From contig NZ_CP040764.1 in assembly GCF_004683865.2 (NCBI RefSeq), positions 186,001-250,000 of the forward strand: a stretch of DNA of 64,000 nucleotides, given 5' to 3'. Within the stretch, counting starts at the first letter, position 1; each line of letters opens with the position of its first letter. Shown here one piece after another: positions 1 through 64,000 of this stretch. A program made the translations under genes and the position numbers. The stretch is from Paracoccus liaowanqingii (GTDB lineage Bacteria; Pseudomonadota; Alphaproteobacteria; Rhodobacterales; Rhodobacteraceae). A model generated the notes under the pieces. The model searched no databases and was not told the origin of the DNA. It saw only the letters and a list, made by a program, of their open reading frames with translations.

Positions 1-2
1 GC

Positions 3-1949
3 CTGTTCGACGAGACGGGGCAGGAAGAACTGCACCGCCTGACCCTGCCCGACATGGAGGGCGGCGTCTGGTTCGGATACCTGCCCGACATCCTGCCGGG
101 CCAGGTCTACGGCTATCGCGTCCACGGCCCCTACGAGCCCGAGAACGGCCACCGCTTCAACCCCAACAAGCTGCTGCTGGACCCCTATGCCCGCGAGTTG
201 CGCGGCGAGATCATCTGGGACGACGCGCTGCACGGCTATACCATCGGCGAGGACGACCTGTCCTTCGACACCCGTGACAGCGCGCCCTTCATGCCCAAGG
301 GCGTGGTCGTGGACAGCCGCTTTGACTGGGACACCGAGCGCGCGCTGCGCACGCCCTGGACCGACACGGTGATCTACGAGGCCCATGTGAAGGGCATGAC
401 GCAGGCGCATCCCGACGTCCCCGAGGAGTTGCGCGGCACCTTCCGCGGCCTCGTGAGCGAGCCGATCATCAGCCACCTGCAGAAGATCGGCGTGACCACG
501 GTCGAACTGCTGCCGATCCACGCCTATGCCAACGACCGCTATCTGGTCGAGAAGGACCTGTCGAACTACTGGGGCTATTCGACCCTGTCCTTCTTCGCGC
601 CGCATGCGCCCTATCTGAAGACGGGCCAGATCCGCGAAGTGAAGGAGGCCATCCGCCGCTTCCACAAGGCGGGGATCGAGGTCATCCTGGACGTGGTCTT
701 CAACCACACCTGCGAGGGCTCGGAACTGGGCCAGACCCTGTCCTTCCGCGGCATCGACAATGCCAGCTACTACCTGCTGTCGGACGACAAGCGCCACAGC
801 TTCGACACCACCGGCACGGGCAACACCCTGAACGTCGCGCATCCGATGGTGCTGCGCATGGTCATGGACAGCCTGCGCTATTGGGTGCAGTCCATGCATG
901 TGGACGGCTTCCGCTTCGACCTGGCCTCGACTCTGGGGCGCGAGACCGAAGGCTTCGAGCGCGACGGCAGCTTCTTCAACGCGATCCGCCAGGACCCGGT
1001 CCTGTCGGGCATCAAGCTGATCGCCGAGCCTTGGGACGTGGGCGACGGCGGCTATCAGGTCGGCGGCTATCGCTGGCCCTTCCGCGAGTGGAACGACCAG
1101 TTCCGCGACGACACCCGCGCCTTCTGGCGCCGCGACCCGGGCATGCTGGGCGCAATCAGCGAGCGTCTGTCGGGATCGCCCGTGCAGTTCAACCACAGCC
1201 ACCGCCCCGCGACCAGCTCGGTCAACTTCGTGGCGGCGCATGACGGCTTCACGCTGTGGGACACGGTCAGCTACAACGACAAGCACAACGACGCCAATGG
1301 CGAGGACAACCGCGACGGCCACGGGCACAACCTGTCCGACAACATGGGCGCCGAGGGTCCGACCGAGGACGCTGCCATCGACACGGCCCGCCTGCGCCGC
1401 GTGCGCGGCATGCTGGCGACGGTCTTCCTGTCGCAGGGCGTGCCGATGATCCTGGCCGGCGACGAGCTGGGCAACAGCCAGGACGGCAACAACAACGCCT
1501 ACTGCCAGGACAATGCGATCAGCTGGCTGGACTGGGACGCCGCCCGCGCCGATGTGCGCGACGCGGTGGTGGCACTGGCCGCCTTCCGGACCGAGACGGG
1601 GCTGGCCTCGACCCGCTTCGCCAGCACCGCCGAGGATGCGATCGAGGGCCATCCGATCAGCCGCTGGCTGCATCCGCGCGGCGAGGCGATGCAGGAGGGC
1701 GACTGGTCCGACGGCGAGCAGCGCGCCCTGGGCCTGCTGCTAGAGCCCGTCTCGGGCGGTGAGGTCCTGATCGTGATGAATGCGGGCGACGACACCGAGT
1801 TCGCCCTGCCCGAGGGCGAGTGGTGCCTGCGCATCGACACCGCACGTGACGACGTCGCCTGCAGCGAGATCATCTCGGGGACGTTGCCCCTGGGTTGGCA
1901 AAGCGTGGCCGCGCTGACGCGCGTGGTCCCGTCCTCCGGCGCGCATTGA
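3..1949 (+). CDS. glgX: Glycogen debranching enzyme GlgX, 5' end outside window
   Basis: The frame is open from the first bases of the window, so the true start lies upstream and the ATG at 54 is internal. The protein is a GH13 isoamylase-type enzyme that hydrolyses alpha-1,6 branches of phosphorylase-limit glycogen in the cytoplasm. An N-terminal CBM48-like part (WFGYLPDILPGQVYGYRVHG) is followed by the GH13 barrel. Visible catalytic motifs are the nucleophile in DGFRFDLA (near base 905), the acid/base Glu in LIAEPWDVG (near 1020) and the third acid in AAHDGFTLWD (near 1235). The GlgX-typical YNDKHN and GEDNRDGH stretches follow. The C-terminus is complete. It is probably the last gene of a glycogen operon that lies mostly outside the window; that operon is inferred. 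Confidence 0.95.
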   Translation: MFDETGQEELHRLTLPDMEGGVWFGYLPDILPGQVYGYRVHGPYEPENGHRFNPNKLLLDPYARELRGEIIWDDALHGYTIGEDDLSFDTRDSAPFMPKGVVVDSRFDWDTERALRTPWTDTVIYEAHVKGMTQAHPDVPEELRGTFRGLVSEPIISHLQKIGVTTVELLPIHAYANDRYLVEKDLSNYWGYSTLSFFAPHAPYLKTGQIREVKEAIRRFHKAGIEVILDVVFNHTCEGSELGQTLSFRGIDNASYYLLSDDKRHSFDTTGTGNTLNVAHPMVLRMVMDSLRYWVQSMHVDGFRFDLASTLGRETEGFERDGSFFNAIRQDPVLSGIKLIAEPWDVGDGGYQVGGYRWPFREWNDQFRDDTRAFWRRDPGMLGAISERLSGSPVQFNHSHRPATSSVNFVAAHDGFTLWDTVSYNDKHNDANGEDNRDGHGHNLSDNMGAEGPTEDAAIDTARLRRVRGMLATVFLSQGVPMILAGDELGNSQDGNNNAYCQDNAISWLDWDAARADVRDAVVALAAFRTETGLASTRFASTAEDAIEGHPISRWLHPRGEAMQEGDWSDGEQRALGLLLEPVSGGEVLIVMNAGDDTEFALPEGEWCLRIDTARDDVACSEIISGTLPLGWQSVAALTRVVPSSGAH

Positions 1950-1986
1950 CGCGCCGGACAGAGTTCAAGAAAAAATGGAGGACAAG

Positions 1987-2328
1987 ATGATGGACGACCG
2001 CACACCCGACCGGAACGAGGCGATCCGCAGCCGCGCGCACGAGATCTGGGAGAGCGAAGGCTGCCCCGAGGGCCGCGAGGCCGAGCATTGGGCCCGCGCC
2101 GAGGCGGAACTGTTCGCGACCGACGAGGGCGGCGCCCTGTCGGACACGGCGGCGGAGACCGGGACCATGCACGAGGCGATGCCCGATGCCTCGGGATCTG
2201 ACGCGATGACGGCGGATGCGGCACCCGATGCCTCGGCCGAGGATGCGTCGGGGCTGGCTTCGACAGGGGACAATGCGCTTGGCGCCAAGCCCGCCCGCAA
2301 GCCGCGCCGCAAGCCTGCTGCCAAGTAG
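1987..2328 (+). CDS. Small DUF2934 protein
   Basis: A cytoplasmic protein of about 113 residues with an N-terminal DUF2934 signature (IRSRAHEIWESEGCPEGR...HWARAE), followed by an acidic, Asp/Ala-rich low-complexity middle and a basic Lys/Arg/Pro tail (KPARKPRRKPAAK). The function of DUF2934 is unknown; such proteins often sit beside glycogen and trehalose genes in alphaproteobacteria, which fits glgX 37 bases upstream. An upstream in-frame ATG exists at 1975, but GGAGG at 1977-1981 overlaps it and is correctly spaced for the tandem ATGs at 1987 and 1990, so I start at 1987. The basic tail suggests nucleic-acid or polyanion contact (inference). Confidence 0.75.
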   Translation: MMDDRTPDRNEAIRSRAHEIWESEGCPEGREAEHWARAEAELFATDEGGALSDTAAETGTMHEAMPDASGSDAMTADAAPDASAEDASGLASTGDNALGAKPARKPRRKPAAK

Positions 2329-2340
2329 GTTCAGAACCAA

Positions 2341-2396
2341 GCCGAACGGAAACGGCGCGCGACCCTGCCCGGGGTCGCGCGCCGTCTTCGTTCGGC
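2341..2396. terminator. Long bidirectional hairpin between convergent genes
   Basis: A 14-bp perfect GC-rich stem (2352-2365 pairing with 2372-2385, loop TGCCCG) is extended by an outer 8-bp stem (GCCGAACG with CGTTCGGC). It lies exactly between the convergent DUF2934 and lactonase genes, so it probably ends transcription from both sides. There is no long T tract. Confidence 0.7.
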
Positions 2397-2404
2397 CGCC
2401 TTGT

Positions 2405-3250
2405 TCAGCCCAGGATCACCCGATGCTCCGCCTGGCCCTTGGCACCCGATGCGACGGCGAAGGTGCAGCCGTCCTCGGGCGTCGGGGCGTCCAGGCCGAC
2501 CTTGGCCGAGGTGACGAACAGCGTCGTCAGATCGGCGCCCCCGAAGCCGGGGCACGTCGTCTGCACCGCCGGCAGGTCGATGGCCCGGTCGAAGCGTCCC
2601 TGCCGGTCATGGCGCGCCACCCGGCCCGCGCCCCATTGCGCCACCCACAGCCCGCCCTCGGCATCGATGACCGCGCCATCGGGATTGAGACCCTCGGCGC
2701 CGAGGTCGATGAAGACCTGCGGATCGCCCTTGGGCCAACCCTGCGCGTCCAGCGCCACGCGCCAGATCACCCCCAGATCCGTATCGGCGAAATGCGCCAG
2801 ATCGCCGCCGGGCGCGAAGCAGATCGCATTGCTGATGGTGATGTCCTCGAACAGGCGCCGCAACTCGCCCTTGTAGTAGCGCCAGATCGAGCCCGCGCCC
2901 GCCTGACCCTCCATCCCCATCGTGCCGATCCAGAAGCCGCCCTGCGGATCGGCCCGCCCGTCATTCGAGCGGGTCAGCGGGTTGTCGGCCTCCAGCGGCA
3001 CCAGCAGCTGGCGCGAGCCGTCGGCCAGACCGACCAGCGACAGCGCCCGGCTGGAGGCGACCAGCAGGTGGTCGCGGTCCACGATCCCGGCGGCCGAGAC
3101 ATGGTCGTCGAAATCCCAATGCTGCCGGGCGCCGTCGAGCGGCTTGAGATACATCCGCTTGCTCAGGATATCGAACCAGATCACCGCGCGGCGGTCGGAA
3201 TGCCACAGGACGCCTTCGCCCAGATCGCAGGCTGTGTCGTCAAAGATCAT
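2405..3250 (-). CDS. SMP-30/gluconolactonase family sugar lactonase
   Basis: A 281-residue six-bladed propeller lactonase that would open an aldonolactone, probably galactonolactone judging by the two neighbours. The metal-site residues of the family are visible: Glu in LGEGVLWH near the N-terminus, Asn in [11 protein letters not shown], and Asp in LNPDGAVID. The open frame runs upstream to 4066, but the ATG at 3250 overlaps the stop of the aldolase gene (ATGA) and gives the normal family length. It is the last gene of the minus-strand operon. Substrate choice is inferred from context. Confidence 0.9.
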
Positions 3251-3852
3251 GCTGCCACCTCGTCCCATGCGACCACCAGAGCGCGCGCGCGTTCCGACAC
3301 CGTATCCGCATCGTCGCCGGGCCGATAGAGCGCCGAGCCGATCCCCAGCCCCGCCGCCCCCGCCTGATGCCAGTCCCCCATCGTCGCGGCCGAGACGCCG
3401 CCCACCGCCCAGAGCGCGGTGTCCGGCGGCAGCACCGCCTGCATCGCGCGCAGGCCCGCGGGGCCGATCAACTCTCCGGGGAACAGCTTCAACGCGGTGG
3501 CCCCGGCGGCCAGCGCGGCGAAGGCCTCGGTCGGGGTCATCACGCCGGGATAGCTGTCCATCCCGGCGGCCACGGTTGCGCGGATCACGGCCGGGTCGCA
3601 ATTGGGCGACAGGACCATGCGCCCGCCCGCCTGCGACACCGCCGCGACCTGATCGGGATGCAGCACCGTGCCGGCGCCGATCCGCGCCCGGTCCCCGAAC
3701 TCGCGCACCATCGCCGCGATGCTGTCCAGCGGATCCGGAGAGTTCAGCGGCACCTCCAGCCGGGTGATGCCGGCGACGATCAGGGCCTGCGCGATGGCCG
3801 GAGCCTCGGCCGGGGTCAGGCCGCGCAGGATGGCGATGAGGGGTCGGGACAT
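3247..3852 (-). CDS. dgoA: 2-dehydro-3-deoxy-6-phosphogalactonate aldolase
   Basis: A 201-residue class I aldolase of the KDPG/KDPGal family that cleaves the phosphorylated 2-keto-3-deoxy sugar acid to pyruvate and glyceraldehyde 3-phosphate. Family residues visible are Arg10 (ILRG), Glu33 in RLEVPLNSP and the Schiff-base lysine Lys122 in [19 protein letters not shown] and the C-terminal phosphate-binding GGVS are also present. The pattern matches DgoA better than Eda, and dgoK lies just upstream. It overlaps the lactonase start by four bases, indicating translational coupling. A galactonate dehydratase is not present in this window. Confidence 0.92.
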
Positions 3853-3876
3853 GGGACGGATCCTTGCGGTCGGAGG

Positions 3877-4767
3877 TCAGGCGGGATCGAGGACGGACCG
3901 GTGCGCGGCGGTCAGCCCCGCAAGCGTCGCATCCCGGTCGGACATGCGCGACACGGGCACGCCTTGGGCGGCCAGCGCATCGGCGTAAAGCTGAGACAGG
4001 GCGGGGGCGCCGATCACGGTCACCTCGCAGCCCAGCCACCACGGCCGGGCGGCGGCCAGTTCCCACCCGATCAGCGTGCCCGACAACCGCGCCCGCGCCA
4101 CGGCCGGGTCCAGCCCCGACAGCAGCGATTCCGCACGCAGCTGGAACAGCCCGCCATAGCCGCGCTCGGGCCGCGCCATCGCATCCGAGACGGCGGCCAA
4201 GAAGGCCTGCGGATCACCCTCGCCCTCACCCTCGCCCAGGGAATGGCGCAGCACCGAATGCCCGGCGATCAGGGCGAACAGCTCTCCGGTCATGAAGGTC
4301 TTGAAGTTGCAGATCTCGCGGGCCGAGATGCGGACCCATTTCGTATGGGTGCCGGGCAGGCAGGCGATGCCGTCGAAATCGGGTGTCAGCGCCAGAAGCC
4401 CCGCGATCTGCGTCTCTTCGCCGCGCATCACATCGGCAGGGCTGTCCTGCCGCAGGCCCGCCGCGATCCGCACGGGCCGCCCGCCGGGATCGCCGGGCAC
4501 CGGGATCAGCTGCGGCACGGCGGGGCAGGGCACGGGGATGTAGGGCGCCTCGACCCAGCCCTGGCGCGATCCGACCATGCCGCAGGCGATCACCGGAACG
4601 GCGGGCCAGCCCGCCGTCGCCTCGGCCAGCACGGGGGCGAAGTCCTGCGGCGCCAACCCGCCCATGCCGCGATCGAAGGTCCGGGCCTCGACGATGCTGC
4701 GCCCGGACATGGCCCAGAGCCGCAGGTTCGTCGTGCCCCAATCGGCGGCGATCCAGTCTATCGTCAT
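3877..4767 (-). CDS. dgoK: 2-dehydro-3-deoxygalactonokinase
   Basis: A 296-residue DgoK-family kinase that phosphorylates 2-keto-3-deoxygalactonate at C6, the step before the aldolase encoded 24 bases downstream. The N-terminus carries the phosphate-1 type motif IAADWGTTNLRLW, followed by RGMGGL and the internal GTHTKWVRI segment typical of this family. Length is normal for DgoK. Together with dgoA and the lactonase it makes a De Ley-Doudoroff-like galactose/galactonate branch; only the dehydrogenase and dehydratase are missing here. Confidence 0.92.
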   Translation of the reverse strand: MTIDWIAADWGTTNLRLWAMSGRSIVEARTFDRGMGGLAPQDFAPVLAEATAGWPAVPVIACGMVGSRQGWVEAPYIPVPCPAVPQLIPVPGDPGGRPVRIAAGLRQDSPADVMRGEETQIAGLLALTPDFDGIACLPGTHTKWVRISAREICNFKTFMTGELFALIAGHSVLRHSLGEGEGEGDPQAFLAAVSDAMARPERGYGGLFQLRAESLLSGLDPAVARARLSGTLIGWELAAARPWWLGCEVTVIGAPALSQLYADALAAQGVPVSRMSDRDATLAGLTAAHRSVLDPA

Positions 4768-4842
4768 GCAGTCCCCCCGGTCCCGGGTCCATCTGTGCGG
4801 GAAGGCGGCGCGCAGGGCAAGCCCCTCGCCCGCAGGCCCTCC

Positions 4843-5616
4843 TCAGTCGCTGCGCGCCTCGGCGCGGGCCAGCTTGTCCTCGACCCGGCGGAAGGCGGCC
4901 AGCAGCTCGTCGCTGAACTGCCCCGGCGCGAACTCCCGCAGGCCCGAATGCGCGGCGCAGAGCCAGCGCAGATCGCGGGTCTTCGCGGCCAGCCCGTGCA
5001 GCCAGTCGCGGAAATCGCGCACCGCGCCCACGCGCGGCAGCAGCGCCTGCGGCAGCGTGGGGTGCAGGAAGACGCGCGGTTCGGGGAACAAGCGGCGCAG
5101 CAGGCCCGGCACCGGCATCAGGTTGATCGTGTCGTCGACATGCAGGGTCCGGCTGGCGGGATGCCACGCCAGCAGCGATCCCGCATGGACCTTGGAATTG
5201 CGGCTGACATAGTCGATGCCGCGCGGCAGCAGGAATTCCAGATCCGGCGCAAACATCTGCGCCACTTCGGGGCTTTCCACGGGTTCGGACCGCCAGTCCA
5301 GATCTGGATGGCGCAGCCGGTGACGATGCGAGCCAAACAGCGCGGCACCGGGGAAGTCGCGGGCGATGGCCGCGCAATGCAGGGTGTGGAACGGATGCAG
5401 GTTCAGGACGGCCCGCACCTCGCGCCCCTGGCCTGTCAGCTCCATGACCGCCTGCCGCACCGCGCCGCGCAGGGGATAGCTGTCCAATATCGCGAAGCCG
5501 CCCGAGGACAGGCGTACCAGCGCCGCCTGCGTGCCCACGTTCAGCACGCCGCCGATGCGCAGATCGCCGCGGATCGTCCAGAAGTCTGCGCCCAGATCGC
5601 GGATCGCCTCGGTCAT
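4843..5616 (-). CDS. Metallo-beta-lactamase-fold-like protein of unknown function
   Basis: A 257-residue protein whose N-terminal half (ILDSYPLRG, then VRAVLNLHPFHTLHC near residue 95 and LFGSHRHRLRHPDLDW) has the layout of an MBL-fold hydrolase. The usual HxHxDH metal signature is replaced by a looser HPFHTLH. The C-terminal LRWLCAAHSGLREF could supply another His. I do not recognise a characterised homologue; DUF4336-type proteins look similar. It starts 10 bases after the flavoprotein gene ends and probably belongs to the same transcript, 76 bases upstream of dgoK. Whether it binds metal or has enzymatic activity cannot be told from sequence. Confidence 0.7.
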   Translation of the reverse strand: MTEAIRDLGADFWTIRGDLRIGGVLNVGTQAALVRLSSGGFAILDSYPLRGAVRQAVMELTGQGREVRAVLNLHPFHTLHCAAIARDFPGAALFGSHRHRLRHPDLDWRSEPVESPEVAQMFAPDLEFLLPRGIDYVSRNSKVHAGSLLAWHPASRTLHVDDTINLMPVPGLLRRLFPEPRVFLHPTLPQALLPRVGAVRDFRDWLHGLAAKTRDLRWLCAAHSGLREFAPGQFSDELLAAFRRVEDKLARAEARSD

Positions 5617-5625
5617 GGGCGGGCC

Positions 5626-7059
5626 TCACGCATTGCGGGCACCACCCGCCGAGGCCTGGCGGTCGGCCTCGGGCAGCCTGACCTGACGGCAGATCTGGTT
5701 CAACGCGCCCTTGAGCCCCTCTTCCAGCGTCGGGTGGTAGAAGGGCAGCAGCAGCATGTCGGCCGCGGTGGTGCCGGACTGCACCGCCCAGACCAGAAGA
5801 TGCGACAGATGCTCGGCCCCGGGGCAGCACAGCTCGGCCCCGGTCAGGCGGCCCTGTGGGTCGGCGTAAAGGACGACCAGCCCCTCGGCCCGCGCCTCGG
5901 CCCGGGCGCGGCCCTGATCGGAATAGTCGCTGCGCGCGATGATCGTGTCGTCGCCGGGCGCGTCGCCCACCTGCGCCAGCGGCGGATCGGTGAAGGTCAG
6001 GGTGAAGGGCGTGCTGCGATGCCCGGGCCGCACGCGCGGATGGCAGGCGGCGTTGCGCCCGGCGATCTCGCCCTCGGTCGAGGCCTCGTGCAGCAGCGGC
6101 ACATCGGCATCGGCGTCGCCCGCGATGAAGATGGCACTGCCGCCGCAGCGCATCGTGTCGCGGTCGAAGACCGGCGTGCCGTGTTCGTCCAGATCCAGTC
6201 CCGACGCCGCCAGATCCAGATCGTCCAGCAGGGGCGCCCGGCCCGTCGCGACCAGAACGTGGCTGAAGACCGCATGGCCTTCGCTGTCGCCGCTCCAGTC
6301 GAGGCGGATGCCCTGCGGATCGGCGCGGGCCTCAGTGTCGACGCCCAGGCACAGGGTCAGGTCGCGGCCGACGGCGCGGGACAGCGCGTCGTGGATGTCA
6401 TCCTCGCGCGCCTTGCCAAGCCGCGTCTCGTGGTCGAACAGCGTCACCGCGACGCCGAGGCGCCCCATGGCCTGCGCCAGTTCCAGACCGATGGGACCGC
6501 CGCCGATCACCGCCAGGCTGTCGGGCAGATCAGGCAGCTCGAACAGCGTCTCGTTGGTCAGGATGCGCGGGCCCAGATCGCGGAAGGGCGCCGGCACGAC
6601 CGCGGCCGAGCCGGTCGCGATGACCACGGCCTTGGCCTCGACCCGGCGTCCGTCCTCCAGCATCAGGGTCGCAGGCCCGGTGAAGCGGGCGCGCCCGGTG
6701 ATGGCCGTGTCGGGGGGCAGGTCGTCGAAGCTTTCGCGCGTGAACTCGACGAAGCGGTCGCGTTCCTCGCGCAGTCGCGCCATCACGGCGGGACCGTCGA
6801 TCTGCACCGATCCGGACTGCACGCCGAAGACCGGCGCGCGGCGTGCATCATGGGCCGCGCGCGCCGCGACGATCAGCAGCTTGGAGGGCATGCAGCCAGT
6901 ATTGGCGCAGAGCGTGCCGCGAAACTCGGGGTCGATCAGCAGGGTGCGGGCGCCATGTTCGCGGGCCGACCGTTCGGCGGCGATGCCGGCGGTGCCGGCG
7001 CCGATGACGGCCACATCGCAGATCAGGTCGGGGCGGGCGGCCTCGGGCAGATCACGCAT
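5626..7059 (-). CDS. FAD-dependent disulfide oxidoreductase, dihydrolipoyl dehydrogenase-like
   Basis: A 477-residue class I pyridine-nucleotide disulfide oxidoreductase. It shows the FAD-binding GAGTAG near residue 20, a redox pair Cys51/Cys56 in CANTGCMPSK, the NAD(P)-binding GGGPIGLELA, a second FAD motif (IFIAGDADAD) and the C-terminal HPTLEEGLK with the catalytic His-Pro. Family members reduce lipoamide, glutathione or mercury; no E2/E3 partners are nearby, so it is probably a stand-alone dehydrogenase of the Lpd/soluble transhydrogenase-like group. It is first in the minus-strand run towards dgoK. Substrate is unresolved. Confidence 0.85.
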   Translation of the reverse strand: MRDLPEAARPDLICDVAVIGAGTAGIAAERSAREHGARTLLIDPEFRGTLCANTGCMPSKLLIVAARAAHDARRAPVFGVQSGSVQIDGPAVMARLREERDRFVEFTRESFDDLPPDTAITGRARFTGPATLMLEDGRRVEAKAVVIATGSAAVVPAPFRDLGPRILTNETLFELPDLPDSLAVIGGGPIGLELAQAMGRLGVAVTLFDHETRLGKAREDDIHDALSRAVGRDLTLCLGVDTEARADPQGIRLDWSGDSEGHAVFSHVLVATGRAPLLDDLDLAASGLDLDEHGTPVFDRDTMRCGGSAIFIAGDADADVPLLHEASTEGEIAGRNAACHPRVRPGHRSTPFTLTFTDPPLAQVGDAPGDDTIIARSDYSDQGRARAEARAEGLVVLYADPQGRLTGAELCCPGAEHLSHLLVWAVQSGTTAADMLLLPFYHPTLEEGLKGALNQICRQVRLPEADRQASAGGARNA

Positions 7060-7239
7060 GGGCCACCGCCACGCAGGCCAAGGATGGATGCCGGGCGAGA
7101 CCGCCTGCGTGAACGGAACGGAGAGGTGCGCGGATCATCCGGATGGCCTTTGGGGTTGTTCACAGCCACAACCGGCCCGCCCCCCGCGCGTTCCCTGCCG
7201 CGCCATCACGCGCGCGTGTGCCGCCCGCAGCGCCGCCCG

Positions 7240-7998
7240 TCAGGTGCCCTGCGCGGCTGCTAGTCCTTTGGCGATGATCGGACCCGTCGGGCGCCCGGTG
7301 GGCGATCCGCCCTCGGGCTCCAGCGTGATCTCGTAGAGCTGCGCGTCCGTGGGGCGGGGCAGGTCGGGACCGGCCAGGCGCGCGGCACTTGGCCCCTCCA
7401 GCACGCCAAGCGAGCGTGGCCCCATCTCGGCCGAGGGCAGCGTCCAGGCCTGGATCGAGAAGCCCTGCGGCACCTCGACATCCGAGACGAAGCGGATCTG
7501 CGCGGTCTCGTCGCCGTAATCCTCGATCACCGCGCGGGGCAGGCCCTGATCGTCCAAGAGCACGGCGACCACCTGCGGCGCGGGCGCGGGCTGCAACCCG
7601 GCGCCGCCAAGGCCAAGCGCGACGCCCAGGACCAGCGCCGCCGCCAGCCCCGCCAGCCAGCGGCGCGGGGCGGAGGGCAGGTTGGCGGGCTGCGCCGGGC
7701 GCATCGTCGGATCGCCCGACAGCCCGGGCGGGACCGCGGCGGGCGCCAGATCCTGCGCGGCGTCCTGCGGGGTCTCGGCAAGCTGCAAACGCAGCCGGTC
7801 CGCGAAGCCCTGGGGCAGGGGCAGCGGGGTCGCGGACTGGTCCAAAGGCAGCAGCTGGTCGCGCAGGCGGGCCACCTGGGCGGCCAGTGCCGGGTCGCGG
7901 ACCATCAGCGCCTCGAACAGCTGCGCCTCGGCCGGGGTCAGCAGGCCCAGGGCATGGTCGTCGGCATGGCCGGTCAGGTCGTCCTGAAGCGGGTTCAT
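7240..7998 (-). CDS. Membrane-anchored anti-sigma factor (RskA type)
   Basis: A 252-residue protein with a cytoplasmic anti-sigma head (HALGLLTPAEAQLFEALMVRD), one transmembrane helix (WLAGLAAALVLGVALGLGG) and a periplasmic RskA C-terminal domain (QAWTLPSAEMGPRSLGVLEG). It would sequester the ECF sigma factor encoded immediately upstream until a periplasmic signal triggers release. A longer open frame exists to 8157, but the ATG at 7998 overlaps the sigma stop codon (ATGA) and begins with the expected head sequence MNPLQDDL. No zinc HxxxCxxC motif is seen. Confidence 0.88.
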   Translation of the reverse strand: MNPLQDDLTGHADDHALGLLTPAEAQLFEALMVRDPALAAQVARLRDQLLPLDQSATPLPLPQGFADRLRLQLAETPQDAAQDLAPAAVPPGLSGDPTMRPAQPANLPSAPRRWLAGLAAALVLGVALGLGGAGLQPAPAPQVVAVLLDDQGLPRAVIEDYGDETAQIRFVSDVEVPQGFSIQAWTLPSAEMGPRSLGVLEGPSAARLAGPDLPRPTDAQLYEITLEPEGGSPTGRPTGPIIAKGLAAAQGT

Positions 7999-8576
7999 GA
8001 CAGGCACTCCCTCAGCGAGGCCAGCCCGCGCCGGATCCAAGATTTCGCTGTGCCGAGCGGCACGCCCTGCCGGGCCGAGATCTCGCCATGGCTGTAGCCC
8101 GCGACATGGGCCAGAAGGATCGCGCGGCGGCTTGGATCGTCCAGCGTGTCCAGGCATTCGCCAAGCCGCCCGGTCCCGGCCAGCAGCTTCCAGTCGTCAT
8201 CGGGCTGCAGGTCCTGGCGGGCCTCCTGCATGCGGGTCAGGTCCTCGGGGGACAGGCTGGCCAGCCGCTTGTCGTCGCGCAGGATGGTCAGGCAGCGGTT
8301 GCGCAGCACGGCATAGATCCAGCCGCGCGCCGATCCGCCCGCCCGGTCCTGCTGGGGCGCCTTGCGCCAGACCTGCACCATCGCATCCTGCAGCGCCTCC
8401 TCGGCCAGGTCGTGACGGCCCAGGATGCGATAGGCCACGCCCAGAAGCTGCGGCCCCTCGTGCTGCAGGATGACGTCGATCCCCTCGGGGCGACCTTCGG
8501 CGCAGGCGTCCAGCGCCTGTTCCAGATGGCGTCTTGGCTGATCGTTCACGATGTCCCCCCGGCGTGTCGCGGCCAT
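7995..8576 (-). CDS. ECF sigma-70 factor paired with RskA-type anti-sigma
   Basis: A 193-residue extracytoplasmic-function sigma factor. Region 2 is visible as LLGVAYRILGRHDLAEEALQ with the following VQVWRKAP, and region 4 as YSHGEISARQGVPLGTAKSW (DNA-binding helix) ending in IRRGLASLREC. The start at 8576 is ATG; a GTG at codon 10 (8549), preceded by a G-rich stretch, would give MNDQPRRHLEQ and is an equally good start. It is divergent from the DUF4394 gene, whose upstream region carries a candidate ECF promoter. The signal sensed is unknown. Confidence 0.9.
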   Translation of the reverse strand: MAATRRGDIVNDQPRRHLEQALDACAEGRPEGIDVILQHEGPQLLGVAYRILGRHDLAEEALQDAMVQVWRKAPQQDRAGGSARGWIYAVLRNRCLTILRDDKRLASLSPEDLTRMQEARQDLQPDDDWKLLAGTGRLGECLDTLDDPSRRAILLAHVAGYSHGEISARQGVPLGTAKSWIRRGLASLRECLS

Positions 8577-8643
8577 CCTGACCCGAAGCCGCCATGGGGG
8601 AAACCCCGTCCCGGGCCGAAGCGAAGATTTTTTGATTTTTTCT

Positions 8644-8671
8644 GCATCCGGTTGTGCGGATGCCGCGTCAT
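8644..8671 (+). promoter_or_regulatory. Candidate ECF promoter overlapping an inverted repeat
   Basis: GCATCC (8644-8649) and CGTCAT (8666-8671) are separated by 16 bases, an ECF-like -35/-10 pair reading toward the DUF4394 gene. A perfect 7-bp inverted repeat (GCATCCG at 8644-8650, CGGATGC at 8657-8663) overlaps the -35. It lies in the divergent region next to the sigma gene, so it is a plausible target of that sigma factor. This is a visual assignment. Confidence 0.45.
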
Positions 8672-8732
8672 CGGGTCAAGGGACGGCGAAACCGCCGCCC
8701 GCCACAGGAACCCGAACGGAAAGGAACACCCC

Positions 8733-9515
8733 ATGTTTCGCATCACCGCCGTCTCCGCCTCTGCACTCGCCCTTTCGGTCGCCACGGCCGCTGCCGCCAC
8801 CGGTGTCGGCCTGACCGACGACCGCACGCTGGTCATGTTCGACACCGAGACGCTGGAGGTCACCGGCACGATGGAGGTCGAGGGCGTCGACCGCCTGCTG
8901 GGCATCGACCTGCGCCCGTCGAACAACACGCTGGTCGGCGTCACCGACGACATGCGCATCGTGACGATCGACCCCGCCACGGGCGCCGCCACCGACCTGT
9001 CCACGATGGACACCCCCCTCGAGGTCGGCGACATGCCGGTGATCGTGGACTTCAACCCGATGGCCGACCGCCTGCGCTTCATGACCGGCACCACGAACCA
9101 TCGCGTGAACGTGGACACCGGCGAGGTCACCGTCGACGGCAGCCTGAACTGGACGCCCGAGGACGAGAATTCCGAAGCCGCCCCGATGATCGCCGCCGCC
9201 GCCTACATCAACAGCTACGGCACCCCCGAGGCGACCGCGATGTACAACATCGACGCGGGCCTGGGCGCGCTGCTGCAGCAGACCGCCCCCAATGACGGCA
9301 CGCTGGCGACCATCGGCATGCTGAACGTCGAGGATGCGGGCGAGGCGATGGCCTTCGACGTGCAGACGGACGACCAAGGCGTGAACATGGCCTGGCTGAT
9401 CACGAACAACATCATTCACTCGGTCGATCTGGAGACCGGCGCGGCCACCGCCGCCGGCGAGATCACCGGGGTCGAGGGAGAGATCCGCGACCTGACCGTG
9501 ATGCCCGCGATGTAA
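8733..9515 (+). CDS. Secreted DUF4394 beta-propeller-like protein
   Basis: A 260-residue exported protein. Residues 1-22 form a Sec signal peptide (ITAVSASALALSVATAAAA). The rest matches DUF4394: repeated blocks such as LVMFDTETLEVTG, LLGIDLRPSNNTLVGVTDD and VIVDFNPMADRLRFM, a pattern seen in propeller-like domains. Function is unknown. An AAGGAA element at about 8720 supports the ATG at 8733; the longer upstream frame is noise. It is divergently transcribed from the sigma/anti-sigma pair and followed by a strong terminator, so it is monocistronic and probably a member of that sigma regulon (inference). Confidence 0.88.
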   Translation: MFRITAVSASALALSVATAAAATGVGLTDDRTLVMFDTETLEVTGTMEVEGVDRLLGIDLRPSNNTLVGVTDDMRIVTIDPATGAATDLSTMDTPLEVGDMPVIVDFNPMADRLRFMTGTTNHRVNVDTGEVTVDGSLNWTPEDENSEAAPMIAAAAYINSYGTPEATAMYNIDAGLGALLQQTAPNDGTLATIGMLNVEDAGEAMAFDVQTDDQGVNMAWLITNNIIHSVDLETGAATAAGEITGVEGEIRDLTVMPAM

Positions 9516-9565
9516 GTTGCGGGCTGTGGCCCGGGCCGCGTGGCCCGGGACTGTTTGACCAGTTC

Positions 9566-9594
9566 AGGCGCATCCTTCGGGATGCGCCTTTTTT
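9566..9594 (+). terminator. Rho-independent terminator after the DUF4394 gene
   Basis: A perfect 10-bp stem (AGGCGCATCC with GGATGCGCCT), a TTCG tetraloop, and a T run to 9594, starting 50 bases after the stop codon. Confidence 0.92.
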
Positions 9595-9635
9595 CGTCGG
9601 ATGCCCTGCTAATCCTCGGATGCCTCGCGGGCAGC

Positions 9636-9667
9636 AAAAAGCCCGGCCCCGTCGCGGTGGGCCGGGC
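9636..9667 (-). terminator. Rho-independent terminator for the sorbosone-dehydrogenase-like gene
   Basis: Read on the minus strand, a 9-bp GC stem (GCCCGGCCC/GGGCCGGGC, plus-strand positions 9641-9649 and 9659-9667) is followed by five Ts (9636-9640). It lies 18 bases beyond the stop of the gene at 9685. Confidence 0.85.
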
Positions 9668-9684
9668 GGATCAGGGGACCCGGA

Positions 9685-11241
9685 TCAGTTCGCCGGGGCC
9701 GGGGCCGGGTCGGCCTGCGTCGGGGATGCGGGCAGGCTGTCGCGCGGCAGCGGCGCGGGCTCGGCAGGAGCGGGCTCTGCCGCGGCAGGGGCCGGGTCGA
9801 CGGCAGCAGGCGCCGGCTCCACGGCGGCGGTGGCCGCCGCCTCGAAGCGGTCGCTGTCGATGGGGCCGTCCGACACGGATCCATCGGCGGCGGCGACCCG
9901 CCAGACCGTGTTGCCTGCATCGTCCGCGACCAGCAGCGCGCCGGTCCCGTCAAGGCCCACGCCGACCGGGCGTCCGCGCACCTCGCCATCGACCAGGAAG
10001 TCGGTGACCACGTCCTGCATCATCCCGTCGGGTTCGCCATCGGTGAATGGGACGTAGGACACCTTGTAGCCATTGAAGACATCACGGTTCCAGCTGCCGC
10101 GCTGGCCCACGAAGGCGCCCGCGCCGAAGCCCTCGGGCATGGCCGAGCCGTCCGTGAAGACCAGCCCCAGGGCCGCGACATGGCTGGACAGCGCATAGTC
10201 GGGCGACAGGGCCGTCTCGACCAGATCGGGGCGGGCGGGGCGCACCCGCTCGTCCACGTGATCGCCGTAATAGCTGTAGGGCCAGCCGTAGAAGGCGCCG
10301 TCCTGCACCGAGGTCATGTAGTCCGGGACCAGATCGGGGCCCAGCTCGTCACGCTCGTTGATGACCGCCCACAGCTCGCCCGAGGTCGGGTTGAAGGTCA
10401 GCCCGTTCGGGTTGCGCAGGCCCGAGGCATAGATGCGCGAGGCCCCCGTCTCCCGGTCGATCTGCCAGATCGCGGCGCGGCCCTTCTCGGCCTCCATCCC
10501 GTTCTCGGCGGCGTTCGAGTTCGAGCCGACCGAGGCATAGAGCATTGTGCCGTCCGGGCTGAGCGCCAGGTCCTTTGTCCAGTGGTGGTTCAGCGGCCCG
10601 CCAGGCAGGGGCGCCAGGGTGGTGGGCTGGGCGGTGATCGCCGTGTCGCCCAGAACATAGGGATAGGCCTCGACCGCATCGGCGGCGGCGACATAGAGCG
10701 TGTCGTCGATCCAGGCCAGGCCGAAGGGCGAATGCAACCCGGTCAGCAGGTCGTGGCGTTCGTCCACCACGCCGTCGCGGTCGGTGTCGCGCAGCAGTGT
10801 GATCAGGTTGCTGTCCGCCTGCGGCCCGCTGCCGCCGCCCGAGGCGAAGGCCATGATCCAGCCGCGGATGTAGTCCTTGGGCCGGTATTTCGGCTTCCCC
10901 TCGGGGGCGCGGGACTGCACGACCAGCACGTCGCCGTTGGGCAGGGTGTGGACGGTGCGCGGGTTGACCAGGTCGGTGGCATAGGCGGTGATCGCCAGCC
11001 CCTCGGCCACGGTGGGGGTCTGGCCCTCGGCCCAGCCCACGACCTCGGCCACGTTCACGCTTGGCAGCAGGTTGACGAATTGCGGCTCGGGCAGGACCGG
11101 GTCGGGGCCGATCTGGCTGGCGACGTCGAAGGCATCGGCGGGCGCATCCTGCGCCATGCCCGCATGGGGCAGGGCCAGCATCAGGACGGCGCCGCCGGTC
11201 AGCAGGATCGCGCGGTGCGACAGAACAAGGGGGGTCATCAT
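9685..11241 (-). CDS. Exported sorbosone dehydrogenase/PQQ-type sugar dehydrogenase family protein
   Basis: A 518-residue periplasmic six-bladed propeller protein of the sorbosone/glucose dehydrogenase family. A signal peptide (ILLTGGAVLMLALPHAGMAQ) is followed by LPNGDVLVVQSR, LRDTDRDGVVDERHDLL, LNHHWTKDLALSPDG, YASGLRNPNGL and FVGQRGSWNRD, which are typical of these quinoprotein-like dehydrogenases. The last 50 residues are a Pro/Ala/Glu-rich low-complexity tail. Tandem ATGs lie at 11241 and 11238; AGGAC eight bases ahead favours 11241. The next gene upstream, a four-helix membrane protein, commonly accompanies this family and may link it to the membrane. The physiological substrate is unknown. 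Confidence 0.88.
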   Translation of the reverse strand: MMTPLVLSHRAILLTGGAVLMLALPHAGMAQDAPADAFDVASQIGPDPVLPEPQFVNLLPSVNVAEVVGWAEGQTPTVAEGLAITAYATDLVNPRTVHTLPNGDVLVVQSRAPEGKPKYRPKDYIRGWIMAFASGGGSGPQADSNLITLLRDTDRDGVVDERHDLLTGLHSPFGLAWIDDTLYVAAADAVEAYPYVLGDTAITAQPTTLAPLPGGPLNHHWTKDLALSPDGTMLYASVGSNSNAAENGMEAEKGRAAIWQIDRETGASRIYASGLRNPNGLTFNPTSGELWAVINERDELGPDLVPDYMTSVQDGAFYGWPYSYYGDHVDERVRPARPDLVETALSPDYALSSHVAALGLVFTDGSAMPEGFGAGAFVGQRGSWNRDVFNGYKVSYVPFTDGEPDGMMQDVVTDFLVDGEVRGRPVGVGLDGTGALLVADDAGNTVWRVAAADGSVSDGPIDSDRFEAAATAAVEPAPAAVDPAPAAAEPAPAEPAPLPRDSLPASPTQADPAPAPAN

Positions 11242-11255
11242 GGGGGTCGTCCTTC

Positions 11256-11690
11256 TCAGGCGCGGATGAGGGGGCGGCGGGCCGCGCGGCGGTTGAGCAG
11301 GGCGGCGCCCAGCATCACGAGACAGGTCACGGCGGACAGGGCGATCCCCCAGGGCATGATCGCCGTCCAGCCGTCGCCCGCATGCATCAGGCTGTTCACG
11401 AAGCCCAAAACGAGCGTCAGCACATAGAGGCCAAGGACGCCCCAGCCCGGCCGGGCGCGCTTGGTCAGCGCGCCGATGATCCAGAACAGCGCAGCGATGC
11501 CGCCCGCGATCAGGCCGAAGAACAGCAGCCAGGACGAGAAGTCCTGCCACATCAGCACAGTGGTGCGCAGATAGGCGGTGTCGGTGACCACGGTCAGCGC
11601 CAGGAAGGCGGCGGCGAAATGCGTCAGCACCACCGCTCCGGGGAAGGGTCTGGCGAGAGGCGCGCCGTCGAAGGAGGGGTTTACGGCCAT
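11256..11690 (-). CDS. DUF2231-type four-helix membrane protein
   Basis: A 144-residue integral membrane protein. Hydrophobic segments are AVVLTHFAAAFLALTVVTD, WLLFFGLIAGGIAALFWIIG, LYVLTLVLGFVNSLMHA and GIALSAVTCLVMLGAALL. His in VLTHF and His in NSLMHAGDGW are positioned like the haem- or metal-facing residues of DUF2231 proteins (inference). The frame continues upstream, but the ATG at 11690 (MAVNPSFDG) gives the usual family start. It lies 14 bases before the quinoprotein-like dehydrogenase and is probably co-transcribed with it. Confidence 0.78.
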   Translation of the reverse strand: MAVNPSFDGAPLARPFPGAVVLTHFAAAFLALTVVTDTAYLRTTVLMWQDFSSWLLFFGLIAGGIAALFWIIGALTKRARPGWGVLGLYVLTLVLGFVNSLMHAGDGWTAIMPWGIALSAVTCLVMLGAALLNRRAARRPLIRA

Positions 11691-11806
11691 GGTCTCGCTT
11701 TCCTGAATGCGTTCTGCGGCCAAGAACGGCCCCGCCGGGCGGATGTTCCGGACGATTTCGGGAAATCGTTCCGAAGCGCTCCGCACGGGGCGGGGCCGCG
11801 CGGACC

Positions 11807-12448
11807 CTAGGGCTGGTCGGCGGGGCCCGAGGCGCGGGCCAGAAGATCCTCGACCTGCGGGCCGATGGCCTCGACGATCTGGCGCACGCCTTCCGCGTTG
11901 GGGTGGATGCGATCCTCCTGCATCAGGTCGGACAGGGACAGCCCCTGGGTCGCCTTCTCTCCGATCGGGCCCAGGAAGTCGGGGACCAGGATCGCGTCGT
12001 GCTGGGCGGCCAGATCGACATACATCGCCTCGAAGTCGCGCTTGAAGTCGGGGCCGTAATTGCCCGGCGCGGGCAGGCCCGCCAGCAGCACGGGCACGCC
12101 CGCCGCCCCGGCGCTCTGCAGGATCGCGTCCAGATTGGCGCGGCTGGAGGCCGGGTCGATCCCGCGCAGCAGGTCGTTGCCGCCAAGCGCCACGATCATC
12201 GCGTCGGGATCCTCGGCCAGGGTCCAGTCGATGCGCGCGGCCCCCCCGGCGGTGGTGTCGCCCGACACGCCCGCATTGGTGATCTGCACCTCGTGGCCGC
12301 GCCCCTGCAGCCAGTCCTCCAGCACCGGCACGAAGCCCTCCTCCTGCGGCAGGCCGTAGCCCTGCGTCAGACTGTCGCCCATCGCGGCCAGCCGCAGCGC
12401 CTGCGCGTCAGCAGGGACTGCCCCCAGGGCCAGCAGCCCCATCACCAT
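11807..12448 (-). CDS. Arylesterase/lysophospholipase, SGNH hydrolase (TesA-like)
   Basis: A 213-residue exported GDSL hydrolase. Block I is GDSLTQGYGLP with the catalytic Ser, the block III Asn is in ALGGNDLLRG, and the block V Asp/His pair is in DRIHPNAEG. A short signal peptide (MGLLALGAVPADA) leads to the periplasm. TesA-type enzymes hydrolyse short acyl esters, thioesters and lysophospholipids. The longer upstream frame overlaps the divergent ABC gene and is not used; the ATG at 12448 lacks upstream positive residues, so the exact start is uncertain. It is divergent from an ABC exporter, the same arrangement as tesA beside ybbA/ybbP in many proteobacteria. Confidence 0.92.
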   Translation of the reverse strand: MVMGLLALGAVPADAQALRLAAMGDSLTQGYGLPQEEGFVPVLEDWLQGRGHEVQITNAGVSGDTTAGGAARIDWTLAEDPDAMIVALGGNDLLRGIDPASSRANLDAILQSAGAAGVPVLLAGLPAPGNYGPDFKRDFEAMYVDLAAQHDAILVPDFLGPIGEKATQGLSLSDLMQEDRIHPNAEGVRQIVEAIGPQVEDLLARASGPADQP

Positions 12449-12542
12449 TGCGGCAAGGGCCCCGGTCGGGCGGTTGCCAAGCCGCGCGCGGCGCCCGTAT
12501 CGTGGCCCCGAAATCCGTGCGCGGACTGTGAGGACTGACCAG

Positions 12543-13250
12543 ATGGCCGACCCCGTGATCCGCCTGCGCGACGCGCAACTGACGCTGCAGGGCAATGCGG
12601 GGCCGGTGAACATCCTGCGCGGCATCTCGCTGGAGGTCGGGCGGGGCGAGACGGTGGGGCTGGTGGGTCCGTCGGGGTCGGGCAAATCGTCGCTCCTCAT
12701 GCTGATGGGCGGTCTGGAACGCGCCAGCGGCGGCCAGGTCCATGCGCTTGGTCAGGATCTGACCGCGCTGGACGAGGACGCGCTGGCGCGCTTTCGTCTT
12801 GGCAATATGGGGGTGGTGTTCCAATCCTTCCACCTGATCCCGACGATGACCGCGCTGGAGAACGTGGCGACGCCGCTGGAACTGGCCGGACGGGCCGATG
12901 CCTTCGATCGCGCGGCGGCCGAGTTGGAGCGGGTGGGCCTGGGGGGGCGGCTGGATCACTATCCCGGCCAGCTGTCGGGGGGCGAGCAGCAGCGCGTGGC
13001 GCTGGCCCGCGCCGCAGCGCCGCGGCCCGCGATCCTGCTGGCGGACGAGCCCACCGGCAATCTGGACGGCGCGAATGGGCAGGCGATCATGGACCTGCTG
13101 TTCGGGCTGCACCGCGATCACGGCGCGACGCTGATCCTGGTCACCCACGACCCGGCGCTGGCCGAACGCTGCGACCGGGTGATCCGCCTGGATGACGGCC
13201 GCATCGCCGCAGAGCCTGCTTCCGGGCCCGCCTCCGGGGCCGCGACATGA
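12543..13250 (+). CDS. ABC transporter ATPase, YbbA/LolD type
   Basis: A 235-residue ATP-binding subunit with Walker [10 protein letters not shown], signature [13 protein letters not shown], Walker B ILLADEP and the switch His in LVTHDP. The sequence [16 protein letters not shown] is typical of the MacB/LolD/YbbA branch, which drives extrusion or lipoprotein-type release with an FtsX permease. The ATG at 12543 follows a divergent intergenic region shared with the esterase. Its stop overlaps the permease start by four bases. Confidence 0.93.
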
Positions 13251-15784
13251 GCCTGCGTCTGGCGGCCCGGCTGGCCCGGCGCGATCTGCGCGGGGGCTTG
13301 CGCGGCTTCTGGGTGCTGCTGACCTGTCTGGCGCTTGGGGTGGCGGCGATCACCGCCGTGGGCTCGGTCCGGGCGGCGATCCAGGCGGGGCTGACCCAGC
13401 AGGGCGCCGCCCTTCTGGGCGGCGATGCCGAGGTCAGCCTGACCTATCGCTTCGCCGATCCCGCCGAGCGCGCCTGGCTGGAGGGCCGCGCCACGACCGT
13501 CTCCGAGATCGTCGATTTCCGGTCGATGGCCGTGGTCGGGCAGGGCGACGGGGCCGAGCGCGCGCTGACCCAGGTCAAGGGCGTCGACGACGCCTATCCG
13601 CTGGAGGGCGCGCTGGTCCTGGACCCGCCGCAAGGCATCGCGGAGGCGCTTGGCCCCACGCCCGGGGGCCTGCCCGGCGGCGTCATGGCGCCGCTTCTGG
13701 CCGATAGGCTGGGGCTTGCGGTGGGCGAGGTGTTCCGGCTTGGCGTGCAGGATTTCGTGCTGACCGCCCGGCTGGTCAGCGAGCCCGACGCGGGCGCGGC
13801 CAGCTTCGGCTTCGGCCCGCGCACGCTGGTCCCGCGCGCCGCGCTGGAGGACAGCCAGCTGCTGGGCGCGGGCACGCTGTTCGACAGCCGCTATCGCCTG
13901 ACCCTTCCGCCCGGCACCGACCTTGACGCGCTGCGGGACGACTGGCGCACGGATTTTGCCGACAGCGGCGCGCGCTGGCGCGACAGCCGCCGGGGCGCGC
14001 CGGGCATCGACACCTTCGTGGACCGGATCGGCGCCTTCCTGGTGCTGGTGGGCCTGACCGGGCTGGCCGTCGGCGGCGTCGGCGTCTCGGCCGCCGTGCG
14101 CGCGCATCTGGCGCGCAAGACGCAGGTGATCGCGGTCCTGAAGACGCTCGGCGCCTCGGGGCGGGTGATCTTCCAGGTCTATTTCCTGCAGGTCGGCGCG
14201 GTGGTGCTGGTCGGCGTCGCGGCGGGGCTGATCCTGGGCGCGCTGATCCCTTGGGCCCTGGCCCCCTTCCTGGCGGCGCGGCTGCCGGTGCCCGCGGTCT
14301 TCGCGCCCTATCCGGGGCCCCTGGCCGAGGCGGCGCTCTACGGCATCCTGACCGCCTTCGTCTTCACGCTGTGGCCCTTGGCCCGGGCGCGGCAGATCCG
14401 CGCGGCGACGCTGTTCCGCGACGGGGGCGGCGACGGGCAGGGCTGGCCGCAGCCGCTGTTCCTGGCGCTGATCGGGGCCGCGCTGGTCCTGCTGGTCGGG
14501 GCGGCGGCGATCTTCTCGGGCCTCTGGGGGCTGACCTTGGGCGTGGCGGGTGGCGTGGCTGCGGCCTTCGTCGTGCTGGCAGGGGCGGCGGCGTTGGTGC
14601 GCCGTGCCGCGCGCCGGGCTGGCCGGGCGCGGAGCCTGCAGGGCCGACCCGCGCTGCGGCTGGCGCTGTCGGCCATCGGCGGGCCGCGCGACGAGGCGCT
14701 GTCGGTCATCCTGTCCCTGGGGCTGGGCCTGACCGTGCTGGCCGCCGTGGGGCAGGTCGATTCGAACCTGCGCCGCGCCATCGCGACCGAGCTGCCCGAC
14801 CGCGCGCCCACCTACTTCTTCCTCGACATCCAGCCCGACCAGCTGGAGGACGTGCGCACCCGCCTGACCGAGGATCCGCTGGTCTCGGACGTGCAGACCG
14901 CCCCCATGCTGCGCGGCGTCATCACCCGGATCAACGACCGCCCCGCCCGCGAGGTGGCGGGCGATCACTGGGTGCTGCGCGGCGACCGGGGCGTGACCTA
15001 TGCCGCCACCCCGCCGCCCGGCACGCAGATCACCCAAGGGGAATGGTGGCCCGAGGATTACACGGGCCCGCCCCTGGCCAGCTTTTCCGACGAGATCGCG
15101 ACCGAGATCGGCCTGAGCCTTGGCGACACGATCACCGTCAACATCCTGGGCCGCGACCTGACCGCCACCATCGCCAGCCTGCGCGAGGTCGATTTCTCGG
15201 ATGCCGGGATCGGCTTCGTGATGGCGCTGGATCCCGCCGCCCTGCAGGGCGCGCCGCATACCCATATCGCCACGGTGCATGCAGGCCCCGAGGCCGAGGC
15301 ACGGATCCTGCGCGACCTGGGCATGCGCTTTCCCAATGTCACCGCCATCCCCGTGCGCGAGGCGATCGACCGCGCCGCCGCCGCCCTGTCGGGGATCGCG
15401 GCGGCGACCTCTTGGGCGGCGGCGGCCACGCTGGTGACGGGCTTCGTCGTGCTGATCGGCGCCGCGGCGGCCGGAGAGCCCGCGCGCGTCTACGAGGCCG
15501 CAGTCCTCAAGACCCTGGGCGCCACGCGGCGGCGGATCCTGGGCAGCTTTGCCCTGCGCTCGGGGATCCTGGGGGCGGCGGCGGGGCTGGTCGCGCTGGT
15601 CGCCGGGGGGCTGGCCGGATGGGCCGTCAGCCGCTTCGTCATGCAGGTGCCGTTCCGGCTGGACCTGGGATCGGCGCTGACGATCGTGCTGGGGGGCATC
15701 CTGGTCACGCTGCTGGCCGGGCTGGCCTTCGCCTGGCGCCCGCTGGCCGCCCGCCCCGCGCAGGTGCTGCGCGGGCGGGATTGA
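13247..15784 (+). CDS. FtsX-family ABC permease, YbbP type
   Basis: An 845-residue permease with an N-terminal helix (GFWVLLTCLALGVAAITAVG), a large periplasmic domain, a first FtsX module (GAFLVLVGLTGLAVGGVGVS onward, with KTLGASGRVIFQVYFLQ) and a second module at the C-terminus (VYEAAVLKTLGATRRRIL). This duplicated layout matches YbbP-like permeases. It would pair with the ATPase encoded just upstream. Proposed roles of YbbAP include removal of hydrophobic compounds from the membrane together with the TesA-like esterase next door; that link is known from similar loci and inferred here. Confidence 0.92.
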   Translation: MSLRLAARLARRDLRGGLRGFWVLLTCLALGVAAITAVGSVRAAIQAGLTQQGAALLGGDAEVSLTYRFADPAERAWLEGRATTVSEIVDFRSMAVVGQGDGAERALTQVKGVDDAYPLEGALVLDPPQGIAEALGPTPGGLPGGVMAPLLADRLGLAVGEVFRLGVQDFVLTARLVSEPDAGAASFGFGPRTLVPRAALEDSQLLGAGTLFDSRYRLTLPPGTDLDALRDDWRTDFADSGARWRDSRRGAPGIDTFVDRIGAFLVLVGLTGLAVGGVGVSAAVRAHLARKTQVIAVLKTLGASGRVIFQVYFLQVGAVVLVGVAAGLILGALIPWALAPFLAARLPVPAVFAPYPGPLAEAALYGILTAFVFTLWPLARARQIRAATLFRDGGGDGQGWPQPLFLALIGAALVLLVGAAAIFSGLWGLTLGVAGGVAAAFVVLAGAAALVRRAARRAGRARSLQGRPALRLALSAIGGPRDEALSVILSLGLGLTVLAAVGQVDSNLRRAIATELPDRAPTYFFLDIQPDQLEDVRTRLTEDPLVSDVQTAPMLRGVITRINDRPAREVAGDHWVLRGDRGVTYAATPPPGTQITQGEWWPEDYTGPPLASFSDEIATEIGLSLGDTITVNILGRDLTATIASLREVDFSDAGIGFVMALDPAALQGAPHTHIATVHAGPEAEARILRDLGMRFPNVTAIPVREAIDRAAAALSGIAAATSWAAAATLVTGFVVLIGAAAAGEPARVYEAAVLKTLGATRRRILGSFALRSGILGAAAGLVALVAGGLAGWAVSRFVMQVPFRLDLGSALTIVLGGILVTLLAGLAFAWRPLAARPAQVLRGRD

Positions 15785-15880
15785 GAAAGGGTCTGGACGC
15801 CCCTCCGATCCCGGCGGTCGGTGTCGGAGCGCCCGACACCCCCGCAGCGTGACGCACCACCTGGCCCCGCGACGCACGAC

Positions 15881-15899
15881 AACCCCGGAGGCCGGGGTT
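15881..15899. terminator. Short hairpin between convergent ybbP-like and minE genes
   Basis: A perfect 8-bp inverted repeat (AACCCCGG, AGG loop, CCGGGGTT) lies in the 140-base convergent spacer. It has no T tract, so a terminator role is tentative. Confidence 0.45.
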
Positions 15900-15925
15900 G
15901 CTGGCAGGGCGGTCCTGTCAGGCTG

Positions 15926-16204
15926 TCAGCCGGTCGTCGACGCGGCGGCGGCGGGCAGTTCGATGTTGATCTCGAGACTGGACATCTGGTCGCCGCGTTC
16001 CATCCGGACCTCGACATCCTTGTCTCCGATGGGGACGTGCTTGCGGATCGCGGCCACGATGTCGCGCTGCAGCATCGGCAGGTAATCCGCCTCGGCGGTG
16101 CCGCTGCTGCTGCGCTCGTGGGCCAGAAGGATCTGCAAACGATCCTTGGCCGTGCGCGCGCTCGGGGTCGGGGGCTTCTTGCGGGCGAATCCGAACAGGT
16201 TCAT
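15926..16204 (-). CDS. minE: Cell division topological specificity factor MinE
   Basis: A 92-residue MinE. The N-terminal FGFARKKP is the membrane-targeting segment, followed by the MinD-contact helix (AKDRLQILLAHERS) and the dimerisation/topological domain (YLPMLQRDIVAAIRKHV, MSSLEINIELP). It stimulates MinD ATPase activity and drives the pole-to-pole dynamics that restrict FtsZ to midcell. The start codon overlaps the minD stop, so it is the last gene of a translationally coupled minCDE operon. Confidence 0.96.
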   Translation of the reverse strand: MNLFGFARKKPPTPSARTAKDRLQILLAHERSSSGTAEADYLPMLQRDIVAAIRKHVPIGDKDVEVRMERGDQMSSLEINIELPAAAASTTG

Positions 16205-17049
16205 GACGCACGTCCGAACAGGCGCTGGAACAGGCCCGGACGACGCTCGCCCTGCATGCGCATCTCGACCTGGGTGCCGGTCAGGCGGGACACGGCATCC
16301 TCGTAGGCCTGGGCCGCGGCCGAGGGGCCGTCCAGCACGACGGGCGTGCCCACGTTCGAGGCCTTCAGGATCGCCTTGCTTTCCGGGATCACGCCCAGAA
16401 GCGGCACGGCCAGGATCTCCAGCACGTCGGTCACGGTCATCATCTCGCCGATGTCGACGCGCGCCTGGTCATAGCGCGTGATCAGGACCTGCGCCTTGAT
16501 CGGCTCGGCGCCCGCGGATTCGGCGCGGTGGGTCTGGCTGCTCAGAAGGCCCAGGATGCGGTCGCTGTCGCGCACGGACGAGACCTCGGGGTTGGTGACC
16601 ACCACCGCCTCGTCGGCGAAATGCATCGCCATCTGGGCGCCATGCTCGATCCCGGCGGGGCTGTCGCAGATGATATAGTCGAACTCGGCCTTCAGCTCGG
16701 TCAGGACCTTCTCGACGCCGTCCTTGGTCAGGGCGTCCTTGTCGCGGGTCTGCGAGGTCGGCAGGATGAACAGCGTCTCGAGCCGCTTGTCCTTGATCAG
16801 CGCCTGCTTCAGCCGCGCATCGCCCTGAATCACGTTGATGAAGTCGAACACGACCCGGCGTTCGCAGCCCATGGTCATGTCCAGGTTGCGCAGGCCCACG
16901 TCGAAGTCGATCACGACCGTGCGGAAGCCCGCCTTGGCCAGCCCCGCCGAGATGGCGGCGGAGGAGGTCGTCTTGCCCACGCCCCCCTTGCCCGAAGTGA
17001 CCACGATGACCCGCCCGAGGGGCGGCGTTTTCTTGGGTTCTGTCGTCAT
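16201..17049 (-). CDS. minD: Septum site-determining ATPase MinD
   Basis: A 282-residue deviant Walker ATPase. The KGGVGKTTSS P-loop carries Lys21 and Lys26, VVIDFDVGLRNLDM is the switch region, and YIICDSPAGIEHGA is the Walker B part. The C-terminal amphipathic membrane-targeting sequence is visible as PGLFQRLFGRAS. ATP-bound MinD dimers sit on the inner membrane and recruit MinC. Four-base overlaps join it to minC upstream and minE downstream. Confidence 0.97.
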   Translation of the reverse strand: MTTEPKKTPPLGRVIVVTSGKGGVGKTTSSAAISAGLAKAGFRTVVIDFDVGLRNLDMTMGCERRVVFDFINVIQGDARLKQALIKDKRLETLFILPTSQTRDKDALTKDGVEKVLTELKAEFDYIICDSPAGIEHGAQMAMHFADEAVVVTNPEVSSVRDSDRILGLLSSQTHRAESAGAEPIKAQVLITRYDQARVDIGEMMTVTDVLEILAVPLLGVIPESKAILKASNVGTPVVLDGPSAAAQAYEDAVSRLTGTQVEMRMQGERRPGLFQRLFGRAS

Positions 17050-17885
17050 GCGATCACCTCCATGCGAAGTTTTTCATCCTCCAGGTATATATGCGTGCAG
17101 CGTTGCCGGGCGGCATCCTCCAGCGTCTCGCTGGTCCGGTAGAGACCCGCGATGGCCACCAGTTCGGCGTCCAGGCTCTGGCAGAAGATATGCGCGCTCT
17201 CGTCGCCGTGGCAGCCGGCCATGGCCCGGCCGCGCAGGGGGCCGTAGACATGGATGTTGCCCGACGCGACCAGTTCGGCCCCCGAGGCGACCGAGCCGAT
17301 CACCGTCAGGTCGCCCTGATCGGCGACGATCATCTGACCCGAGCGGACCGGAGAGCGGATGACCTTGTTCTGGACGGGGGGCGGCGCGGCAACGGCAGGG
17401 GCAGCCGCCGTGGCGGCGGCGGTGGTGGCACGGGCGGGGACGCCCTCGCGCGGCAGCGGCGCGTCGCGGCCCGTCAGGACCGAGATCAGGCCCAGTTCCT
17501 GCAGGGCGGCGGCGTCGATGCCGCGTGCGCTCTGGACCCCGAAGACGCGCAGCTCGCGGGCGCGCAGGTTCTCGACCAGTTCGCGCATGCGCGACGGCTC
17601 GCTGAAGCCCGGGGCATTGATGAGGTCGATGACCACCGGTGCGCCCGCGAAGAACTGGGGCGTGCGGCGCAGCTGGTCGTCCAATTGCGCATAGAAGGCC
17701 TCGCCTGCGGCCTCGGTATCGATGCGGATGGCCAGCGCGGTCAGGAAGCGGCCGCGCACCTGGAAAGCGGCGACGGTGGCCGGCATGGGATCATGCCGCG
17801 TCCGGGCGTTCCGTTCTGACACGTCGAAACTCTGCTCCTGCTCTGTGGCGGATCGCGACTCGGCGTCGGACCGCTCTTGTTGCAT
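17046..17885 (-). CDS. minC: Septum site-determining protein MinC
   Basis: A 279-residue FtsZ inhibitor. The N-terminal domain ([16 protein letters not shown] ... [11 protein letters not shown]) is joined by an Ala/Thr-rich linker and [17 protein letters not shown] to the C-terminal beta-helix ([27 protein letters not shown]-like repeats, here [11 protein letters not shown] and [13 protein letters not shown]). The last segment [20 protein letters not shown] is typical. The ATG at 17885 gives an unusually long acidic leader of about 33 residues; an internal ATG at 17786 would remove it, but neither has a good ribosome binding site, so the start is unsettled. Confidence 0.93.
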   Translation of the reverse strand: [279 protein letters not shown]

Positions 17886-18300
17886 GCCCCTTAATCATGA
17901 ACGGACGCCCGACGAAAGACGCCCCGCGCATGTTCAGCAGGAACCTGCCGGATTTTTGGCCGTGACGATAGAGGGGTTGGGCAGAGATTGATCACCGGGA
18001 GGGGTCAGGATGGTCTTTCGGGGACCGCGCTGCTACGGATGGGGATTTTTTGATGCATAAGACAGATTATCACGAGCGTTGATTGTCGAACCGAAGTAGA
18101 ATTGTCGCGAACTGGCAAAGTTGATTTGTCGCCTCTGCCCTGACCGATGATGCTCTGTGTCATCAGGTATCTGGACACGGCCGTACCCGCCGTGGCCCCT
18201 GATCAACGCGGACCTCTCCGAAGGACGGGGCTCCTACGCCATTCGGTGGGACATAGCCCCCAGGCCCCGACGCGGCGCCGCGAACTGCGCCGTGTTTCTG

Positions 18301-18614
18301 TCCTGTGGCAGTAGACATCCCATAACCCATTCCAGACGCCACCTCCTCGTCGCCGCTGCCCTCGCCGCAGGGTTTCTCGCCACGCTTATTCTGATGCTCA
18401 CCGGCGGCGGCCTTTCGGGCGCCGAACGCCGGATCATTGACCGCATGGAGGAAGCCTCGAGCTTTGTTATGCCGACGATCTGGACACTCTCAGCGAGGTT
18501 GCCGACTGCTTGGAGGGAAAGCGGATCCGCGAGCAGATCGAAGCGCGGGGCCTTTGCCGTGATCTCAACGCAGAGGGGAACGCCTATCGTCGCGTGATAC
18601 GTTGTGATGGCTGA
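18301..18614 (+). pseudogene. Decayed small membrane-anchored protein, frameshifted
   Basis: One frame encodes a convincing membrane anchor (LLVAAALAAGFLATLILML) followed by GAERRIIDRMEEAS. A second frame then takes over from about 18455 with natural-looking sequence: YADDLDTLSEVADCLEGKR, then IREQIEARGLCRDLN, ending in a TGA at 18612-18614. Neither part is complete alone, and frame two has a stop just before the switch, so a single indel near 18450-18465 best explains it. I do not recognise the family. It stands isolated in poorly coding sequence downstream of the divergent minC gene. Confidence 0.4.
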
Positions 18615-19408
18615 GCGGGCCGTCGGCGCATTTCCGATTAGATTGGCAGATGCTTCGCGCAGGGTGTTTTGAAACGCCGTGCGCTCCTGACTGCCCCGCC
18701 GCTACATGGGGGCTCAAACTGAAACTGGAAATTCAAGAATATTTTAAACGCCTTTCAGTGGCAGCACGGCCTTTGCAAGACCGTCACGCTAATTTTGACG
18801 ACGCAAGGGTTTTGATATTTAATTCTTTCGTTATAAATAAGCAAATATTGAAAATCGCGCATACCACAATTTGAATTCTGTTAAATTTTTGTTAGATGCA
18901 AAAAGTGTGTAAAGATGTTCCTAATTTTCAAATCCTGAAAAAAACATTAACGGTAATCATCATGCCCTTTGGAGATCCGCAGTGAAATAGAGAAATTATA
19001 AAATATTTATAAACGGAACATTTACTGAACTCCGTAATACGTTCCTCCAACGGCTCAGGCTGCTGTCGGTGAGAAGGACCCGGCCGATATTCGCGATGGT
19101 AATCAACAGAAAAAATGAACTGACGAAAACAGCCGTTCTGAACATGAAGAGAAAAATGACATCGCTGTGTCCCGTCGTCCGATAGCGAACATAACGTTCG
19201 GCTTGCCTGGCGTCTGCAGGCTGATCATCAACCTTCCGGACGGGCCTGAGCTTGGGGATTCCTTTGGGACAAACAAGGCCTTTTCAGTTTTACGCGCGTC
19301 TCCCAAACGCCATGCCATGTCGGGGGGCGAACCGTTCCGCAGCGACCTGCATGGTCCACACCGGTCGCAGGCCTTGGCTTTCGCGGCACGATCCGCACAA
19401 GGCGTCAG
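18615..19408. other. AT-rich stretch without recognisable genes
   Basis: About 800 bases, with the part from 18720 to 19150 markedly AT-rich compared with the rest of the window (runs such as AATATTTTAAA and TTAAATTTTTGTTAGA). The short open frames here lack plausible composition or start signals. It could be the edge of an acquired island or a regulatory spacer; I see no RNA gene structure. Confidence 0.55.
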
Positions 19409-20155
19409 CTAGGCTTCTCCAGACAAAACAGCCCTCACTTGAATTGGCCCGAAACAGGCAAGGGCCTCTCGCGCGCCGCGAAGTGGGATCGGTCCGATGC
19501 GCGCGCCTGTAATAATGACCGTTCCCGCGGAGAGCTGCATGTTCTGCCCTGCGGCATGAGTCGCGAGCCAGGCAAGGAAATCTGCAGTTCCGGTCAGGGT
19601 TGGGGTCTGTTCGGTCGTGGCGACCGGCTGCCCGTCCAGAGCCAGTGTCAGGCCGAGGGGCTGGTCCAGATCGGTTCGCCAATCGGGAATAGGGTCGCCC
19701 AGCACGATGCCCGCCGAACTGAAGCAGTCAGCCATGGCCTCCAGTGGTGGCACGGATGTCCGATCATGGTAGCGGGATGAGACAATCTCGAATGCCAGCC
19801 GGACCTCGGCAACCGCCTCGAGCGCTGCATCAGGCGTGCTTCCAGCCGGCAGGTCGGCGCCGAGGATGAAGGCGGTCTCGACCTCGATCGCTGCATCTGG
19901 GGGGAGCACCGGGAGGGTGCAGCCGCTGGCCACGACTTCGCTGCCGGGCATCGCGGCCGTGTGACGGTCGCGGCCGCCCAGGAGGGCCATCTTCCAGCTG
20001 GCACGCCCTCCCAACTGGCGCGTGACCTCGGACTGCACGGCATAGGCAGCGGTCGTATCGGGAGGCGTCACGGAAAGGCCCGCGGGGCGTGGGGCTCCGG
20101 CACGAACGTCCAGCAGCACGCGCGCGGCGGCCTTCGGATCAAAGGTCGGGGTCAT
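19409..20155 (-). CDS. 2-keto-4-pentenoate hydratase / fumarylacetoacetase-like family protein
   Basis: A 248-residue protein of the MhpD hydratase family. It carries the family-typical PDTTAAYAVQSEVTRQLGG near the start, then AIEVETAFILGADLP with acidic metal-site residues, LAFEIVSSRY, and SAGTVIITGARIGPIPLRG near the end. Such enzymes hydrate 2-hydroxypentadienoate or act on 2-oxo acids; here it is the last gene of an operon with an ABC importer, a hydroxyacid dehydrogenase and a kinase remnant, so a sugar-acid role is as likely as an aromatic one. Its start overlaps the kinase remnant by four bases. Confidence 0.82.
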   Translation of the reverse strand: MTPTFDPKAAARVLLDVRAGAPRPAGLSVTPPDTTAAYAVQSEVTRQLGGRASWKMALLGGRDRHTAAMPGSEVVASGCTLPVLPPDAAIEVETAFILGADLPAGSTPDAALEAVAEVRLAFEIVSSRYHDRTSVPPLEAMADCFSSAGIVLGDPIPDWRTDLDQPLGLTLALDGQPVATTEQTPTLTGTADFLAWLATHAAGQNMQLSAGTVIITGARIGPIPLRGAREALACFGPIQVRAVLSGEA

Positions 20156-20694
20156 TCGGACATCTCCTCGATTGCGGGCATGGTTTGGCGCGGCAGGATC
20201 GCGCCGGGATGCTGGACGACTTCAGCCGCAAGGCGGGCGGCGCGTGCAATGGTATCGGCGGGCGCAAGGCCGGCCTGACGGGCCGCCAGCCAGCCGGCGT
20301 TGAAGCTGTCGCCGGCGCCGGTGGTATCGACTGCCGCCGTTCCAACGCATGCAGAAGACTGTCGCGCCCATCTGGCAGCAGCATTGCCAAGGTCACGCCC
20401 GAGAGCACCAGCGTATCTGCCTGGTCCAGCACGGCCAACTCGTCCGGGACGGCCGCCAGGCTGTGTGGTGCAAAGATCGGTGATGCCCTCCTCGGCCAAT
20501 ATGTCCCTCAGAAAACCGCTCATCGCGTCATCGCCCAAACGGGAGAGATCGCCGACGCTGCCGGAAGCAGTCAGCCGGGCCAGGTGGATCGCGGTGTTCA
20601 GCATGTCGCCGCCCGCACGGCGGTCGAAACATCCCGGTGTTTCGGGACTGCTGGTGACCTCGATCAGGGGTTCACCTGTGCAGAGGAACTCCAT
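20152..20694 (-). pseudogene. PfkB-family (2-keto-3-deoxygluconate kinase-like) remnant with internal deletions
   Basis: The start MEFLCTGEPLIEVTSS, the N-terminal substrate region (GGDMLNTAIHLARL) and the C-terminal anion hole/catalytic motif DTTGAGDSFNAGWLA are all good PfkB sequence. The centre is wrong: after EEGITDLC the frame becomes nonsense, while a different frame (20350-20465) encodes the true family piece ADTLVLSGVTLAMLLPDGRD. Both junctions lack the 60 or more residues expected between them, giving 181 codons against about 300 for the family. This is consistent with two internal deletions and frame loss. The ATPase lobe is therefore incomplete and the kinase is almost certainly inactive. 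Confidence 0.8.
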
Positions 20695-20695
20695 C

Positions 20696-21616
20696 TCAGT
20701 CCTCATACGGTGTTGGAAGGGGGCGTCCGGCGACATGCGCCGTGATATTGTCCAGAACCAGAGCGGCCATCGCGGCGCGGGCCGCATCCGTTGCCGAACC
20801 CAGATGCGGCGTCAGCACGCAGTTCGGCGCATCAATCAGGCTTTGCGGCACGTTCGGCTCGTCGTCGAAGACATCCAGCCCGGCACCATCGCTGGTGCCT
20901 GCTTGCAAGGCGCGGGCAAGTGCCCCGGCATCGACGACCGGCCCGCGGGCGACGTTCACCAGGATGCCGTCGGACCCGAGAGCCTTCAGCACGGCCTTGT
21001 CGACCAACCCGCGGGTGTCAGAACCACCTGCGGTGGTCACGAACAGCAGGTTGCAGTCGCGCGCCAATGCCTCCGCATCGGCACGAAAGCCGTCGGGGCT
21101 GTTCGGCTTTTCGGAACGCGCGGCGTAAAGAACATCCATCCCCAGACCTCGCAGTAGATCAGCAAGCCTGTGCCCGATGCGGCCATAGCCCAGAATGCCG
21201 GCGCGCCCCTGGATCACGGGCCTGCCAAGCGCGGGTTTTTCGCCCGCGGCCCATGACCCCGCCCGGACAAAGCGGTCGCCCTCGGCGATGCGGCGTCCCA
21301 CGGCCAGTGCAAGACCAAGCGCCATCTCGGCCACGGCGGCGGACAGAACATCGGGTGTGGTGGTCACGCGGATGCCGCGACGGCGGGCTTGGGCCAGGTC
21401 GACCGCGTCCACGCCGACGCCATTCACGGCGATCAGCTCCAGCGCCGGCAGCCGGTCCATCTGCGCGCACGAGAGGCCCGCAGCGCCCGAAGTGAGAGCG
21501 ATCCGCACATCCGTTGCAGCGTCAATATCGTAAAGAACGTCATAGTCGGCCAGCAGCCGGTCTTGCGTCTCGTCTGGCTTCAAGGAGGCAAGTGCCAGAA
21601 CCTTGGGACGGTTCAC
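20696..21616 (-). CDS. D-2-hydroxyacid dehydrogenase (glyoxylate/hydroxypyruvate reductase-like)
   Basis: A 306-residue NAD(P)H-dependent reductase. The Rossmann motif [17 protein letters not shown], and the catalytic triad Arg in NVARGP, Glu in DDEP and His in TPHLGSAT, are all present. GVGVDAVDL and [19 protein letters not shown] are typical. It would interconvert a 2-oxo acid and its D-2-hydroxyacid in the cytoplasm. It lies between the importer ATPase (four-base overlap) and the kinase remnant (one base apart), so its substrate is probably the imported compound or its product. Confidence 0.9.
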
Positions 21617-22344
21617 GCGATCTGTCCCAGGAAATTCTGCAGACGCTCGTTCTGGGGGTTGCCGAAGAACGCCTCGGGGGCATTTTCCTCGACGATGACG
21701 CCCTTGTCCATGAAGATCACCCGGTCGGCGACAGCGCGGGCGAACTCCATCTCGTGGGTGACGCAGAGCATGGTCATCCCCTCACGGGCCAGATCGATCA
21801 TCGTGTCCAGCACCTCCTTGACCATCTCGGGGTCCAGCGCGCTGGTGGGTTCGTCGAACAGCATAATGCGGGGTTTCATGCACAGCGCCCGGGCGATGGC
21901 GACGCGCTGTTGCTGGCCACCCGACAGCTGGGCGGGATACTTCTCGGCCTGCTCGGGGATCTTCACGCGCTCCAGATATTGGCGGGCCGTCGCCTCGGCC
22001 TCGGCGCGGGGGATCTTCCGGGTCTTCATCGGTGCCAGCATGCAGTTTTCCAGCACCGTCATGTGCGGAAACAGGTTGAAGGACTGGAAGACCATGCCGA
22101 CATCCTTGCGAACCTTGGCCACGTTGTCGCTGCCCGTCAGCGCGATCCCGTCCACGACGATCTGGCCGGATTGGATCGCCTCCAGCTGGTTGATGGTGCG
22201 GATCAGGGTTGACTTGCCCGACCCCGAGGGACCGCAGATCACGATCCGCTCTCCGCGCTCGACGGTCAGGTCGATGTCGACGAGCGCATGGAAGGCGCCG
22301 TAATACTTGTTGACGGCGCGCATGGTGATGGCGTGTTCGGTCAT
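21613..22344 (-). CDS. Polar amino-acid-type ABC importer ATPase
   Basis: A 243-residue ATPase of the GlnQ/HisP class with Walker [14 protein letters not shown], signature [17 protein letters not shown], Walker [13 protein letters not shown] and switch His in VTHEMEF. The open frame starts at 22377, but the ATG at 22344 (MTEHAITM) has a purine-rich leader and normal length. It energises the two permeases and binding protein encoded upstream. Family name indicates amino acids, but relatives also move opines and small acids. Confidence 0.93.
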
Positions 22345-22396
22345 CGCGGGTCCCCTTGGGAAAGGGCGCCCGGCCACAAGGGCCGGGCGCGTCCGG

Positions 22397-23185
22397 TCAC
22401 TCCGCAGTTGCGACGAAGTCGGGCAGCGGCTCGCCCAACCATTCCTGATGGATGGCGTCCAGCGTGCCGTCGGTGCGCGCCGCGGTCACGAAGGCGTTGA
22501 TTTCCTCCAGAAGCGCGTCCGAGTCCGGGGCGACGGCAATGCCCTGCACCTGACTGGACAGGTCGAACTTCTTGTCGAAGCGGTCACCTGCCACGCCCGC
22601 GATCTGGGAAAAGACCACGTTCGAGAGCCCGATTGTCTGCACCTGCCCCGACATCAGTGCCTGCACCGCGCTTGCATCGTCGTCAAAGCGGCGGATCTCG
22701 GTCCCTTCGGGCGCCACGTCGGTCACGCCTGTGTCCTGAGTGGAGGCCCGGGCGACCGCGATGGACTTGTCGGCCAGATCCTCGGGGCCCGCCACCGTCA
22801 CATCGGCGCCACCATAAACGCCGATGGCAATGCCCGCATAGGGGGTCGAGAAATCCACGCGCTCGGCCCGTTCGGCGGTGATGCCAAGCGACGCGACCAG
22901 AACGTCCACCTGCCCCGACAGCAGATAGGGGATGCGGTTGGGGCCAGTGACTGGCACGATCTGCGCCTCGACCCCAAGATGTTCGGCCAGCGCCATGGCG
23001 ACGTCGGCATCATAGCCATCGGGAGTGCCCGAGGCATCCTGAATGCCGAAGGGCGGGAAATCGACCAGCATGCCGATGCGGATGGTTCCCGCATCGCGAA
23101 CAGCCTGAAGATCGGCAGCCAGCGCCGGGGCGGTGATCAGGGTGGTGGCCGCAAGGGCCGCGAACAGGCGACGGGTCAGTCTCAT
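22397..23185 (-). CDS. Periplasmic substrate-binding protein of a polar amino-acid-type ABC importer
   Basis: A 262-residue SBP_bac_3 protein. The signal peptide is [20 protein letters not shown]; the mature protein begins with [17 protein letters not shown] and contains [34 protein letters not shown] and [13 protein letters not shown], the ligand-binding landmarks of the family. GAGGAG precedes the ATG at 23185. The usual arginine that grips an amino-acid carboxylate (often in an R-T-P-E-R context) is not obvious, leaving the ligand open. Confidence 0.92.
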
Positions 23186-23208
23186 GGTCTTCTCCTCCTC
23201 GAAAAAAC

Positions 23209-23865
23209 TCAGCGGGTGATGGCCAGGCGCATCCGGGCCTCCATCCGGCGGGCCAGCAGCGACAGCGGCCAGCACAGAATGAAATAGAGCGCGGCGACCG
23301 TGCCAAACACAAGGAAGGGCTGGAATGTCGCGTTGTTGACGATCTGGCCCGCGCGGGTCAGTTCGGTGAAGCCGATGATCGAGGCCAACGAGGTCCCCTT
23401 GATCAGCTGCACCAGAAACCCGACCGTGGGGGCGGTGGCGACGCGCATGGCCTGCGGCAGCACGACATGGCGCATCCGGTCGCGGTAGGACAGGGCCAGC
23501 GCGGTCGCGGCCTCGGACTGGCCTTGAGGGACGGCCTGGATGGCACCGCGCCAGATCTCGCCCAGAAACGCGCTGGCATGCAGCGTCAGGGCGACCGCAG
23601 CGGCCACCAGCGGGTCGATGGGCAGCCCCAGGACGGCCAGCCCGAAATAGACCAGAAACAGCTGCATCAGCAGCGGCGTGCCTTGGAAGACCTGAATGAA
23701 GGACATGGACACCAAACGCAGCGCCCGGCTGTGGGAGGTGCGCGACAACGCCAGAACAAGGCCACCTGCAGCGCCGCCGACAAAGGCAATGATCGACAGG
23801 ATCAGCGTCCAGCGGATCGCCATCGCGATGAAGATCAGGTCGACGGACGAGAATTCGCGGATCAT
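23209..23865 (-). CDS. ABC importer permease (HisMQ type), first of two
   Basis: A 218-residue inner-membrane permease with about five helices. The EAA loop appears as GAIQAVPQGQSEAATALALSY followed by VVLPQAMRVATAPTVGFL, matching the His/Glu/Gln permease family. It is separated from the other permease by one base and precedes the binding protein. Confidence 0.92.
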   Translation of the reverse strand: MIREFSSVDLIFIAMAIRWTLILSIIAFVGGAAGGLVLALSRTSHSRALRLVSMSFIQVFQGTPLLMQLFLVYFGLAVLGLPIDPLVAAAVALTLHASAFLGEIWRGAIQAVPQGQSEAATALALSYRDRMRHVVLPQAMRVATAPTVGFLVQLIKGTSLASIIGFTELTRAGQIVNNATFQPFLVFGTVAALYFILCWPLSLLARRMEARMRLAITR

Positions 23866-23866
23866 C

Positions 23867-24535
23867 TCAGCGCCCCGCCGGATAGTTGAAGAACACCCGC
23901 CGCAATGTCCCGAAGAGGGTCGAGAATCCCAGAGCGAGCAGAAAATACATGATCGTCAGCACCAGATAGATCTCGAAGCTGGCGAAGGTGCGCGCGTTCA
24001 GGTCCGCCCCCGCCGCCGCAAGGTCATTGGCCGAGATGACCGAGACCACGCTGGAAGTCAGCATCAGATAGATGAACTGGCTGGTCAGTGAGGGATAGAT
24101 GTTGCGCAGTGCCGGCTTCAACACGACATGGCGAAAGATCTGCGTGGGCGTCAGGGCCAAGGCACGTCCCGCCTCGATCTGGCCCTGCGGAATGGATTCG
24201 ATGCCCGCGCGGATGATCTCGGTCCCGTAGGCGCCGACATTGACCACCAGCGCCACCAGTGCAGCCGTATTGGGCGACATGCTGATACCAAACGCGGGCA
24301 GGCCGAAGAAGATGAAGAAGATCTGAATCAGGAACGGCGTGTTGCGGATCACTTCGACATAGACGTCGACGATCCAGCGCAGCGGCCGGATGCCCGAGGT
24401 CTTTGCGACCGCCCCCAGGATCGACACGACCAGCCCGATGGCCATGGCCGTGAACGACAGCTGGATGGTCAGCCAAGCCCCGTAGGCCAGCATGTCCAGG
24501 TTGTCGAAAACGGGCTGGAAATTGAAGCGATACAT
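23867..24535 (-). CDS. ABC importer permease (HisMQ type), second of two
   Basis: A 222-residue permease. VIRNTPFLIQIFFIFFGLP and the EAA region GIESIPQGQIEAGRALAL with VVLKPALRNIYPSL are diagnostic of the family. It is the first gene of the transporter operon. A GGGAGG sits ahead of the ATG at 24535 and a palindromic operator lies 37 bases further upstream. Confidence 0.93.
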   Translation of the reverse strand: MYRFNFQPVFDNLDMLAYGAWLTIQLSFTAMAIGLVVSILGAVAKTSGIRPLRWIVDVYVEVIRNTPFLIQIFFIFFGLPAFGISMSPNTAALVALVVNVGAYGTEIIRAGIESIPQGQIEAGRALALTPTQIFRHVVLKPALRNIYPSLTSQFIYLMLTSSVVSVISANDLAAAGADLNARTFASFEIYLVLTIMYFLLALGFSTLFGTLRRVFFNYPAGR

Positions 24536-24571
24536 CTGCCCTCCCCTGCGGATGTGTCATTTTCCTGCGAC

Positions 24572-24585
24572 TTAGAACGATCTAA
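24572..24585. promoter_or_regulatory. Probable LacI-family operator of the importer operon
   Basis: TTAGAACGATCTAA: perfect TTAGA/TCTAA half-sites around a central CG, the layout of LacI-family operators. It lies in the 69-base gap between the regulator gene and the first permease, so it probably controls the importer operon. Position and symmetry are seen; the regulator pairing is inferred. Confidence 0.6.
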
Positions 24586-24604
24586 AACGCAAACGAGCCG
24601 TGTG

Positions 24605-25618
24605 TCAACCTCTCTGCCCGCCGGAGCTTTCACGTGCCACCAGCCTTGGCGGCTGAACGAACCTCTCAATAGGCCGCCCGGGTTCCGCAAGCCGCCGGGT
24701 CAGCAACCGGGCAGCCTCGGTGCCGATCCGGGCGGGACACATGGCGACGCTGGTCATCGGCGGATAGGTCAGTTCCGCCAATGGCAGATCATCAAGGCCC
24801 ACGACGGCGATATCCCGGCCCGGCTGTCGGTCCGCGCGGCGTAACCCCAGCATGAGTCCCGCCGCCAAGACATCGTTGAAGCACAATACCGCCGTCGGAC
24901 ACGACGTCAGGGCCAGCACGGCGTCGGCGGCATGGGCGGCGTCCTCCCACGTCAGGTCGGCTTCGATAATCCCCGCATCGACCGCGCCGTTTTCCGCCAG
25001 GGCCCGCGAAAAGCCCTTCAACCGTTCAGCCTTGGCCGAGGTCATTGCGCGCACCGATAGGAACGCGATATGCCGATGTCCCAAGGCAACAAGGTGCTGC
25101 AGCGCCATGCCGATGCCGGCGACATAGTCCGCGCCCGCATAATCCGTTTCCTGCCCGCCGACCTCGCGCAGGGCCTGCACCAAGGGAAGCCCCCAACGCC
25201 GCATCCGCTCCGGCAGCGCGGCATCCGTCCCCGCCGCCGGGCAGAGGATCACCCCATCCACACCGTGCCCCCTGAACCGCTGCAGGATCTCATCCTGTCG
25301 CTGCGGGTCATCCTCGCTGTTGGCCAGCAGCACGACGCGGTCCTGCTGGCGCATCACCTGCTCGACGCCCGACAAGAATTCGGTGAAGAACGAGTTCAAT
25401 AGGTTCGGAACGATGACTCCCACCGTCCGGCTGCTGTTGTTGCGTAGTCGGGCGGCACCGATGTCGCGAACATAGTCGAGATCGGTCATGACTTTTTCAA
25501 CCCGCAGGCGGGTGTGCTTGGCCACAAGGGGGGACCGTCGCACGACAAGCGAGACCGTCGCCCGCGAGACTCCCGCGACCAAGGCGATGTCGTAAAGCGT
25601 GGGACGTTTGGCGTTCAT
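24605..25618 (-). CDS. LacI-family transcriptional regulator of the adjacent importer operon
   Basis: A 337-residue repressor-type protein. The helix-turn-helix and hinge are TLYDIALVAGVSRATVSLVV with RVEKVMTDLDYVRD; the effector domain begins at TVGVIVPNLLNSFFTEFLSG. VLCFNDVLAAGLMLGL and VVGLDDLPLAELTYPPMTSV are usual LacI landmarks. It lies directly upstream of the importer operon on the same strand with a palindrome in between, implying local control by the imported substrate or a metabolite. The start at 25618 has a poor ribosome binding site. Confidence 0.92.
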   Translation of the reverse strand: MNAKRPTLYDIALVAGVSRATVSLVVRRSPLVAKHTRLRVEKVMTDLDYVRDIGAARLRNNSSRTVGVIVPNLLNSFFTEFLSGVEQVMRQQDRVVLLANSEDDPQRQDEILQRFRGHGVDGVILCPAAGTDAALPERMRRWGLPLVQALREVGGQETDYAGADYVAGIGMALQHLVALGHRHIAFLSVRAMTSAKAERLKGFSRALAENGAVDAGIIEADLTWEDAAHAADAVLALTSCPTAVLCFNDVLAAGLMLGLRRADRQPGRDIAVVGLDDLPLAELTYPPMTSVAMCPARIGTEAARLLTRRLAEPGRPIERFVQPPRLVARESSGGQRG

Positions 25619-26358
25619 GAAAGCACTGCTTTTTCAGGTATGTCTCTATTGCTATCGGATCCAGGCCCGACGTTGAAGCGCTACTGGGGACCTGCCCCGA
25701 CCGGTCAGCCCCATGCGATTGGCACGCATTTCTCGCCAGATCAGGCCCGAGCGTGTCAGTCGCCGGCACGACTGTCTTTTGCGAAGTATCGTGGACCCAA
25801 CTCGGCTCGCAGCCCCCTTGGATAGCAGCCACACTATCTGAGAAGTCCACCGCGATTATCGGCATACTCTGGATGCAGCGACTTCGACAAACTGATTTTT
25901 CATTTGACGTGGCAACATGGAAACGAAGATCGCCGTATTTTAGTCAGTTTTTTTAATTCATTAAAATGAAAATTCTTCATATCATCGCAAAGAATTTGAC
26001 TGGACCTCCCCGTTGCAGCGGCCCGTAGCTCGTAAAGCTGCTATTCTCCGAAAGGCATCTTCCGCTACACGATCTTCAGAACTTGACGTGGAACCTTGAA
26101 ATAAGGACCCCCCAGAATACTTTACTGATTATAAAACCTGTATTTATTTAAAAGCACAAAAATTTAGTCATCGCCTAAGTTGATGTAAGCTTGTGCCTGA
26201 GTGCCGCATTCGAGACAGACGCCATCATTATGACGACATATGCACGCATTGGCGTTCATTTACTGCTGCAGCATCAATTTTCACCATTGATATTTCATCA
26301 TAGACCCCCCTAATTATATATCAATCCAATAAGGCTAGAGTGGATAAGGGATTATTGC
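25619..26358. other. AT-rich spacer between the regulator and the mobile-element region
   Basis: Composition falls sharply from about 25,880 (for example TTTTTTTAATTCATTAAAATG and ATATTTATTTAAAAGC-like runs). I see no coding frame with natural composition and no structured RNA. The AT-rich character matches the 18.7-19.1 kb stretch and suggests sequence from a lower-GC source at the border of the insertion-sequence region. Confidence 0.5.
25620..25632. promoter_or_regulatory. Inverted repeat at the regulator start codon
   Basis: AAAGCA-C-TGCTTT, a perfect 6-bp inverted repeat with a one-base centre, only one base upstream of the regulator start codon. It could be an autoregulatory operator or a small hairpin affecting translation. 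It differs in sequence from the 24572 palindrome. Confidence 0.3.
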
Positions 26359-26626
26359 ATGATGCAAAATGACATCGCGGAACAAATTGCAACGGTTAAA
26401 TTTTCCTTGAAGATCCTGGAATAACACGCCGAGTTTGGAATTATCGACGACTTCATAGGAGCCGGTCCAATGGTCCAATGGACTATGAATAAAAGAGAAA
26501 CAGTCCAAGCGGCGCACCTGAGGACGGACGCAGGGTGGACTTTGGAATAGCGATAGGAAAATACGTGACGGCTAAGCTCGTCGCCCTTCTTGATTCGGAG
26601 GAAGAAATCGCTAAGCAGTTCCTGCA
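26359..26626 (+). pseudogene. Decayed small ORF interrupted by the IS5-type element
   Basis: From tandem ATGs at 26359/26362 one frame reads as natural protein (QNDIAEQIATVKFSLKILE), hits TAA at 26422, then continues in the same frame with HAEFGIIDDFIGAGPMVQW and RETVQAAHLRTDAGWTLE to a TAG at 26548. A second frame carries GKYVTAKLVALLDSEEEIAK up to the insertion-sequence end at 26626. This looks like one gene of about 90 codons with a nonsense change and a frameshift, cut by the element. I do not recognise the family. Confidence 0.45.
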
Positions 26627-27909
26627 GGGCACCTCGATTTTTGCGCTTTCCGGCCTCGAATAACAGGTTGGGCGGCTTGAGGCAGGGATGATGTCACCCG
26701 TCGGCGTCCTTGCGTGCTGTGTGGTCTTCGGTGCTGCGCCTGCCACGCGCGGCGTTTCCTGCCTCTTGGCCTGATTGCCGTGCCCCGGGGTCAGGCCGGG
26801 CACGGGTTCAGGCGGCGCAGCTGACCAAGGCGCCGCATGTTGTAAGCCAGGTTCTTCATCCCGATTTTGGCCTTCGCCCGAACCATGCCGATCGTGCGCA
26901 CCAGCGTGCCGCCCATGTCGTTGGCTTGCGCGCCAAAGATATGCTCGACCCGCGCACGCACCGAGGATTTGGTCCGATTGCTCCCCTTAGCCTGTTCGGT
27001 CAACGGCTTGCCGCGCATGCCCTTGCGGTGGATGTGGCTCTTCAGCTTCAAGGCGCGCAGCCTGGCCTCCATCTCCTCGGACCGATAGGCGGGATCAGCC
27101 CAGACCCCCGCGCCGGTATTGCCCCGCATCAGCAGGTGGTCCACCGCCTGGCTATCGTGCAGGGCCGCATCGCTGACATGGTAACGCCGCACCAGCTTGT
27201 GCTTGCTGTCCATGTTCACATGGTTCTTGTAGCCGTAATGGGATTTCCCGTGCTTCTTGGTCCAACGCGCATCAACGTCCTTCTGTGACCGCTTGGCGGG
27301 CTTGTCGGCCCAGTCTTCGGGCACCTCACCGTTCTTGATCGCCTTGTTTTCATCACGCGCATTATGGTTGCGCGGCACCGGGACAATAGAGGCATCGAGG
27401 ATCTGCCCGCCCCGCGCGATGTAACCCTGTCGCGCCAGATAGCTGTCGAACTGCTTGAACAGCGTCTCCACCAGGCCTGCCTGCGCCAACGCCTCGCGAT
27501 AGAGCCAGACCGTCTTGGCATCGGGCACCCGGTCCTCGAGCTCCAGGCCCAGAAACCGTCCTGGCCGACAGACGGTCGCGCACCTGATACTCGATCTGGT
27601 CGTCGGACAGGTTGTAAAGCGCGCCCAGCACCAGTGTCTTGAACATCAGCACGGCATCCATGGGTTTGCGCCCGGCACGTGACTTGCGCTCTGCATCCGG
27701 CTTGCGCCAGACACGCTCCAGCGTCGGGCGGAACTCATCCCACGGCACGACAACGTCGATCTCGACCAGTGGGTCCCTCTTGGCGTCCAGGCTCGCGTAG
27801 CGGTCCGAAAGATCAAAGAAACCCAACTGCGCCATCGTCAAAATCCAAGCCGCCGATCACCCTCACTCATACCGCAGCAAGACGGGTCAGGCAATTCTTC
27901 GAGGTGCCC
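26627..27909 (-). mobile_element. IS5-family insertion sequence, 1283 bp
   Basis: Terminal inverted repeats GGGCACCTCGA (26627-26637) and TCGAGGTGCCC (27899-27909) bracket one transposase frame on the minus strand. The length is right for IS5 family. Flanking bases show no clear target duplication. It separates two decayed plus-strand coding segments. Confidence 0.8.
26791..27835 (-). pseudogene. IS5-family transposase, frameshifted
   Basis: The N-terminal part (MAQLGFFDLSDRYASLD ... GRKPMDAVLMFKTLVLGALY, NLSDDQIEYQVRDRLS) is in one frame and the catalytic part (VPDAKTVWLYREALAQAG, GGQILDASIVPVPRNHN, KSHYGYKNHVN, VWADPAYRSEEME) is in another. The switch is at about 27,565, where normal IS5 transposases read DRLSF.RFLGLELEDRVPD; the expected residues RFLGLELEDRVPDAK exist here in the second frame, so one base has been gained or lost. 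DDE residues are otherwise present. The element is probably inactive unless the frameshift is a sequencing artefact. Confidence 0.85.
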
Positions 27910-29489
27910 GTAAGCCCGTTTGCGACATCATTCGTGTCGAGCAATGGGCACGACGTCCAGATATGTCCGGCTATGCCCTGAAGGTGACTTTCGCGGCACG
28001 CGACGGGGGTATCAAGACCCTGATTCTGGAAGAATTCGATCTAAGCAGTCGCAACGGAATCTCAAGGCTTGTGGATCATGGTTTTTGCCTCCTTGGTTCA
28101 AAGACCAATCTAATTAGATTGTTGCGGAGCTGGGAAAATGTGCCGGTTGCATGGCGGGTTGATAAAACCGGTTGGATGGAAACTCCGTGCGGTAGAATAT
28201 TCATTAGGGCTGATGGACAAACCATTTTGCGACAAACTCATTCCGTCGAACCTGTAATCATGTTCAACCCTGAGCGGGTGGACATGATATCGGGCGGCAC
28301 GTTCGCGGGATGGAAAGAGCAGGTGGCCCGTCTCGCCTTAGGCAATGATCTCCTTATTTTTGCGATTTGCGCTGCAATTATGCCCGCGCTTTTAAAATCC
28401 GCCGCCATCGAGACTGCGGTATTCAACCTTTTCGCGAACGGACCGGTCGGCAAGTCCTTGATCCTCGCGGTCGCCACCAGCGCCGACCGCTCTCCAGAGA
28501 CGGGTGCTCGCTGGTCGGACGCATCTCAGTCCTTGCAGTGATTGAACGCGCTGACGCGTGGTGGAATGCTGGCCCTCGACGCCTTGCCAGAAAACCCGCC
28601 AGGGAAACTCCTCGCCCATCTGACCAGCTTGGGCGATGACGGGATTTACACCCAAAACGAAAACGACTGGCGCGGCGTAACAATGTCGACTAGCGAAAGG
28701 CCCCTGACGGGACTTCTCCACCGCTTTCGCAGGACGGTCCCCGCGGCGATGATTGCCAGGAACATCGACATAAGAGCCGATATCGGGCGCTACGGATGCC
28801 TAAATGACCTCCACGGACATCCCGACTACCAAGGATTTGCGGCCGCAATGCACGTTGGATTTAGGACCCATTATGGTCATCTGGCGCCTGCATTCACTCA
28901 GATTATCGTTAACAGGCGGGAGGACATTGAGGCGGCGCTTCCCGCGTGGATCCGGGACGCCATTGCAGAAATCAAGCGTCGGGCCGGGATCTCCGAACCA
29001 GTGACGGATGTTGCACGGAAGGAGGCCCTTCGCCGGCTTGCCTTGGCGGCGGTCGCGGGTGAGAAGGCCACTGGGTTCGGACTGCTTCCCTGGCCTGAGG
29101 GCACGGAGATGAGTGCGATCTGCACAGTCGCAAGCCTCTGGAATGTCACGGATGCCCAAGGCGGCGGACCCGCAAATGTTGTTTGTCAGTTGAGGGCGTT
29201 CCTGAATGACAACGGCACTGGTTTTGTCTGGACGAACACCGTCCATCCGTCTGCAAATTACGATTTGGCCTCAGGCTGGCAAGATGACGATCATTACTAT
29301 CTTACGGCCGGGCATGTCGATGCAATGCCAGGCTTGAGAGAGGCCATGATCGAGTTAGCGGCAAGGAATATTCTGGCCCCCGGCGGCCAGACCAATTCCT
29401 GGCAATACAAGATGGGGCGGAACATCCCGGGTCGTCCCAACGTATATCGCATTCGAAAAAATTGGTTGCGTGCCGAGTTTGAAGCATAA
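27910..29489 (+). pseudogene. DUF927-type (primase/helicase-like) gene, 5'-truncated by an IS and split by an in-frame TGA
   Basis: The frame is open from the insertion-sequence border (KPVCDIIRVEQWARRPD, then ATG at 27963) through GWMETPCGRIFIRADGQTI, GWKEQVARLALGNDLLIFAI and the ATP-binding-like FNLFANGPVGKSLILAVATS. At 28539-28541 a TGA interrupts WSDASQSLQ-stop-LNALTRGGMLALDALPE, after which the same frame continues for 315 codons to 29489 (TGFGLLPWPEGTEM; YRIRKNWLRAEFEA). DUF927 proteins are phage/plasmid ATPases; here the first Walker Gly is replaced by Ala (FANGPVGKS). Lost 5' end, premature stop and altered P-loop argue for decay. The C-terminal half resembles a separate accessory domain I cannot name. 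Confidence 0.65.
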
Positions 29490-29672
29490 GCGCCATTTAT
29501 GCACACCTTGGCCATTGTCACGGGGTAGATGCCGATTTCCAGTAGTGCACGATCCATGCGGGTGTGTGCAGTGACAGCCGACCCTGCAATCTAAAGCGTT
29601 TCTGCAAAACCCGGAATCAGGGGATTTCCAAAGGGGCCTGCTTGTGATTCATCCTTTCTGGGAGGATGGATC

Positions 29673-30520
29673 ATGTCAGCACCGTTGCCGAATGCGCTGC
29701 GCGCGCGGTTCAAGGCTTGTCTCGAAGAGGGTTTGAGCGGACGAGCTGCGGCGGCGCGATTGATGCTCTCGCCTGCGACGGGGTCTCGTTGGGCCCGGGC
29801 GATCCGGTAGCACGGGGAGGCAGCGCCCGCGCCGCAGGGGTGGCCACGCGGGCGCGGAAAGCTTTCGCCGCATCAGGCCTTTCTCGAGGAGCTGGTCGCC
29901 CAAGGACCCGGACATCACGCTCTCTGAACTGCGCGATGCGCTGGCCATGGCCGAGGGCGTGAAGGTGCATCACTCCTCGCTTGCGGCGCTGCTCAAGCGG
30001 CTCGGTTTCAGTTGTAAAAAAAATCGTTGGTGGCCTCCGAACAGCACCGCGCTTGTGTAAAGCAGGCCCGGCGCGCGTGGCAGGAGCCGCGCATTCCCTT
30101 CCTGCGTCGCCAGCCCGAACGGCTGGTGTTCATCGACGAAACTTCCGTGAAGACGAACCTGACCCGACTGCGGGGGCGCGCCCGCCGCGGCCAGCGGCTG
30201 CGGATGGACGCGCCTTTCGGAGGCTGGGGGACGCAGACATTCCTTGCGGGCCTCACGTCGGAGGGGCTCATTGCGCCTTGGGTGATAAAGGGGGCGATGG
30301 ATGGCTCCGCCTTCGCGACCTATGTCCGCGATGTCCTGGCCCCGGAACTGACGCCCGGCACGGTCGTCATCCTCGACAACCTCGCCACTCATCGCAACAT
30401 CGAGGCCACTCACGCCATCCGTGACGCCAAATGTTGGTTTCTGTATCTGCCGCTCTATTCACCCGACCTGACCCCCATCGAGCAGGCATTCTCGAAGCTG
30501 AAGGCGCATCTCCGTGCGCT
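29673..30520 (+). pseudogene. IS630-family transposase remnant
   Basis: The start MSAPLPNALRARFKACLEEG with SGRAAAARLMLSPATGSRWA is typical IS630, preceded by GGAGGA. A TAG at 29808-29810 ends the first frame; the sequence resumes as KLSPHQAFLEELVAQ, shifts to DITLSELRDALAMAEGVKV, and shifts again near 30,020 to the catalytic part with RLVFIDETSVKTNLTRLRGR, VVILDNLATHRN and YLPLYSPDLTPIEQAFSKLK (DDE residues). The C-terminus stops at LKAHLRA, where IS3-type sequence begins. One nonsense and two frameshift changes plus truncation make it inactive. Confidence 0.85.
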
Positions 30521-30565
30521 GCTCCCCAACCTTGGACCGCCGGATGCTGGAGTTTTCCGGCTCGG

Positions 30566-31464
30566 TCATGGCGACGGGCTGGCTGCGCCGCCGGGATAAT
30601 GCAGGGCGATCGGGACGTTATATCCGATCGCACTATGAGGTCGGTCCTCGTTGTAGTGCCTACGCCAAGTCTCCAGTTTTTCCTGCGCGTCCACAAAGCT
30701 CATGAAGTTGCCATTGTCGCGCCATTGGTCCGAGCGGCAATGGCGACGCGCGTTCAGGCATTCGGACCGAAGCTTGCTGTTGAACGCCTCGATGAAGCCA
30801 TTGTCAGTAGGCTTTCCAGGGCGTGAGAAGTCCAAGGTAACGTCGTTGGCATAAGCCCACAGGTCGAGATCGCGAGAGATAAATTCGGCTCGCCATCGTC
30901 GACCCGGATCGTCCTGGGATAGCCGACCTCGGCACAGACCCGTTCCAGTGTCCGGACCACATCCTCACCGCGGTAAGCGAAGCGCGGGTCGACTGCTGGA
31001 CAAAAACGGGAATGCGTATCCACGATCGTCAGAATCCGCAGCTTGTTGCCGAGGGCGAGTTGGTCATGAACAAAATCCATGGCCCAGACATCGTTCGGTC
31101 CGACTGCCTCCTGGCGATCATCGCGCAGCTTCGCCTTCACCCGACGTCTTGGATTCTTGTTCCTCAGCTGCAGACCCAACTCATTGTAGATCCTGCGCGT
31201 CTTCTTGATGTTCACCTGCCAGCCCTCCCGTCGCAGCAAGACATGGACACGCCGATATCCGTAGCGCACCCGTGTTTCGCAAATCTCCCGGATCCTCAGT
31301 TCCAATGCGGCCTGCCCGGTTCGGCGGGACTTGTAGTGGTAGCTCGACGGGTCAAAGCGCAGGGCCTCACATGCCCGGCGGATCGATATGCCCCAGCCCA
31401 CCAACATCCCGTCAACCAGTTCCCGTGTCCGGGCAGGGTGAGCCAGCAGGCGCCACCGGTTCAA
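30566..31464 (-). pseudogene. IS3 transposase orfB (integrase core), frameshifted
   Basis: The first part (ELVDGMLVGWGISIRRACEA, YHYKSRRTGQAALELRIREI, NDVWAMDFVHDQLALGNKLR) includes the first catalytic Asp in WAMDFV. Near 30,885 the frame breaks: VDDGEP is followed in another frame by EFISRDLDLWAYANDVTLDF, then RPGKPTDNGFIEAFNSKLR with the catalytic Glu, and HYNEDRPHSAIGYNVPI. One base has been gained or lost. There is also an apparent insertion in ECLNARRHCRSDQWRDNGNF relative to the usual spacing. Confidence 0.82.
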
Positions 31465-31594
31465 GCCGGCTGGCGAACGAGCTTTCGGCGGATGACGTGC
31501 CTCGCAACATCTCCCGGTCGAGGGTCAGGTCGGCCACAATCTTCTTCAACCGGCTGTTCTCGTCTTCCAGTGCCTTCAGCCGGCGCATCTCGTC
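31461..31594 (-). pseudogene. IS3 transposase orfA, C-terminal fragment
   Basis: Only the coiled-coil end of OrfA remains (MRRLKALEDENSRLKKIVAD, LTLDREMLR) and the tail VIRRKLVRQPA is in a different frame. The helix-turn-helix N-terminus is missing because IS21 begins at 31595. Confidence 0.75.
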
Positions 31595-31655
31595 TGTCAA
31601 CGGCGGCGTAAAAACCGGCCACGCGGCGGCGCAAAACCAGGCCAGTGGCGAGGCG

Positions 31656-31712
31656 CCAAGCGCCATGGCGCGCGCGCTCCCCAAATAGCTGGCGCGTGCC
31701 ATGGCGCTTTGG
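31656..31712. repeat. Imperfect long hairpin downstream of istB
   Basis: CCAAGCGCCATGGC (31656-31669) pairs with GCCATGGCGCTTTGG (31698-31712) apart from one extra T. It lies inside IS21 between istB and the element end and may act as a terminator or block read-through. Confidence 0.5.
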
Positions 31713-31740
31713 CCCGCAGGGCCAATCTCGCAAGGTGCGA

Positions 31741-32505
31741 TTATGTGGTTGCTTCGGCCTTTCGGGCGCGGCTTTGTCCGAGCCGATAACTGTCGCCGTT
31801 CATCTCGAGGATATTGACGTGGTGGGTCAGTCGATCGAGCAATGCGCCGGTCAGGCGTTCGGTGCCGAAGGTTTCAGTCCATTCGTCGAATGGCAGGTTG
31901 CTGGTGATCATCTTGGAACCGCGCTCATAGCGCTGAGAGATGAGCTCGAACAAGAGCTCGGCACCGGTCTTGGACAGCGGCACAAAGCCTGGTTCATCGA
32001 TGATGAGCAACTTGACGCCATCCAGCTGCTTTTGCAGGCGGAGCAGGCGGCGTTCGTCGCGGGCCTCCATCAGCTCGTTGACCAACGTCGCGGCGGTGGT
32101 GAAGCTGACCGCCATGCCCTTCTGACAGGCGGCCAGCCCCAGTCCGAGGGCAACATGGGTCTTGCCCGTGCCGCTCGGCCCGAGGACGATGACGTTCTCG
32201 CGCCGTAGGATCCATTCACAGCGGGCCAATTCCAGCACCTGCATCTTGTTGAGCTTGGGGATCGCCTTGAAGTCGAAGCTGTCGAGGCTCTTGGTTGTCG
32301 GGAACTTCGCGACCTTAATGCGTCGCTCGACCATCCGCCGCTCGCGGTCGATCAGTTCCAGTTCGACCAGGCGCGACAGGAACTGGACATGGTCCAGCCC
32401 TTCGGCGGCGCATTGGCGCGCAACCTTCTCATACTCCCGCAGGAACGTCGGCAGCTTCAGCGTTTTCAGATGGTGGGTGAGCAGGATCCTCGGGGCTTCA
32501 GTCAT
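31741..32505 (-). CDS. istB: IS21 helper ATPase IstB
   Basis: A 254-residue DnaC/DnaA-like AAA+ ATPase. Walker A is VLGPSGTGKTHVALGLG and Walker B KLLIIDEPGF; MITSNLPFDEWTETFG and the C-terminal RLTHHVNILEMNGDSYRL are typical. IstB assembles on target DNA and recruits the transposase. The start overlaps the istA stop by four bases. Intact. Confidence 0.95.
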   Translation of the reverse strand: MTEAPRILLTHHLKTLKLPTFLREYEKVARQCAAEGLDHVQFLSRLVELELIDRERRMVERRIKVAKFPTTKSLDSFDFKAIPKLNKMQVLELARCEWILRRENVIVLGPSGTGKTHVALGLGLAACQKGMAVSFTTAATLVNELMEARDERRLLRLQKQLDGVKLLIIDEPGFVPLSKTGAELLFELISQRYERGSKMITSNLPFDEWTETFGTERLTGALLDRLTHHVNILEMNGDSYRLGQSRARKAEATT

Positions 32506-33989
32506 GCTACATCTCCCGACAGCAGGGACATGTAGCTCGCCACGGATGTGGTCGCGACGTTGGCGCGCGGCAGGTAGGGGTAGACATCAAGGTCCAGCTT
32601 CGGCGGACGCCTTTCGACCTGACAGAGCACAAGGTGCTTAACGGCATCGAAGCTGACGGCACCCAGTTGCAGCGCCTTCTTCACAGCGGCGTGCAGGTCG
32701 TCGAGGCAGAAGGTCTCGAGCAGGCGTAAAACCTGAACATACTCGCGGCGTCCGACTTTGTTCATCCGCGCCTCCATCAGTCGGCGTAGGGTCGCGAACT
32801 CTGGTGGTAGATCCCACTCGGCCAGGGGCGCCGCCTGGTCCAGGGCGTTGATCTTGCGCTCGATGAGCGGAAGATAGTGCACCGGATCGAAGACCATGTC
32901 CTCGCGGTCATAGCAGCGGAGATGACGTGCGATGACCTCGCCACCGCAGCCGATCACGACCTCGGCGACATAGCCCCTGATCCAGACATCGCGGTGTCCG
33001 TAAGCGACCGGCACCGAATAGTCGTTGGTCCTGTAACGCACCAGCGCCTGCGAGCTGACCCGGCCAGTGGCCTGATCGCAGGCTTCGAACGGTGCGGCCG
33101 GCTGGTCGGACATCGCAGCCAGATCCCGCCCAAGGCGCTGGCCGATCGTCTCGGACTGGCCGCGCAGGACATCCCCCTGACGCCTGCGGCATTGCGCCTC
33201 CAGATGGGCGTTGAACGCGTCCCAAGTCGCAAACTGCGGGATCGGCACCATGAAGTTGCGGCGAGAGTAGCCAACCAAGCCCTCAGCGTTACCTTTGTCA
33301 TTCCCCTTGCCCGGGCGGCCGTAGCGGTCGCGGAACAGGTAATGCGACAGGAACCCGTTGAAGAGCGTGGCTCGCTGGCGCGCCCCGTCCGGCAGGATCT
33401 TCGCAACCAGGCAGCGGTCGTTGTCGTAGAGGACCGATGCGGGCACCTTGCCGAAGAATGCGAAGGCCTGGACGTGACCGTCAACCCAGGCTTCCGCGGT
33501 CGCCGCTGGATAGGCCCTGACATAACAGGCATCGCCGTGCGGAAGGTCCATGACGAAGAAATGCGCCTTCTGCTCGACACTGTCGATGATGGCCACCGCC
33601 TCGCCGAAGTCGGCCTGGGCATGTCCGGGCGGGTGTGCCAGCGGCACGAACATCTCGCGGCCGCGCCGTTCGCGCTCCCGCATGTAGTCCTTCACGATCG
33701 TGTAGCCGCCGGCGAACCCGTGCTCATCGCGAAGCCGCTCGAACACCCGCTTCGCCGTATGCCTCTGCTTGCGATGGACCTCCCGATCGCCCTCCAGCCA
33801 GCCGTCGATGATCCCGGTGTAGGCATCCAGCTTCGGCCGCTTCACAGGGGCCGTCCGCCGATATCCGGGCGGAACCGAGAACGTCATCATCTTGGCTACG
33901 CTGTCGCGCGCGATGTTGAAATGACGCGCTGCCTCGCGCTGGCTCATCCCCTCGGCACAGGCCAATCGCACTCTACGATACAAGTCCAC
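32502..33989 (-). CDS. istA: IS21 transposase IstA
   Basis: A 495-residue DDE transposase with an N-terminal helix-turn-helix (GMSQREAARHFNIARDSVAK), the catalytic core with Asp in HAQADFGEAVAII, Asp in VLYDNDRCLV and Glu in KGNAEGLVGYSRRNF, and a C-terminal beta-barrel segment (TNDYSVPVAYGHRDVWIRGY). No frameshift or stop was seen, so with istB the element may still be mobile if its diverged ends function. Confidence 0.95.
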   Translation of the reverse strand: MDLYRRVRLACAEGMSQREAARHFNIARDSVAKMMTFSVPPGYRRTAPVKRPKLDAYTGIIDGWLEGDREVHRKQRHTAKRVFERLRDEHGFAGGYTIVKDYMRERERRGREMFVPLAHPPGHAQADFGEAVAIIDSVEQKAHFFVMDLPHGDACYVRAYPAATAEAWVDGHVQAFAFFGKVPASVLYDNDRCLVAKILPDGARQRATLFNGFLSHYLFRDRYGRPGKGNDKGNAEGLVGYSRRNFMVPIPQFATWDAFNAHLEAQCRRRQGDVLRGQSETIGQRLGRDLAAMSDQPAAPFEACDQATGRVSSQALVRYRTNDYSVPVAYGHRDVWIRGYVAEVVIGCGGEVIARHLRCYDREDMVFDPVHYLPLIERKINALDQAAPLAEWDLPPEFATLRRLMEARMNKVGRREYVQVLRLLETFCLDDLHAAVKKALQLGAVSFDAVKHLVLCQVERRPPKLDLDVYPYLPRANVATTSVASYMSLLSGDVA

Positions 33990-34222
33990 GGTGAAAATCC
34001 TCCCGCCCTCCCTGTCGCCAGAAAGGGTAAAGGTGGACGACTTTTACGCCGCCCGCAGCAGGGTCATCCCGCCGCTACCGTGGCCGATCTTTGCACCGCC
34101 GTTCTCACTGGAACTACTTCAACGCGGCAGGGTATGTATTAGGTTAAGACCGAAATGCTCTAGATACACAAAGTTCATGACACTCCCCATTCGTCGGCAA
34201 AACATTCCACCGGACTGTTCTC

Positions 34223-34649
34223 TTGTCCTCCTCATTGCCTGACTCAATGAACCAGATCCCGGCCGACGAACAGATCGGCACCGCGACTGGCGACGGCGCC
34301 TTCGGCACCCGGGGCTGCCCACACCGCAATCGTGATCGCGACGGCACGGCCGTCATACCCTTCCGCAGGAACGGACGCCTCTGGAAAGAGGAGTGGCCCT
34401 GCCGCCCGTCACCGCAATGACATCCTGCCGGCGAGCAAGCGCAATTGGCGGGCCAACTGGAAGCACTGGTCCGGCTATCACGCCCGAAATCGGATCCAAG
34501 CGAAGATGCGCTGCCTAAAGGCCTTCGGCGAACGGATCGCCTCGCGAGACCCGGACAGACAGACGGCCGAAGTCCACATCCGCATCGCGCTCATGAACCG
34601 CTTCAACCCGCTCGGCACTGCCGAGATCAAGCGCGTGGCCTACCGTTAG
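34223..34649 (+). pseudogene. IS5-type transposase C-terminal remnant
   Basis: Frame one carries QIPADEQIGTATGDGAFGTR and AVIPFRRNGRLWKEEWP; frame two then continues with HRNDILPASKRNWRANWKHW, SGYHARNRIQAKMRCLKAFG and ERIASRDPDRQTAEVHIRIA to a stop at 34649. These match the last third of IS1182/IS5-like transposases of alphaproteobacteria. A frameshift lies near 34,400. The N-terminal two thirds are missing, and it is a different transposase type from the element at 26.6 kb. Confidence 0.75.
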
Positions 34650-34866
34650 CGGGGCAAGGGGAAAACACGCCTTAACGCCGAGCTTTGCAGCAATGCCCGA
34701 GGCGGGCGCTCTGCAGATACCGCTCAAACCAGCAGGCTTCCTCATCGGCAAGGGGCCTGGAGGGGTGGGTCGCCGGTATAAGCCATTTAGGGCGTTTTTG
34801 GTCATGCCTCGAAATCGGGTCAACCGTAACAAGCCGAGTTGAGGTTCGGCCTGACCGCAGCAGCAA

Positions 34867-35886
34867 TCACTCCGCCATGCGCGTGGTGTTCACCACCAAG
34901 GTGATGATCGCCCCGCTTTCGGACCAGTCGTAGCGGACCGAGCCACCCAGCTGCCCCTCGATCGTCTGCCGGACCAGGCTGCTGCCATAGCCGCCCATCT
35001 GCGGCGGGGCGGCCACCGCGGGGCCGCCCTGCTCGGTCCAGGTGATCTGCACGTCCTCCCCGGCCGTCGTGCCCGAGATGTCCAGCGTTCCGTCATCGAC
35101 CGACAGGGCGCCGTACTTGACCGAGTTCGTCGCCAGCTCGTGCACCGCCAGGGCCAGCGCCGTCGCCGTGTCCTGCCCGACCCCCATCCGCGGCACCGCG
35201 ACGCGGATGCGTCCCGAGAACGCGCCGTCATCGTCGTAGGGCGTCAGCAGCACCGTGAAGATGTCGCCCAGAAGCGCCGTGCGCCCCTGCCCGCCCGGCA
35301 GCGGCCGGACCAGATCATGCGCCCGGTCCAGCGCCGTCAGCCGGGTCATCAGCTGCGTGGTCATGTCCTCGATCGAGCTGGACGAGCGCGAGGTGATCCG
35401 AGTCAGCCCCGTCGCGATGGCCAGCAGGTTCTTGACGCGGTGGCTCATCTCGCCGGCCAGCAGCTCGTGGCCCTCTTCGGCCTGCTTGCGGTCGGTGATG
35501 TCGAGAAACACGCCCGAGACCTTGCGCTTCTCGATTCCGGCATCGTCGCCCTTGCCCCGGGCCGAGATCCAGCGGACCTCGGAGCCGTGGACGGTGCGGA
35601 AATCGATCTCGTAGGACCCGACCAGCGCCCGCGTCGCCGCAAAGGCCGCCCGGACCCGGTTGCGGTCGGCCGGGTGGATCTTGCCGGACAGGGATTCGAA
35701 GGTCAGCGCGGCGTGGTCCTCGATCCCCCACAGGTCATGGCCCCGGTCGTCCATCGCGAACTCGTCGGTGTCGACATTCCACGTCCACAGGCTGATGCCC
35801 GCAGCATCGATCGCCCGCCGCAGGACGTCATATCCCCATTCGGGGTCGATCGGGGCAAGCTCTGTCAAAATCGGGCGCTTTTCCAA
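34867..35886 (-). CDS. PAS-domain HWE/HisKA_2 sensor histidine kinase
   Basis: A 339-residue soluble kinase. An N-terminal PAS fold (ISLWTWNVDTDEFAMDDRGH ... IDFRTVHGSEVRWISARG, VFLDITDRKQAEE) is followed by the H-box EMSHRVKNLLAIATGLTRIT and an HWE-type ATPase lobe with AVHELATNSVKYGAL, WTEQGGP and GGYGSSLVRQTIEGQLGG. No membrane helix is seen, so the cue is cytoplasmic, perhaps light, redox or a small ligand. No response regulator lies nearby. It marks the return to high-GC chromosomal sequence after the insertion-sequence region and is divergent from the bufferin operon. Confidence 0.9.
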   Translation of the reverse strand: MEKRPILTELAPIDPEWGYDVLRRAIDAAGISLWTWNVDTDEFAMDDRGHDLWGIEDHAALTFESLSGKIHPADRNRVRAAFAATRALVGSYEIDFRTVHGSEVRWISARGKGDDAGIEKRKVSGVFLDITDRKQAEEGHELLAGEMSHRVKNLLAIATGLTRITSRSSSSIEDMTTQLMTRLTALDRAHDLVRPLPGGQGRTALLGDIFTVLLTPYDDDGAFSGRIRVAVPRMGVGQDTATALALAVHELATNSVKYGALSVDDGTLDISGTTAGEDVQITWTEQGGPAVAAPPQMGGYGSSLVRQTIEGQLGGSVRYDWSESGAIITLVVNTTRMAE

Positions 35887-36132
35887 GGACGGACGGGCGG
35901 GTTCGCCTGTTCATGCGGTGGCGCTGCCCCCGTGTCAACCGTTCCGGCGGGGAAGACGCGGCCCCTGTCGGCCACGGCACCGGCCCCTGCGGGTTTCGGC
36001 GGCGGTCGGGTGTCCGAAAGCCCCGCATGCCCTGATGCGGGCGGATGTCGCGAACGCCTGCGCTGTTTTCCGTCTCGGACGGATGGAAGGATGGCACCCC
36101 GACGGCCCGGAAAAAACAATCTGCACCCGCCC

Positions 36133-36159
36133 TGTAACACCGCCCGCATCCTTGGCGAT
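36133..36159 (+). promoter_or_regulatory. Candidate SigF-type ECF promoter of the bufferin operon
   Basis: In the 323-base gap between the divergent histidine kinase and bufA1, TGTAAC (36133-36138) and CGAT (36156-36159) are 17 bases apart, an ECF-like -35/-10 arrangement about 50 bases before the bufA1 start. The operon encodes its own ECF factor, so autoregulation is expected. The remainder of the gap shows nothing else I can identify. Confidence 0.5.
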
Positions 36160-36209
36160 CTGCCCTTCAGGAAGGTGCCTGACGCCCTTCCGTGATAGGG
36201 AGAACCGAC

Positions 36210-36515
36210 ATGACCGCAACGACCTCGCGCCTCGCCTTGGGCGCCACGCTGGCCTGTGCCATCGGCGCCATGGCCACGACCCCCGTGCAGGCCCAGGAGA
36301 TGGAGAAATGCTTCGGCGTCTCGCCCGCCGGGCAGAACGACTGCGCGGCGGGACCGGGAACGACCTGCGCCGGAACCTCGACCGTCGACTATCAGGGCAA
36401 CGCCTGGACCCTGGTCCCGGCGGGCACCTGCCTGTCGATGGAGCTGCCCGCTGCCGAGGATGGCAGCGCCCGCGCGGCCTCGCTGGAGCCGCTGTCCCGC
36501 GACATCCCCGCCTGA
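36210..36515 (+). CDS. bufA1: Bufferin-type precursor peptide, DUF2282
   Basis: A 101-residue exported peptide precursor. A Sec signal ([22 protein letters not shown]) is followed by a mature part with four cysteines, Cys34, Cys45, Cys53 and Cys74 ([30 protein letters not shown]), the DUF2282 pattern. In characterised bufferins an MNIO enzyme converts cysteines of such precursors to thiooxazoles and the product binds copper in the periplasm; metal choice here is inferred. GGGAGA precedes the ATG at 36210; an upstream in-frame codon at 36192 is less likely. The MNIO gene follows 74 bases later. Confidence 0.88.
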
Positions 36516-36588
36516 CCCCCGCCCAAGACCGGCCGGGCGCGACGCCGCGCGCGCCCGCCTTCCCCCCGAGGTCCCAAGGAGGATCGTC

Positions 36589-37431
36589 ATGACCCACCTG
36601 CCCCCGCGCGCCGGCGTCGGATTCAAGCCCGAGCATTTCGCGGCCATCCGCAGCGCCCCGCACCCGGTCTCGTTCTTCGAGATCCATGCCGAGAACTACA
36701 TGGGCGCGGGCGGGCTGCCCCATGCGCAGCTGACGGCGCTGCGGGCCGACCACGCGATCTCGGTCCATGGGGTGGGGCTGTCGATCGGCGGGGCGGACCG
36801 GCCCGACGCCGCGCATCTGATGCGGCTGCGGCGGCTCTGCACCCGCTACGAGCCCGAGAGCTTCTCCGAACATCTGGCCTGGTCCAGCCACGGGACGGAA
36901 TACCTCAACGACCTGCTGCCCCTGCCCTACACGCAGGAGACGGTGGACCGGGTCTGCGCGCATGTGGACGAGGTGCAGGACCGGCTCGGCCGCCGCATGC
37001 TGCTGGAAAATCCCGCGACCTACGTCCTGTTCGCGCAATCTGACATCCCCGAGACGCAGTTCCTGGCCGAGATCGCCTTCCGCACCGGCTGCGGGCTGCT
37101 GCTGGACGTCAACAACGTCTTCGTGTCCTGCACCAACCATCGCACCGATCCGCGTGCCTATCTGGACCGCTTCGCCATGGCCGCCGTGGGCGAGATCCAT
37201 CTGGGCGGGCACGATTCCGAGGACCTGCCCTCGGGCCCGCTGCTGATCGACAGCCACGGGGCGGCGGTGGCCGATCCGGTCTGGACGCTCTATGCCGAGG
37301 TGATCGCCCGCATCGGCCCCCGCCCGACGCTGGTCGAATGGGACAGCGACCTGCCCGCTTGGCCGGTCCTGGCCGCCGAGGCCGCCCGCGCCGACCGGAT
37401 CCTGACCCGGGTGCTTGCCCATGCCGGCTGA
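36589..37431 (+). CDS. bufB: MNIO-family peptide-modifying iron enzyme, DUF692
   Basis: A 280-residue TIM-barrel multinuclear non-haem iron oxidase. Conserved DUF692 motifs in order: [76 protein letters not shown] and [10 protein letters not shown], which provide the His/Asp/Glu/Asn metal ligands. It would oxidise cysteine side chains of BufA1 in the cytoplasm before export. AAGGAGGA lies ahead of the ATG at 36589. The downstream partner gene overlaps its 3' end, implying tight co-production. Confidence 0.95.
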
Positions 37432-38170
37432 GGTCATGGCCCGCTTTCGGGCCGCCCTGCGCGGCGGCGCCCTGCCGCCCGGCGTGACCGCGACCGACCC
37501 GACTGACGCCGCGCGCCGCTTCGACGTCTATCGCAACAACGTGGCCGTCAGCCTGTCGCAGGCCCTGGCCCGGCGCTTTCCGGTGATCCTGCGGCTGGTG
37601 GGCGAGGATTTCTTTCGCGCGCTGGCCCGGGAATACCTGGTGGCCGATCCGCCCCGGACGCCGGTGCTGGCGGAATGGGGCACGGGCTTCGCAGGCTTCC
37701 TGGCAGGCTTTCCGCCGCTGGCGCCGTGGCCGTGGATGGCCGATGTCGCGCGGATCGAGGTCGCGCGGGGCCGGGCCTTCCACGCCGCCGATGCGCGGTC
37801 CCTGGACCCGGCGGCGCTGGCGGGAACCGATCCCGCGCGCCTGTGCCTGCATCTGCATCCGTCGCTGGCGGTGCTGCGGCTGGATCACCCCGCCGTGTCG
37901 ATCTGGCGCCGCCATCAGCCGGGCGCCCCGGACCACCCCCTGCCCGCACTGCCCGAGATCGCGCTGATCCTGCGCGACCCCGGCTTCGACGTGCCGGTCG
38001 AGGCGATCCCCCCCGCCGATGCCGTCCTGATCGAGGCGCTGGCCGGCGGCGCCCCGCTGGCCGAGGCGGCCCTTGCGGCGCAGCAGGTCCAGCCCGGCCA
38101 CGATCCCGGCCCGCGCCTGGTCCGGCTGATGCGCGCGGGCACGATCGTCGAGGGGGTGAGCCCGTGCTGA
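37421..38170 (+). CDS. bufC: MNIO partner protein, DUF2063 (BufC-like)
   Basis: A 249-residue protein with the N-terminal DUF2063 domain ([59 protein letters not shown]), the proposed precursor-recognition partner that delivers the leader peptide to the MNIO enzyme. The C-terminal half ([20 protein letters not shown]) forms a second small domain. The ATG at 37421 overlaps the end of bufB; ATG at 37436 is an alternative. Its stop overlaps the GTG of the DoxX gene. Confidence 0.9.
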
Positions 38171-38597
38171 GCCGCTTCAACGCCCTGCCCGCCCGCATCC
38201 CCGCCGACCTGGTGGCGCTGATGCTGCGGGTCTTTCCGGCGCTGGTCTTCTGGCAATCGGGGCGCACCAAGGTCGACGGGCTGAGCATCCGGGAGGCGAC
38301 ATGGTTTCTCTTCGAACACGAATACGCCCTGCCGCTGATCCCGCCCAACGTGGCGGCAGTGCTGGCCACGCTGGCCGAGCACGCGCTGCCGGCACTGATG
38401 ATCCTGGGCCTGCTGACGCGGATCTCGGCCTTGGGGATGCTGGCGATGACGGCGGTGATCCAGATCTTCGTCTATCCCGGCGCATGGATCACGCATGGGC
38501 TGTGGGCGGCGGCGGCGCTGGCGGTCGCGGCGGGGGGCCGGGGCGGATCTCGCTGGATCACCTGCTGCGGCTGGACCGCGCACGGGGGGCGGGCTGA
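38164..38597 (+). CDS. DoxX-family membrane protein, frame broken at a G6 tract
   Basis: A four-helix DoxX protein ([59 protein letters not shown]) that starts with GTG at 38164 inside the bufC end. DoxX proteins regularly accompany bufferin genes and are thought to serve redox or export functions in the membrane. The normal C-terminus [18 protein letters not shown], ending with TGA at 38595-38597, is present but one frame over: the switch is at GGGGGG (38532-38537), where one more G would restore it. As written, the frame instead runs on into the CcdA-like gene. Confidence 0.8.
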
Positions 38598-38598
38598 G

Positions 38599-39330
38599 AT
38601 GGACCTGATCCTCGCCTATCTGGCCGGGCTTCTGACGCTGATCAATCCCTGCGTCCTGCCGGTGCTGCCCATCGTGCTGACCGCCAGCCTGGGCGCCGAC
38701 CCGCGCGGGCCACTGGCGCTGGCGGCGGGCCTGTCGGCGTCCTTCGTGACCCTGGGCCTGGGCATCGCCGCGCTCGGCCCGGCCATCGGGCTGTATCCCG
38801 AGGATGTGGCGCGGGTCGCGGCGCTGGTGATGATCGGCTTCGGCCTGGTGATGCTGACCCCAGCCCTGGGGCGCGGCTTTGCCACCGCCACGGTGGGGCT
38901 GGCGGTCGCCGCCAATGCGCAGATGCCGCAGGGCCGGGGCCGGGGCCGGGGCCAAGGCCGGGGGCTGCGGCAGGAATTCGCGGGCGGCGCGCTTCTGGGC
39001 GCGGTCTGGAGCCCCTGCATCGGCCCCACCCTGGGCGCCGCCATCGCGCTGGCCAGCGCGGGCCGGGACCTGCTGCGCGCGGGCGCGATCATGGCGGCCT
39101 TCGCGCTCGGCGTCTCGACCCTGATCCTGGCGGGGGCCTATGGCCTGCGCGGCCGGCTGCGCCGCCATGCGGGCCGGATGGCCCGCCTGTCCGCCCGCGC
39201 CCGCCCCGCCCTGGGCCTGGCCTTCGTCGCCGTGGGCGCGGCGCTGGCCACCGGCCTTCACCACCGGGCCGAGGCCCTGCTGATCGACCGCCTGCCCGCC
39301 TGGCTGATCGACCTTTCCGTCACCTTCTGA
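38599..39330 (+). CDS. CcdA-like thiol-disulfide membrane transporter
   Basis: A 243-residue protein with six hydrophobic segments. The paired redox cysteines appear as [11 protein letters not shown] near the N-terminus and [12 protein letters not shown] mid-protein, the two conserved Cys of CcdA/DsbD-beta proteins that carry electrons from cytoplasmic thioredoxin to the periplasm. A Gly/Arg/Gln repeat ([11 protein letters not shown]) encoded by GGCCGG-type repeats forms the central loop. It would feed the periplasmic thioredoxin encoded 16 bases downstream. With the upstream frame break, it may be translated as a DoxX fusion or from its own ATG at 38599. Confidence 0.9.
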
Positions 39331-39346
39331 CCCTCACGAGGACATC

Positions 39347-39757
39347 ATGAACCGTCGCACCCTTCTGATCTCTGCCGCCGCCCTGACCCTGGCCCCCGCG
39401 GCCCGGGCCTCGGATCGGGTCTTCTACACGCCGGGCTTGGCCGAGGCCGCCCTGGAGGCGGGCGAGACCGTCGTGCTGGATTTCTGGACCGACTGGTGCA
39501 GCACCTGCGCCGCCCAGCAGCGCGTCCTGGCCGCGCTGAAGGCCGGGAACCCGGATTACGAGGCGCATCTGCGCTTCATCACCGTCGATTGGGACCAGCA
39601 CGGGCGCGGTCCGCTGTCGCGCGCGCTGGCCATTCCCCGCCGCTCGACCCTGGTGGCGCTGAAGGGCCGGCAGGAGCTGGGCCGCATCGTCGCCGGCACG
39701 GCCCCGGACGACATCGCCGCGCTTCTGGACCGCGCGCTGCACGCCGCGCGGGCATGA
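39347..39757 (+). CDS. Periplasmic thioredoxin-fold protein
   Basis: A 136-residue exported protein with a signal peptide (RRTLLISAAALTLAPAARA, Tat-like RR but short) and a thioredoxin domain with active site FWTDWCSTCAAQQ. The cis-proline region is IPRRSTLVAL. Together with the CcdA-like protein it forms a periplasmic reducing pathway like the C-terminal DsbD module (inference); the likely client is the cysteine-rich bufferin peptide or its metal site. Its stop overlaps the start of the sigma-factor gene. Confidence 0.9.
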   Translation: MNRRTLLISAAALTLAPAARASDRVFYTPGLAEAALEAGETVVLDFWTDWCSTCAAQQRVLAALKAGNPDYEAHLRFITVDWDQHGRGPLSRALAIPRRSTLVALKGRQELGRIVAGTAPDDIAALLDRALHAARA

Positions 39758-40392
39758 CCCAAAGCCCGGATCTGGCGCAGCGCTGGCATTGCCCGGCTGC
39801 GGCAGGCCGGGTTACACTGCACGGGCGCGCGCATCCGCCAGAGGAGGCAGCCCTGGACGGCCAGACTGACTGGGACCTGCTGCTGGCACGGGCCAATTCC
39901 GGCGACGCGGCCGCCTTCCTGCGGCTTCTCACCAAGGTGACACCGCCCCTGCGCTGCCTGATCCGCGCCCGCGGGCGGGGCCTGCCGCCCGACCTGCACG
40001 AGGACATCCTGCAGGAGGTGCTGCTGGCCATCCATCTCAAGCGGCAAAGCTGGGCGCCGGGCAGCCCCGTCCGCCCATGGCTTTACGCGGTGGCGCGCCA
40101 CAAGGTCGTCGATGCCTTCCGGCGGCGCGGTCGCCGGGTGCATCTGCCGATCGAGGACGTGGCCGAGATCCTGGCCTCGGAGGCCGATCCCGCACCCCTG
40201 GCCGCGCATGATGCCGACCGGATGCTGGGGATGATCGACGCCCGCTCGGCCGCCTTGGTACGCGCGGTCCGGCTGGAGGGGCACAGCACCGAGGAGGCCG
40301 CGCAGGGGATGGGCCTGACGGCGGGCGCGGCCCGCGTCGCCCTGCACCGGGCCATGAAACGTCTGTCCGAGCTGGCAGAGAGGATGAAATGA
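39754..40392 (+). CDS. SigF-like ECF sigma factor
   Basis: A 212-residue ECF factor. Region 2 is LHEDILQEVLLAIHLKRQSW with PVRPWLYAVARHKVVDAFRR, and region 4 is VRLEGHSTEEAAQGMGLTAG with ARVALHRAMKRLSELAERMK. The start at 39754 (MTQSPDLAQ) overlaps the thioredoxin stop; about 30 extra residues precede region 2, and an internal start is possible. In Caulobacter a SigF/NrsF pair controls bufferin genes in response to metals; the same pairing here implies autoregulation of the operon. Confidence 0.9.
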   Translation: MTQSPDLAQRWHCPAAAGRVTLHGRAHPPEEAALDGQTDWDLLLARANSGDAAAFLRLLTKVTPPLRCLIRARGRGLPPDLHEDILQEVLLAIHLKRQSWAPGSPVRPWLYAVARHKVVDAFRRRGRRVHLPIEDVAEILASEADPAPLAAHDADRMLGMIDARSAALVRAVRLEGHSTEEAAQGMGLTAGAARVALHRAMKRLSELAERMK

Positions 40393-41030
40393 CGAACCGA
40401 CCCACGACCGAGGATCTGATCCACCGCCTGGCCACCGCCCCGCCCCCGGCGCGGCTGTCCGCGCGCGGGGCCACGGGCACGCTGCTGGGCGCGGCCGCCG
40501 CCACCGTGGGCCTGTTCCTGCTGCTGGTCGGTCCCCGCGCCGACCTTCTGCCCGCCCTGGCCGACCCCCAGGTCCTGGCGAAACTGGTCCTGCCCGTCGC
40601 GCTGTCGGTGCCTGCGCTGTGGCTGGCGCTGCGATCGGCCCGGCCGGGCGCGCGCCTGCCGCTCTGGGTGCTGGCGCTTCCGGCGCTGGTGGCCGCGGGC
40701 CTGTTCCTCGCCCGCCTCGTCCAGACCCCCCCGGGGCTGATCGCCCCCGGCATCCTGGGGCACAGCGCCGCCGCCTGCCTGCTGTCGATCACCGCCCTGT
40801 CCAGCCCGGCCATCGCCTTGGGCCTGACCCTATTCCGCCGCGGCGCCGCCCTGCGCCCGGCCCTGACCGGAGGACTGATCGGGCTTGCCGCCTCGGCCGG
40901 GGTGACGGCGGGCTACGCCCTGCATTGCAACGAGGATTCGCCGCTGTTCTTCACCACTTGGTACGGGCTGGCGATCCTGATCTGCACGACGGCAGGCGCT
41001 TTGGCCGGACGGCGGCTGCTGCGCTGGTAG
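40389..41030 (+). CDS. NrsF-type membrane anti-sigma factor, DUF1109
   Basis: A 213-residue protein with a short cytoplasmic head (TTEDLIHRLATAPPPARLSA) and six predicted helices, the DUF1109 architecture. Two conserved cysteine positions are seen in HSAAACLLSITAL and GYALHCNEDSPLFFTTWYG; in NrsF such cysteines are needed to sense metals. It would hold the SigF-like factor at the membrane until metal binds. The ATG overlaps the sigma stop by four bases. It is the last gene of the operon, with a 250-base convergent spacer beyond. Confidence 0.9.
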   Translation: MTNRPTTEDLIHRLATAPPPARLSARGATGTLLGAAAATVGLFLLLVGPRADLLPALADPQVLAKLVLPVALSVPALWLALRSARPGARLPLWVLALPALVAAGLFLARLVQTPPGLIAPGILGHSAAACLLSITALSSPAIALGLTLFRRGAALRPALTGGLIGLAASAGVTAGYALHCNEDSPLFFTTWYGLAILICTTAGALAGRRLLRW

Positions 41031-41282
41031 ACGGGCCGGCGGGGTGCTGTTCCCCGTGGCGACAGCCGGACACTCCTTCCACAGGTAAAACATCTCGATC
41101 CCCCCGCGCTGGCAGGTCGGAAAGCGGGCGCCCTTAGTGGCCGGGACGATCATGACGGGCGCGACCGCGACACCTGACTTGTCTGATCCGATCCGGCCCG
41201 GCAGATGATCCTGCCCCCGCGCACGGTCGATCCCGACCCCGTCGCGGGTATCGCGCCACGCCCCCCCCTGCGAACCGACCGC

Positions 41283-43307
41283 TCAGGCCCCGGCCAGCGT
41301 CCGGCGGAAGAACGCCGCCGTCAGCGCGATGTCGGTCGCGGCGCGGTCGCTGGTCTCGCCGCCGCCATGGCCGCCAGTCTCGCTGGTGCGCAGCATCACG
41401 TCCTGCCCCGCCTCCTGCAGCTTGAGCGCGAAGCGGCGGGCATGGGCGGGATCGACCCGGTCGTCATGTGCGGGGGCGTCGATCAGGATCGGCGGATAGG
41501 CGACCTCGGCTCGGGGCCGGACCTGATGCAGGGGCGAATAGGCGCGAAGGTAGGCGGCATCCTCGGGAATGTCCGGATCGCCGTATTCCTCGATCCAGGC
41601 CGCCCCGGCGGGATAGAGGTGAAAGCGCAGCATGTCGGTGACCGGCACATCGGCCTTGATCGCCCCCCAGTCCGCCGGGTTGCGCGTTGCCATCACCGCC
41701 GCCAGCAGCCCGCCGTTCGATCCGCCGACGAAGCCCACCCCGCCCGGCGGCGCGATGCCCCGCGCCACCAGATCCCGGGCCACGGCCACGCAATCGTCGA
41801 AGGAGGTCGGGCGCTTCGGCCCCATGGCCTGCCGGTGCCACGAGGGCCCGAACTCTCCGCCCCCGCGCAGATGGGCGACCGCCACGCCGATGCCCCGGTC
41901 CAGCAGCGCCGGGCCGTCGAACTTCAGATAGGGGGCGGGCATAGGCATGCCGTAGCCGCCATAGGCCTGCACCACGACCGGGACGGCCCCCTGCGCCACA
42001 GCTTTCGGCAGGGCCAGATGATAGGGCACCTGCGTGCCGTCCCCGGATCGTGCCTGCAGCAGATGCGCCTGCATGCCCGAGGCGTCGAAGGACGGCTTGG
42101 AGGATGCGACCAGATGGGGCTGCGGCGCCTTGGCCAGGGTGTCCAGGTCGATCCGGTACAGGCTTGGCGGCAGCAGCTGCCCCTCGGCCCAGATGTTCAG
42201 GCGCATGTCGCGCGCGCCCTCGGCATCCGGCTCGATTGCGTGCCAGAGGATCCAGACGGTCGACGCCTCGGCCGGCAGCGGCAGGTCGCGCAGCGGGCCT
42301 TCGGGCTGGCGCAGATCCAGGACCCGCAGCCAGGGCCGCAGGTCGTCATGCCCGGTCATCACCAGCCAGTCGCGCGTCATCAGCAGCTGGTTCGTCCCGC
42401 TGCGCGGACCCGGCACGAAGATCACCCGCTCCAGCGGCGGGCCGTCGAAACGGCGCAGGACGGTGGCGCCGGCGGGGTGGTCGCCATCCTCCTGCGGCTC
42501 CCACACGACGAAGCGGTCGTTGGCGAACTTAGGGGCCAGACGCGGCAGGTCCAGGACGACCCGCCGGCCGTTCTTCTCGACGGCCAGGGTGCTAGAATGG
42601 ATCGTGTGATGGGTCGACAGCAGCAGCGTGCCGTCACCCTCGCCCTCGCCCGGAAGATGGGAGGCCATGGCCTGGACATCGTCCGGCCCCGCCTCGAAGA
42701 TCACCGGCGCATCGTCCAGCGCGGTGCCGCGCGTCCAGGCGCGCACGGTGCGCGGCCACCCCGACCGGGTCGCGTGCCGGGGATGGGTGGCGGCGAAGAC
42801 CAGCAGCCGGTCGGGACCCTGCCAGGCGACCCACTGCCGGGCCAGCGGCGTCTCGAACCCGCCCGGGACGAAATCCCGCGCGGTAAGGTCGAATTCGCGC
42901 CCGACCAGCATGTCGGACCCGTCCAGCGACAGCATCATCATCGCCCGGCCCCGGTCCGGGCGGCCGACCGGGCCGCGCCAGGCCCATTCTTGCCCCGTCT
43001 CGCGGCAATAGGCATCGAGGTCGAAGACCGTCTGCCAAGGCGCATCGGGCGCCGGCGTCAGATCGTCGGGAATGCGCCGCCACAGGCCGCGCGGATGCTC
43101 TGCGTTCTGGTGGAAGTCGTACAGATGGCCGCCGCCCTTGCCGCAGAGGAACAGCTTGTCATCCTCCTCGAGGATGGCGCGCAGGCGCTGCCGGTCGGCC
43201 TCGAAGACCTCGTCATGCAGGCGCCGGGCGACCTCGGCATTGCCCTGCGCGACCAGCGCCGTCGAGCGGGGGGCCTCGGGATCGTCCAGGTCCAGATCGT
43301 CGGGCAT
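41283..43307 (-). CDS. Prolyl oligopeptidase-family (S9) serine peptidase
   Basis: A 674-residue cytoplasmic peptidase with an N-terminal beta-propeller and a C-terminal alpha/beta-hydrolase domain. The catalytic triad is Ser in GFVGGSNGGLLAAVM, Asp in APAHDDRVDPAH and His in ETGGHGGGE. VAHLRGGGEFGPSWHRQAMG is typical of oligopeptidase B/POP members. No signal peptide. It is convergent with the NrsF gene and has no operon partners. Confidence 0.93.
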   Translation of the reverse strand: MPDDLDLDDPEAPRSTALVAQGNAEVARRLHDEVFEADRQRLRAILEEDDKLFLCGKGGGHLYDFHQNAEHPRGLWRRIPDDLTPAPDAPWQTVFDLDAYCRETGQEWAWRGPVGRPDRGRAMMMLSLDGSDMLVGREFDLTARDFVPGGFETPLARQWVAWQGPDRLLVFAATHPRHATRSGWPRTVRAWTRGTALDDAPVIFEAGPDDVQAMASHLPGEGEGDGTLLLSTHHTIHSSTLAVEKNGRRVVLDLPRLAPKFANDRFVVWEPQEDGDHPAGATVLRRFDGPPLERVIFVPGPRSGTNQLLMTRDWLVMTGHDDLRPWLRVLDLRQPEGPLRDLPLPAEASTVWILWHAIEPDAEGARDMRLNIWAEGQLLPPSLYRIDLDTLAKAPQPHLVASSKPSFDASGMQAHLLQARSGDGTQVPYHLALPKAVAQGAVPVVVQAYGGYGMPMPAPYLKFDGPALLDRGIGVAVAHLRGGGEFGPSWHRQAMGPKRPTSFDDCVAVARDLVARGIAPPGGVGFVGGSNGGLLAAVMATRNPADWGAIKADVPVTDMLRFHLYPAGAAWIEEYGDPDIPEDAAYLRAYSPLHQVRPRAEVAYPPILIDAPAHDDRVDPAHARRFALKLQEAGQDVMLRTSETGGHGGGETSDRAATDIALTAAFFRRTLAGA

Positions 43308-43611
43308 GACGGGCCTCCTTGGCTGGCGGATGAAGGGAAGGATGGCGCGCGGGGGAGGAATTTCCTAGCCGGAATTTTCGGCCCGGTCCGGCCAGAAAGC
43401 CGACCCAACCCGCCCTGCCCCGGAAACGGCACCTGTCAGCCGACCGGATACGCGGACAAGCCCGGCGCGCGGCGCAGTCTGACACATCAGGCCCGCCTGC
43501 CGAACAGGCCTCGGCGCGGCTTATGGTCACAGCGGCGCGGACATCATAGTCTTATGGATACATAGCCTTGCGGGATATTTTGACATATTGCCTGAACGTA
43601 CAAGTTTACCG
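43308..43611. other. Divergent spacer between the S9 peptidase and glycosyltransferase genes
   Basis: About 300 bases; GC-rich up to 43,530, then a short AT-richer block (TCTTATGGATACATAG and ATATTTTGACATATTG) that probably contains the glycosyltransferase promoter. I could not assign -35/-10 boxes with confidence. Confidence 0.45.
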
Positions 43612-44856
43612 ATGACGTGGGATCTGGCCTTGAACGACACGCTTCTGCTCTATGCGCCCGTCCCGCTGCATCAGGACGCTCAGGGTGGGTTCTTCGTCGA
43701 ATCCCAGGCCCTGAACGGTCTGCAGCTGTGGACGCGCAACTTTGCCCGCGTCATCGTCATGATGCCGCTGGATCCGGGCCCGCCCCCGCCGGGATGGGTG
43801 CCGGTCCTGCCGGACGATCCCCGGCTGGACAGGGTCGTCTTCGAGGCCCTGCCGATGGCCTTCCGGCCCGACCAGTTCCTGCGCCACCTGCCCGCCACGC
43901 AGCGCCGCATCCGGGCCCTGATCGCCGAGGCGCAATGGCTGAGCTTCGCGATCGGCGGGCTGTTCGGGGACTGGGGCGCGGTGGCCTGCCTGACCGCGCA
44001 CCGGATGGGCCGCCCCTTCGCCGCCTGGACCGACCGCGTCGAATCGCAGGTCGTGCGGCAGGAGATCGGGACCGGGCACTGGCGGGCCAACCTGCGCGCG
44101 CGCCTGACCCACCGGCCCATGGCGATGCTGGAACGCGCCATCGTGCGCCGCGCCGCACTTGGCCTCTTTCACGGGCGCGAGACGTTCGAGGCCTATGCCC
44201 CCTATGCGCGCGGCCCGGCCGAGATCGTCCACGACGTCCATATCTCGGCCGAGGACCATATCGAAGCGGACCGCCTGGCGGCCAAGGCGGCCGAGGCGCT
44301 GACCGGTCCGCTGCAGCTGGTCTATGCGGGCCGGGCCGATCCGATGAAGGGCCCCTTCGACTGGATCGAGGTGCTGGAACGGCTGGCGCAGAAGGGCATC
44401 GATTTCCGCGCTCGCTGGCTGGGGGACGGCACCGACCGCCCCGCGATGCTGGCACGGCTGGAGGCCTCGGGGCTGGCGTCGCGGGTCGAGATGCCGGGCT
44501 TTCTGGTGGACCGGGCCGCCGTGCTGGAGGAGCTGCGCGACGCGCATCTGTTCCTCTTCTGCCACCTGACGCCCGAATCGCCGCGCTGCCTGATCGAGGC
44601 GCTGGCCTCGGGCTGTCCGCTGGCGGGCTATGCCAGCGCCTATTCGACCGACCTGATCGCCGGGCATGGCGGCGGCGCGCTGGTCCCGCGCGGCGACACG
44701 GCGGCGCTGGCGGACCAGATCGCCCAACTGGACGCGAACCGCACGCAGCTGGCGCAGCTGATCCTGAGCGCGGCAGCGGATGGCGCCCCCTTCACCGACA
44801 CGGCTGTCTTCCAGCAGCGCAGCCAGGTCATCCGCGACCATCTGGGCGCCCGCTGA
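43612..44856 (+). CDS. GT4-type glycosyltransferase
   Basis: A 414-residue GT-B fold protein. The C-terminal donor-binding half is clear: LQLVYAGRADPMKGPFDWIE, ARWLGDGTDRPAMLARL, VEMPGFLVDRAAVLEELRDA and HLTPESPRCLIEALASGCPL, where the E-x7-E nucleotide-sugar motif lies. The N-terminal acceptor domain is atypical. A TTG at 43588 is in frame, but the ATG at 43612 is preferred. Acceptor and sugar are unknown; it may build a surface glycan. Confidence 0.85.
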   Translation: MTWDLALNDTLLLYAPVPLHQDAQGGFFVESQALNGLQLWTRNFARVIVMMPLDPGPPPPGWVPVLPDDPRLDRVVFEALPMAFRPDQFLRHLPATQRRIRALIAEAQWLSFAIGGLFGDWGAVACLTAHRMGRPFAAWTDRVESQVVRQEIGTGHWRANLRARLTHRPMAMLERAIVRRAALGLFHGRETFEAYAPYARGPAEIVHDVHISAEDHIEADRLAAKAAEALTGPLQLVYAGRADPMKGPFDWIEVLERLAQKGIDFRARWLGDGTDRPAMLARLEASGLASRVEMPGFLVDRAAVLEELRDAHLFLFCHLTPESPRCLIEALASGCPLAGYASAYSTDLIAGHGGGALVPRGDTAALADQIAQLDANRTQLAQLILSAAADGAPFTDTAVFQQRSQVIRDHLGAR

Positions 44857-44906
44857 CCCCATCGCGCCGACCGCTGGTGTGCGGCTGAAAACCGCAGGCC
44901 CGGTGA

Positions 44907-44941
44907 TGTAATCCTTTTCATGCCCGATGAAACCCATTACA
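44907..44941. promoter_or_regulatory. Paired LacI-type operator ahead of the exported isomerase-like gene
   Basis: TGTAATCCTTTTCAT (44907-44921), a GCCCG spacer, then ATGAAACCCATTACA (44927-44941) form an inverted pair (12 of 15 positions symmetric) ending 52 bases before the ATG at 44994. The half-sites resemble those at 55965-56010 upstream of the LacI-family gene. Confidence 0.65.
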
Positions 44942-44993
44942 TTCCCTCTCAGGCCCCCGGTGGAGCGGGGCGCTGACCGAGGAGGATCTTTCC

Positions 44994-45854
44994 ATGACTT
45001 TCGCAACCCCCGCCGTTCTGGGCGGTCTGGTGGCCGTGACGATGACGGCCTCGGGCGCCTTCGCCCAGGATGCCCGCACCGCCGCCGACCTGCCCATCGC
45101 CGTGCAGATGTACACCTTGCGCGACCACGGCACGCTGGACGAGCAGTTCGCCGCCGTGCAGGCCGCGGGCGTCACCGCCGTCGAGACGGTCGGCATGCAG
45201 GACAGCACCGCCGAGGATCTGTCCGCGCTGATGGCCGAATACGGCGTCGAGGCGATCTCGACCCATGCCCAGCTGGACGATCTGCGCGCCGATGCGCAGG
45301 CGGTCATCGACTTCAACAAGGCAATCGGCAACGATGTGATCACCGTCCCCTATCTGGCCGAGGAGGCGCGTCCGACCGATGCCGCAGGCTGGACCGCGCT
45401 TGGCGAGGAGCTGGCGGGCTTCAGCGCGACCCTGCAGGCCGAGGACATGACCCTGGCCTATCACAACCACGATTTCGAGATGGTCGAGTTCGACGGCCGC
45501 ACCGCGCTGGAGATCATGATGGAGGCCGGCGGCGAGGACGTGATGGCCGAGCTGGATCTGGCCTGGGTCGCGCGCGGCGGGCTGGACCCGGTCGAGTATC
45601 TCGGCCGCTTCGACGGTCGCGTCTTTGCGATCCATGCCAAGGACAACGCCCCCGAGGGAGAGGCCCCCGACGAGCGCGGCTTCAAGGCGCTTGGCGAGGG
45701 CACGCTGGATTGGGACGCGATCCTGCCCGCCGCCGAAGAGGCCGGGGCGCAGTGGTACATCATCGAGCATGACCAGCCCATCGACGCGGCCGAGGTCGTG
45801 ATGACCGGCGCCACTTTCCTCACCGAAAACCTGCCGGACAGCGCAACGCGCTGA
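44994..45854 (+). CDS. Exported sugar phosphate isomerase/epimerase-like TIM barrel
   Basis: A 286-residue protein of the xylose-isomerase-like TIM-barrel superfamily. It carries a signal peptide (VLGGLVAVTMTASGAFAQ), so it works in the periplasm. Metal-site residues are apparent: Glu in VTAVETVGM, His in AYHNHDFEMVEF, Asp in ELDLAWVARGG, His in FAIHAKDN and Glu in YIIEHDQP. Exported members occur with DUF1080 proteins and GMC dehydrogenases in oxidative glycoside breakdown. A LacI-type operator lies upstream and a strong terminator downstream, so it is a separate transcription unit of the same regulon. Confidence 0.87.
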   Translation: MTFATPAVLGGLVAVTMTASGAFAQDARTAADLPIAVQMYTLRDHGTLDEQFAAVQAAGVTAVETVGMQDSTAEDLSALMAEYGVEAISTHAQLDDLRADAQAVIDFNKAIGNDVITVPYLAEEARPTDAAGWTALGEELAGFSATLQAEDMTLAYHNHDFEMVEFDGRTALEIMMEAGGEDVMAELDLAWVARGGLDPVEYLGRFDGRVFAIHAKDNAPEGEAPDERGFKALGEGTLDWDAILPAAEEAGAQWYIIEHDQPIDAAEVVMTGATFLTENLPDSATR

Positions 45855-45881
45855 TTCTCCTCCCTGCCGGACAGGTGACTG

Positions 45882-45911
45882 GGGCCGCGACGATTGTCGC
45901 GGCCCTTTTTT
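45882..45911 (+). terminator. Rho-independent terminator
   Basis: A perfect 10-bp stem (GGGCCGCGAC, GATT loop, GTCGCGGCCC) followed by six Ts, 28 bases after the stop of the exported isomerase-like gene. The opposite-strand gene ends at 45936. Confidence 0.93.
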
Positions 45912-45935
45912 CATGCGCGGGTGACGGGCCGAGCC

Positions 45936-46712
45936 TTACATCGGGCGGACCCAGATGTTGCGGAAGCTGACATCGGCATCGTGATCCTGCAGCCGGATGG
46001 GCGCGCAGTCATGCGCCTCGTAGCTGGGATAGCCGATCCATTCCGTCGCGCCCTGCAGCTGCGCATGGTTCTGCACCACGACGCCATTGTGCAGGACCGT
46101 CAGATGCGCGGGGCGGCGCAGCGCGCCATCCTCGGCAAAGATCGGCGCTTGGAAGATGATGTCATAGCTCTGCCATTCGCCCGGCGCGCGCGAGGCGTTC
46201 ACCAGCGGCAGGTGCTGCTTGTAGATCGAGCCCGCCTGCCCGTTCGCGTAGGTCGGGTTCTCATGGCTGTCCAGGACCTGAACTTCGTAGCGTTCCTGCA
46301 GGAAGACGCCGCTGTTGCCGCGATCCTGGCTGTCATGGCCCTCGTCATTGGGGGGCGAGCGCCATTCGACATGCAGCTGCACGTCGCAGAAGCTCTCGGT
46401 CGTGCGGATGTCGCCGCTGCCGCGCCCGACATGCAGGGCGCCGTCCTCGATGGTCCACGCCGCCGCGCCGCCATCGACGGATTCCCAGCCCTCCAGACTG
46501 CTGCCATCGAAGAGGACGGTCGCGTCCGAGGGGGGCTGGCCCTCGGGGGTCTGGACCAGGCGCGGCTCGGGGCCTTGGACCTCGGTCACGCGGGACTGGG
46601 CCTGGCGTTCCTCCTGCGTGGGCTCGGGGGCGGCGTCCTGCGCGAAGGCGGGGGCGGCCAGCACCAAGCCGGCGGCCAGCAGGGGGGTCAGTCTTTTGGA
46701 AGTCAGGGTCAT
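45936..46712 (-). CDS. Exported DUF1080 (3-keto-disaccharide hydrolase family) protein
   Basis: A 258-residue concanavalin-like beta-sandwich protein. After a signal peptide (LTPLLAAGLVLAAPAFAQ) and an acidic spacer come the DUF1080 landmarks: VLFDGSSLEGWESVDGG, HVEWRSPPNDEGHDSQDRGN with SGVFLQERYEVQVLD, and QDHDADVSFRNIWVRP. Family members hydrolyse or eliminate 3-keto-glycosides made by 3-dehydrogenases. It is the last gene of the minus-strand cluster, 74 bases after the small dehydrogenase subunit. Catalytic assignment rests on the family; the substrate here is inferred. Confidence 0.9.
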   Translation of the reverse strand: MTLTSKRLTPLLAAGLVLAAPAFAQDAAPEPTQEERQAQSRVTEVQGPEPRLVQTPEGQPPSDATVLFDGSSLEGWESVDGGAAAWTIEDGALHVGRGSGDIRTTESFCDVQLHVEWRSPPNDEGHDSQDRGNSGVFLQERYEVQVLDSHENPTYANGQAGSIYKQHLPLVNASRAPGEWQSYDIIFQAPIFAEDGALRRPAHLTVLHNGVVVQNHAQLQGATEWIGYPSYEAHDCAPIRLQDHDADVSFRNIWVRPM

Positions 46713-46742
46713 GACGGATCAGCCTTGTGCAAAATATGAGAA

Positions 46743-46778
46743 GGCCCCCGGCCCGGTCTGGACCGGGGGCCGGGGGCC
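46743..46778 (-). terminator. GC-rich hairpin between the small dehydrogenase subunit and DUF1080 genes
   Basis: GGCCCCCGGCCCGGTC and GACCGGGGGCCGGGGGCC form a near-perfect stem with a two-base loop. There is no T run, so it may only weaken transcription or stabilise the upstream mRNA. Confidence 0.4.
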
Positions 46779-46786
46779 GGGGGATC

Positions 46787-47425
46787 TCAGGTGGCCCAGG
46801 CCGGGCCGCCGTCATAGTCCAGATCGCCGTTGTATTCGCCCGGCACCGGCTCGTAGCGCAGCACCTGCGTGGCGCCGACCTCGGAGGTGAAGAAGCCGAA
46901 CAGCACCAGCTGCTGGATCGGCGTGAACCAGTGCAGCTGCGGGGCGTCGGGATCGGCGGGCAGCTCGTCCGCGGCCGTGTCGGCCGAGGGCTGCACGTCC
47001 AGCGACTGTTCGCGCCGCTCTTCATGTTCCGCCACGAGGCCCGCCTGCGCGGCGGCGGCCTCATGCGCGGCCTGCAGCATCTGCTGGCGTTCATCCCCGG
47101 TCAGGTCGGCGAAGGGCTTGCCGAAGCGATCCCGCGCATCGGCCTGCAGCGCCTCCATCCCCTCGCGGAAGACGGCCTGCTCCTCGGCGTCGAAGCAGTC
47201 GCTGACATATTGCGTCATGAAGGCACCGACGCCCGCCTCCTTGGCGCCGGGCGTGTCGGTGGCGGGGATCAGGGTCTCGGCCACCTCGTCCAGGAAGGCG
47301 GCATCCTCGGGGGTGAAGATGTTCGTCCCCGTCTCGGTCGGCAGATAGGCCATGGCGCGATGCCCGCCCATCATGGCCGTGCCGGTGACGGCGGCGATCA
47401 TCGTCAGAAGCTGGCGGCGGTTCAT
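46787..47425 (-). CDS. Gluconate 2-dehydrogenase subunit 3-type small subunit
   Basis: A 212-residue protein with a Tat-like N-terminus (MNRRQLLTMIAAVTGTAMMG) and the subunit 3 fold: FTPEDAAFLDEVAETLIPAT, DTPGAKEAGVGAFMTQYVSD, DLTGDERQQMLQAAHEAA and WFTPIQQLVLFGFFTSEVGA. It pairs with GMC flavoprotein dehydrogenases and carries the Tat signal for export of the folded complex. The ATG at 47425 overlaps the GMC stop codon; a GTG one codon earlier is also possible. Electrons would pass from the large subunit to a periplasmic acceptor not encoded here. Confidence 0.9.
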   Translation of the reverse strand: MNRRQLLTMIAAVTGTAMMGGHRAMAYLPTETGTNIFTPEDAAFLDEVAETLIPATDTPGAKEAGVGAFMTQYVSDCFDAEEQAVFREGMEALQADARDRFGKPFADLTGDERQQMLQAAHEAAAAQAGLVAEHEERREQSLDVQPSADTAADELPADPDAPQLHWFTPIQQLVLFGFFTSEVGATQVLRYEPVPGEYNGDLDYDGGPAWAT

Positions 47426-49113
47426 CACAGGTCTCCGTTCTTGAGGGCGGCGACGGCATGTTCCGCCGCCCGCGCGGTCAGCGCCATGTAGGTCAGCGAG
47501 GGGTTCACGCAGGCCCCCGAGGTCATGCAGGCCCCGTCCGTCACATAGACGTTGGGCGCGTCCCAGACCTGGTTGTTGCCGTTCAGGACCGAGGTCGCGG
47601 GGTCGCGGCCCATCCGCGCCGTGCCCATCTCGTGGATGCCCATGCCGGGGGCATAGTCGCTTTCGGTGGCTTTCACATCGACGACGCCCGCGGCCTCGAA
47701 GATGTCGACTGCGTCCTGCTTCATGTCCTCGCGCATGCGCATCTCGTTCTCGCGCAGGTCCACGCTAATCGACAGGACCGGCAGGCCCCATTTGTCGGTC
47801 GTGCCACGGTCCAGCGCGATGAAATTGTCATGATAGGGCAGCATCTCGCCAAAACCCGTCATGCCGATGGTCCATTCGCCGGGCTTGGACAAAGCCTCTT
47901 TCATGTCGCTGCCGATGTTCAATTCGGCGATGTCGCGGCGCCATCCCTGGCGGCTGGCCGATCCCTGATAGCCGAAGCCGCGCGTATAGGGCCGCTCCTC
48001 GCCCTCCGTGTTGCGGAAGCGCGGGATGTAGAAGCCCGCCGGGCGGCGCCCGAAATAGTACTTGTCGTCATAGCCCTCGACGCGGCCCTCGGCGCCGACG
48101 CGGAAATGGTGGTCCATGACGTTGTGACCCAGTTCGCCCGAAGACGAGCCCAGACCGCCTTCCCACACGTCGGTGGCCGAGTTCATCAGCACCCAGGTGG
48201 AATTGAAGCTCGACGCGTTCAGGAACACCACGTTGGCGGTGTATTCATAGGTCATGTTCGTCTCGGCATCGATGATCTCGACGCCGGTCGCGCGCTTGGT
48301 GTCCTTGTCGTACAGGACCTCCTTGACGATCGAGAAGGGGCGCAGCGTCAGGTTGCCGGTGGCGATGGCCGCGGGCAGGGTCGCCGACTGCGTGCTGAAA
48401 TAGGCGCCATAGGGGCAGCCCAGCCAGCACTTGTTGCGGTACTGGCAGGCCACGCGGTTCTGTTCGGGCAGCGCCTCGGTGATGTTGGCGACGCGGCTGT
48501 TGATCAGATAGCGCTTGCCGCCGAAGGCGTTGCGCAGGCGCGCGGCCACGTCCTTTTCCACGATGTTCAGCGGAATGGGCGGCAGGAACTGCCCGTCGGG
48601 CAGGATGTCCAAGCCCTCGTTCGTGCCCGAGATGCCCGCGAAGCGTTCCACATGGTCGTACCACGGCGCGATGTCGGCATAGCGGATCGGCCAGTCTGTC
48701 GCGATCCCCTCGCGCTCGTTGGCGCCGAAGTCGGTGTCGGACAGGCGATAGGTCTGGCGTCCCCACATCAGGGACCGTCCGCCGACATGATAGCCCCGGA
48801 ACCAGTCGAAGCGCTTGGCCTCGGTATAGGGGTTCTCCTGCTCGTTGGCCCACATGCCGAAGGTCTGTTCGTTCAGCGGATAGTCGCGCGACAGGACCGG
48901 ATAGTTGTCCTTCATCTCGACGGTCGCGGTGCCGCGATGGGGATAGTTCCAGGCCTCGTTCTCGGCATGGACGTAGTCGGTCAGATGTTCGATGTTGCGG
49001 CCGCGTTCCAGCATCAGGACCTTCAGGCCCCGCTCGGTCAGCTCCTTGGCGGCCCAACCGCCGCTGATCCCGGATCCGACGACGATCGCGTCGTAATGCA
49101 TGTTCTCTGCCAT
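47425..49113 (-). CDS. GMC-family sugar dehydrogenase, large subunit
   Basis: A 562-residue FAD-dependent GMC oxidoreductase. The Rossmann motif is VVGSGISGGWAAKEL; the flavin-attachment region is YHVGGRSLMWGRQTYRL; catalytic His and Asn are in MGIHEMGTARMG and GACVNPSLTYMALT. A cysteine cluster ACQYRNKCWLGCPYG could hold the iron-sulfur cluster reported in glucoside 3-dehydrogenases. No signal peptide of its own; export would depend on the small subunit. The subunit pairing and the neighbours suggest oxidation of a glycoside at C3. Substrate is inferred. Confidence 0.92.
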   Translation of the reverse strand: MAENMHYDAIVVGSGISGGWAAKELTERGLKVLMLERGRNIEHLTDYVHAENEAWNYPHRGTATVEMKDNYPVLSRDYPLNEQTFGMWANEQENPYTEAKRFDWFRGYHVGGRSLMWGRQTYRLSDTDFGANEREGIATDWPIRYADIAPWYDHVERFAGISGTNEGLDILPDGQFLPPIPLNIVEKDVAARLRNAFGGKRYLINSRVANITEALPEQNRVACQYRNKCWLGCPYGAYFSTQSATLPAAIATGNLTLRPFSIVKEVLYDKDTKRATGVEIIDAETNMTYEYTANVVFLNASSFNSTWVLMNSATDVWEGGLGSSSGELGHNVMDHHFRVGAEGRVEGYDDKYYFGRRPAGFYIPRFRNTEGEERPYTRGFGYQGSASRQGWRRDIAELNIGSDMKEALSKPGEWTIGMTGFGEMLPYHDNFIALDRGTTDKWGLPVLSISVDLRENEMRMREDMKQDAVDIFEAAGVVDVKATESDYAPGMGIHEMGTARMGRDPATSVLNGNNQVWDAPNVYVTDGACMTSGACVNPSLTYMALTARAAEHAVAALKNGDL

Positions 49114-49153
49114 CTGGCGTTCCTTTTCTCAGGTGTCTTGCTGGGGGCGTGTT

Positions 49154-50092
49154 TCAGACGTCGCAGGTCAGGACCGCGTCGCGCAGCGATTGCGCGGCGG
49201 CGTCCGGGCTGGGATCGCGTGGCACGAATTCCTGCGCCAGCCAGCCCTGATGGCCGGTGTCGCGGATCGCACGGCAGATCGCCGGATAGTTCAGTTCCTG
49301 GCTGTCGTCCGGTTCGTTCCGGCCGGGATTCCCGGCGGTGTGGTAATGGCCGAACCATTGGTTGTGCTCGGTGATCGTGCGGATCACGTCGCCCTCCATG
49401 ATCTGCATGTGATAGATGTCGTAGAGCAGCCGGAAGTTCGCGCTGTCCAGACGCTCGCACAGCGCCACCCCCCATGCGCTGCGGTCGCAAAGGTAATCGG
49501 GGTGATTCACGCGGCTGTTCAGCAGTTCCATCTGCAGGACCACGCCCGCCTCCGCCGCAAGGGGCAGGATCCGGGACAGGCCCTCGGCGCAGTTGGCCAG
49601 CCCCTCCTCGTCGGACATGCCGCGCCGGTTGCCGCTGAAGCAGATCAGGTTCGTGTAGCCCGCCTCGGCCACCAGCGCGATGTGGCGGGTATAGTTCTCG
49701 ATCAGCGTCGCGTGGTTGGCGGGGTCCGCCCAGCCATCCTCCAGGCTGATCTCGGCCCCGTTGCACATCGAGCTGTCCATCCCGTGTTCGCGCAAGGTTG
49801 GCCAGTCGTCGGGACCGCAGAGGTCGATGGCCCGCAGCCCGACCGACCGGCCCAGCACGCAGAGATCGGCCAGATCCATGTCGCCGAAGGTCCAGCGCGC
49901 GACGGAATGGTTGATGTTGCCGCGCAGCCCGGTGGCGGCGGGGGCCTGCCCGTCCTGTGCCGCGTCCTGCGCCCCGTCCTGCGCCATGGCGGCGCCCGCC
50001 AGCCCGGTGCCGGCCACGGCCAGCCCACCCGCGCCATAGAACAGCGCACGGCGCGACAGGCCCGTGAAACGACGTTCCGACAAATCGGTCAT
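49154..50092 (-). CDS. Tat-exported hydroxypyruvate isomerase-like TIM barrel
   Basis: A 312-residue protein with a classic Tat signal (FTGLSRRALFYGAGGLAVAG). The mature part belongs to the hydroxypyruvate isomerase/sugar isomerase TIM-barrel group: LRGNINHSVARWTFGDMDLA, NLICFSGNRRGM, VLQMELLNSRVNHPDYLCD, RLLYDIYHMQIMEGDVI, HYHTAGNPGRNEP and WLAQEFVPRDP, giving Glu, Asp, His and Glu ligands. AGGA ahead of the ATG at 50092 decides the start over the one at 50134. It is the first gene before the GMC dehydrogenase and probably acts on the same keto-sugar in the periplasm. Confidence 0.88.
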   Translation of the reverse strand: MTDLSERRFTGLSRRALFYGAGGLAVAGTGLAGAAMAQDGAQDAAQDGQAPAATGLRGNINHSVARWTFGDMDLADLCVLGRSVGLRAIDLCGPDDWPTLREHGMDSSMCNGAEISLEDGWADPANHATLIENYTRHIALVAEAGYTNLICFSGNRRGMSDEEGLANCAEGLSRILPLAAEAGVVLQMELLNSRVNHPDYLCDRSAWGVALCERLDSANFRLLYDIYHMQIMEGDVIRTITEHNQWFGHYHTAGNPGRNEPDDSQELNYPAICRAIRDTGHQGWLAQEFVPRDPSPDAAAQSLRDAVLTCDV

Positions 50093-50220
50093 GGTATCCT
50101 CCCTTGTCTCAAGATCCCGCGCGACAGGTGACATCGATTGCGGCGCGGGACGGGCCGACCCTCCTCCGGGCCGGGTGGTATCGCGCGCGGGGGGCGTCCT
50201 TCCCCGCGCCTCTTATCCCC

Positions 50221-51174
50221 TTAGTACGGGCTGTCTTCGAAGTAGAAGTTTTCGGCGTTATCGGGTGTGATGAGTTCGGATGCGATGATGAAGTCTCCGC
50301 TCATGGGGGCGCCTGCGGTGAGGCCGAGGACGGTCATCTCGATGGCGGTGGAGATCATCGAGGGGGGATAGGTGACGTTCACCGGCACGGTGGGATCGCT
50401 GTTTCGGATGCGGTCGACCATCTCCTTCATGCCGGCGCCGCCGACGACGAACATCTCGCCGGTGCGGCCGGCCTGGTCGATGGCGGCGAGCGCGCCCACG
50501 GCCATGTCGTCGTCGGCCGCCCAGACCGCGTCGATCTCGGGGAAGCGCGACAGCCAGTCCTGCATCAGGTTGAAGGCGGTGTCGCGGTTCCAGTTGCCGT
50601 GATCCATGGCGGCGACCTCGACGCCCGATCCCTCCAGCGCGGCCTCGAAGCCCGCCACGCGCTCGTTGTCGACGGTCGAGGCGATGCCGCGCATCACCAC
50701 GACCTGCGCGCCCTCGTCCAGGGTCTGGGCGAAGTACTGGCCGGCGGTGCGCCCGAAGCTGTCGTTGTCGCCCGCGACATAGAGGTCCTCGATCCCCTCC
50801 TGCGCCAGGCCGCGATCGACGACCGTGACCCAGACCCCGCTGTCGGCGATGCGCGCGATCGGGCCGGTCAGCGGCTCGGATTCGAAGGGCAGCACGACCA
50901 GCGCGTCGATGCCGCGGGTGGCGACCATGTCCTCGAGGTCCGAGACCTGCTGGCCGGGATCCGAGGTGGTGGTCAGCACGAACTCCATGTCGGGGTTCGC
51001 CTCGGCCAGGCGGGCGACGGTGCGCTCGGCATGGAAGTTCAGCGCGCCGGCCCAGCCATGCGTGGCGGCGGGGATCGAGATGCCGACGGTCTGGGACAGC
51101 GCCGGGACGGCGGTCAGGCCCAGAAGGGCGGTGGTGGCGACCAGGGTGGCCTTTATTGGCAAAGTGGCTTTCAT
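50221..51174 (-). CDS. Periplasmic sugar-binding protein of an ABC importer
   Basis: A 317-residue periplasmic-binding-protein type 1 (RbsB-like) domain. The signal peptide is KATLVATTALLGLTAVPALS; the mature protein has VGISIPAATHGWAGALNFHA, DALVVLPFESEPLTGPIARI, WVTVVDRGLAQEGI, GIASTVDNERVAGFEAAL and AVWAADDDMAVGALAAI. This binding-protein family serves pentoses, hexoses and inositol. It is downstream of the permease gene by 28 bases, and a GC hairpin follows at about 50190-50215. Confidence 0.92.
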   Translation of the reverse strand: MKATLPIKATLVATTALLGLTAVPALSQTVGISIPAATHGWAGALNFHAERTVARLAEANPDMEFVLTTTSDPGQQVSDLEDMVATRGIDALVVLPFESEPLTGPIARIADSGVWVTVVDRGLAQEGIEDLYVAGDNDSFGRTAGQYFAQTLDEGAQVVVMRGIASTVDNERVAGFEAALEGSGVEVAAMDHGNWNRDTAFNLMQDWLSRFPEIDAVWAADDDMAVGALAAIDQAGRTGEMFVVGGAGMKEMVDRIRNSDPTVPVNVTYPPSMISTAIEMTVLGLTAGAPMSGDFIIASELITPDNAENFYFEDSPY

Positions 51175-51202
51175 TGGTGGTTCTCCTCCCACGGGATCAG
51201 GT

Positions 51203-52207
51203 TCAGCGCGCCGCGCCGGTGTTGCGTTGCAGCACGACGGCCAGGATGATGACGACGCCCTGGATGGCGCCGTTCAGATAGGGGCTGACGAAGTCGGTCA
51301 GGTTCAGCAGGTTGCCGATCAGCGACAGGATCAGCACGCCCACGACGGTGCCCCAGACCCGGCCGAAGCCGCCCTTCAAGAGCGTGCCGCCGATGATGAC
51401 GGCGGCGATCGCCTCCAGCTCCCACAAGAGGCCGGTGGTGGCCGAGGCGGATCCAAGGCGCGGCACGTACATCACGACCGCGATGCCCACCAGCACGCCC
51501 AGCAGCACATAGGTCGCCAGCCGCACCCGCAGCACCGCCACGGACGAATAGCGCGCGACCTTCTCGTTCGAGCCGATCGCGGCGCAGTGCCGGCCGAAGG
51601 CGGTGTGGCGCATGGCGATCTCGCCCAGGATGGCCAGCAGGGCGAAGACGATGATCGGCCAGGCGATGCCCAGGATGCCGCCGTAATAGACGGGGCGGTA
51701 CATCTCGCGCATCTCGTAGCCCAGGGACAGCGTGCCCCCATCGGCCAGCCAGGTCACCAGGGAGCGATAGATGCCCATGGTGCCAAGCGTCAGGATGAAG
51801 GCCTCGATGCCCGCCCGGGTGATCAGGATGCCGTTGATGAAGCCCGCCGCCAGCCCCGCCAGCAGCGCCACCGCGATGCCCAGGGCGATGACCGGCAGGC
51901 CCGGCCCCATGCTGTCGGTCAGGAGGTTCATCACCAGGATCATCAGCCCGGCCACGAAGGCCGCCATCGAGCCCACGGAGAGGTCCAGCCCCCCCGCGGT
52001 GATCACGAAGGTCATGCCGATGGCGATGATGCCGATGAAGGCCGAGCGGGCCAGCACGTTGGTGATGTTGGCATAGCTGAGGAAGTTCGGGTTCAGCGCC
52101 ATGCCGATGCCGATCAGCACCAGCAGCGCCACCAGCGGCGCGATGACGGTCAGGTTGACGCGCCGGCGGCGGGGGGCGGAAGTTTGTGCGTGCGTGGCCG
52201 TGCTCAT
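51203..52207 (-). CDS. Sugar ABC importer permease (RbsC type)
   Basis: A 334-residue BPD_transp_2 permease with about nine hydrophobic segments, including VTVIAPLVALL-type helix 1 (here LTVIAPLVALLVLIGIGMAL), FIGIIAIGMTFVITAGGLDL and LEAIAAVIIGGTLLKGGFGR, the family hallmark region. It pairs with the duplicated ATPase encoded just upstream (four-base overlap) and the binding protein downstream. Confidence 0.94.
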   Translation of the reverse strand: MSTATHAQTSAPRRRRVNLTVIAPLVALLVLIGIGMALNPNFLSYANITNVLARSAFIGIIAIGMTFVITAGGLDLSVGSMAAFVAGLMILVMNLLTDSMGPGLPVIALGIAVALLAGLAAGFINGILITRAGIEAFILTLGTMGIYRSLVTWLADGGTLSLGYEMREMYRPVYYGGILGIAWPIIVFALLAILGEIAMRHTAFGRHCAAIGSNEKVARYSSVAVLRVRLATYVLLGVLVGIAVVMYVPRLGSASATTGLLWELEAIAAVIIGGTLLKGGFGRVWGTVVGVLILSLIGNLLNLTDFVSPYLNGAIQGVVIILAVVLQRNTGAAR

Positions 52208-53742
52208 GCGGCGGTGTCCTTGTATGTGTCGTCCATGCCCATCGCCAACCGCACGATGCCGCCTTCGGTGACCGCCGTGCCCGACAGCTCTCCGGCGATG
52301 CGGCCGGCATGCATGACGATCACGCGGCTGGCCAGGCCGATCAGTTCGGGCATCTCGGACGAGATGACGATGATGCTGCGCCCCTCGGCGGCCAGCCGGG
52401 CGATGAGGGTGTAGATCTGCTGCTTGGTGCCGATGTCGATGCCGCGCGTCGGCTCGTCGATGATCACCACCCGCGGGTCGGGCAGCAGCACCTTGGCCAG
52501 AAGCAGCTTCTGCTGGTTGCCGCCCGACAGATCGCCCACCGCCATGTCGCGGGCCGGGGCGCGGATCCCGAACTCGGCGATGGCGCGGTCCAGCGCCGCC
52601 TCCTCGCGCCTGCGGTCGATCAGCGGGCGGCCGAAGGTCTCCAGCAGCGGCAGGGTCAGGTTCTCGCGCAGGGACTTGTCCAGCAGCAGCCCCGCGCCCT
52701 TGCGGTCCTCGGTCAGATAGGCCAGCCCCGCGCGCATGGCCTGGGCCACCTGCCCCGCGGGCAGGTCCACCCCGTCCAGGCGGACGCTGCCCGTGCGGGG
52801 GCGCAGCCCGGCGATGGCCTCGGCCAGCTCGGTGCGTCCCGATCCGACCAGCCCGCCGATGCCCAGCACCTCGCCCCGGTGCAGGACCAGGCTGGCATCA
52901 TGGACGATGCCCGGCACGGTGATGCCGCGGGCCTCCAGGATCGGCTCGGCGCCGCCCCCGACCTGGGCTGGAACCTTGGGGGGATAGAGATCCGACAGCT
53001 CGCGCCCGACCATCGCGGCGGCCATGTCGTCCTCGGTCACGTCGGCGGTCAGGTCCGAGCGCACCATCGTGCCGTCGCGCAGCACGGTGACGCGGTCGGC
53101 GATGCGCTTCACCTCGCCCAGCTTGTGCGAGGTGTAGAGGATCGCCACGCCCTCGGCCCGCAGCCGCGCGATCTGCGCGAAGAGCACCTCGGTCTCGCGC
53201 TCGGTCAGCACGGCGGTGGGCTCGTCCATGATCAGCACGCGCGCGTCGCGCGACAGGGCCTTGGCGATCTCGACCATCTGCTTGTCGGGGACCGAGAGGC
53301 GATTGACGGGCGTGGCCGGATCGACCCGGCAGTGCAGCTGCGCCAGCAGGTCGGCGGTGCGCGCGCGCATCGCCCTGTGGTCCAGCAGGAAGCCGCGCCT
53401 CAGCTCGCGGCCCAGAAAGACGTTCTGGTCCACCGACAGGTGCTCGGCCAGGTTGAACTCCTGGTGGATCATGATGATCCCCCGGTCCTCGGCCTCGTCC
53501 GAGCCGACGAAGGTCACGGGCGCCCCCTCCAGCAGCACCCGGCCGCCGGTGGGGTCCAGATAGCCGGCCAGGATCTTCATGGTCGTGGACTTGCCCGCAC
53601 CGTTCTCGCCGATCAGGGCATGGACCTCGCCGGGATGCAGGGCGAAGTCGACGCCGTGCAGGATCTCGATCGGGCCGAAGGCCTTGGTGACGGCATCCAG
53701 CGCCAGGACGGGGGCGGGGGTGGTGGGTCCGGGAAGGGTCAT
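52204..53742 (-). CDS. Sugar ABC importer ATPase (RbsA type, duplicated)
   Basis: A 512-residue tandem ATPase. The first half has HALIGENGAGKSTTMKILAG, RLSVPDKQMVEIAKALSRDA and VLIMDEPTAVL; the second half has the degenerate GIGGLVGSGRTELAEAIAGL, LSGGNQQKLLLAKVLLPDPR and VVIIDEPTRGIDIG. The long frame continues upstream to 54036, but the ATG at 53742 overlaps the stop of the oxidoreductase gene and gives the normal length. Confidence 0.94.
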   Translation of the reverse strand: MTLPGPTTPAPVLALDAVTKAFGPIEILHGVDFALHPGEVHALIGENGAGKSTTMKILAGYLDPTGGRVLLEGAPVTFVGSDEAEDRGIIMIHQEFNLAEHLSVDQNVFLGRELRRGFLLDHRAMRARTADLLAQLHCRVDPATPVNRLSVPDKQMVEIAKALSRDARVLIMDEPTAVLTERETEVLFAQIARLRAEGVAILYTSHKLGEVKRIADRVTVLRDGTMVRSDLTADVTEDDMAAAMVGRELSDLYPPKVPAQVGGGAEPILEARGITVPGIVHDASLVLHRGEVLGIGGLVGSGRTELAEAIAGLRPRTGSVRLDGVDLPAGQVAQAMRAGLAYLTEDRKGAGLLLDKSLRENLTLPLLETFGRPLIDRRREEAALDRAIAEFGIRAPARDMAVGDLSGGNQQKLLLAKVLLPDPRVVIIDEPTRGIDIGTKQQIYTLIARLAAEGRSIIVISSEMPELIGLASRVIVMHAGRIAGELSGTAVTEGGIVRLAMGMDDTYKDTAA

Positions 53743-54857
53743 GGCGTCACCTCGACCCACGCCGCGTCGGCGGCCTGCGAGCGGATGCAGGCGTCGATGA
53801 AGGCCATCCCCTCCAGCCCGTCGCGCAGGCCCGGCAGCGTGTCGGGATGCACGCCGCTGCGGATCGCGTCGGCGGCCTCGGCGTAAAGGTTGGCGAAGCC
53901 CTCCAGATAGCCCTCGGGATGGCCGGGCGGCACGCGGCTGCCCTCGGGCGTGCTGCCGGGACCTGCCCGGCGCAGGACCTGCGCGGGCTGGCCGAAGGGG
54001 GTATGAAGCAACGTCTCGGGCAGGTCGTGCTGCCATTCCAGACCGCCCGTCTCGCCATAGACGCGCAGCCGCAGCCCGTTCTCGCGCCCCGGCGCCACCT
54101 GCGAGGCCCAGAGCATCCCCCGCGCCCCGGTGCCGTAGCGCAGCAGGATATGGGCGTTGTCGTCCAGCCGGCGCCCGGGCACGAAGCTGCTCAGGTCCGC
54201 GGCCAGCCGCTCGGGCAGCATCCCGGTGACGAAGCGCGCCAGCTGGAAGGCATGCGTGCCGATGTCGCCGATCGCGCCGCCTGCACCCGCGCGGGCCGGA
54301 TCGGTGCGCCAGTCGGCCTGCTTGCTGGTCGTCTCCTCGGTCAGCCAGTCCTGGGCATATTCGACCTGCACCAGCCGCAGCGCGCCCAGATCGCCGCGGG
54401 CGATCATCGCGCGGGCCTGGCGGATCTGCGGATAGGCGGAATAGTTGTGGGTCAGCACGAACAGCGCGCTTGAGGCCCGCGCCGCCGCGGCCAGATCTTG
54501 CGCCTGCGCCAGCGTCGCGGTCATCGGCTTGTCGCAGATCACGTGGATGCCCTGCGCCAGGAAGGCCCGGGCCACGGGCTCGTGCAGGTGGTTGGGCGTG
54601 CAGACCGACACCGCCTCGATCCCGTCGGGGCGGGCGGCCTCGTCGCGCGCCATCCGTTCAAAGTCGTCATAGCTGCGCGCGATGCCCGCGGCGGCCGCGC
54701 TGGACGCCGCCCGGGCGGGGTCCGAGGACAGCGCGCCCGCCACCAGCTCGAACCGCCCGTCCAGCCGCGCCGCGATGCGGTGCACATTGCCGATCATCGC
54801 GCCCGCGCCGCCGCCCACCATGCCAAGCCGGATCGGGATATGCCTGTCCATGCTCAT
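53739..54857 (-). CDS. Gfo/Idh/MocA-family dehydrogenase
   Basis: A 372-residue cytoplasmic NAD(P)-dependent oxidoreductase. The nucleotide site is IRLGMVGGGAGAMIGNVHRI, followed by VSVCTPNHLHEPVARAFLAQ and the catalytic-lysine motif VICDKPMTATLAQ; the C-terminal part has GGAIGDIGTHAFQLARF with the usual Asp/His pair. Relatives oxidise inositols or act on 3-keto sugars. Placed between an isomerase gene and the sugar importer with four-base overlaps, it probably acts on the imported sugar. Confidence 0.93.
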   Translation of the reverse strand: MSMDRHIPIRLGMVGGGAGAMIGNVHRIAARLDGRFELVAGALSSDPARAASSAAAAGIARSYDDFERMARDEAARPDGIEAVSVCTPNHLHEPVARAFLAQGIHVICDKPMTATLAQAQDLAAAARASSALFVLTHNYSAYPQIRQARAMIARGDLGALRLVQVEYAQDWLTEETTSKQADWRTDPARAGAGGAIGDIGTHAFQLARFVTGMLPERLAADLSSFVPGRRLDDNAHILLRYGTGARGMLWASQVAPGRENGLRLRVYGETGGLEWQHDLPETLLHTPFGQPAQVLRRAGPGSTPEGSRVPPGHPEGYLEGFANLYAEAADAIRSGVHPDTLPGLRDGLEGMAFIDACIRSQAADAAWVEVTP

Positions 54858-55912
54858 GCCCCCAGCCCCAGCATCCGGCGGTTGGCCGCGTCATCCGCGC
54901 CGCCATCCGCGAAGTCGTCGAAGGCCCGGTCGGTCACCCGGATGATGTGGTCGCGCACGAAGGCCGCCCCCTCGCGGGCGCCGTCCTCGGGGTGCTTGAG
55001 CGCGCATTCCCATTCGACCACCGCCCAGCCATCGAAGCCCATCGTGGCCAGCTTGGAGAAGATGCCCTTGAAGTCCACCTGCCCGTCGCCAAGGCTGCGG
55101 AAGCGCCCCGCCCGGTCCACCCAGGGCTGGTAGCCGCCATAGACGCCCTGCCGCCCCGTCGGGTTGAACTCGGCATCCTTCACATGGACCATGCCGATGC
55201 GTTCGGCATAGATGTCGAGGTTGGCCAGGTAATCCAGCTGCTGCAGCAGGTAATGCGACGGATCGTACAGCATCCTGGCGCGCGGATGCTGGTCCACGCG
55301 ATCGAGGAACATCTCGAAGGTCACCCCGTCATGCAGGTCCTCTCCGGGATGGATCTCGAAGCAGATGTCGACGCCGCGGCTGTCGGCATGGTCCAGGATC
55401 GGCCGCCAGCGCGCCGCCAGAGCGTCGAAGGCCGCCTCGACCAGCCCCGCCGGGCGCTGCGGCCAGGGATAGAGGTAGGGCCAGGCCAGCGCGCCGGAAA
55501 AGGCCGCCATCCGGTCCAGACCCAGGTTCGCCGAGGCGTCGATGGTCTTTCGGACCTGATCCACCGCCCAGGCCTGCCGCGCCACCGCGTCGCCGCGCAC
55601 GGACGCCGGCGCGAAGCCGTCGAAGGCCGCGTCGAAGGCCGGATGCACCGCCACCAGCTGGCCCTGCAGATGCGCCGACAGCTCGGTGATCTGGACGCCA
55701 TGCGCCCGCGCCTGTCCCGACAGCTCGTCGCAATAGGTCCGCGAGGCCGCCGCCCGGTCCAGATCGATCAGCGACGCCGCCCCCGAGGGCACCTGCACGC
55801 CCAGATAGCCGCAGCCCGCCGCCCATGCGGTGATCGCGTCGAAGCTGTCGAACGGCGCGGCATCGCCGACGAACTGCGCCAGGAACAGGCCGGGGCCCTT
55901 GATGGTCTGCAT
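54854..55912 (-). CDS. Cytoplasmic sugar phosphate isomerase/epimerase-like TIM barrel
   Basis: A 352-residue xylose-isomerase-like protein without signal peptide. Ligand motifs are Glu in VDICFEIHPGEDLHDG, Asp/His in MLYDPSHYLLQQLD, His in IGMVHVKDAEF and Glu in WAVVEWECALKHPEDG. It is the first gene of the minus-strand importer operon, starting about 50 bases from the paired operators. Probable role: isomerisation, epimerisation or lyase step on a keto-sugar in the cytoplasm; exact reaction unknown. Confidence 0.9.
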   Translation of the reverse strand: MQTIKGPGLFLAQFVGDAAPFDSFDAITAWAAGCGYLGVQVPSGAASLIDLDRAAASRTYCDELSGQARAHGVQITELSAHLQGQLVAVHPAFDAAFDGFAPASVRGDAVARQAWAVDQVRKTIDASANLGLDRMAAFSGALAWPYLYPWPQRPAGLVEAAFDALAARWRPILDHADSRGVDICFEIHPGEDLHDGVTFEMFLDRVDQHPRARMLYDPSHYLLQQLDYLANLDIYAERIGMVHVKDAEFNPTGRQGVYGGYQPWVDRAGRFRSLGDGQVDFKGIFSKLATMGFDGWAVVEWECALKHPEDGAREGAAFVRDHIIRVTDRAFDDFADGGADDAANRRMLGLGA

Positions 55913-55964
55913 GCATCCTCCCGAAGCCTCTCCCCGAAGCTCCTCCTTGGCCGATTCCAGCGTG

Positions 55965-56010
55965 TGTAATCGGTTTCATCGGACGAAACCACAGGATGAA
56001 ACGGTTTACA
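55965..56010. promoter_or_regulatory. Paired LacI-type operators in the divergent promoter region
   Basis: TGTAATCGGTTTCAT (55965-55979) and ATGAAACGGTTTACA (55996-56010) are inverted copies (12 of 15 positions) in the 156-base region between the isomerase operon and the LacI-family gene. The first contains the central CG typical of LacI-family sites. The pair resembles that at 44907-44941. Confidence 0.7.
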
Positions 56011-56068
56011 ACCGCCTTTTTTCCGCTAAGCGTGACCCTGCCCCCCGTCGCCCGAAGGTGCGTTTCCC

Positions 56069-57088
56069 GTGTCAGATCAATCCCGTCCGCCCCGCATCCT
56101 CGATGTCGCCAAGCTGGCGGGCGTGTCGGTCGCCACCGTCAGCCGCACCCTGTCCAACCCCGCCATCGTCTCGGAGGCCACCCGCAGGGCCGTCGAGGAG
56201 GCCATCGCGCAGACCGGATACACCCTGAACTTCACCGCCCGGAACCTGCGCCAGCAGCAGGTCGGCGGCGTGCTGGCGCTGGTCCCCAACCTCGCCAATC
56301 CGTTCTTCTCGCAGATCCTGTCGGGCATCTCCGAGGTGCTGCGCCGCCACCACCTCAGCCTTCTGGTCATGGACACCACCGCCGTGCCCGACCAGCCCGC
56401 GATGACCGTGCTGGCCCCCTATCTGAACCGCTCGCGCTCGGACGGGGTGATCGTGCTGGACGGGCGGCTGGACCCGGGCCTGTTCGACCGCCCCGGATGC
56501 CCGCCGCTGGTCCAGGCCTGCGAATGGATCGAGGGGTTGGCCGCGCCGCGCGTGCTGGCCGACAATGCCGGCGGCGGGCGCCTGGCCGCCGCCCACCTGA
56601 CCGGCCTCGGCCATCGCCGCATCCTGCATCTGACCGGCCCCGGGGACAGCTCGCTCACCCATGCCCGCCGCCAGGGCTTCCTGCAGGGCCTGGCCCGGGC
56701 CGGCCTGCCCGAGCCCGGGCCCCACGACCGCCTCGGCGGCGACTTCACCGCCCGCTGCGGCCGCGACGCCGCCGCCCGCCTGCTGGCCCTGCCCGACCGC
56801 CCCACCGCCGTCTTCTGCGACAACGACGAGATGGCCATCGGCCTGATGACCGGCCTGATCACCGCGGGCCTGCGCGTGCCCCACGACATCTCGGTCATCG
56901 GCTTCGACAACATCGAGATGGCCGCCTTCTGCCTCCCCGCCCTCACCACCATCCGACAGCACCGCGCCCGCCTCGGACGAAAAGCCGCCGAAACCCTCAT
57001 CCAAAGAATGGCAGGCGAGACACCCCAGAACACCCTCACCCTCGATGTCGAACTCCTGGAACGAGACAGCACAGGGATCGCAAGGTAG
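56069..57088 (+). CDS. LacI-family regulator of the carbohydrate cluster
   Basis: A 339-residue regulator. The helix-turn-helix is PRILDVAKLAGVSVATVSRT with hinge AIAQTGYTLNFTARNLRQQQ; the effector domain runs from GGVLALVPNLANPFFSQILS, with AVFCDNDEMAIGLMTGL and VIGFDNIEMAAFCLPALTTI. Divergent from the isomerase/importer operon across paired palindromes, it most likely represses that operon and the isolated exported isomerase gene at 44994, and itself. The inducer is probably the imported sugar or its keto derivative. Confidence 0.94.
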   Translation: MSDQSRPPRILDVAKLAGVSVATVSRTLSNPAIVSEATRRAVEEAIAQTGYTLNFTARNLRQQQVGGVLALVPNLANPFFSQILSGISEVLRRHHLSLLVMDTTAVPDQPAMTVLAPYLNRSRSDGVIVLDGRLDPGLFDRPGCPPLVQACEWIEGLAAPRVLADNAGGGRLAAAHLTGLGHRRILHLTGPGDSSLTHARRQGFLQGLARAGLPEPGPHDRLGGDFTARCGRDAAARLLALPDRPTAVFCDNDEMAIGLMTGLITAGLRVPHDISVIGFDNIEMAAFCLPALTTIRQHRARLGRKAAETLIQRMAGETPQNTLTLDVELLERDSTGIAR

Positions 57089-57253
57089 CGGGATCGCCTT
57101 TCGGCGCTAGCCGTCCCGTCAGCCGCTCACCCGAGGGTGACTAGCCGCCGCATCAGTTGATCCCGACCCCCGCCCTCACCGACACTGCGCGAACAGGGAC
57201 ACCGCCCCGATGCGGGCTGCCCCACAGGTTCATCACGCAGAGGGGGGCGGCCC

Positions 57254-60200
57254 ATGCCGACGATCGACGGATCCATCCAGGACTGGTCGCCGGCGGCCCG
57301 GCTGGACCGGCCGCAGACCGGCACGGCGGGCTACGGGCTGTGGGGCATCGCGGATCCGCAATACCTCTACATCGCCATGACGGCCGAGGATGTGGCCATC
57401 GGCGCCAACTCGACCGTCTGGCTGGACACCGACCTGAACCGCAGCACGGGCCACCTGATCTGGGGCTGGGCGGGGGGCGCGGAATACCATGTCGAGATCG
57501 CGGCGGACGGGTCGGCGCGCCTGTATTCCGGCGGCCCGCAGCAAGTGCTGGTCGCGGATCTGGAGGCGGCGCGCAGCGCCGACGGGCGGGTGGTCGAGTT
57601 CCGCATCGACCGCGCGCTGATCGGGACGCCCGCAGGCCCGGTCCGCGTCTATGCCGACGTGAACGACACGGCCTACCTGCCCGCCAGCTATGCCACGGGC
57701 AACCTGCAGATCGCGGCCCCCGTCCCGGTCGAGGCGGGCGGCAAGGTGCTGGACGGCAACCTGGCCGAATGGGCCGGGGCGACGCGGCTGGACACGCCCG
57801 CCACCGGGGCCGCGGGATATGCGCTGCACGGCGACCTGCAGGGCGGCGTCTATACCTTCGCCATCGCCACCGACGGGCTGGAGATCGGCGCGGGCACGAC
57901 CATCTGGCTGGACACCGACCGCGACGGCACCACCGGGCACCGGCTGTGGGGCTGGGCCGTGGGGGGCGAGTACAACATCAACATCGGCGCGGACGGGCGC
58001 GCGCGGCTCTATACCGGCGCGGCGGGCGAGACCTTCGTGGCCGATCTGGACTTCGCGCTGAACGCGGCCGGCACGGCCATCGAGATCGCCGTGGATCAGG
58101 CGCTGCTGGGCAACCCAGCCTCGCTGCGGGTCTTCGCGGATGTGAACGACGCGGTCTTCATCCCCAACAGCTATGCCACGGCCGAGTTCATCGTGGGCAC
58201 CCCGCCGCCGGTCACGGTGGGCGCGATCACCCTGGACGGCGCGCTGGCGGATTGGGGATCCGAGGGGCTGCTGGTCACGCAGGCGGGCCATCAGCTGCGC
58301 GGCCAGATGCAGGGCGACCAGTTCGTCTTCGCGATCGGCACGGACGGCCCGGCGATCGGCGCCGGCACGACCATCTGGCTGGACACCGACCTAGACCGCG
58401 CCACCGGCCACCAGATCTGGGGCTGGGCGGGGGGCGCGGAATACAACATCAACATCGGCGCCGACGGGCAGGCGCGGCTTTACTCGGGCGCGGCGGGGCA
58501 GACCTTCGTGGCCGACCTGCAGTTCGGCCTCAACGCCGCCCGCACCGGGTTCGAGGTCGCGCTGGACCCCGCCCTGCTGACGGGCGATCCGGCGCAGATC
58601 CGGGTCCTGGCAGACGTGAACGACGCGGTCTTCCTGCCGGGCGATTACGGCAGCGCCAATCTGGTCGTGGGCACGGCGCCGGTCGTCGATCCGGTGGATT
58701 CCCCGGAATCCCGCATCGCCATCGTCTATTCCGCGACGACGGCGGCGAACTTCTACGACCTGACCGCCTACGGCCAGCTGTTCATGTCGGCGCAGAACCA
58801 GGCGATGCAGGCGGGCGTGCCCTTCGATTTGCTGACCGAGGCGGACCTTCTGGACCCCGCGGCGCTGGCCCGCTACGACGCCATCGTCTTTCCCGGCATG
58901 TCGCATGTGCAGGCGGGCCAGGCGGGCGCCATCGCGGCCTCGCTGGCCACCGCCGTGCAGGATTACGGGCTGGGCCTGATCGCCGCCGGCAACTTCCTGA
59001 CCAACGACCAGACCGGCGCGGCGCTGCCCGGCAATTCCTATGCGCGGATGAACGCCCTGCTGGGGGTCACGCTGGAGGGCTTCGGCGCGACGCAGGGCAT
59101 CCGCCTGCGCGCCACGGATGCCGACAGCCCGGTCCTGAACGGCTATGGCGCGGGGCAGGTCGTCGGAAACTACGGCAACGTGTCCTATCTGAACTTCACC
59201 GACACGACCGGCCAAGGGCAGGTCCTGTTCGAGCAGGTCGTCACCGGGGCCGTGCATGACGCGGTGATCGCCACGCAGACCGGCGGGCGCAACGTCCATT
59301 TCGCGACCGATGCGATCATGGGCAACGCCAACATCCTGGGCCAGGCCATCGATTGGGTGCTGCAGGACAACGCCCCGGACGTGTCGCTGCTGCTGACGCG
59401 GCACAGCTCGCTGTTCTACGCGCGCAACGACATGGACCAGTCGCAGGAGGTCTGGGATGTCAGCATCCGCGAGCCCGGCATCTACGACGCCATGCTGCCC
59501 ATCATCGAGGACTGGTATGCCGACCACGGCTTCGTCGGGTCCTACTATATCAATGTCGGCGCCAATGCGCCCGACCAGCAGACCGATTGGGCGGTGTCGC
59601 GGCCCTATTACGAGCGGATCCTGGCGCTGGAAAGCGAGATCGGGTCGCATTACTACACCCATCCGCATGACACGAACCAGCTGTTTCCCGACCGGATCAC
59701 GCAGGCGCAGCTGGATGCCAACCGCCTCGTGCCCCCGATCCTGTCGCAGCTGGACGCCGCCGCCTTCAACGCCATCCTGGCCGACACGCTGGCGCGCACC
59801 GATCCGCGCAACCCCGCCGCCATCGACCCCACGCAGCTGACCGACGTCGAACGCGCGGTTCTGGATTTCTCGTACCGCTTCCAGTTCGAATATTCCAAGC
59901 TGGTCATCGAACGCGAGCTGGGGATCACCGTCGCCGGCGCAGCCGTCCCCGGCGCGCCCGAGCGGCTGGATGCCACGCGCGAGATGATCGGCTTCTTCGA
60001 CTATCTCAGCGGCGGCTATTCGGGGGTCGGGGCGGGCTATCCCGGCGCCTTCGGCTATCTGACCCCGGGCGAGGACGACCGGGTCTATCTGGCGCCCAAC
60101 ATGTCCTTCGACTTCTCGCTGATCGGCTGGTACGACATGACCCCCGCCGAGGCCGAGGCCGCCTGGCTGCAGGAATTCGCCACGCTGACCGCGAACGCCA

Positions 60201-61174
60201 CGACGCCGATCCTGGCCTTCCCCTGGCACGACTACGGGCCCACCAACTGGTTCGAAGATCCCGACCAGACCTATTCGCGCCAGATGTTCGACACGCTGAT
60301 CGCGACCGCCGCCGCCAGCGGCACCGAATTCGTGACCGGAGAGGATCTGGCCCGCCGCATCGACAGCTTTGCCGACAGCACCCTGACCGTCACGCGCACG
60401 GGCAACGTGGTCAGCACCACCGTGGGATCCACGGATGCCGGGCATTTCGCGCTGGATCTGGGCTCCGAGGGGCGCATCGCCTCGGTCGCGAACTGGTACG
60501 CCTATGACCAGGATTCGGTCTTCCTGCCCCGCGCGGGCGGCAGCTTCGATGTCACCCTGGGCGCGCAGATGGCCGACGTGACCCGCATCAGCGCCCTGCC
60601 GATGCGCGGCGAATTGCTCAGCGTCTCGGGCGACGGCCGCGACCTGCAGTTCAGCTTCGTCGGGCGCGGAGAGGTCGAGGTCGACCTGCGCACGCAGGGC
60701 GGCGCGCCGATCCGCATCACAGGGGCGGACGGGGCAAGCCTGCCCGAGCCGGGAACCGTCGCGCTCAGCTTCGACGCGGTGGGGCAGCATGCGGCGGTGG
60801 TCGATTTCCTCAACCCCGGCGCGCGGCTGAACGGCGGCACGGGCACCGACATCCTGCTGGGCGGCAGCCGGGCGGACCGCTTCGATCCGCGCGGCGGCGA
60901 CGACGTGATGGCGGGCGGCGGCGGGGCGGATCTGTTCATCTTCCGCCGCAACAACGCCTTCGACACGATCCTGGACTTCACCACCGGCAGCGACCGGGTG
61001 CAGCTGTGGAACTTCGGCCTGGCCAATGCCACGGCCGCGCTGAACGCCTTCACCGCCACCGCCGAGGGGCTGGAGTTCCGCTATGGCGCCCGCGACCGCC
61101 TGCTGCTGGCCGGTCTGGACGAGGGCGACCTGACCGCCGCCGACATCGTCATCCAGTCCACGATCCTGGGCTGA
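57254..61174 (+). CDS. Secreted RTX protein with three carbohydrate-binding-like repeats and a deacetylase-like domain
   Basis: A 1306-residue protein without an N-terminal signal. Residues about 1-158, 164-318 and 324-475 are three copies of a roughly 150-residue beta-sandwich-like unit (TVWLDTDLNRSTGHLIWGW; ...TIWLDTDRDGTTGHRLWGW; ...TIWLDTDLDRATGHQIWGW) resembling DOMON/CBM9-type modules. Residues 486-700 form a Rossmann-like domain (RIAIVYSATTAANFYDLTAY). From about 709 a NodB-like deacetylase-type domain follows, with DMDQSQEVWD and the His motif GSHYYTHPHDT near 798. The C-terminus has RTX calcium-binding nonapeptides (GGTGTDILLGGSRADRF, GGDDVMAGGGGADLF near 1190-1225), implying type I secretion. 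It probably modifies a polysaccharide outside the cell; glmS and galE follow. No characterised homologue is recognised. Confidence 0.8.
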   Translation: MPTIDGSIQDWSPAARLDRPQTGTAGYGLWGIADPQYLYIAMTAEDVAIGANSTVWLDTDLNRSTGHLIWGWAGGAEYHVEIAADGSARLYSGGPQQVLVADLEAARSADGRVVEFRIDRALIGTPAGPVRVYADVNDTAYLPASYATGNLQIAAPVPVEAGGKVLDGNLAEWAGATRLDTPATGAAGYALHGDLQGGVYTFAIATDGLEIGAGTTIWLDTDRDGTTGHRLWGWAVGGEYNINIGADGRARLYTGAAGETFVADLDFALNAAGTAIEIAVDQALLGNPASLRVFADVNDAVFIPNSYATAEFIVGTPPPVTVGAITLDGALADWGSEGLLVTQAGHQLRGQMQGDQFVFAIGTDGPAIGAGTTIWLDTDLDRATGHQIWGWAGGAEYNINIGADGQARLYSGAAGQTFVADLQFGLNAARTGFEVALDPALLTGDPAQIRVLADVNDAVFLPGDYGSANLVVGTAPVVDPVDSPESRIAIVYSATTAANFYDLTAYGQLFMSAQNQAMQAGVPFDLLTEADLLDPAALARYDAIVFPGMSHVQAGQAGAIAASLATAVQDYGLGLIAAGNFLTNDQTGAALPGNSYARMNALLGVTLEGFGATQGIRLRATDADSPVLNGYGAGQVVGNYGNVSYLNFTDTTGQGQVLFEQVVTGAVHDAVIATQTGGRNVHFATDAIMGNANILGQAIDWVLQDNAPDVSLLLTRHSSLFYARNDMDQSQEVWDVSIREPGIYDAMLPIIEDWYADHGFVGSYYINVGANAPDQQTDWAVSRPYYERILALESEIGSHYYTHPHDTNQLFPDRITQAQLDANRLVPPILSQLDAAAFNAILADTLARTDPRNPAAIDPTQLTDVERAVLDFSYRFQFEYSKLVIERELGITVAGAAVPGAPERLDATREMIGFFDYLSGGYSGVGAGYPGAFGYLTPGEDDRVYLAPNMSFDFSLIGWYDMTPAEAEAAWLQEFATLTANATTPILAFPWHDYGPTNWFEDPDQTYSRQMFDTLIATAAASGTEFVTGEDLARRIDSFADSTLTVTRTGNVVSTTVGSTDAGHFALDLGSEGRIASVANWYAYDQDSVFLPRAGGSFDVTLGAQMADVTRISALPMRGELLSVSGDGRDLQFSFVGRGEVEVDLRTQGGAPIRITGADGASLPEPGTVALSFDAVGQHAAVVDFLNPGARLNGGTGTDILLGGSRADRFDPRGGDDVMAGGGGADLFIFRRNNAFDTILDFTTGSDRVQLWNFGLANATAALNAFTATAEGLEFRYGARDRLLLAGLDEGDLTAADIVIQSTILG

Positions 61175-61237
61175 CCGGATCCCGCCCCGGGCCGCCCCCC
61201 CATTCCCCCCTTCCCCAGGTTTCCAGGAGACCGCCCC

Positions 61238-63056
<1,819 letters not shown>

Positions 63057-63060
<4 letters not shown>

Positions 63061-64000
63061 TGCGTCATCACATGCCTACCCGCGCCTCCGGCCGGACCAT
63101 CCTCGCCACCGGCGGCGCGGGCTATATCGGCTCGCATGTCGTGGTCGAGCTGCTGGCCGCCGGCCACCGCGTCGTCATCCTGGACAATTTCGAGAACTCG
63201 GACCGCCACGCGGTCGCCGGCCTGCCCCGCATCGCGCAGGGCCCGGTCACCCTGATCGAGGGCGACGTGCGCGATCCCGACGTGGTCGAGGGCATCCTGC
63301 GCCGCTACGGCATCGATGCGGTCATCCATCTGGCGGGCAAGAAGGCGGTGGGCCAGTCGGTCGACGACCCGATGCTGTATTTCCACGACAACCTGCTGGG
63401 CGCGATCTCGCTGCTGCGGGCGATGGAACGCGCGGGCGTGGACCGGCTGGTCTTCTCCTCCTCGGCCACGGTCTACGGCATGCCCAAGGTGCTGCCGATC
63501 TCCGAGACCGCGCCCACAGGGATCACCAACCCCTATGGCCGCACCAAGCTGATGATCGAGGAGATGATCGACGACCTCACCGCCGCCCGGCCCGGCTTCC
63601 GCGCGATCTCGCTGCGCTACTTCAACCCGGTGGGCGCTCATTCCAGCGGGCTGATCGGAGAGAACCCGCGAGACGTGCCGAACAACCTCTTTCCCTATGT
63701 GGCGCAGACCGCCGCGGGGCAGCGGCCCGAGGTGCAGGTCTTTGGCGGCGACTATGCCACGCCCGACGGGACCGGGGTGCGCGACTACATCCATGTCGTC
63801 GATCTGGCGCGCGGCCATGTCGCGGCCATCGGGCATCTGACGGCGGCCCCCTTCCCCGACCGGCATCTGCGCATCAACCTGGGCACCGGCACGGGCTACA
63901 GCGTGCTGCAGATCATCGCGGCCTTCTCGGCCGCCTGCGGCTTCGCGATCCCCTACCGGGTGGTCGCGCGCCGTCCGGGCGATGCGGCGGTGTCGCTGGC
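63057..64000 (+). CDS. galE: UDP-glucose 4-epimerase, 3' end outside window
   Basis: An extended SDR enzyme interconverting UDP-glucose and UDP-galactose (or GlcNAc forms). The NAD motif is ATGGAGYIGSHVVVELL; VVILDNFENSD, GDVRDPDVVEGIL, HLAGKKAVGQSVDDP, SSSATVYG and the catalytic Tyr-x3-Lys in NPYGRTK are visible, then LRYFNPVGAHSSG and GTGVRDYIHVVDLARGH. The start ATG at 63057 overlaps the glmS stop; ATGs at 63060 and 63072 are in the same frame. The gene runs off the window. Coupling to glmS suggests joint supply of nucleotide sugars for surface polysaccharide. Confidence 0.94.

Follow-up and report, generated by a model that had tools for sequence, protein, structure and literature searches.

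A bufferin-1 operon of Paracoccus liaowanqingii with its own SigF/NrsF genes and an accessory CcdA–thioredoxin arm

Why should an operon for a copper-binding peptide also encode a membrane electron carrier and an exported thioredoxin? The question is raised by a locus of Paracoccus liaowanqingii (GCF_004683865.2, NZ_CP040764.1), at positions 36133..41030 of the 64 kb stretch analysed here (contig positions 186,001-250,000; hereafter the window). Judged from its gene content, the locus is a copper-defence operon of the bufferin-1 (captophorin) kind, which carries a SigF/NrsF pair of its own and an accessory reductive arm composed of CcdA and a thioredoxin (Trx). The bufferin core and sigF-nrsF are already known, and the arm is what is new. 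Thiooxazole copper peptides carry sulfurs that can form disulfides, and the arm provides a genetic handle on how their activity persists in an oxidising, copper-loaded periplasm.

Gene content and SigF/NrsF control

Protein identities come from Pfam and NCBIfam profile searches, with bit scores read against the curated cut-offs. The eight genes lie on one strand in the order proposed by a sequence-only reading of the window, namely DUF2282, MNIO, DUF2063, DoxX, CcdA, thioredoxin, ECF sigma and NrsF (Table 1), and the DUF2282, DUF692 and DUF2063 profiles suggested there as a check all score above cut-off. BufB also matches NCBIfam MNIO_BufB with 379 bits (cut-off 310), and this maturase-type MNIO adjoins a DUF2063 partner, as in Buf1 clusters. 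Profiles scoring below their cut-offs in the operon proteins were HvfC (56.8 bits, cut-off 142), HvfX (41.6, 80), NCBIfam AntiSigF_NrsF (68.2, 300) and NGO1945_C (17.7, 27). bufA and bufB are separated by 73 bases, and the junctions that follow are bufB-bufC -11, bufC-doxX -7, ccdA-trx +16, trx-sigF -4 and sigF-nrsF -4, a range of -11 to +16 that agrees with the earlier description of overlaps or gaps of at most 20 bases from bufB on.

Table 1 Features of the operon, in window coordinates; profile scores are in bits, with cut-offs in parentheses
Feature	Coordinates	Strand	Description	Profile match
sigma-F-type promoter	36134..36159	+	GTAACA-N16-CGAT, 76 bases ahead of bufA ATG	
bufA	36210..36515	+	DUF2282 bufferin-1 precursor, 101 aa	Pfam DUF2282 85.3 (22.4)
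bufB	36589..37431	+	MNIO bufferin maturase	Pfam PF05114 MbnB_TglH_ChrH 347.5 (25)
bufC	37421..38170	+	DUF2063 partner protein	Pfam DUF2063 85.8 (27.2)
doxX	38164..38597 (end placed as in relatives)	+		Pfam DoxX 55.6 (23.6)
ccdA	38599..39330	+	CcdA/DsbD-beta-type membrane electron carrier	Pfam DsbD_TM 45 (27.1), DsbD_2 32.9
trx	39347..39757	+	predicted exported thioredoxin, WCSTC	Pfam Thioredoxin 25.4 (23.5)
sigF-like	39754..40392	+	ECF sigma factor	Sigma70_r2 34.2 (24), Sigma70_r4_2 34.1 (25.7)
nrsF	40389..41030	+	anti-sigma factor	Pfam NrsF 151.6 (26.8)

One junction departs from the earlier reading, which had taken doxX and ccdA as separate genes and missed a fusion of their frames. The doxX frame in this assembly has no stop ahead of ccdA and stays open through it (38164-39330), unlike the six relatives read here (L087, L072, L074, L076, L071 and L031), all of which have a doxX stop of their own; in all five of these that carry ccdA, its start follows that stop directly. 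Within this open frame the window's ccdA still has an ATG, at 38599, and the one-base frame difference is either real or an assembly error.

BufA, the product of the sole DUF2282 gene found in the genome, is the four-cysteine peptide that had been described: a putative signal region with a hydrophobic stretch at residues 8-26 precedes a mature part with cysteines at 34, 45, 53 and 74, and a fifth cysteine (16) lies inside the signal region.

The motif ahead of bufA differs by two substitutions from the Caulobacter sigma-F promoter, GTAACC-N16-CGAA (PMC3511200), and is the only strict match in the window. Of 57 loci in which sigF is linked, 48 have it ahead of bufA, as against 5 of 46 loci lacking that linkage, with shuffled controls giving 14/1140 and 16/920, respectively. 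Across the whole genome its strict form shows no enrichment, with 7 matches where the reversed control gives 21, and our statements on SigF control are therefore confined to the bufferin operon. Neither Sigma-70 promoters nor intrinsic terminators were found in 36000-41300. NrsF has cysteines at 130 and 180, a pair retained in 10 of 10 relatives looked at; the sensor pair of Caulobacter NrsF is C131/C181, and substitution of either residue raises expression of sigma-F targets (PMC3511200). An ECF sigma factor, an NrsF with its cysteine pair and a promoter of the GTAACC-N16-CGAA type are all present, as in a SigF/NrsF regulon, and the family profiles and motif survey together strongly support the claim of a complete Buf1 operon under its own SigF/NrsF.

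Distribution and descent of the CcdA–thioredoxin arm

CcdA has only two cysteines, 18 and 140, one in each half of a membrane domain of CcdA/DsbD-TM type. Trx combines a thioredoxin fold and WCxxC motif with a twin-arginine-like N-terminus, and it scores under the cut-offs of the TlpA/ResA/CcmG profiles (dsbE 21.2, cut-off 123; TlpA 16.2, 230; ResA-type 13.2, 170). The cis-proline opposite CxxC, which normally keeps metals off this motif, is absent: the window's Trx has Ser at this position, and an alignment with E. coli TrxA shows Ser in 24 of 25 rows and Gly in one.

Among the matches listed, which extend to BufB places of about E 2e-105, the pair accompanies bufferin genes in nine Rhodobacterales loci and lies between doxX and sigF in eight of them. 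The 80 relative loci are best matches and hence close relatives, some of them duplicates of other labelled loci (e.g. L058/L084). WCxxC pattern matches beyond the eight linked loci were judged by eye to be wrong-frame reads and discarded, in agreement with an HMM scan.

The eight CcdA copies lying between doxX and sigF group as a single clade in the trees (support 100/99, with 95/87 for eight Trx copies), arm distances track those of bufB (r 0.886 and 0.910), and comparison of the window with P. gahaiensis gives dN/dS of 0.14 (trx) and 0.36 (ccdA). These sequences show that the arm of the eight loci is a single clade that co-diverged with bufB. The whole operon also occurs without the arm in close relatives (P. 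haematequi L071, plasmids of P. aestuarii and P. marcusii, and G026), so that the peptide there works without it or borrows another reductant. A plasmid-borne copy of the arm was looked for and not found: the 62 records that CcdA matched among collected plasmids all fell below 60% identity. Of five Paracoccus plasmids with matches across 61-72% of the operon query, the two examined are without ccdA-trx.

Within the family the pair usually lies away from bufferins, a standalone copy being present in 102 of 295 genomes, apart from 4 with linked ones. Its absence from close relatives and its existence apart from bufferins lead us to regard it as an accessory that is gained and lost, not as part of the core. 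One close standalone relative (L043) is flanked by ccoNOP and ccoGHI and accompanied by a copper ATPase, within a cluster for the assembly of cbb3 oxidase. With a SoxV/SoxW origin in mind, 17 standalone loci were read by eye, two of them with profiles as well: AMP nucleosidase/HU/EamA genes were a common surrounding for the pair, one copy lay in a cco cluster, and, no sox genes being recognised among them, that origin was set aside.

Outside the family, the pair is found in 3 of 121 bufB loci among the matches listed (L165, L167 and L221; the set comprises the listed places minus the final three rows, weaker unlisted places lying outside it). Left out of the counts are one locus with a CcdA-redoxin fusion 3.8 kb upstream and other genes between (L243), one with CcdA past nrsF (L222) and four with thioredoxin-type matches only (L200, L248, L263 and L283); L275 entered by profile score, and the bufferin linkage label of L223 in the tree is inferred, its contig ending there. 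The arm's recurrence with bufferin clusters reaches another family and another class, and the Ser at the cis-Pro position recurs in all three Trx proteins. The arm-bearing bufferin locus L165 has PCuAC and two copies of Sco1 as neighbours, and in L221 the arm is inside a cluster with a Buf2-like peptide. Three further outside-family loci, from one genus, have a different CcdA and a second thioredoxin-type protein.

This pattern bears on whether the pair is simply a passenger with no functional tie to the bufferin, which we consider improbable. Its presence is patchy, requiring 5 gains or losses on the operon tree, and it is rare outside the family; however, its co-divergence with bufB, the purifying selection on it, its tight, overlapping junctions and its recurrence elsewhere weigh against this. 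Also rather unlikely, in our estimate, is a reading of the arm as a system for thiol repair or copper delivery in the periplasm at large, drawn into the SigF regulon and acting on many proteins other than the bufferin. Scs/DsbD or TlpA-like systems act on many proteins, and both the frequency of the standalone pair and its place beside cbb3 oxidase assembly genes fit such a role, as does the copper-induced SigF regulon of Caulobacter, where periplasmic repair is represented by a sulfoxide reductase pair (PMC8224329). The pair nonetheless adjoins bufferin genes, Buf2-like ones included, repeatedly and in lineages apart from one another, which exceeds what a general system needs, and bufB is commoner in genomes with a standalone pair (86/102 versus 121/189 others, as raw counts over related genomes).

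Possible targets of the arm

We tentatively favour, at somewhat under an even chance, a reading in which CcdA-Trx keeps the thiooxazole sulfurs of the exported peptide reduced and able to hold copper. The operon would be switched on by its own SigF/NrsF. By analogy with the known families, BufB-BufC would convert the central BufA cysteines 45 and 53 to thiooxazoles in the cytoplasm; after export the thiooxazole sulfurs would bind copper and the outer pair, 34 and 74, would form a disulfide (for bufferin peptide chemistry see PMC12452194); and CcdA would hand electrons from cytoplasmic thioredoxin to the exported one. We infer that Trx may then undo disulfides or mixed disulfides to which copper or a periplasmic oxidase would drive the thiooxazole sulfurs, or may act on outer cysteines that are mis-paired, and that the peptide would thus remain competent for repeated Cu(I) binding.

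Related chemistry has been described. Two bulbicupramide thiooxazoles form a disulfide that TCEP reduces (PMC12538549), though the peptide in that case was purified, belongs to a different captophorin group and spaces its cysteines differently; fontiphorin aggregation was put down by its authors to possible disulfides (PMC12668002); and there is a precedent in TlpA, which reduces both Sco and CoxB so that copper can be loaded (PMC9145763). The earlier suggestion that the peptide or its copper site needs reduction stands in part: the single CcdA clade, the co-divergence with bufB, the recurrence in another family and class and the reducible disulfide of a related peptide speak for it indirectly, whereas occurrence apart from bufferins and absence in close relatives speak against it.

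A second possible Trx target, overlooked in that reading, is the NrsF sensor pair. The exported Trx could re-reduce periplasm-facing cysteines 130 and 180, restoring the grip on SigF and ending the response as a redox negative feedback. The arm is as well placed for NrsF as for the bufferin. It lies directly upstream of sigF-nrsF in eight of the nine linked Rhodobacterales loci among the matches listed, with trx overlapping sigF by 4 bases in the window, and the retained cysteines and the Caulobacter substitutions are consistent with a role of this kind. It is a serious rival, though rather unlikely in our estimate: L073 has the arm and no sigF-nrsF match in its 14.8 kb, the Buf2-like cluster of L221 has no SigF or NrsF match, the arm of L165 and L167 is upstream of bufA and away from sigF, and many sigF-nrsF bufferin loci are without it.

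Protection of the peptide's sulfurs can be extended to a bolder proposal, which we offer as a long shot. The thiooxazole pair might be a redox switch, its disulfide releasing copper and CcdA-Trx re-reducing it, in which case the peptide would carry copper round after round instead of serving as a one-way sponge; Trx, which lacks the cis-proline and begins with a twin-arginine-like motif, might be exported folded and hold or hand on metal as a thioredoxin-type copper chaperone, and the arm would be a recurrent, overlooked accessory of both bufferin types. The arm offers a concrete test of bufferin reusability, and also a way to ask whether the NrsF cysteine pair senses redox state and has a dedicated reset. 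If the reductive role is true, cluster definitions built on precursor, MNIO, DUF2063 and DoxX alone miss a functional module.

Comparison with known systems

The operon resembles the Buf1 (DUF2282) clusters of Caulobacter vibrioides and gigPABT of Cupriavidus metallidurans in its bufA-bufB-bufC-doxX core, SigF/NrsF control, promoter motif and cysteine layout (PMC12452194, PMC3511200, PMC10304878). Unlike those, it carries the CcdA-Trx arm between doxX and sigF, and its sigF-nrsF genes are co-directional at the operon end. The captophorins fontiphorin, oxazolin and bulbicupramide have thiooxazoles installed on cysteines by an MNIO enzyme and a DUF2063 partner (PMC12668002, PMC12538549), as is predicted for BufA here; in contrast to this operon, they use EGKCG-repeat peptides. 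Thioredoxin and CcdA have 0 mentions each in the captophorin texts searched.

MsrPQ, whose substrate is methionine sulfoxide, differs from the arm in being unlinked and made of different proteins. It is nonetheless comparable, since in Caulobacter SigF governs both this reductive pair of the periplasm and a bufferin (PMC8224329). The arm is also like the modules of CcdA with TlpA/ResA/CcmG-type proteins, in which CcdA feeds an exported thioredoxin-fold protein and the known cases serve copper- or haem-site assembly (PMC9145763, PMC5742617); unlike them, it pairs CcdA with a short, soluble-type Trx with Ser at the cis-Pro position, and its partner locus is a RiPP cluster.

Operon content, the doxX-ccdA junction and the promoter

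The window operon is a genuine bufferin-1 (Buf1, DUF2282 type) operon with an ordinary core. The eight genes named by the sequence-only reading, encoding the DUF2282 peptide BufA, the MNIO protein BufB, the DUF2063 protein BufC, DoxX, CcdA, an exported WCSTC thioredoxin (Trx), SigF and NrsF, are present in the order it gave. Its DUF2282, DUF692 and DUF2063 assignments were borne out by a profile search, in which DUF2282, MNIO, DUF2063, DoxX, DsbD_TM, Thioredoxin, Sigma70 regions 2 and 4 and NrsF exceeded curated cut-offs, and BufB scored 379 bits against NCBIfam MNIO_BufB (cut-off 310). From bufB onward each junction is, as had been noted, overlapping or shorter than 20 bases, and the genome contains one DUF2282 gene.

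The same reading treated doxX and ccdA as separate genes; both are present, but the doxX frame stays open into ccdA. All six relatives read at this junction have their own doxX stop, from which the window departs by a one-base frame difference close to the end of doxX, and ccdA starts immediately after that stop in all five of these relatives that have it. Either the assembly is in error here, or DoxX and CcdA are truly fused and the end of DoxX is altered.

A sigma-F-type promoter precedes bufA, and the strict form of the motif occurs once in the 64-kb window; the reported recognition site of Caulobacter sigma-F is GTAACC-N16-CGAA (PMC3511200). Of the loci with linked sigF, 48 of 57 have a GTAAC-N16..18-CGW motif in the 200 bases preceding bufA, as do 5 of the 46 loci that lack linked sigF; letter-shuffled controls gave 14/1140 and 16/920, respectively. 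Genome-wide enrichment of the motif was not found (7 matches versus 21 for the reversed control).

Features of the operon and of the fetched loci of relatives (L-handles)
Sequence	Feature	Coordinates	Strand	Remark
Window	IstB (IS21) and Mu-transposase-C genes	31741-33989		upstream of operon
Window	HWE histidine kinase gene		-	upstream bound of operon, opposite strand
Window	sigma-F-type promoter GTAACA-N16-CGAT	36134-36159	+	76 bases before bufA
Window	bufA-bufB-bufC-doxX-ccdA-trx-sigF-nrsF	36210-41030	+
Window	doxX frame open into ccdA	38164-39330
Window	prolyl-oligopeptidase-family gene		-	downstream bound of operon, opposite strand
L073	DUF3179 gene	8944-10032		between doxX and ccdA
L043	ccoNOP, CcdA-Trx, ccoGHI	1972-11077		cbb3 oxidase cluster
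L165	two Sco1 genes and PCuAC copper chaperone	2594-4342	other strand	trx-ccdA; Sco1, PCuAC, Sco1; bufA-bufB-bufC-doxX-sigF-nrsF
L167	88-aa exported-looking NPCA-repeat peptide	3391-3657		trx-ccdA, peptide, DUF6969 gene, bufA-bufB-bufC-doxX
L221	DUF255 (Thioredox_DsbH) protein, >600 aa	8890-10917		DUF255 thioredoxin-type gene, six-Cys Cys-Lys peptide, bufB, bufC, one unknown gene, trx-ccdA
L272	DUF255 (Thioredox_DsbH) protein, >600 aa	7116-8957		by six-Cys Buf2-like cluster
L224	BufB fragment, broken CcdA and Trx matches	4710-7158	one strand	decayed-looking locus

Distribution and history of the CcdA-Trx arm

The CcdA-Trx pair is a real accessory that has been little described and is found repeatedly with bufferin clusters. 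CcdA has just two cysteines, one per half, and Trx has only those of WCSTC. BufB matches occur in 211 of 295 genomes of the family and a close CcdA (E <=2.5e-31) in 106, unlinked to bufferin genes in 102 and linked in 4; among the matches listed, coordinates place CcdA beside BufB in genomes G000, G216, G274 and G275. Within the genus (125 genomes), BufB was matched in 36, several of them weakly, and a close CcdA in 9, bufferin-linked in 3. Trx adjoins CcdA in 16 of 17 fetched unlinked copies, the remaining one (L048) stopping at a contig end, and no bufferin gene matches were found in the fetched stretches around them.

Five of the best 80 bufB loci from the genome_contigs collection carry the pair (P. 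saliphilus L072, P. gahaiensis L087, L073, L074 and L076). Nine linked Rhodobacterales loci were found in all, and in eight the pair lies between doxX and sigF; the ninth, L073, has a DUF3179 gene before ccdA and gave no sigF-nrsF match in the fetched locus. Operons of the same order that lack the arm occur in P. haematequi (L071), on plasmids of P. aestuarii and P. marcusii, and in genome G026 (L052).

The eight copies lying between doxX and sigF form one clade for both CcdA (support 100/99, the bootstrap not quite settled) and Trx (95/87), with L073 apart. Over these eight loci, distances track those of BufB (CcdA, r 0.886, 0/5000 permutations; Trx, r 0.910, 2/5000), a pattern that a common species history could also produce by itself. 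Pairwise dN/dS between the window and P. gahaiensis amounts to 0.14 (trx), 0.36 (ccdA) and 0.22 (bufB). On a BufB-BufC-DoxX tree of 33 rows, arm presence needs five changes, three forced by well-supported branches, and we read this history as a single main gain that was followed by losses, with L073 as an event of its own.

A phylum-wide draw had BufB in 176 of 397 genomes. The outside-family sample comprised 121 places, all those among the matches listed except the last three, and at three of them (L165, L167 and L221) profile scans placed a CcdA-Trx pair of the window's family no more than 4 kb from bufB and in the same orientation. L174, from the same genus as L165, has genes that, read by eye, look similar to the Sco1 and PCuAC genes of L165 beside its own bufferin operon. 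The NPCA-repeat peptide of L167, a locus from another class, has no Pfam match and is possibly a second metal peptide; the six-Cys peptide of L221 fits the Buf2 description. Three loci of one genus (L272, L275 and L279) have a different CcdA, with a thioredoxin-type match where a DUF255 protein stands. In L272 a six-Cys peptide is surrounded by genes that profiles identify as CcdA, DoxX, DUF255, MNIO and DUF2063; in L279 profiling covered CcdA, which was confirmed, and L275 is counted on its profile scores. The DUF255 proteins of L221 and L272 have similar-looking counterparts in L263 and L279. The family of L165 also includes a genome (L226/L227) with the pair on one contig and the bufferin genes on another. 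Repeated association of the arm with bufferin clusters is likely, because the CcdA tree including outside-family rows needs five changes for the linked label, though well-supported branches force only two.

Possible targets of the arm

The simplest and most likely reading is that the arm reduces the BufA sulfurs, which CcdA and Trx would keep in the reduced state. Of the four Buf1 cysteines, the central two are reported to become thiooxazoles and the outer two a disulfide (PMC12452194), and in bulbicupramide a disulfide formed from two thiooxazoles is described as reducible by TCEP (PMC12538549). Exported thioredoxins are fed by CcdA-type carriers, and copper sites are kept reduced by TlpA, according to PMC9145763. 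A link to copper is also seen in gene neighborhoods: a close standalone CcdA-Trx relative lies in the cbb3 oxidase cluster of L043, whose ccoGHI ends in a copper-translocating ATPase gene, and the L165 arm and bufferin operon adjoin Sco1 and PCuAC genes. Genomes with a standalone pair have bufB more often (86/102 versus 121/189, p 2e-4, uncorrected for relatedness).

The NrsF cysteine pair is a second candidate target, as Cys 130 and Cys 180 are present in the window and kept in all 10 relatives looked at, and the Caulobacter pair is reported to control sigma-F release (PMC3511200). As the sole role of the arm, however, this is opposed by L073 and L221, which have the arm without a SigF/NrsF match, and by L165 and L167, where the arm lies upstream of bufA.

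Relation to described bufferin clusters

No publication describing a CcdA-Trx arm as part of a bufferin cluster came up in a literature search, though a supplementary table may hold an entry. The main text of PMC12452194 has no mention of thioredoxin, CcdA, DsbD or DUF255, and PMC12668002, PMC13097082 and PMC12538549 mention neither thioredoxin nor CcdA; the CcdA of PMC12257519 was rejected as a toxin-antitoxin protein. For C. metallidurans GigT/GigP, a redox role has been proposed (PMC10304878). PMC12452194 already describes the Buf1 core with SigF-NrsF, further conserved genes in extremely low proportions, and some oxazolin clusters with molybdo-oxidoreductase and ferric-reductase genes. Compared with described Buf1 clusters, the window operon shares the core and adds the CcdA-Trx arm.
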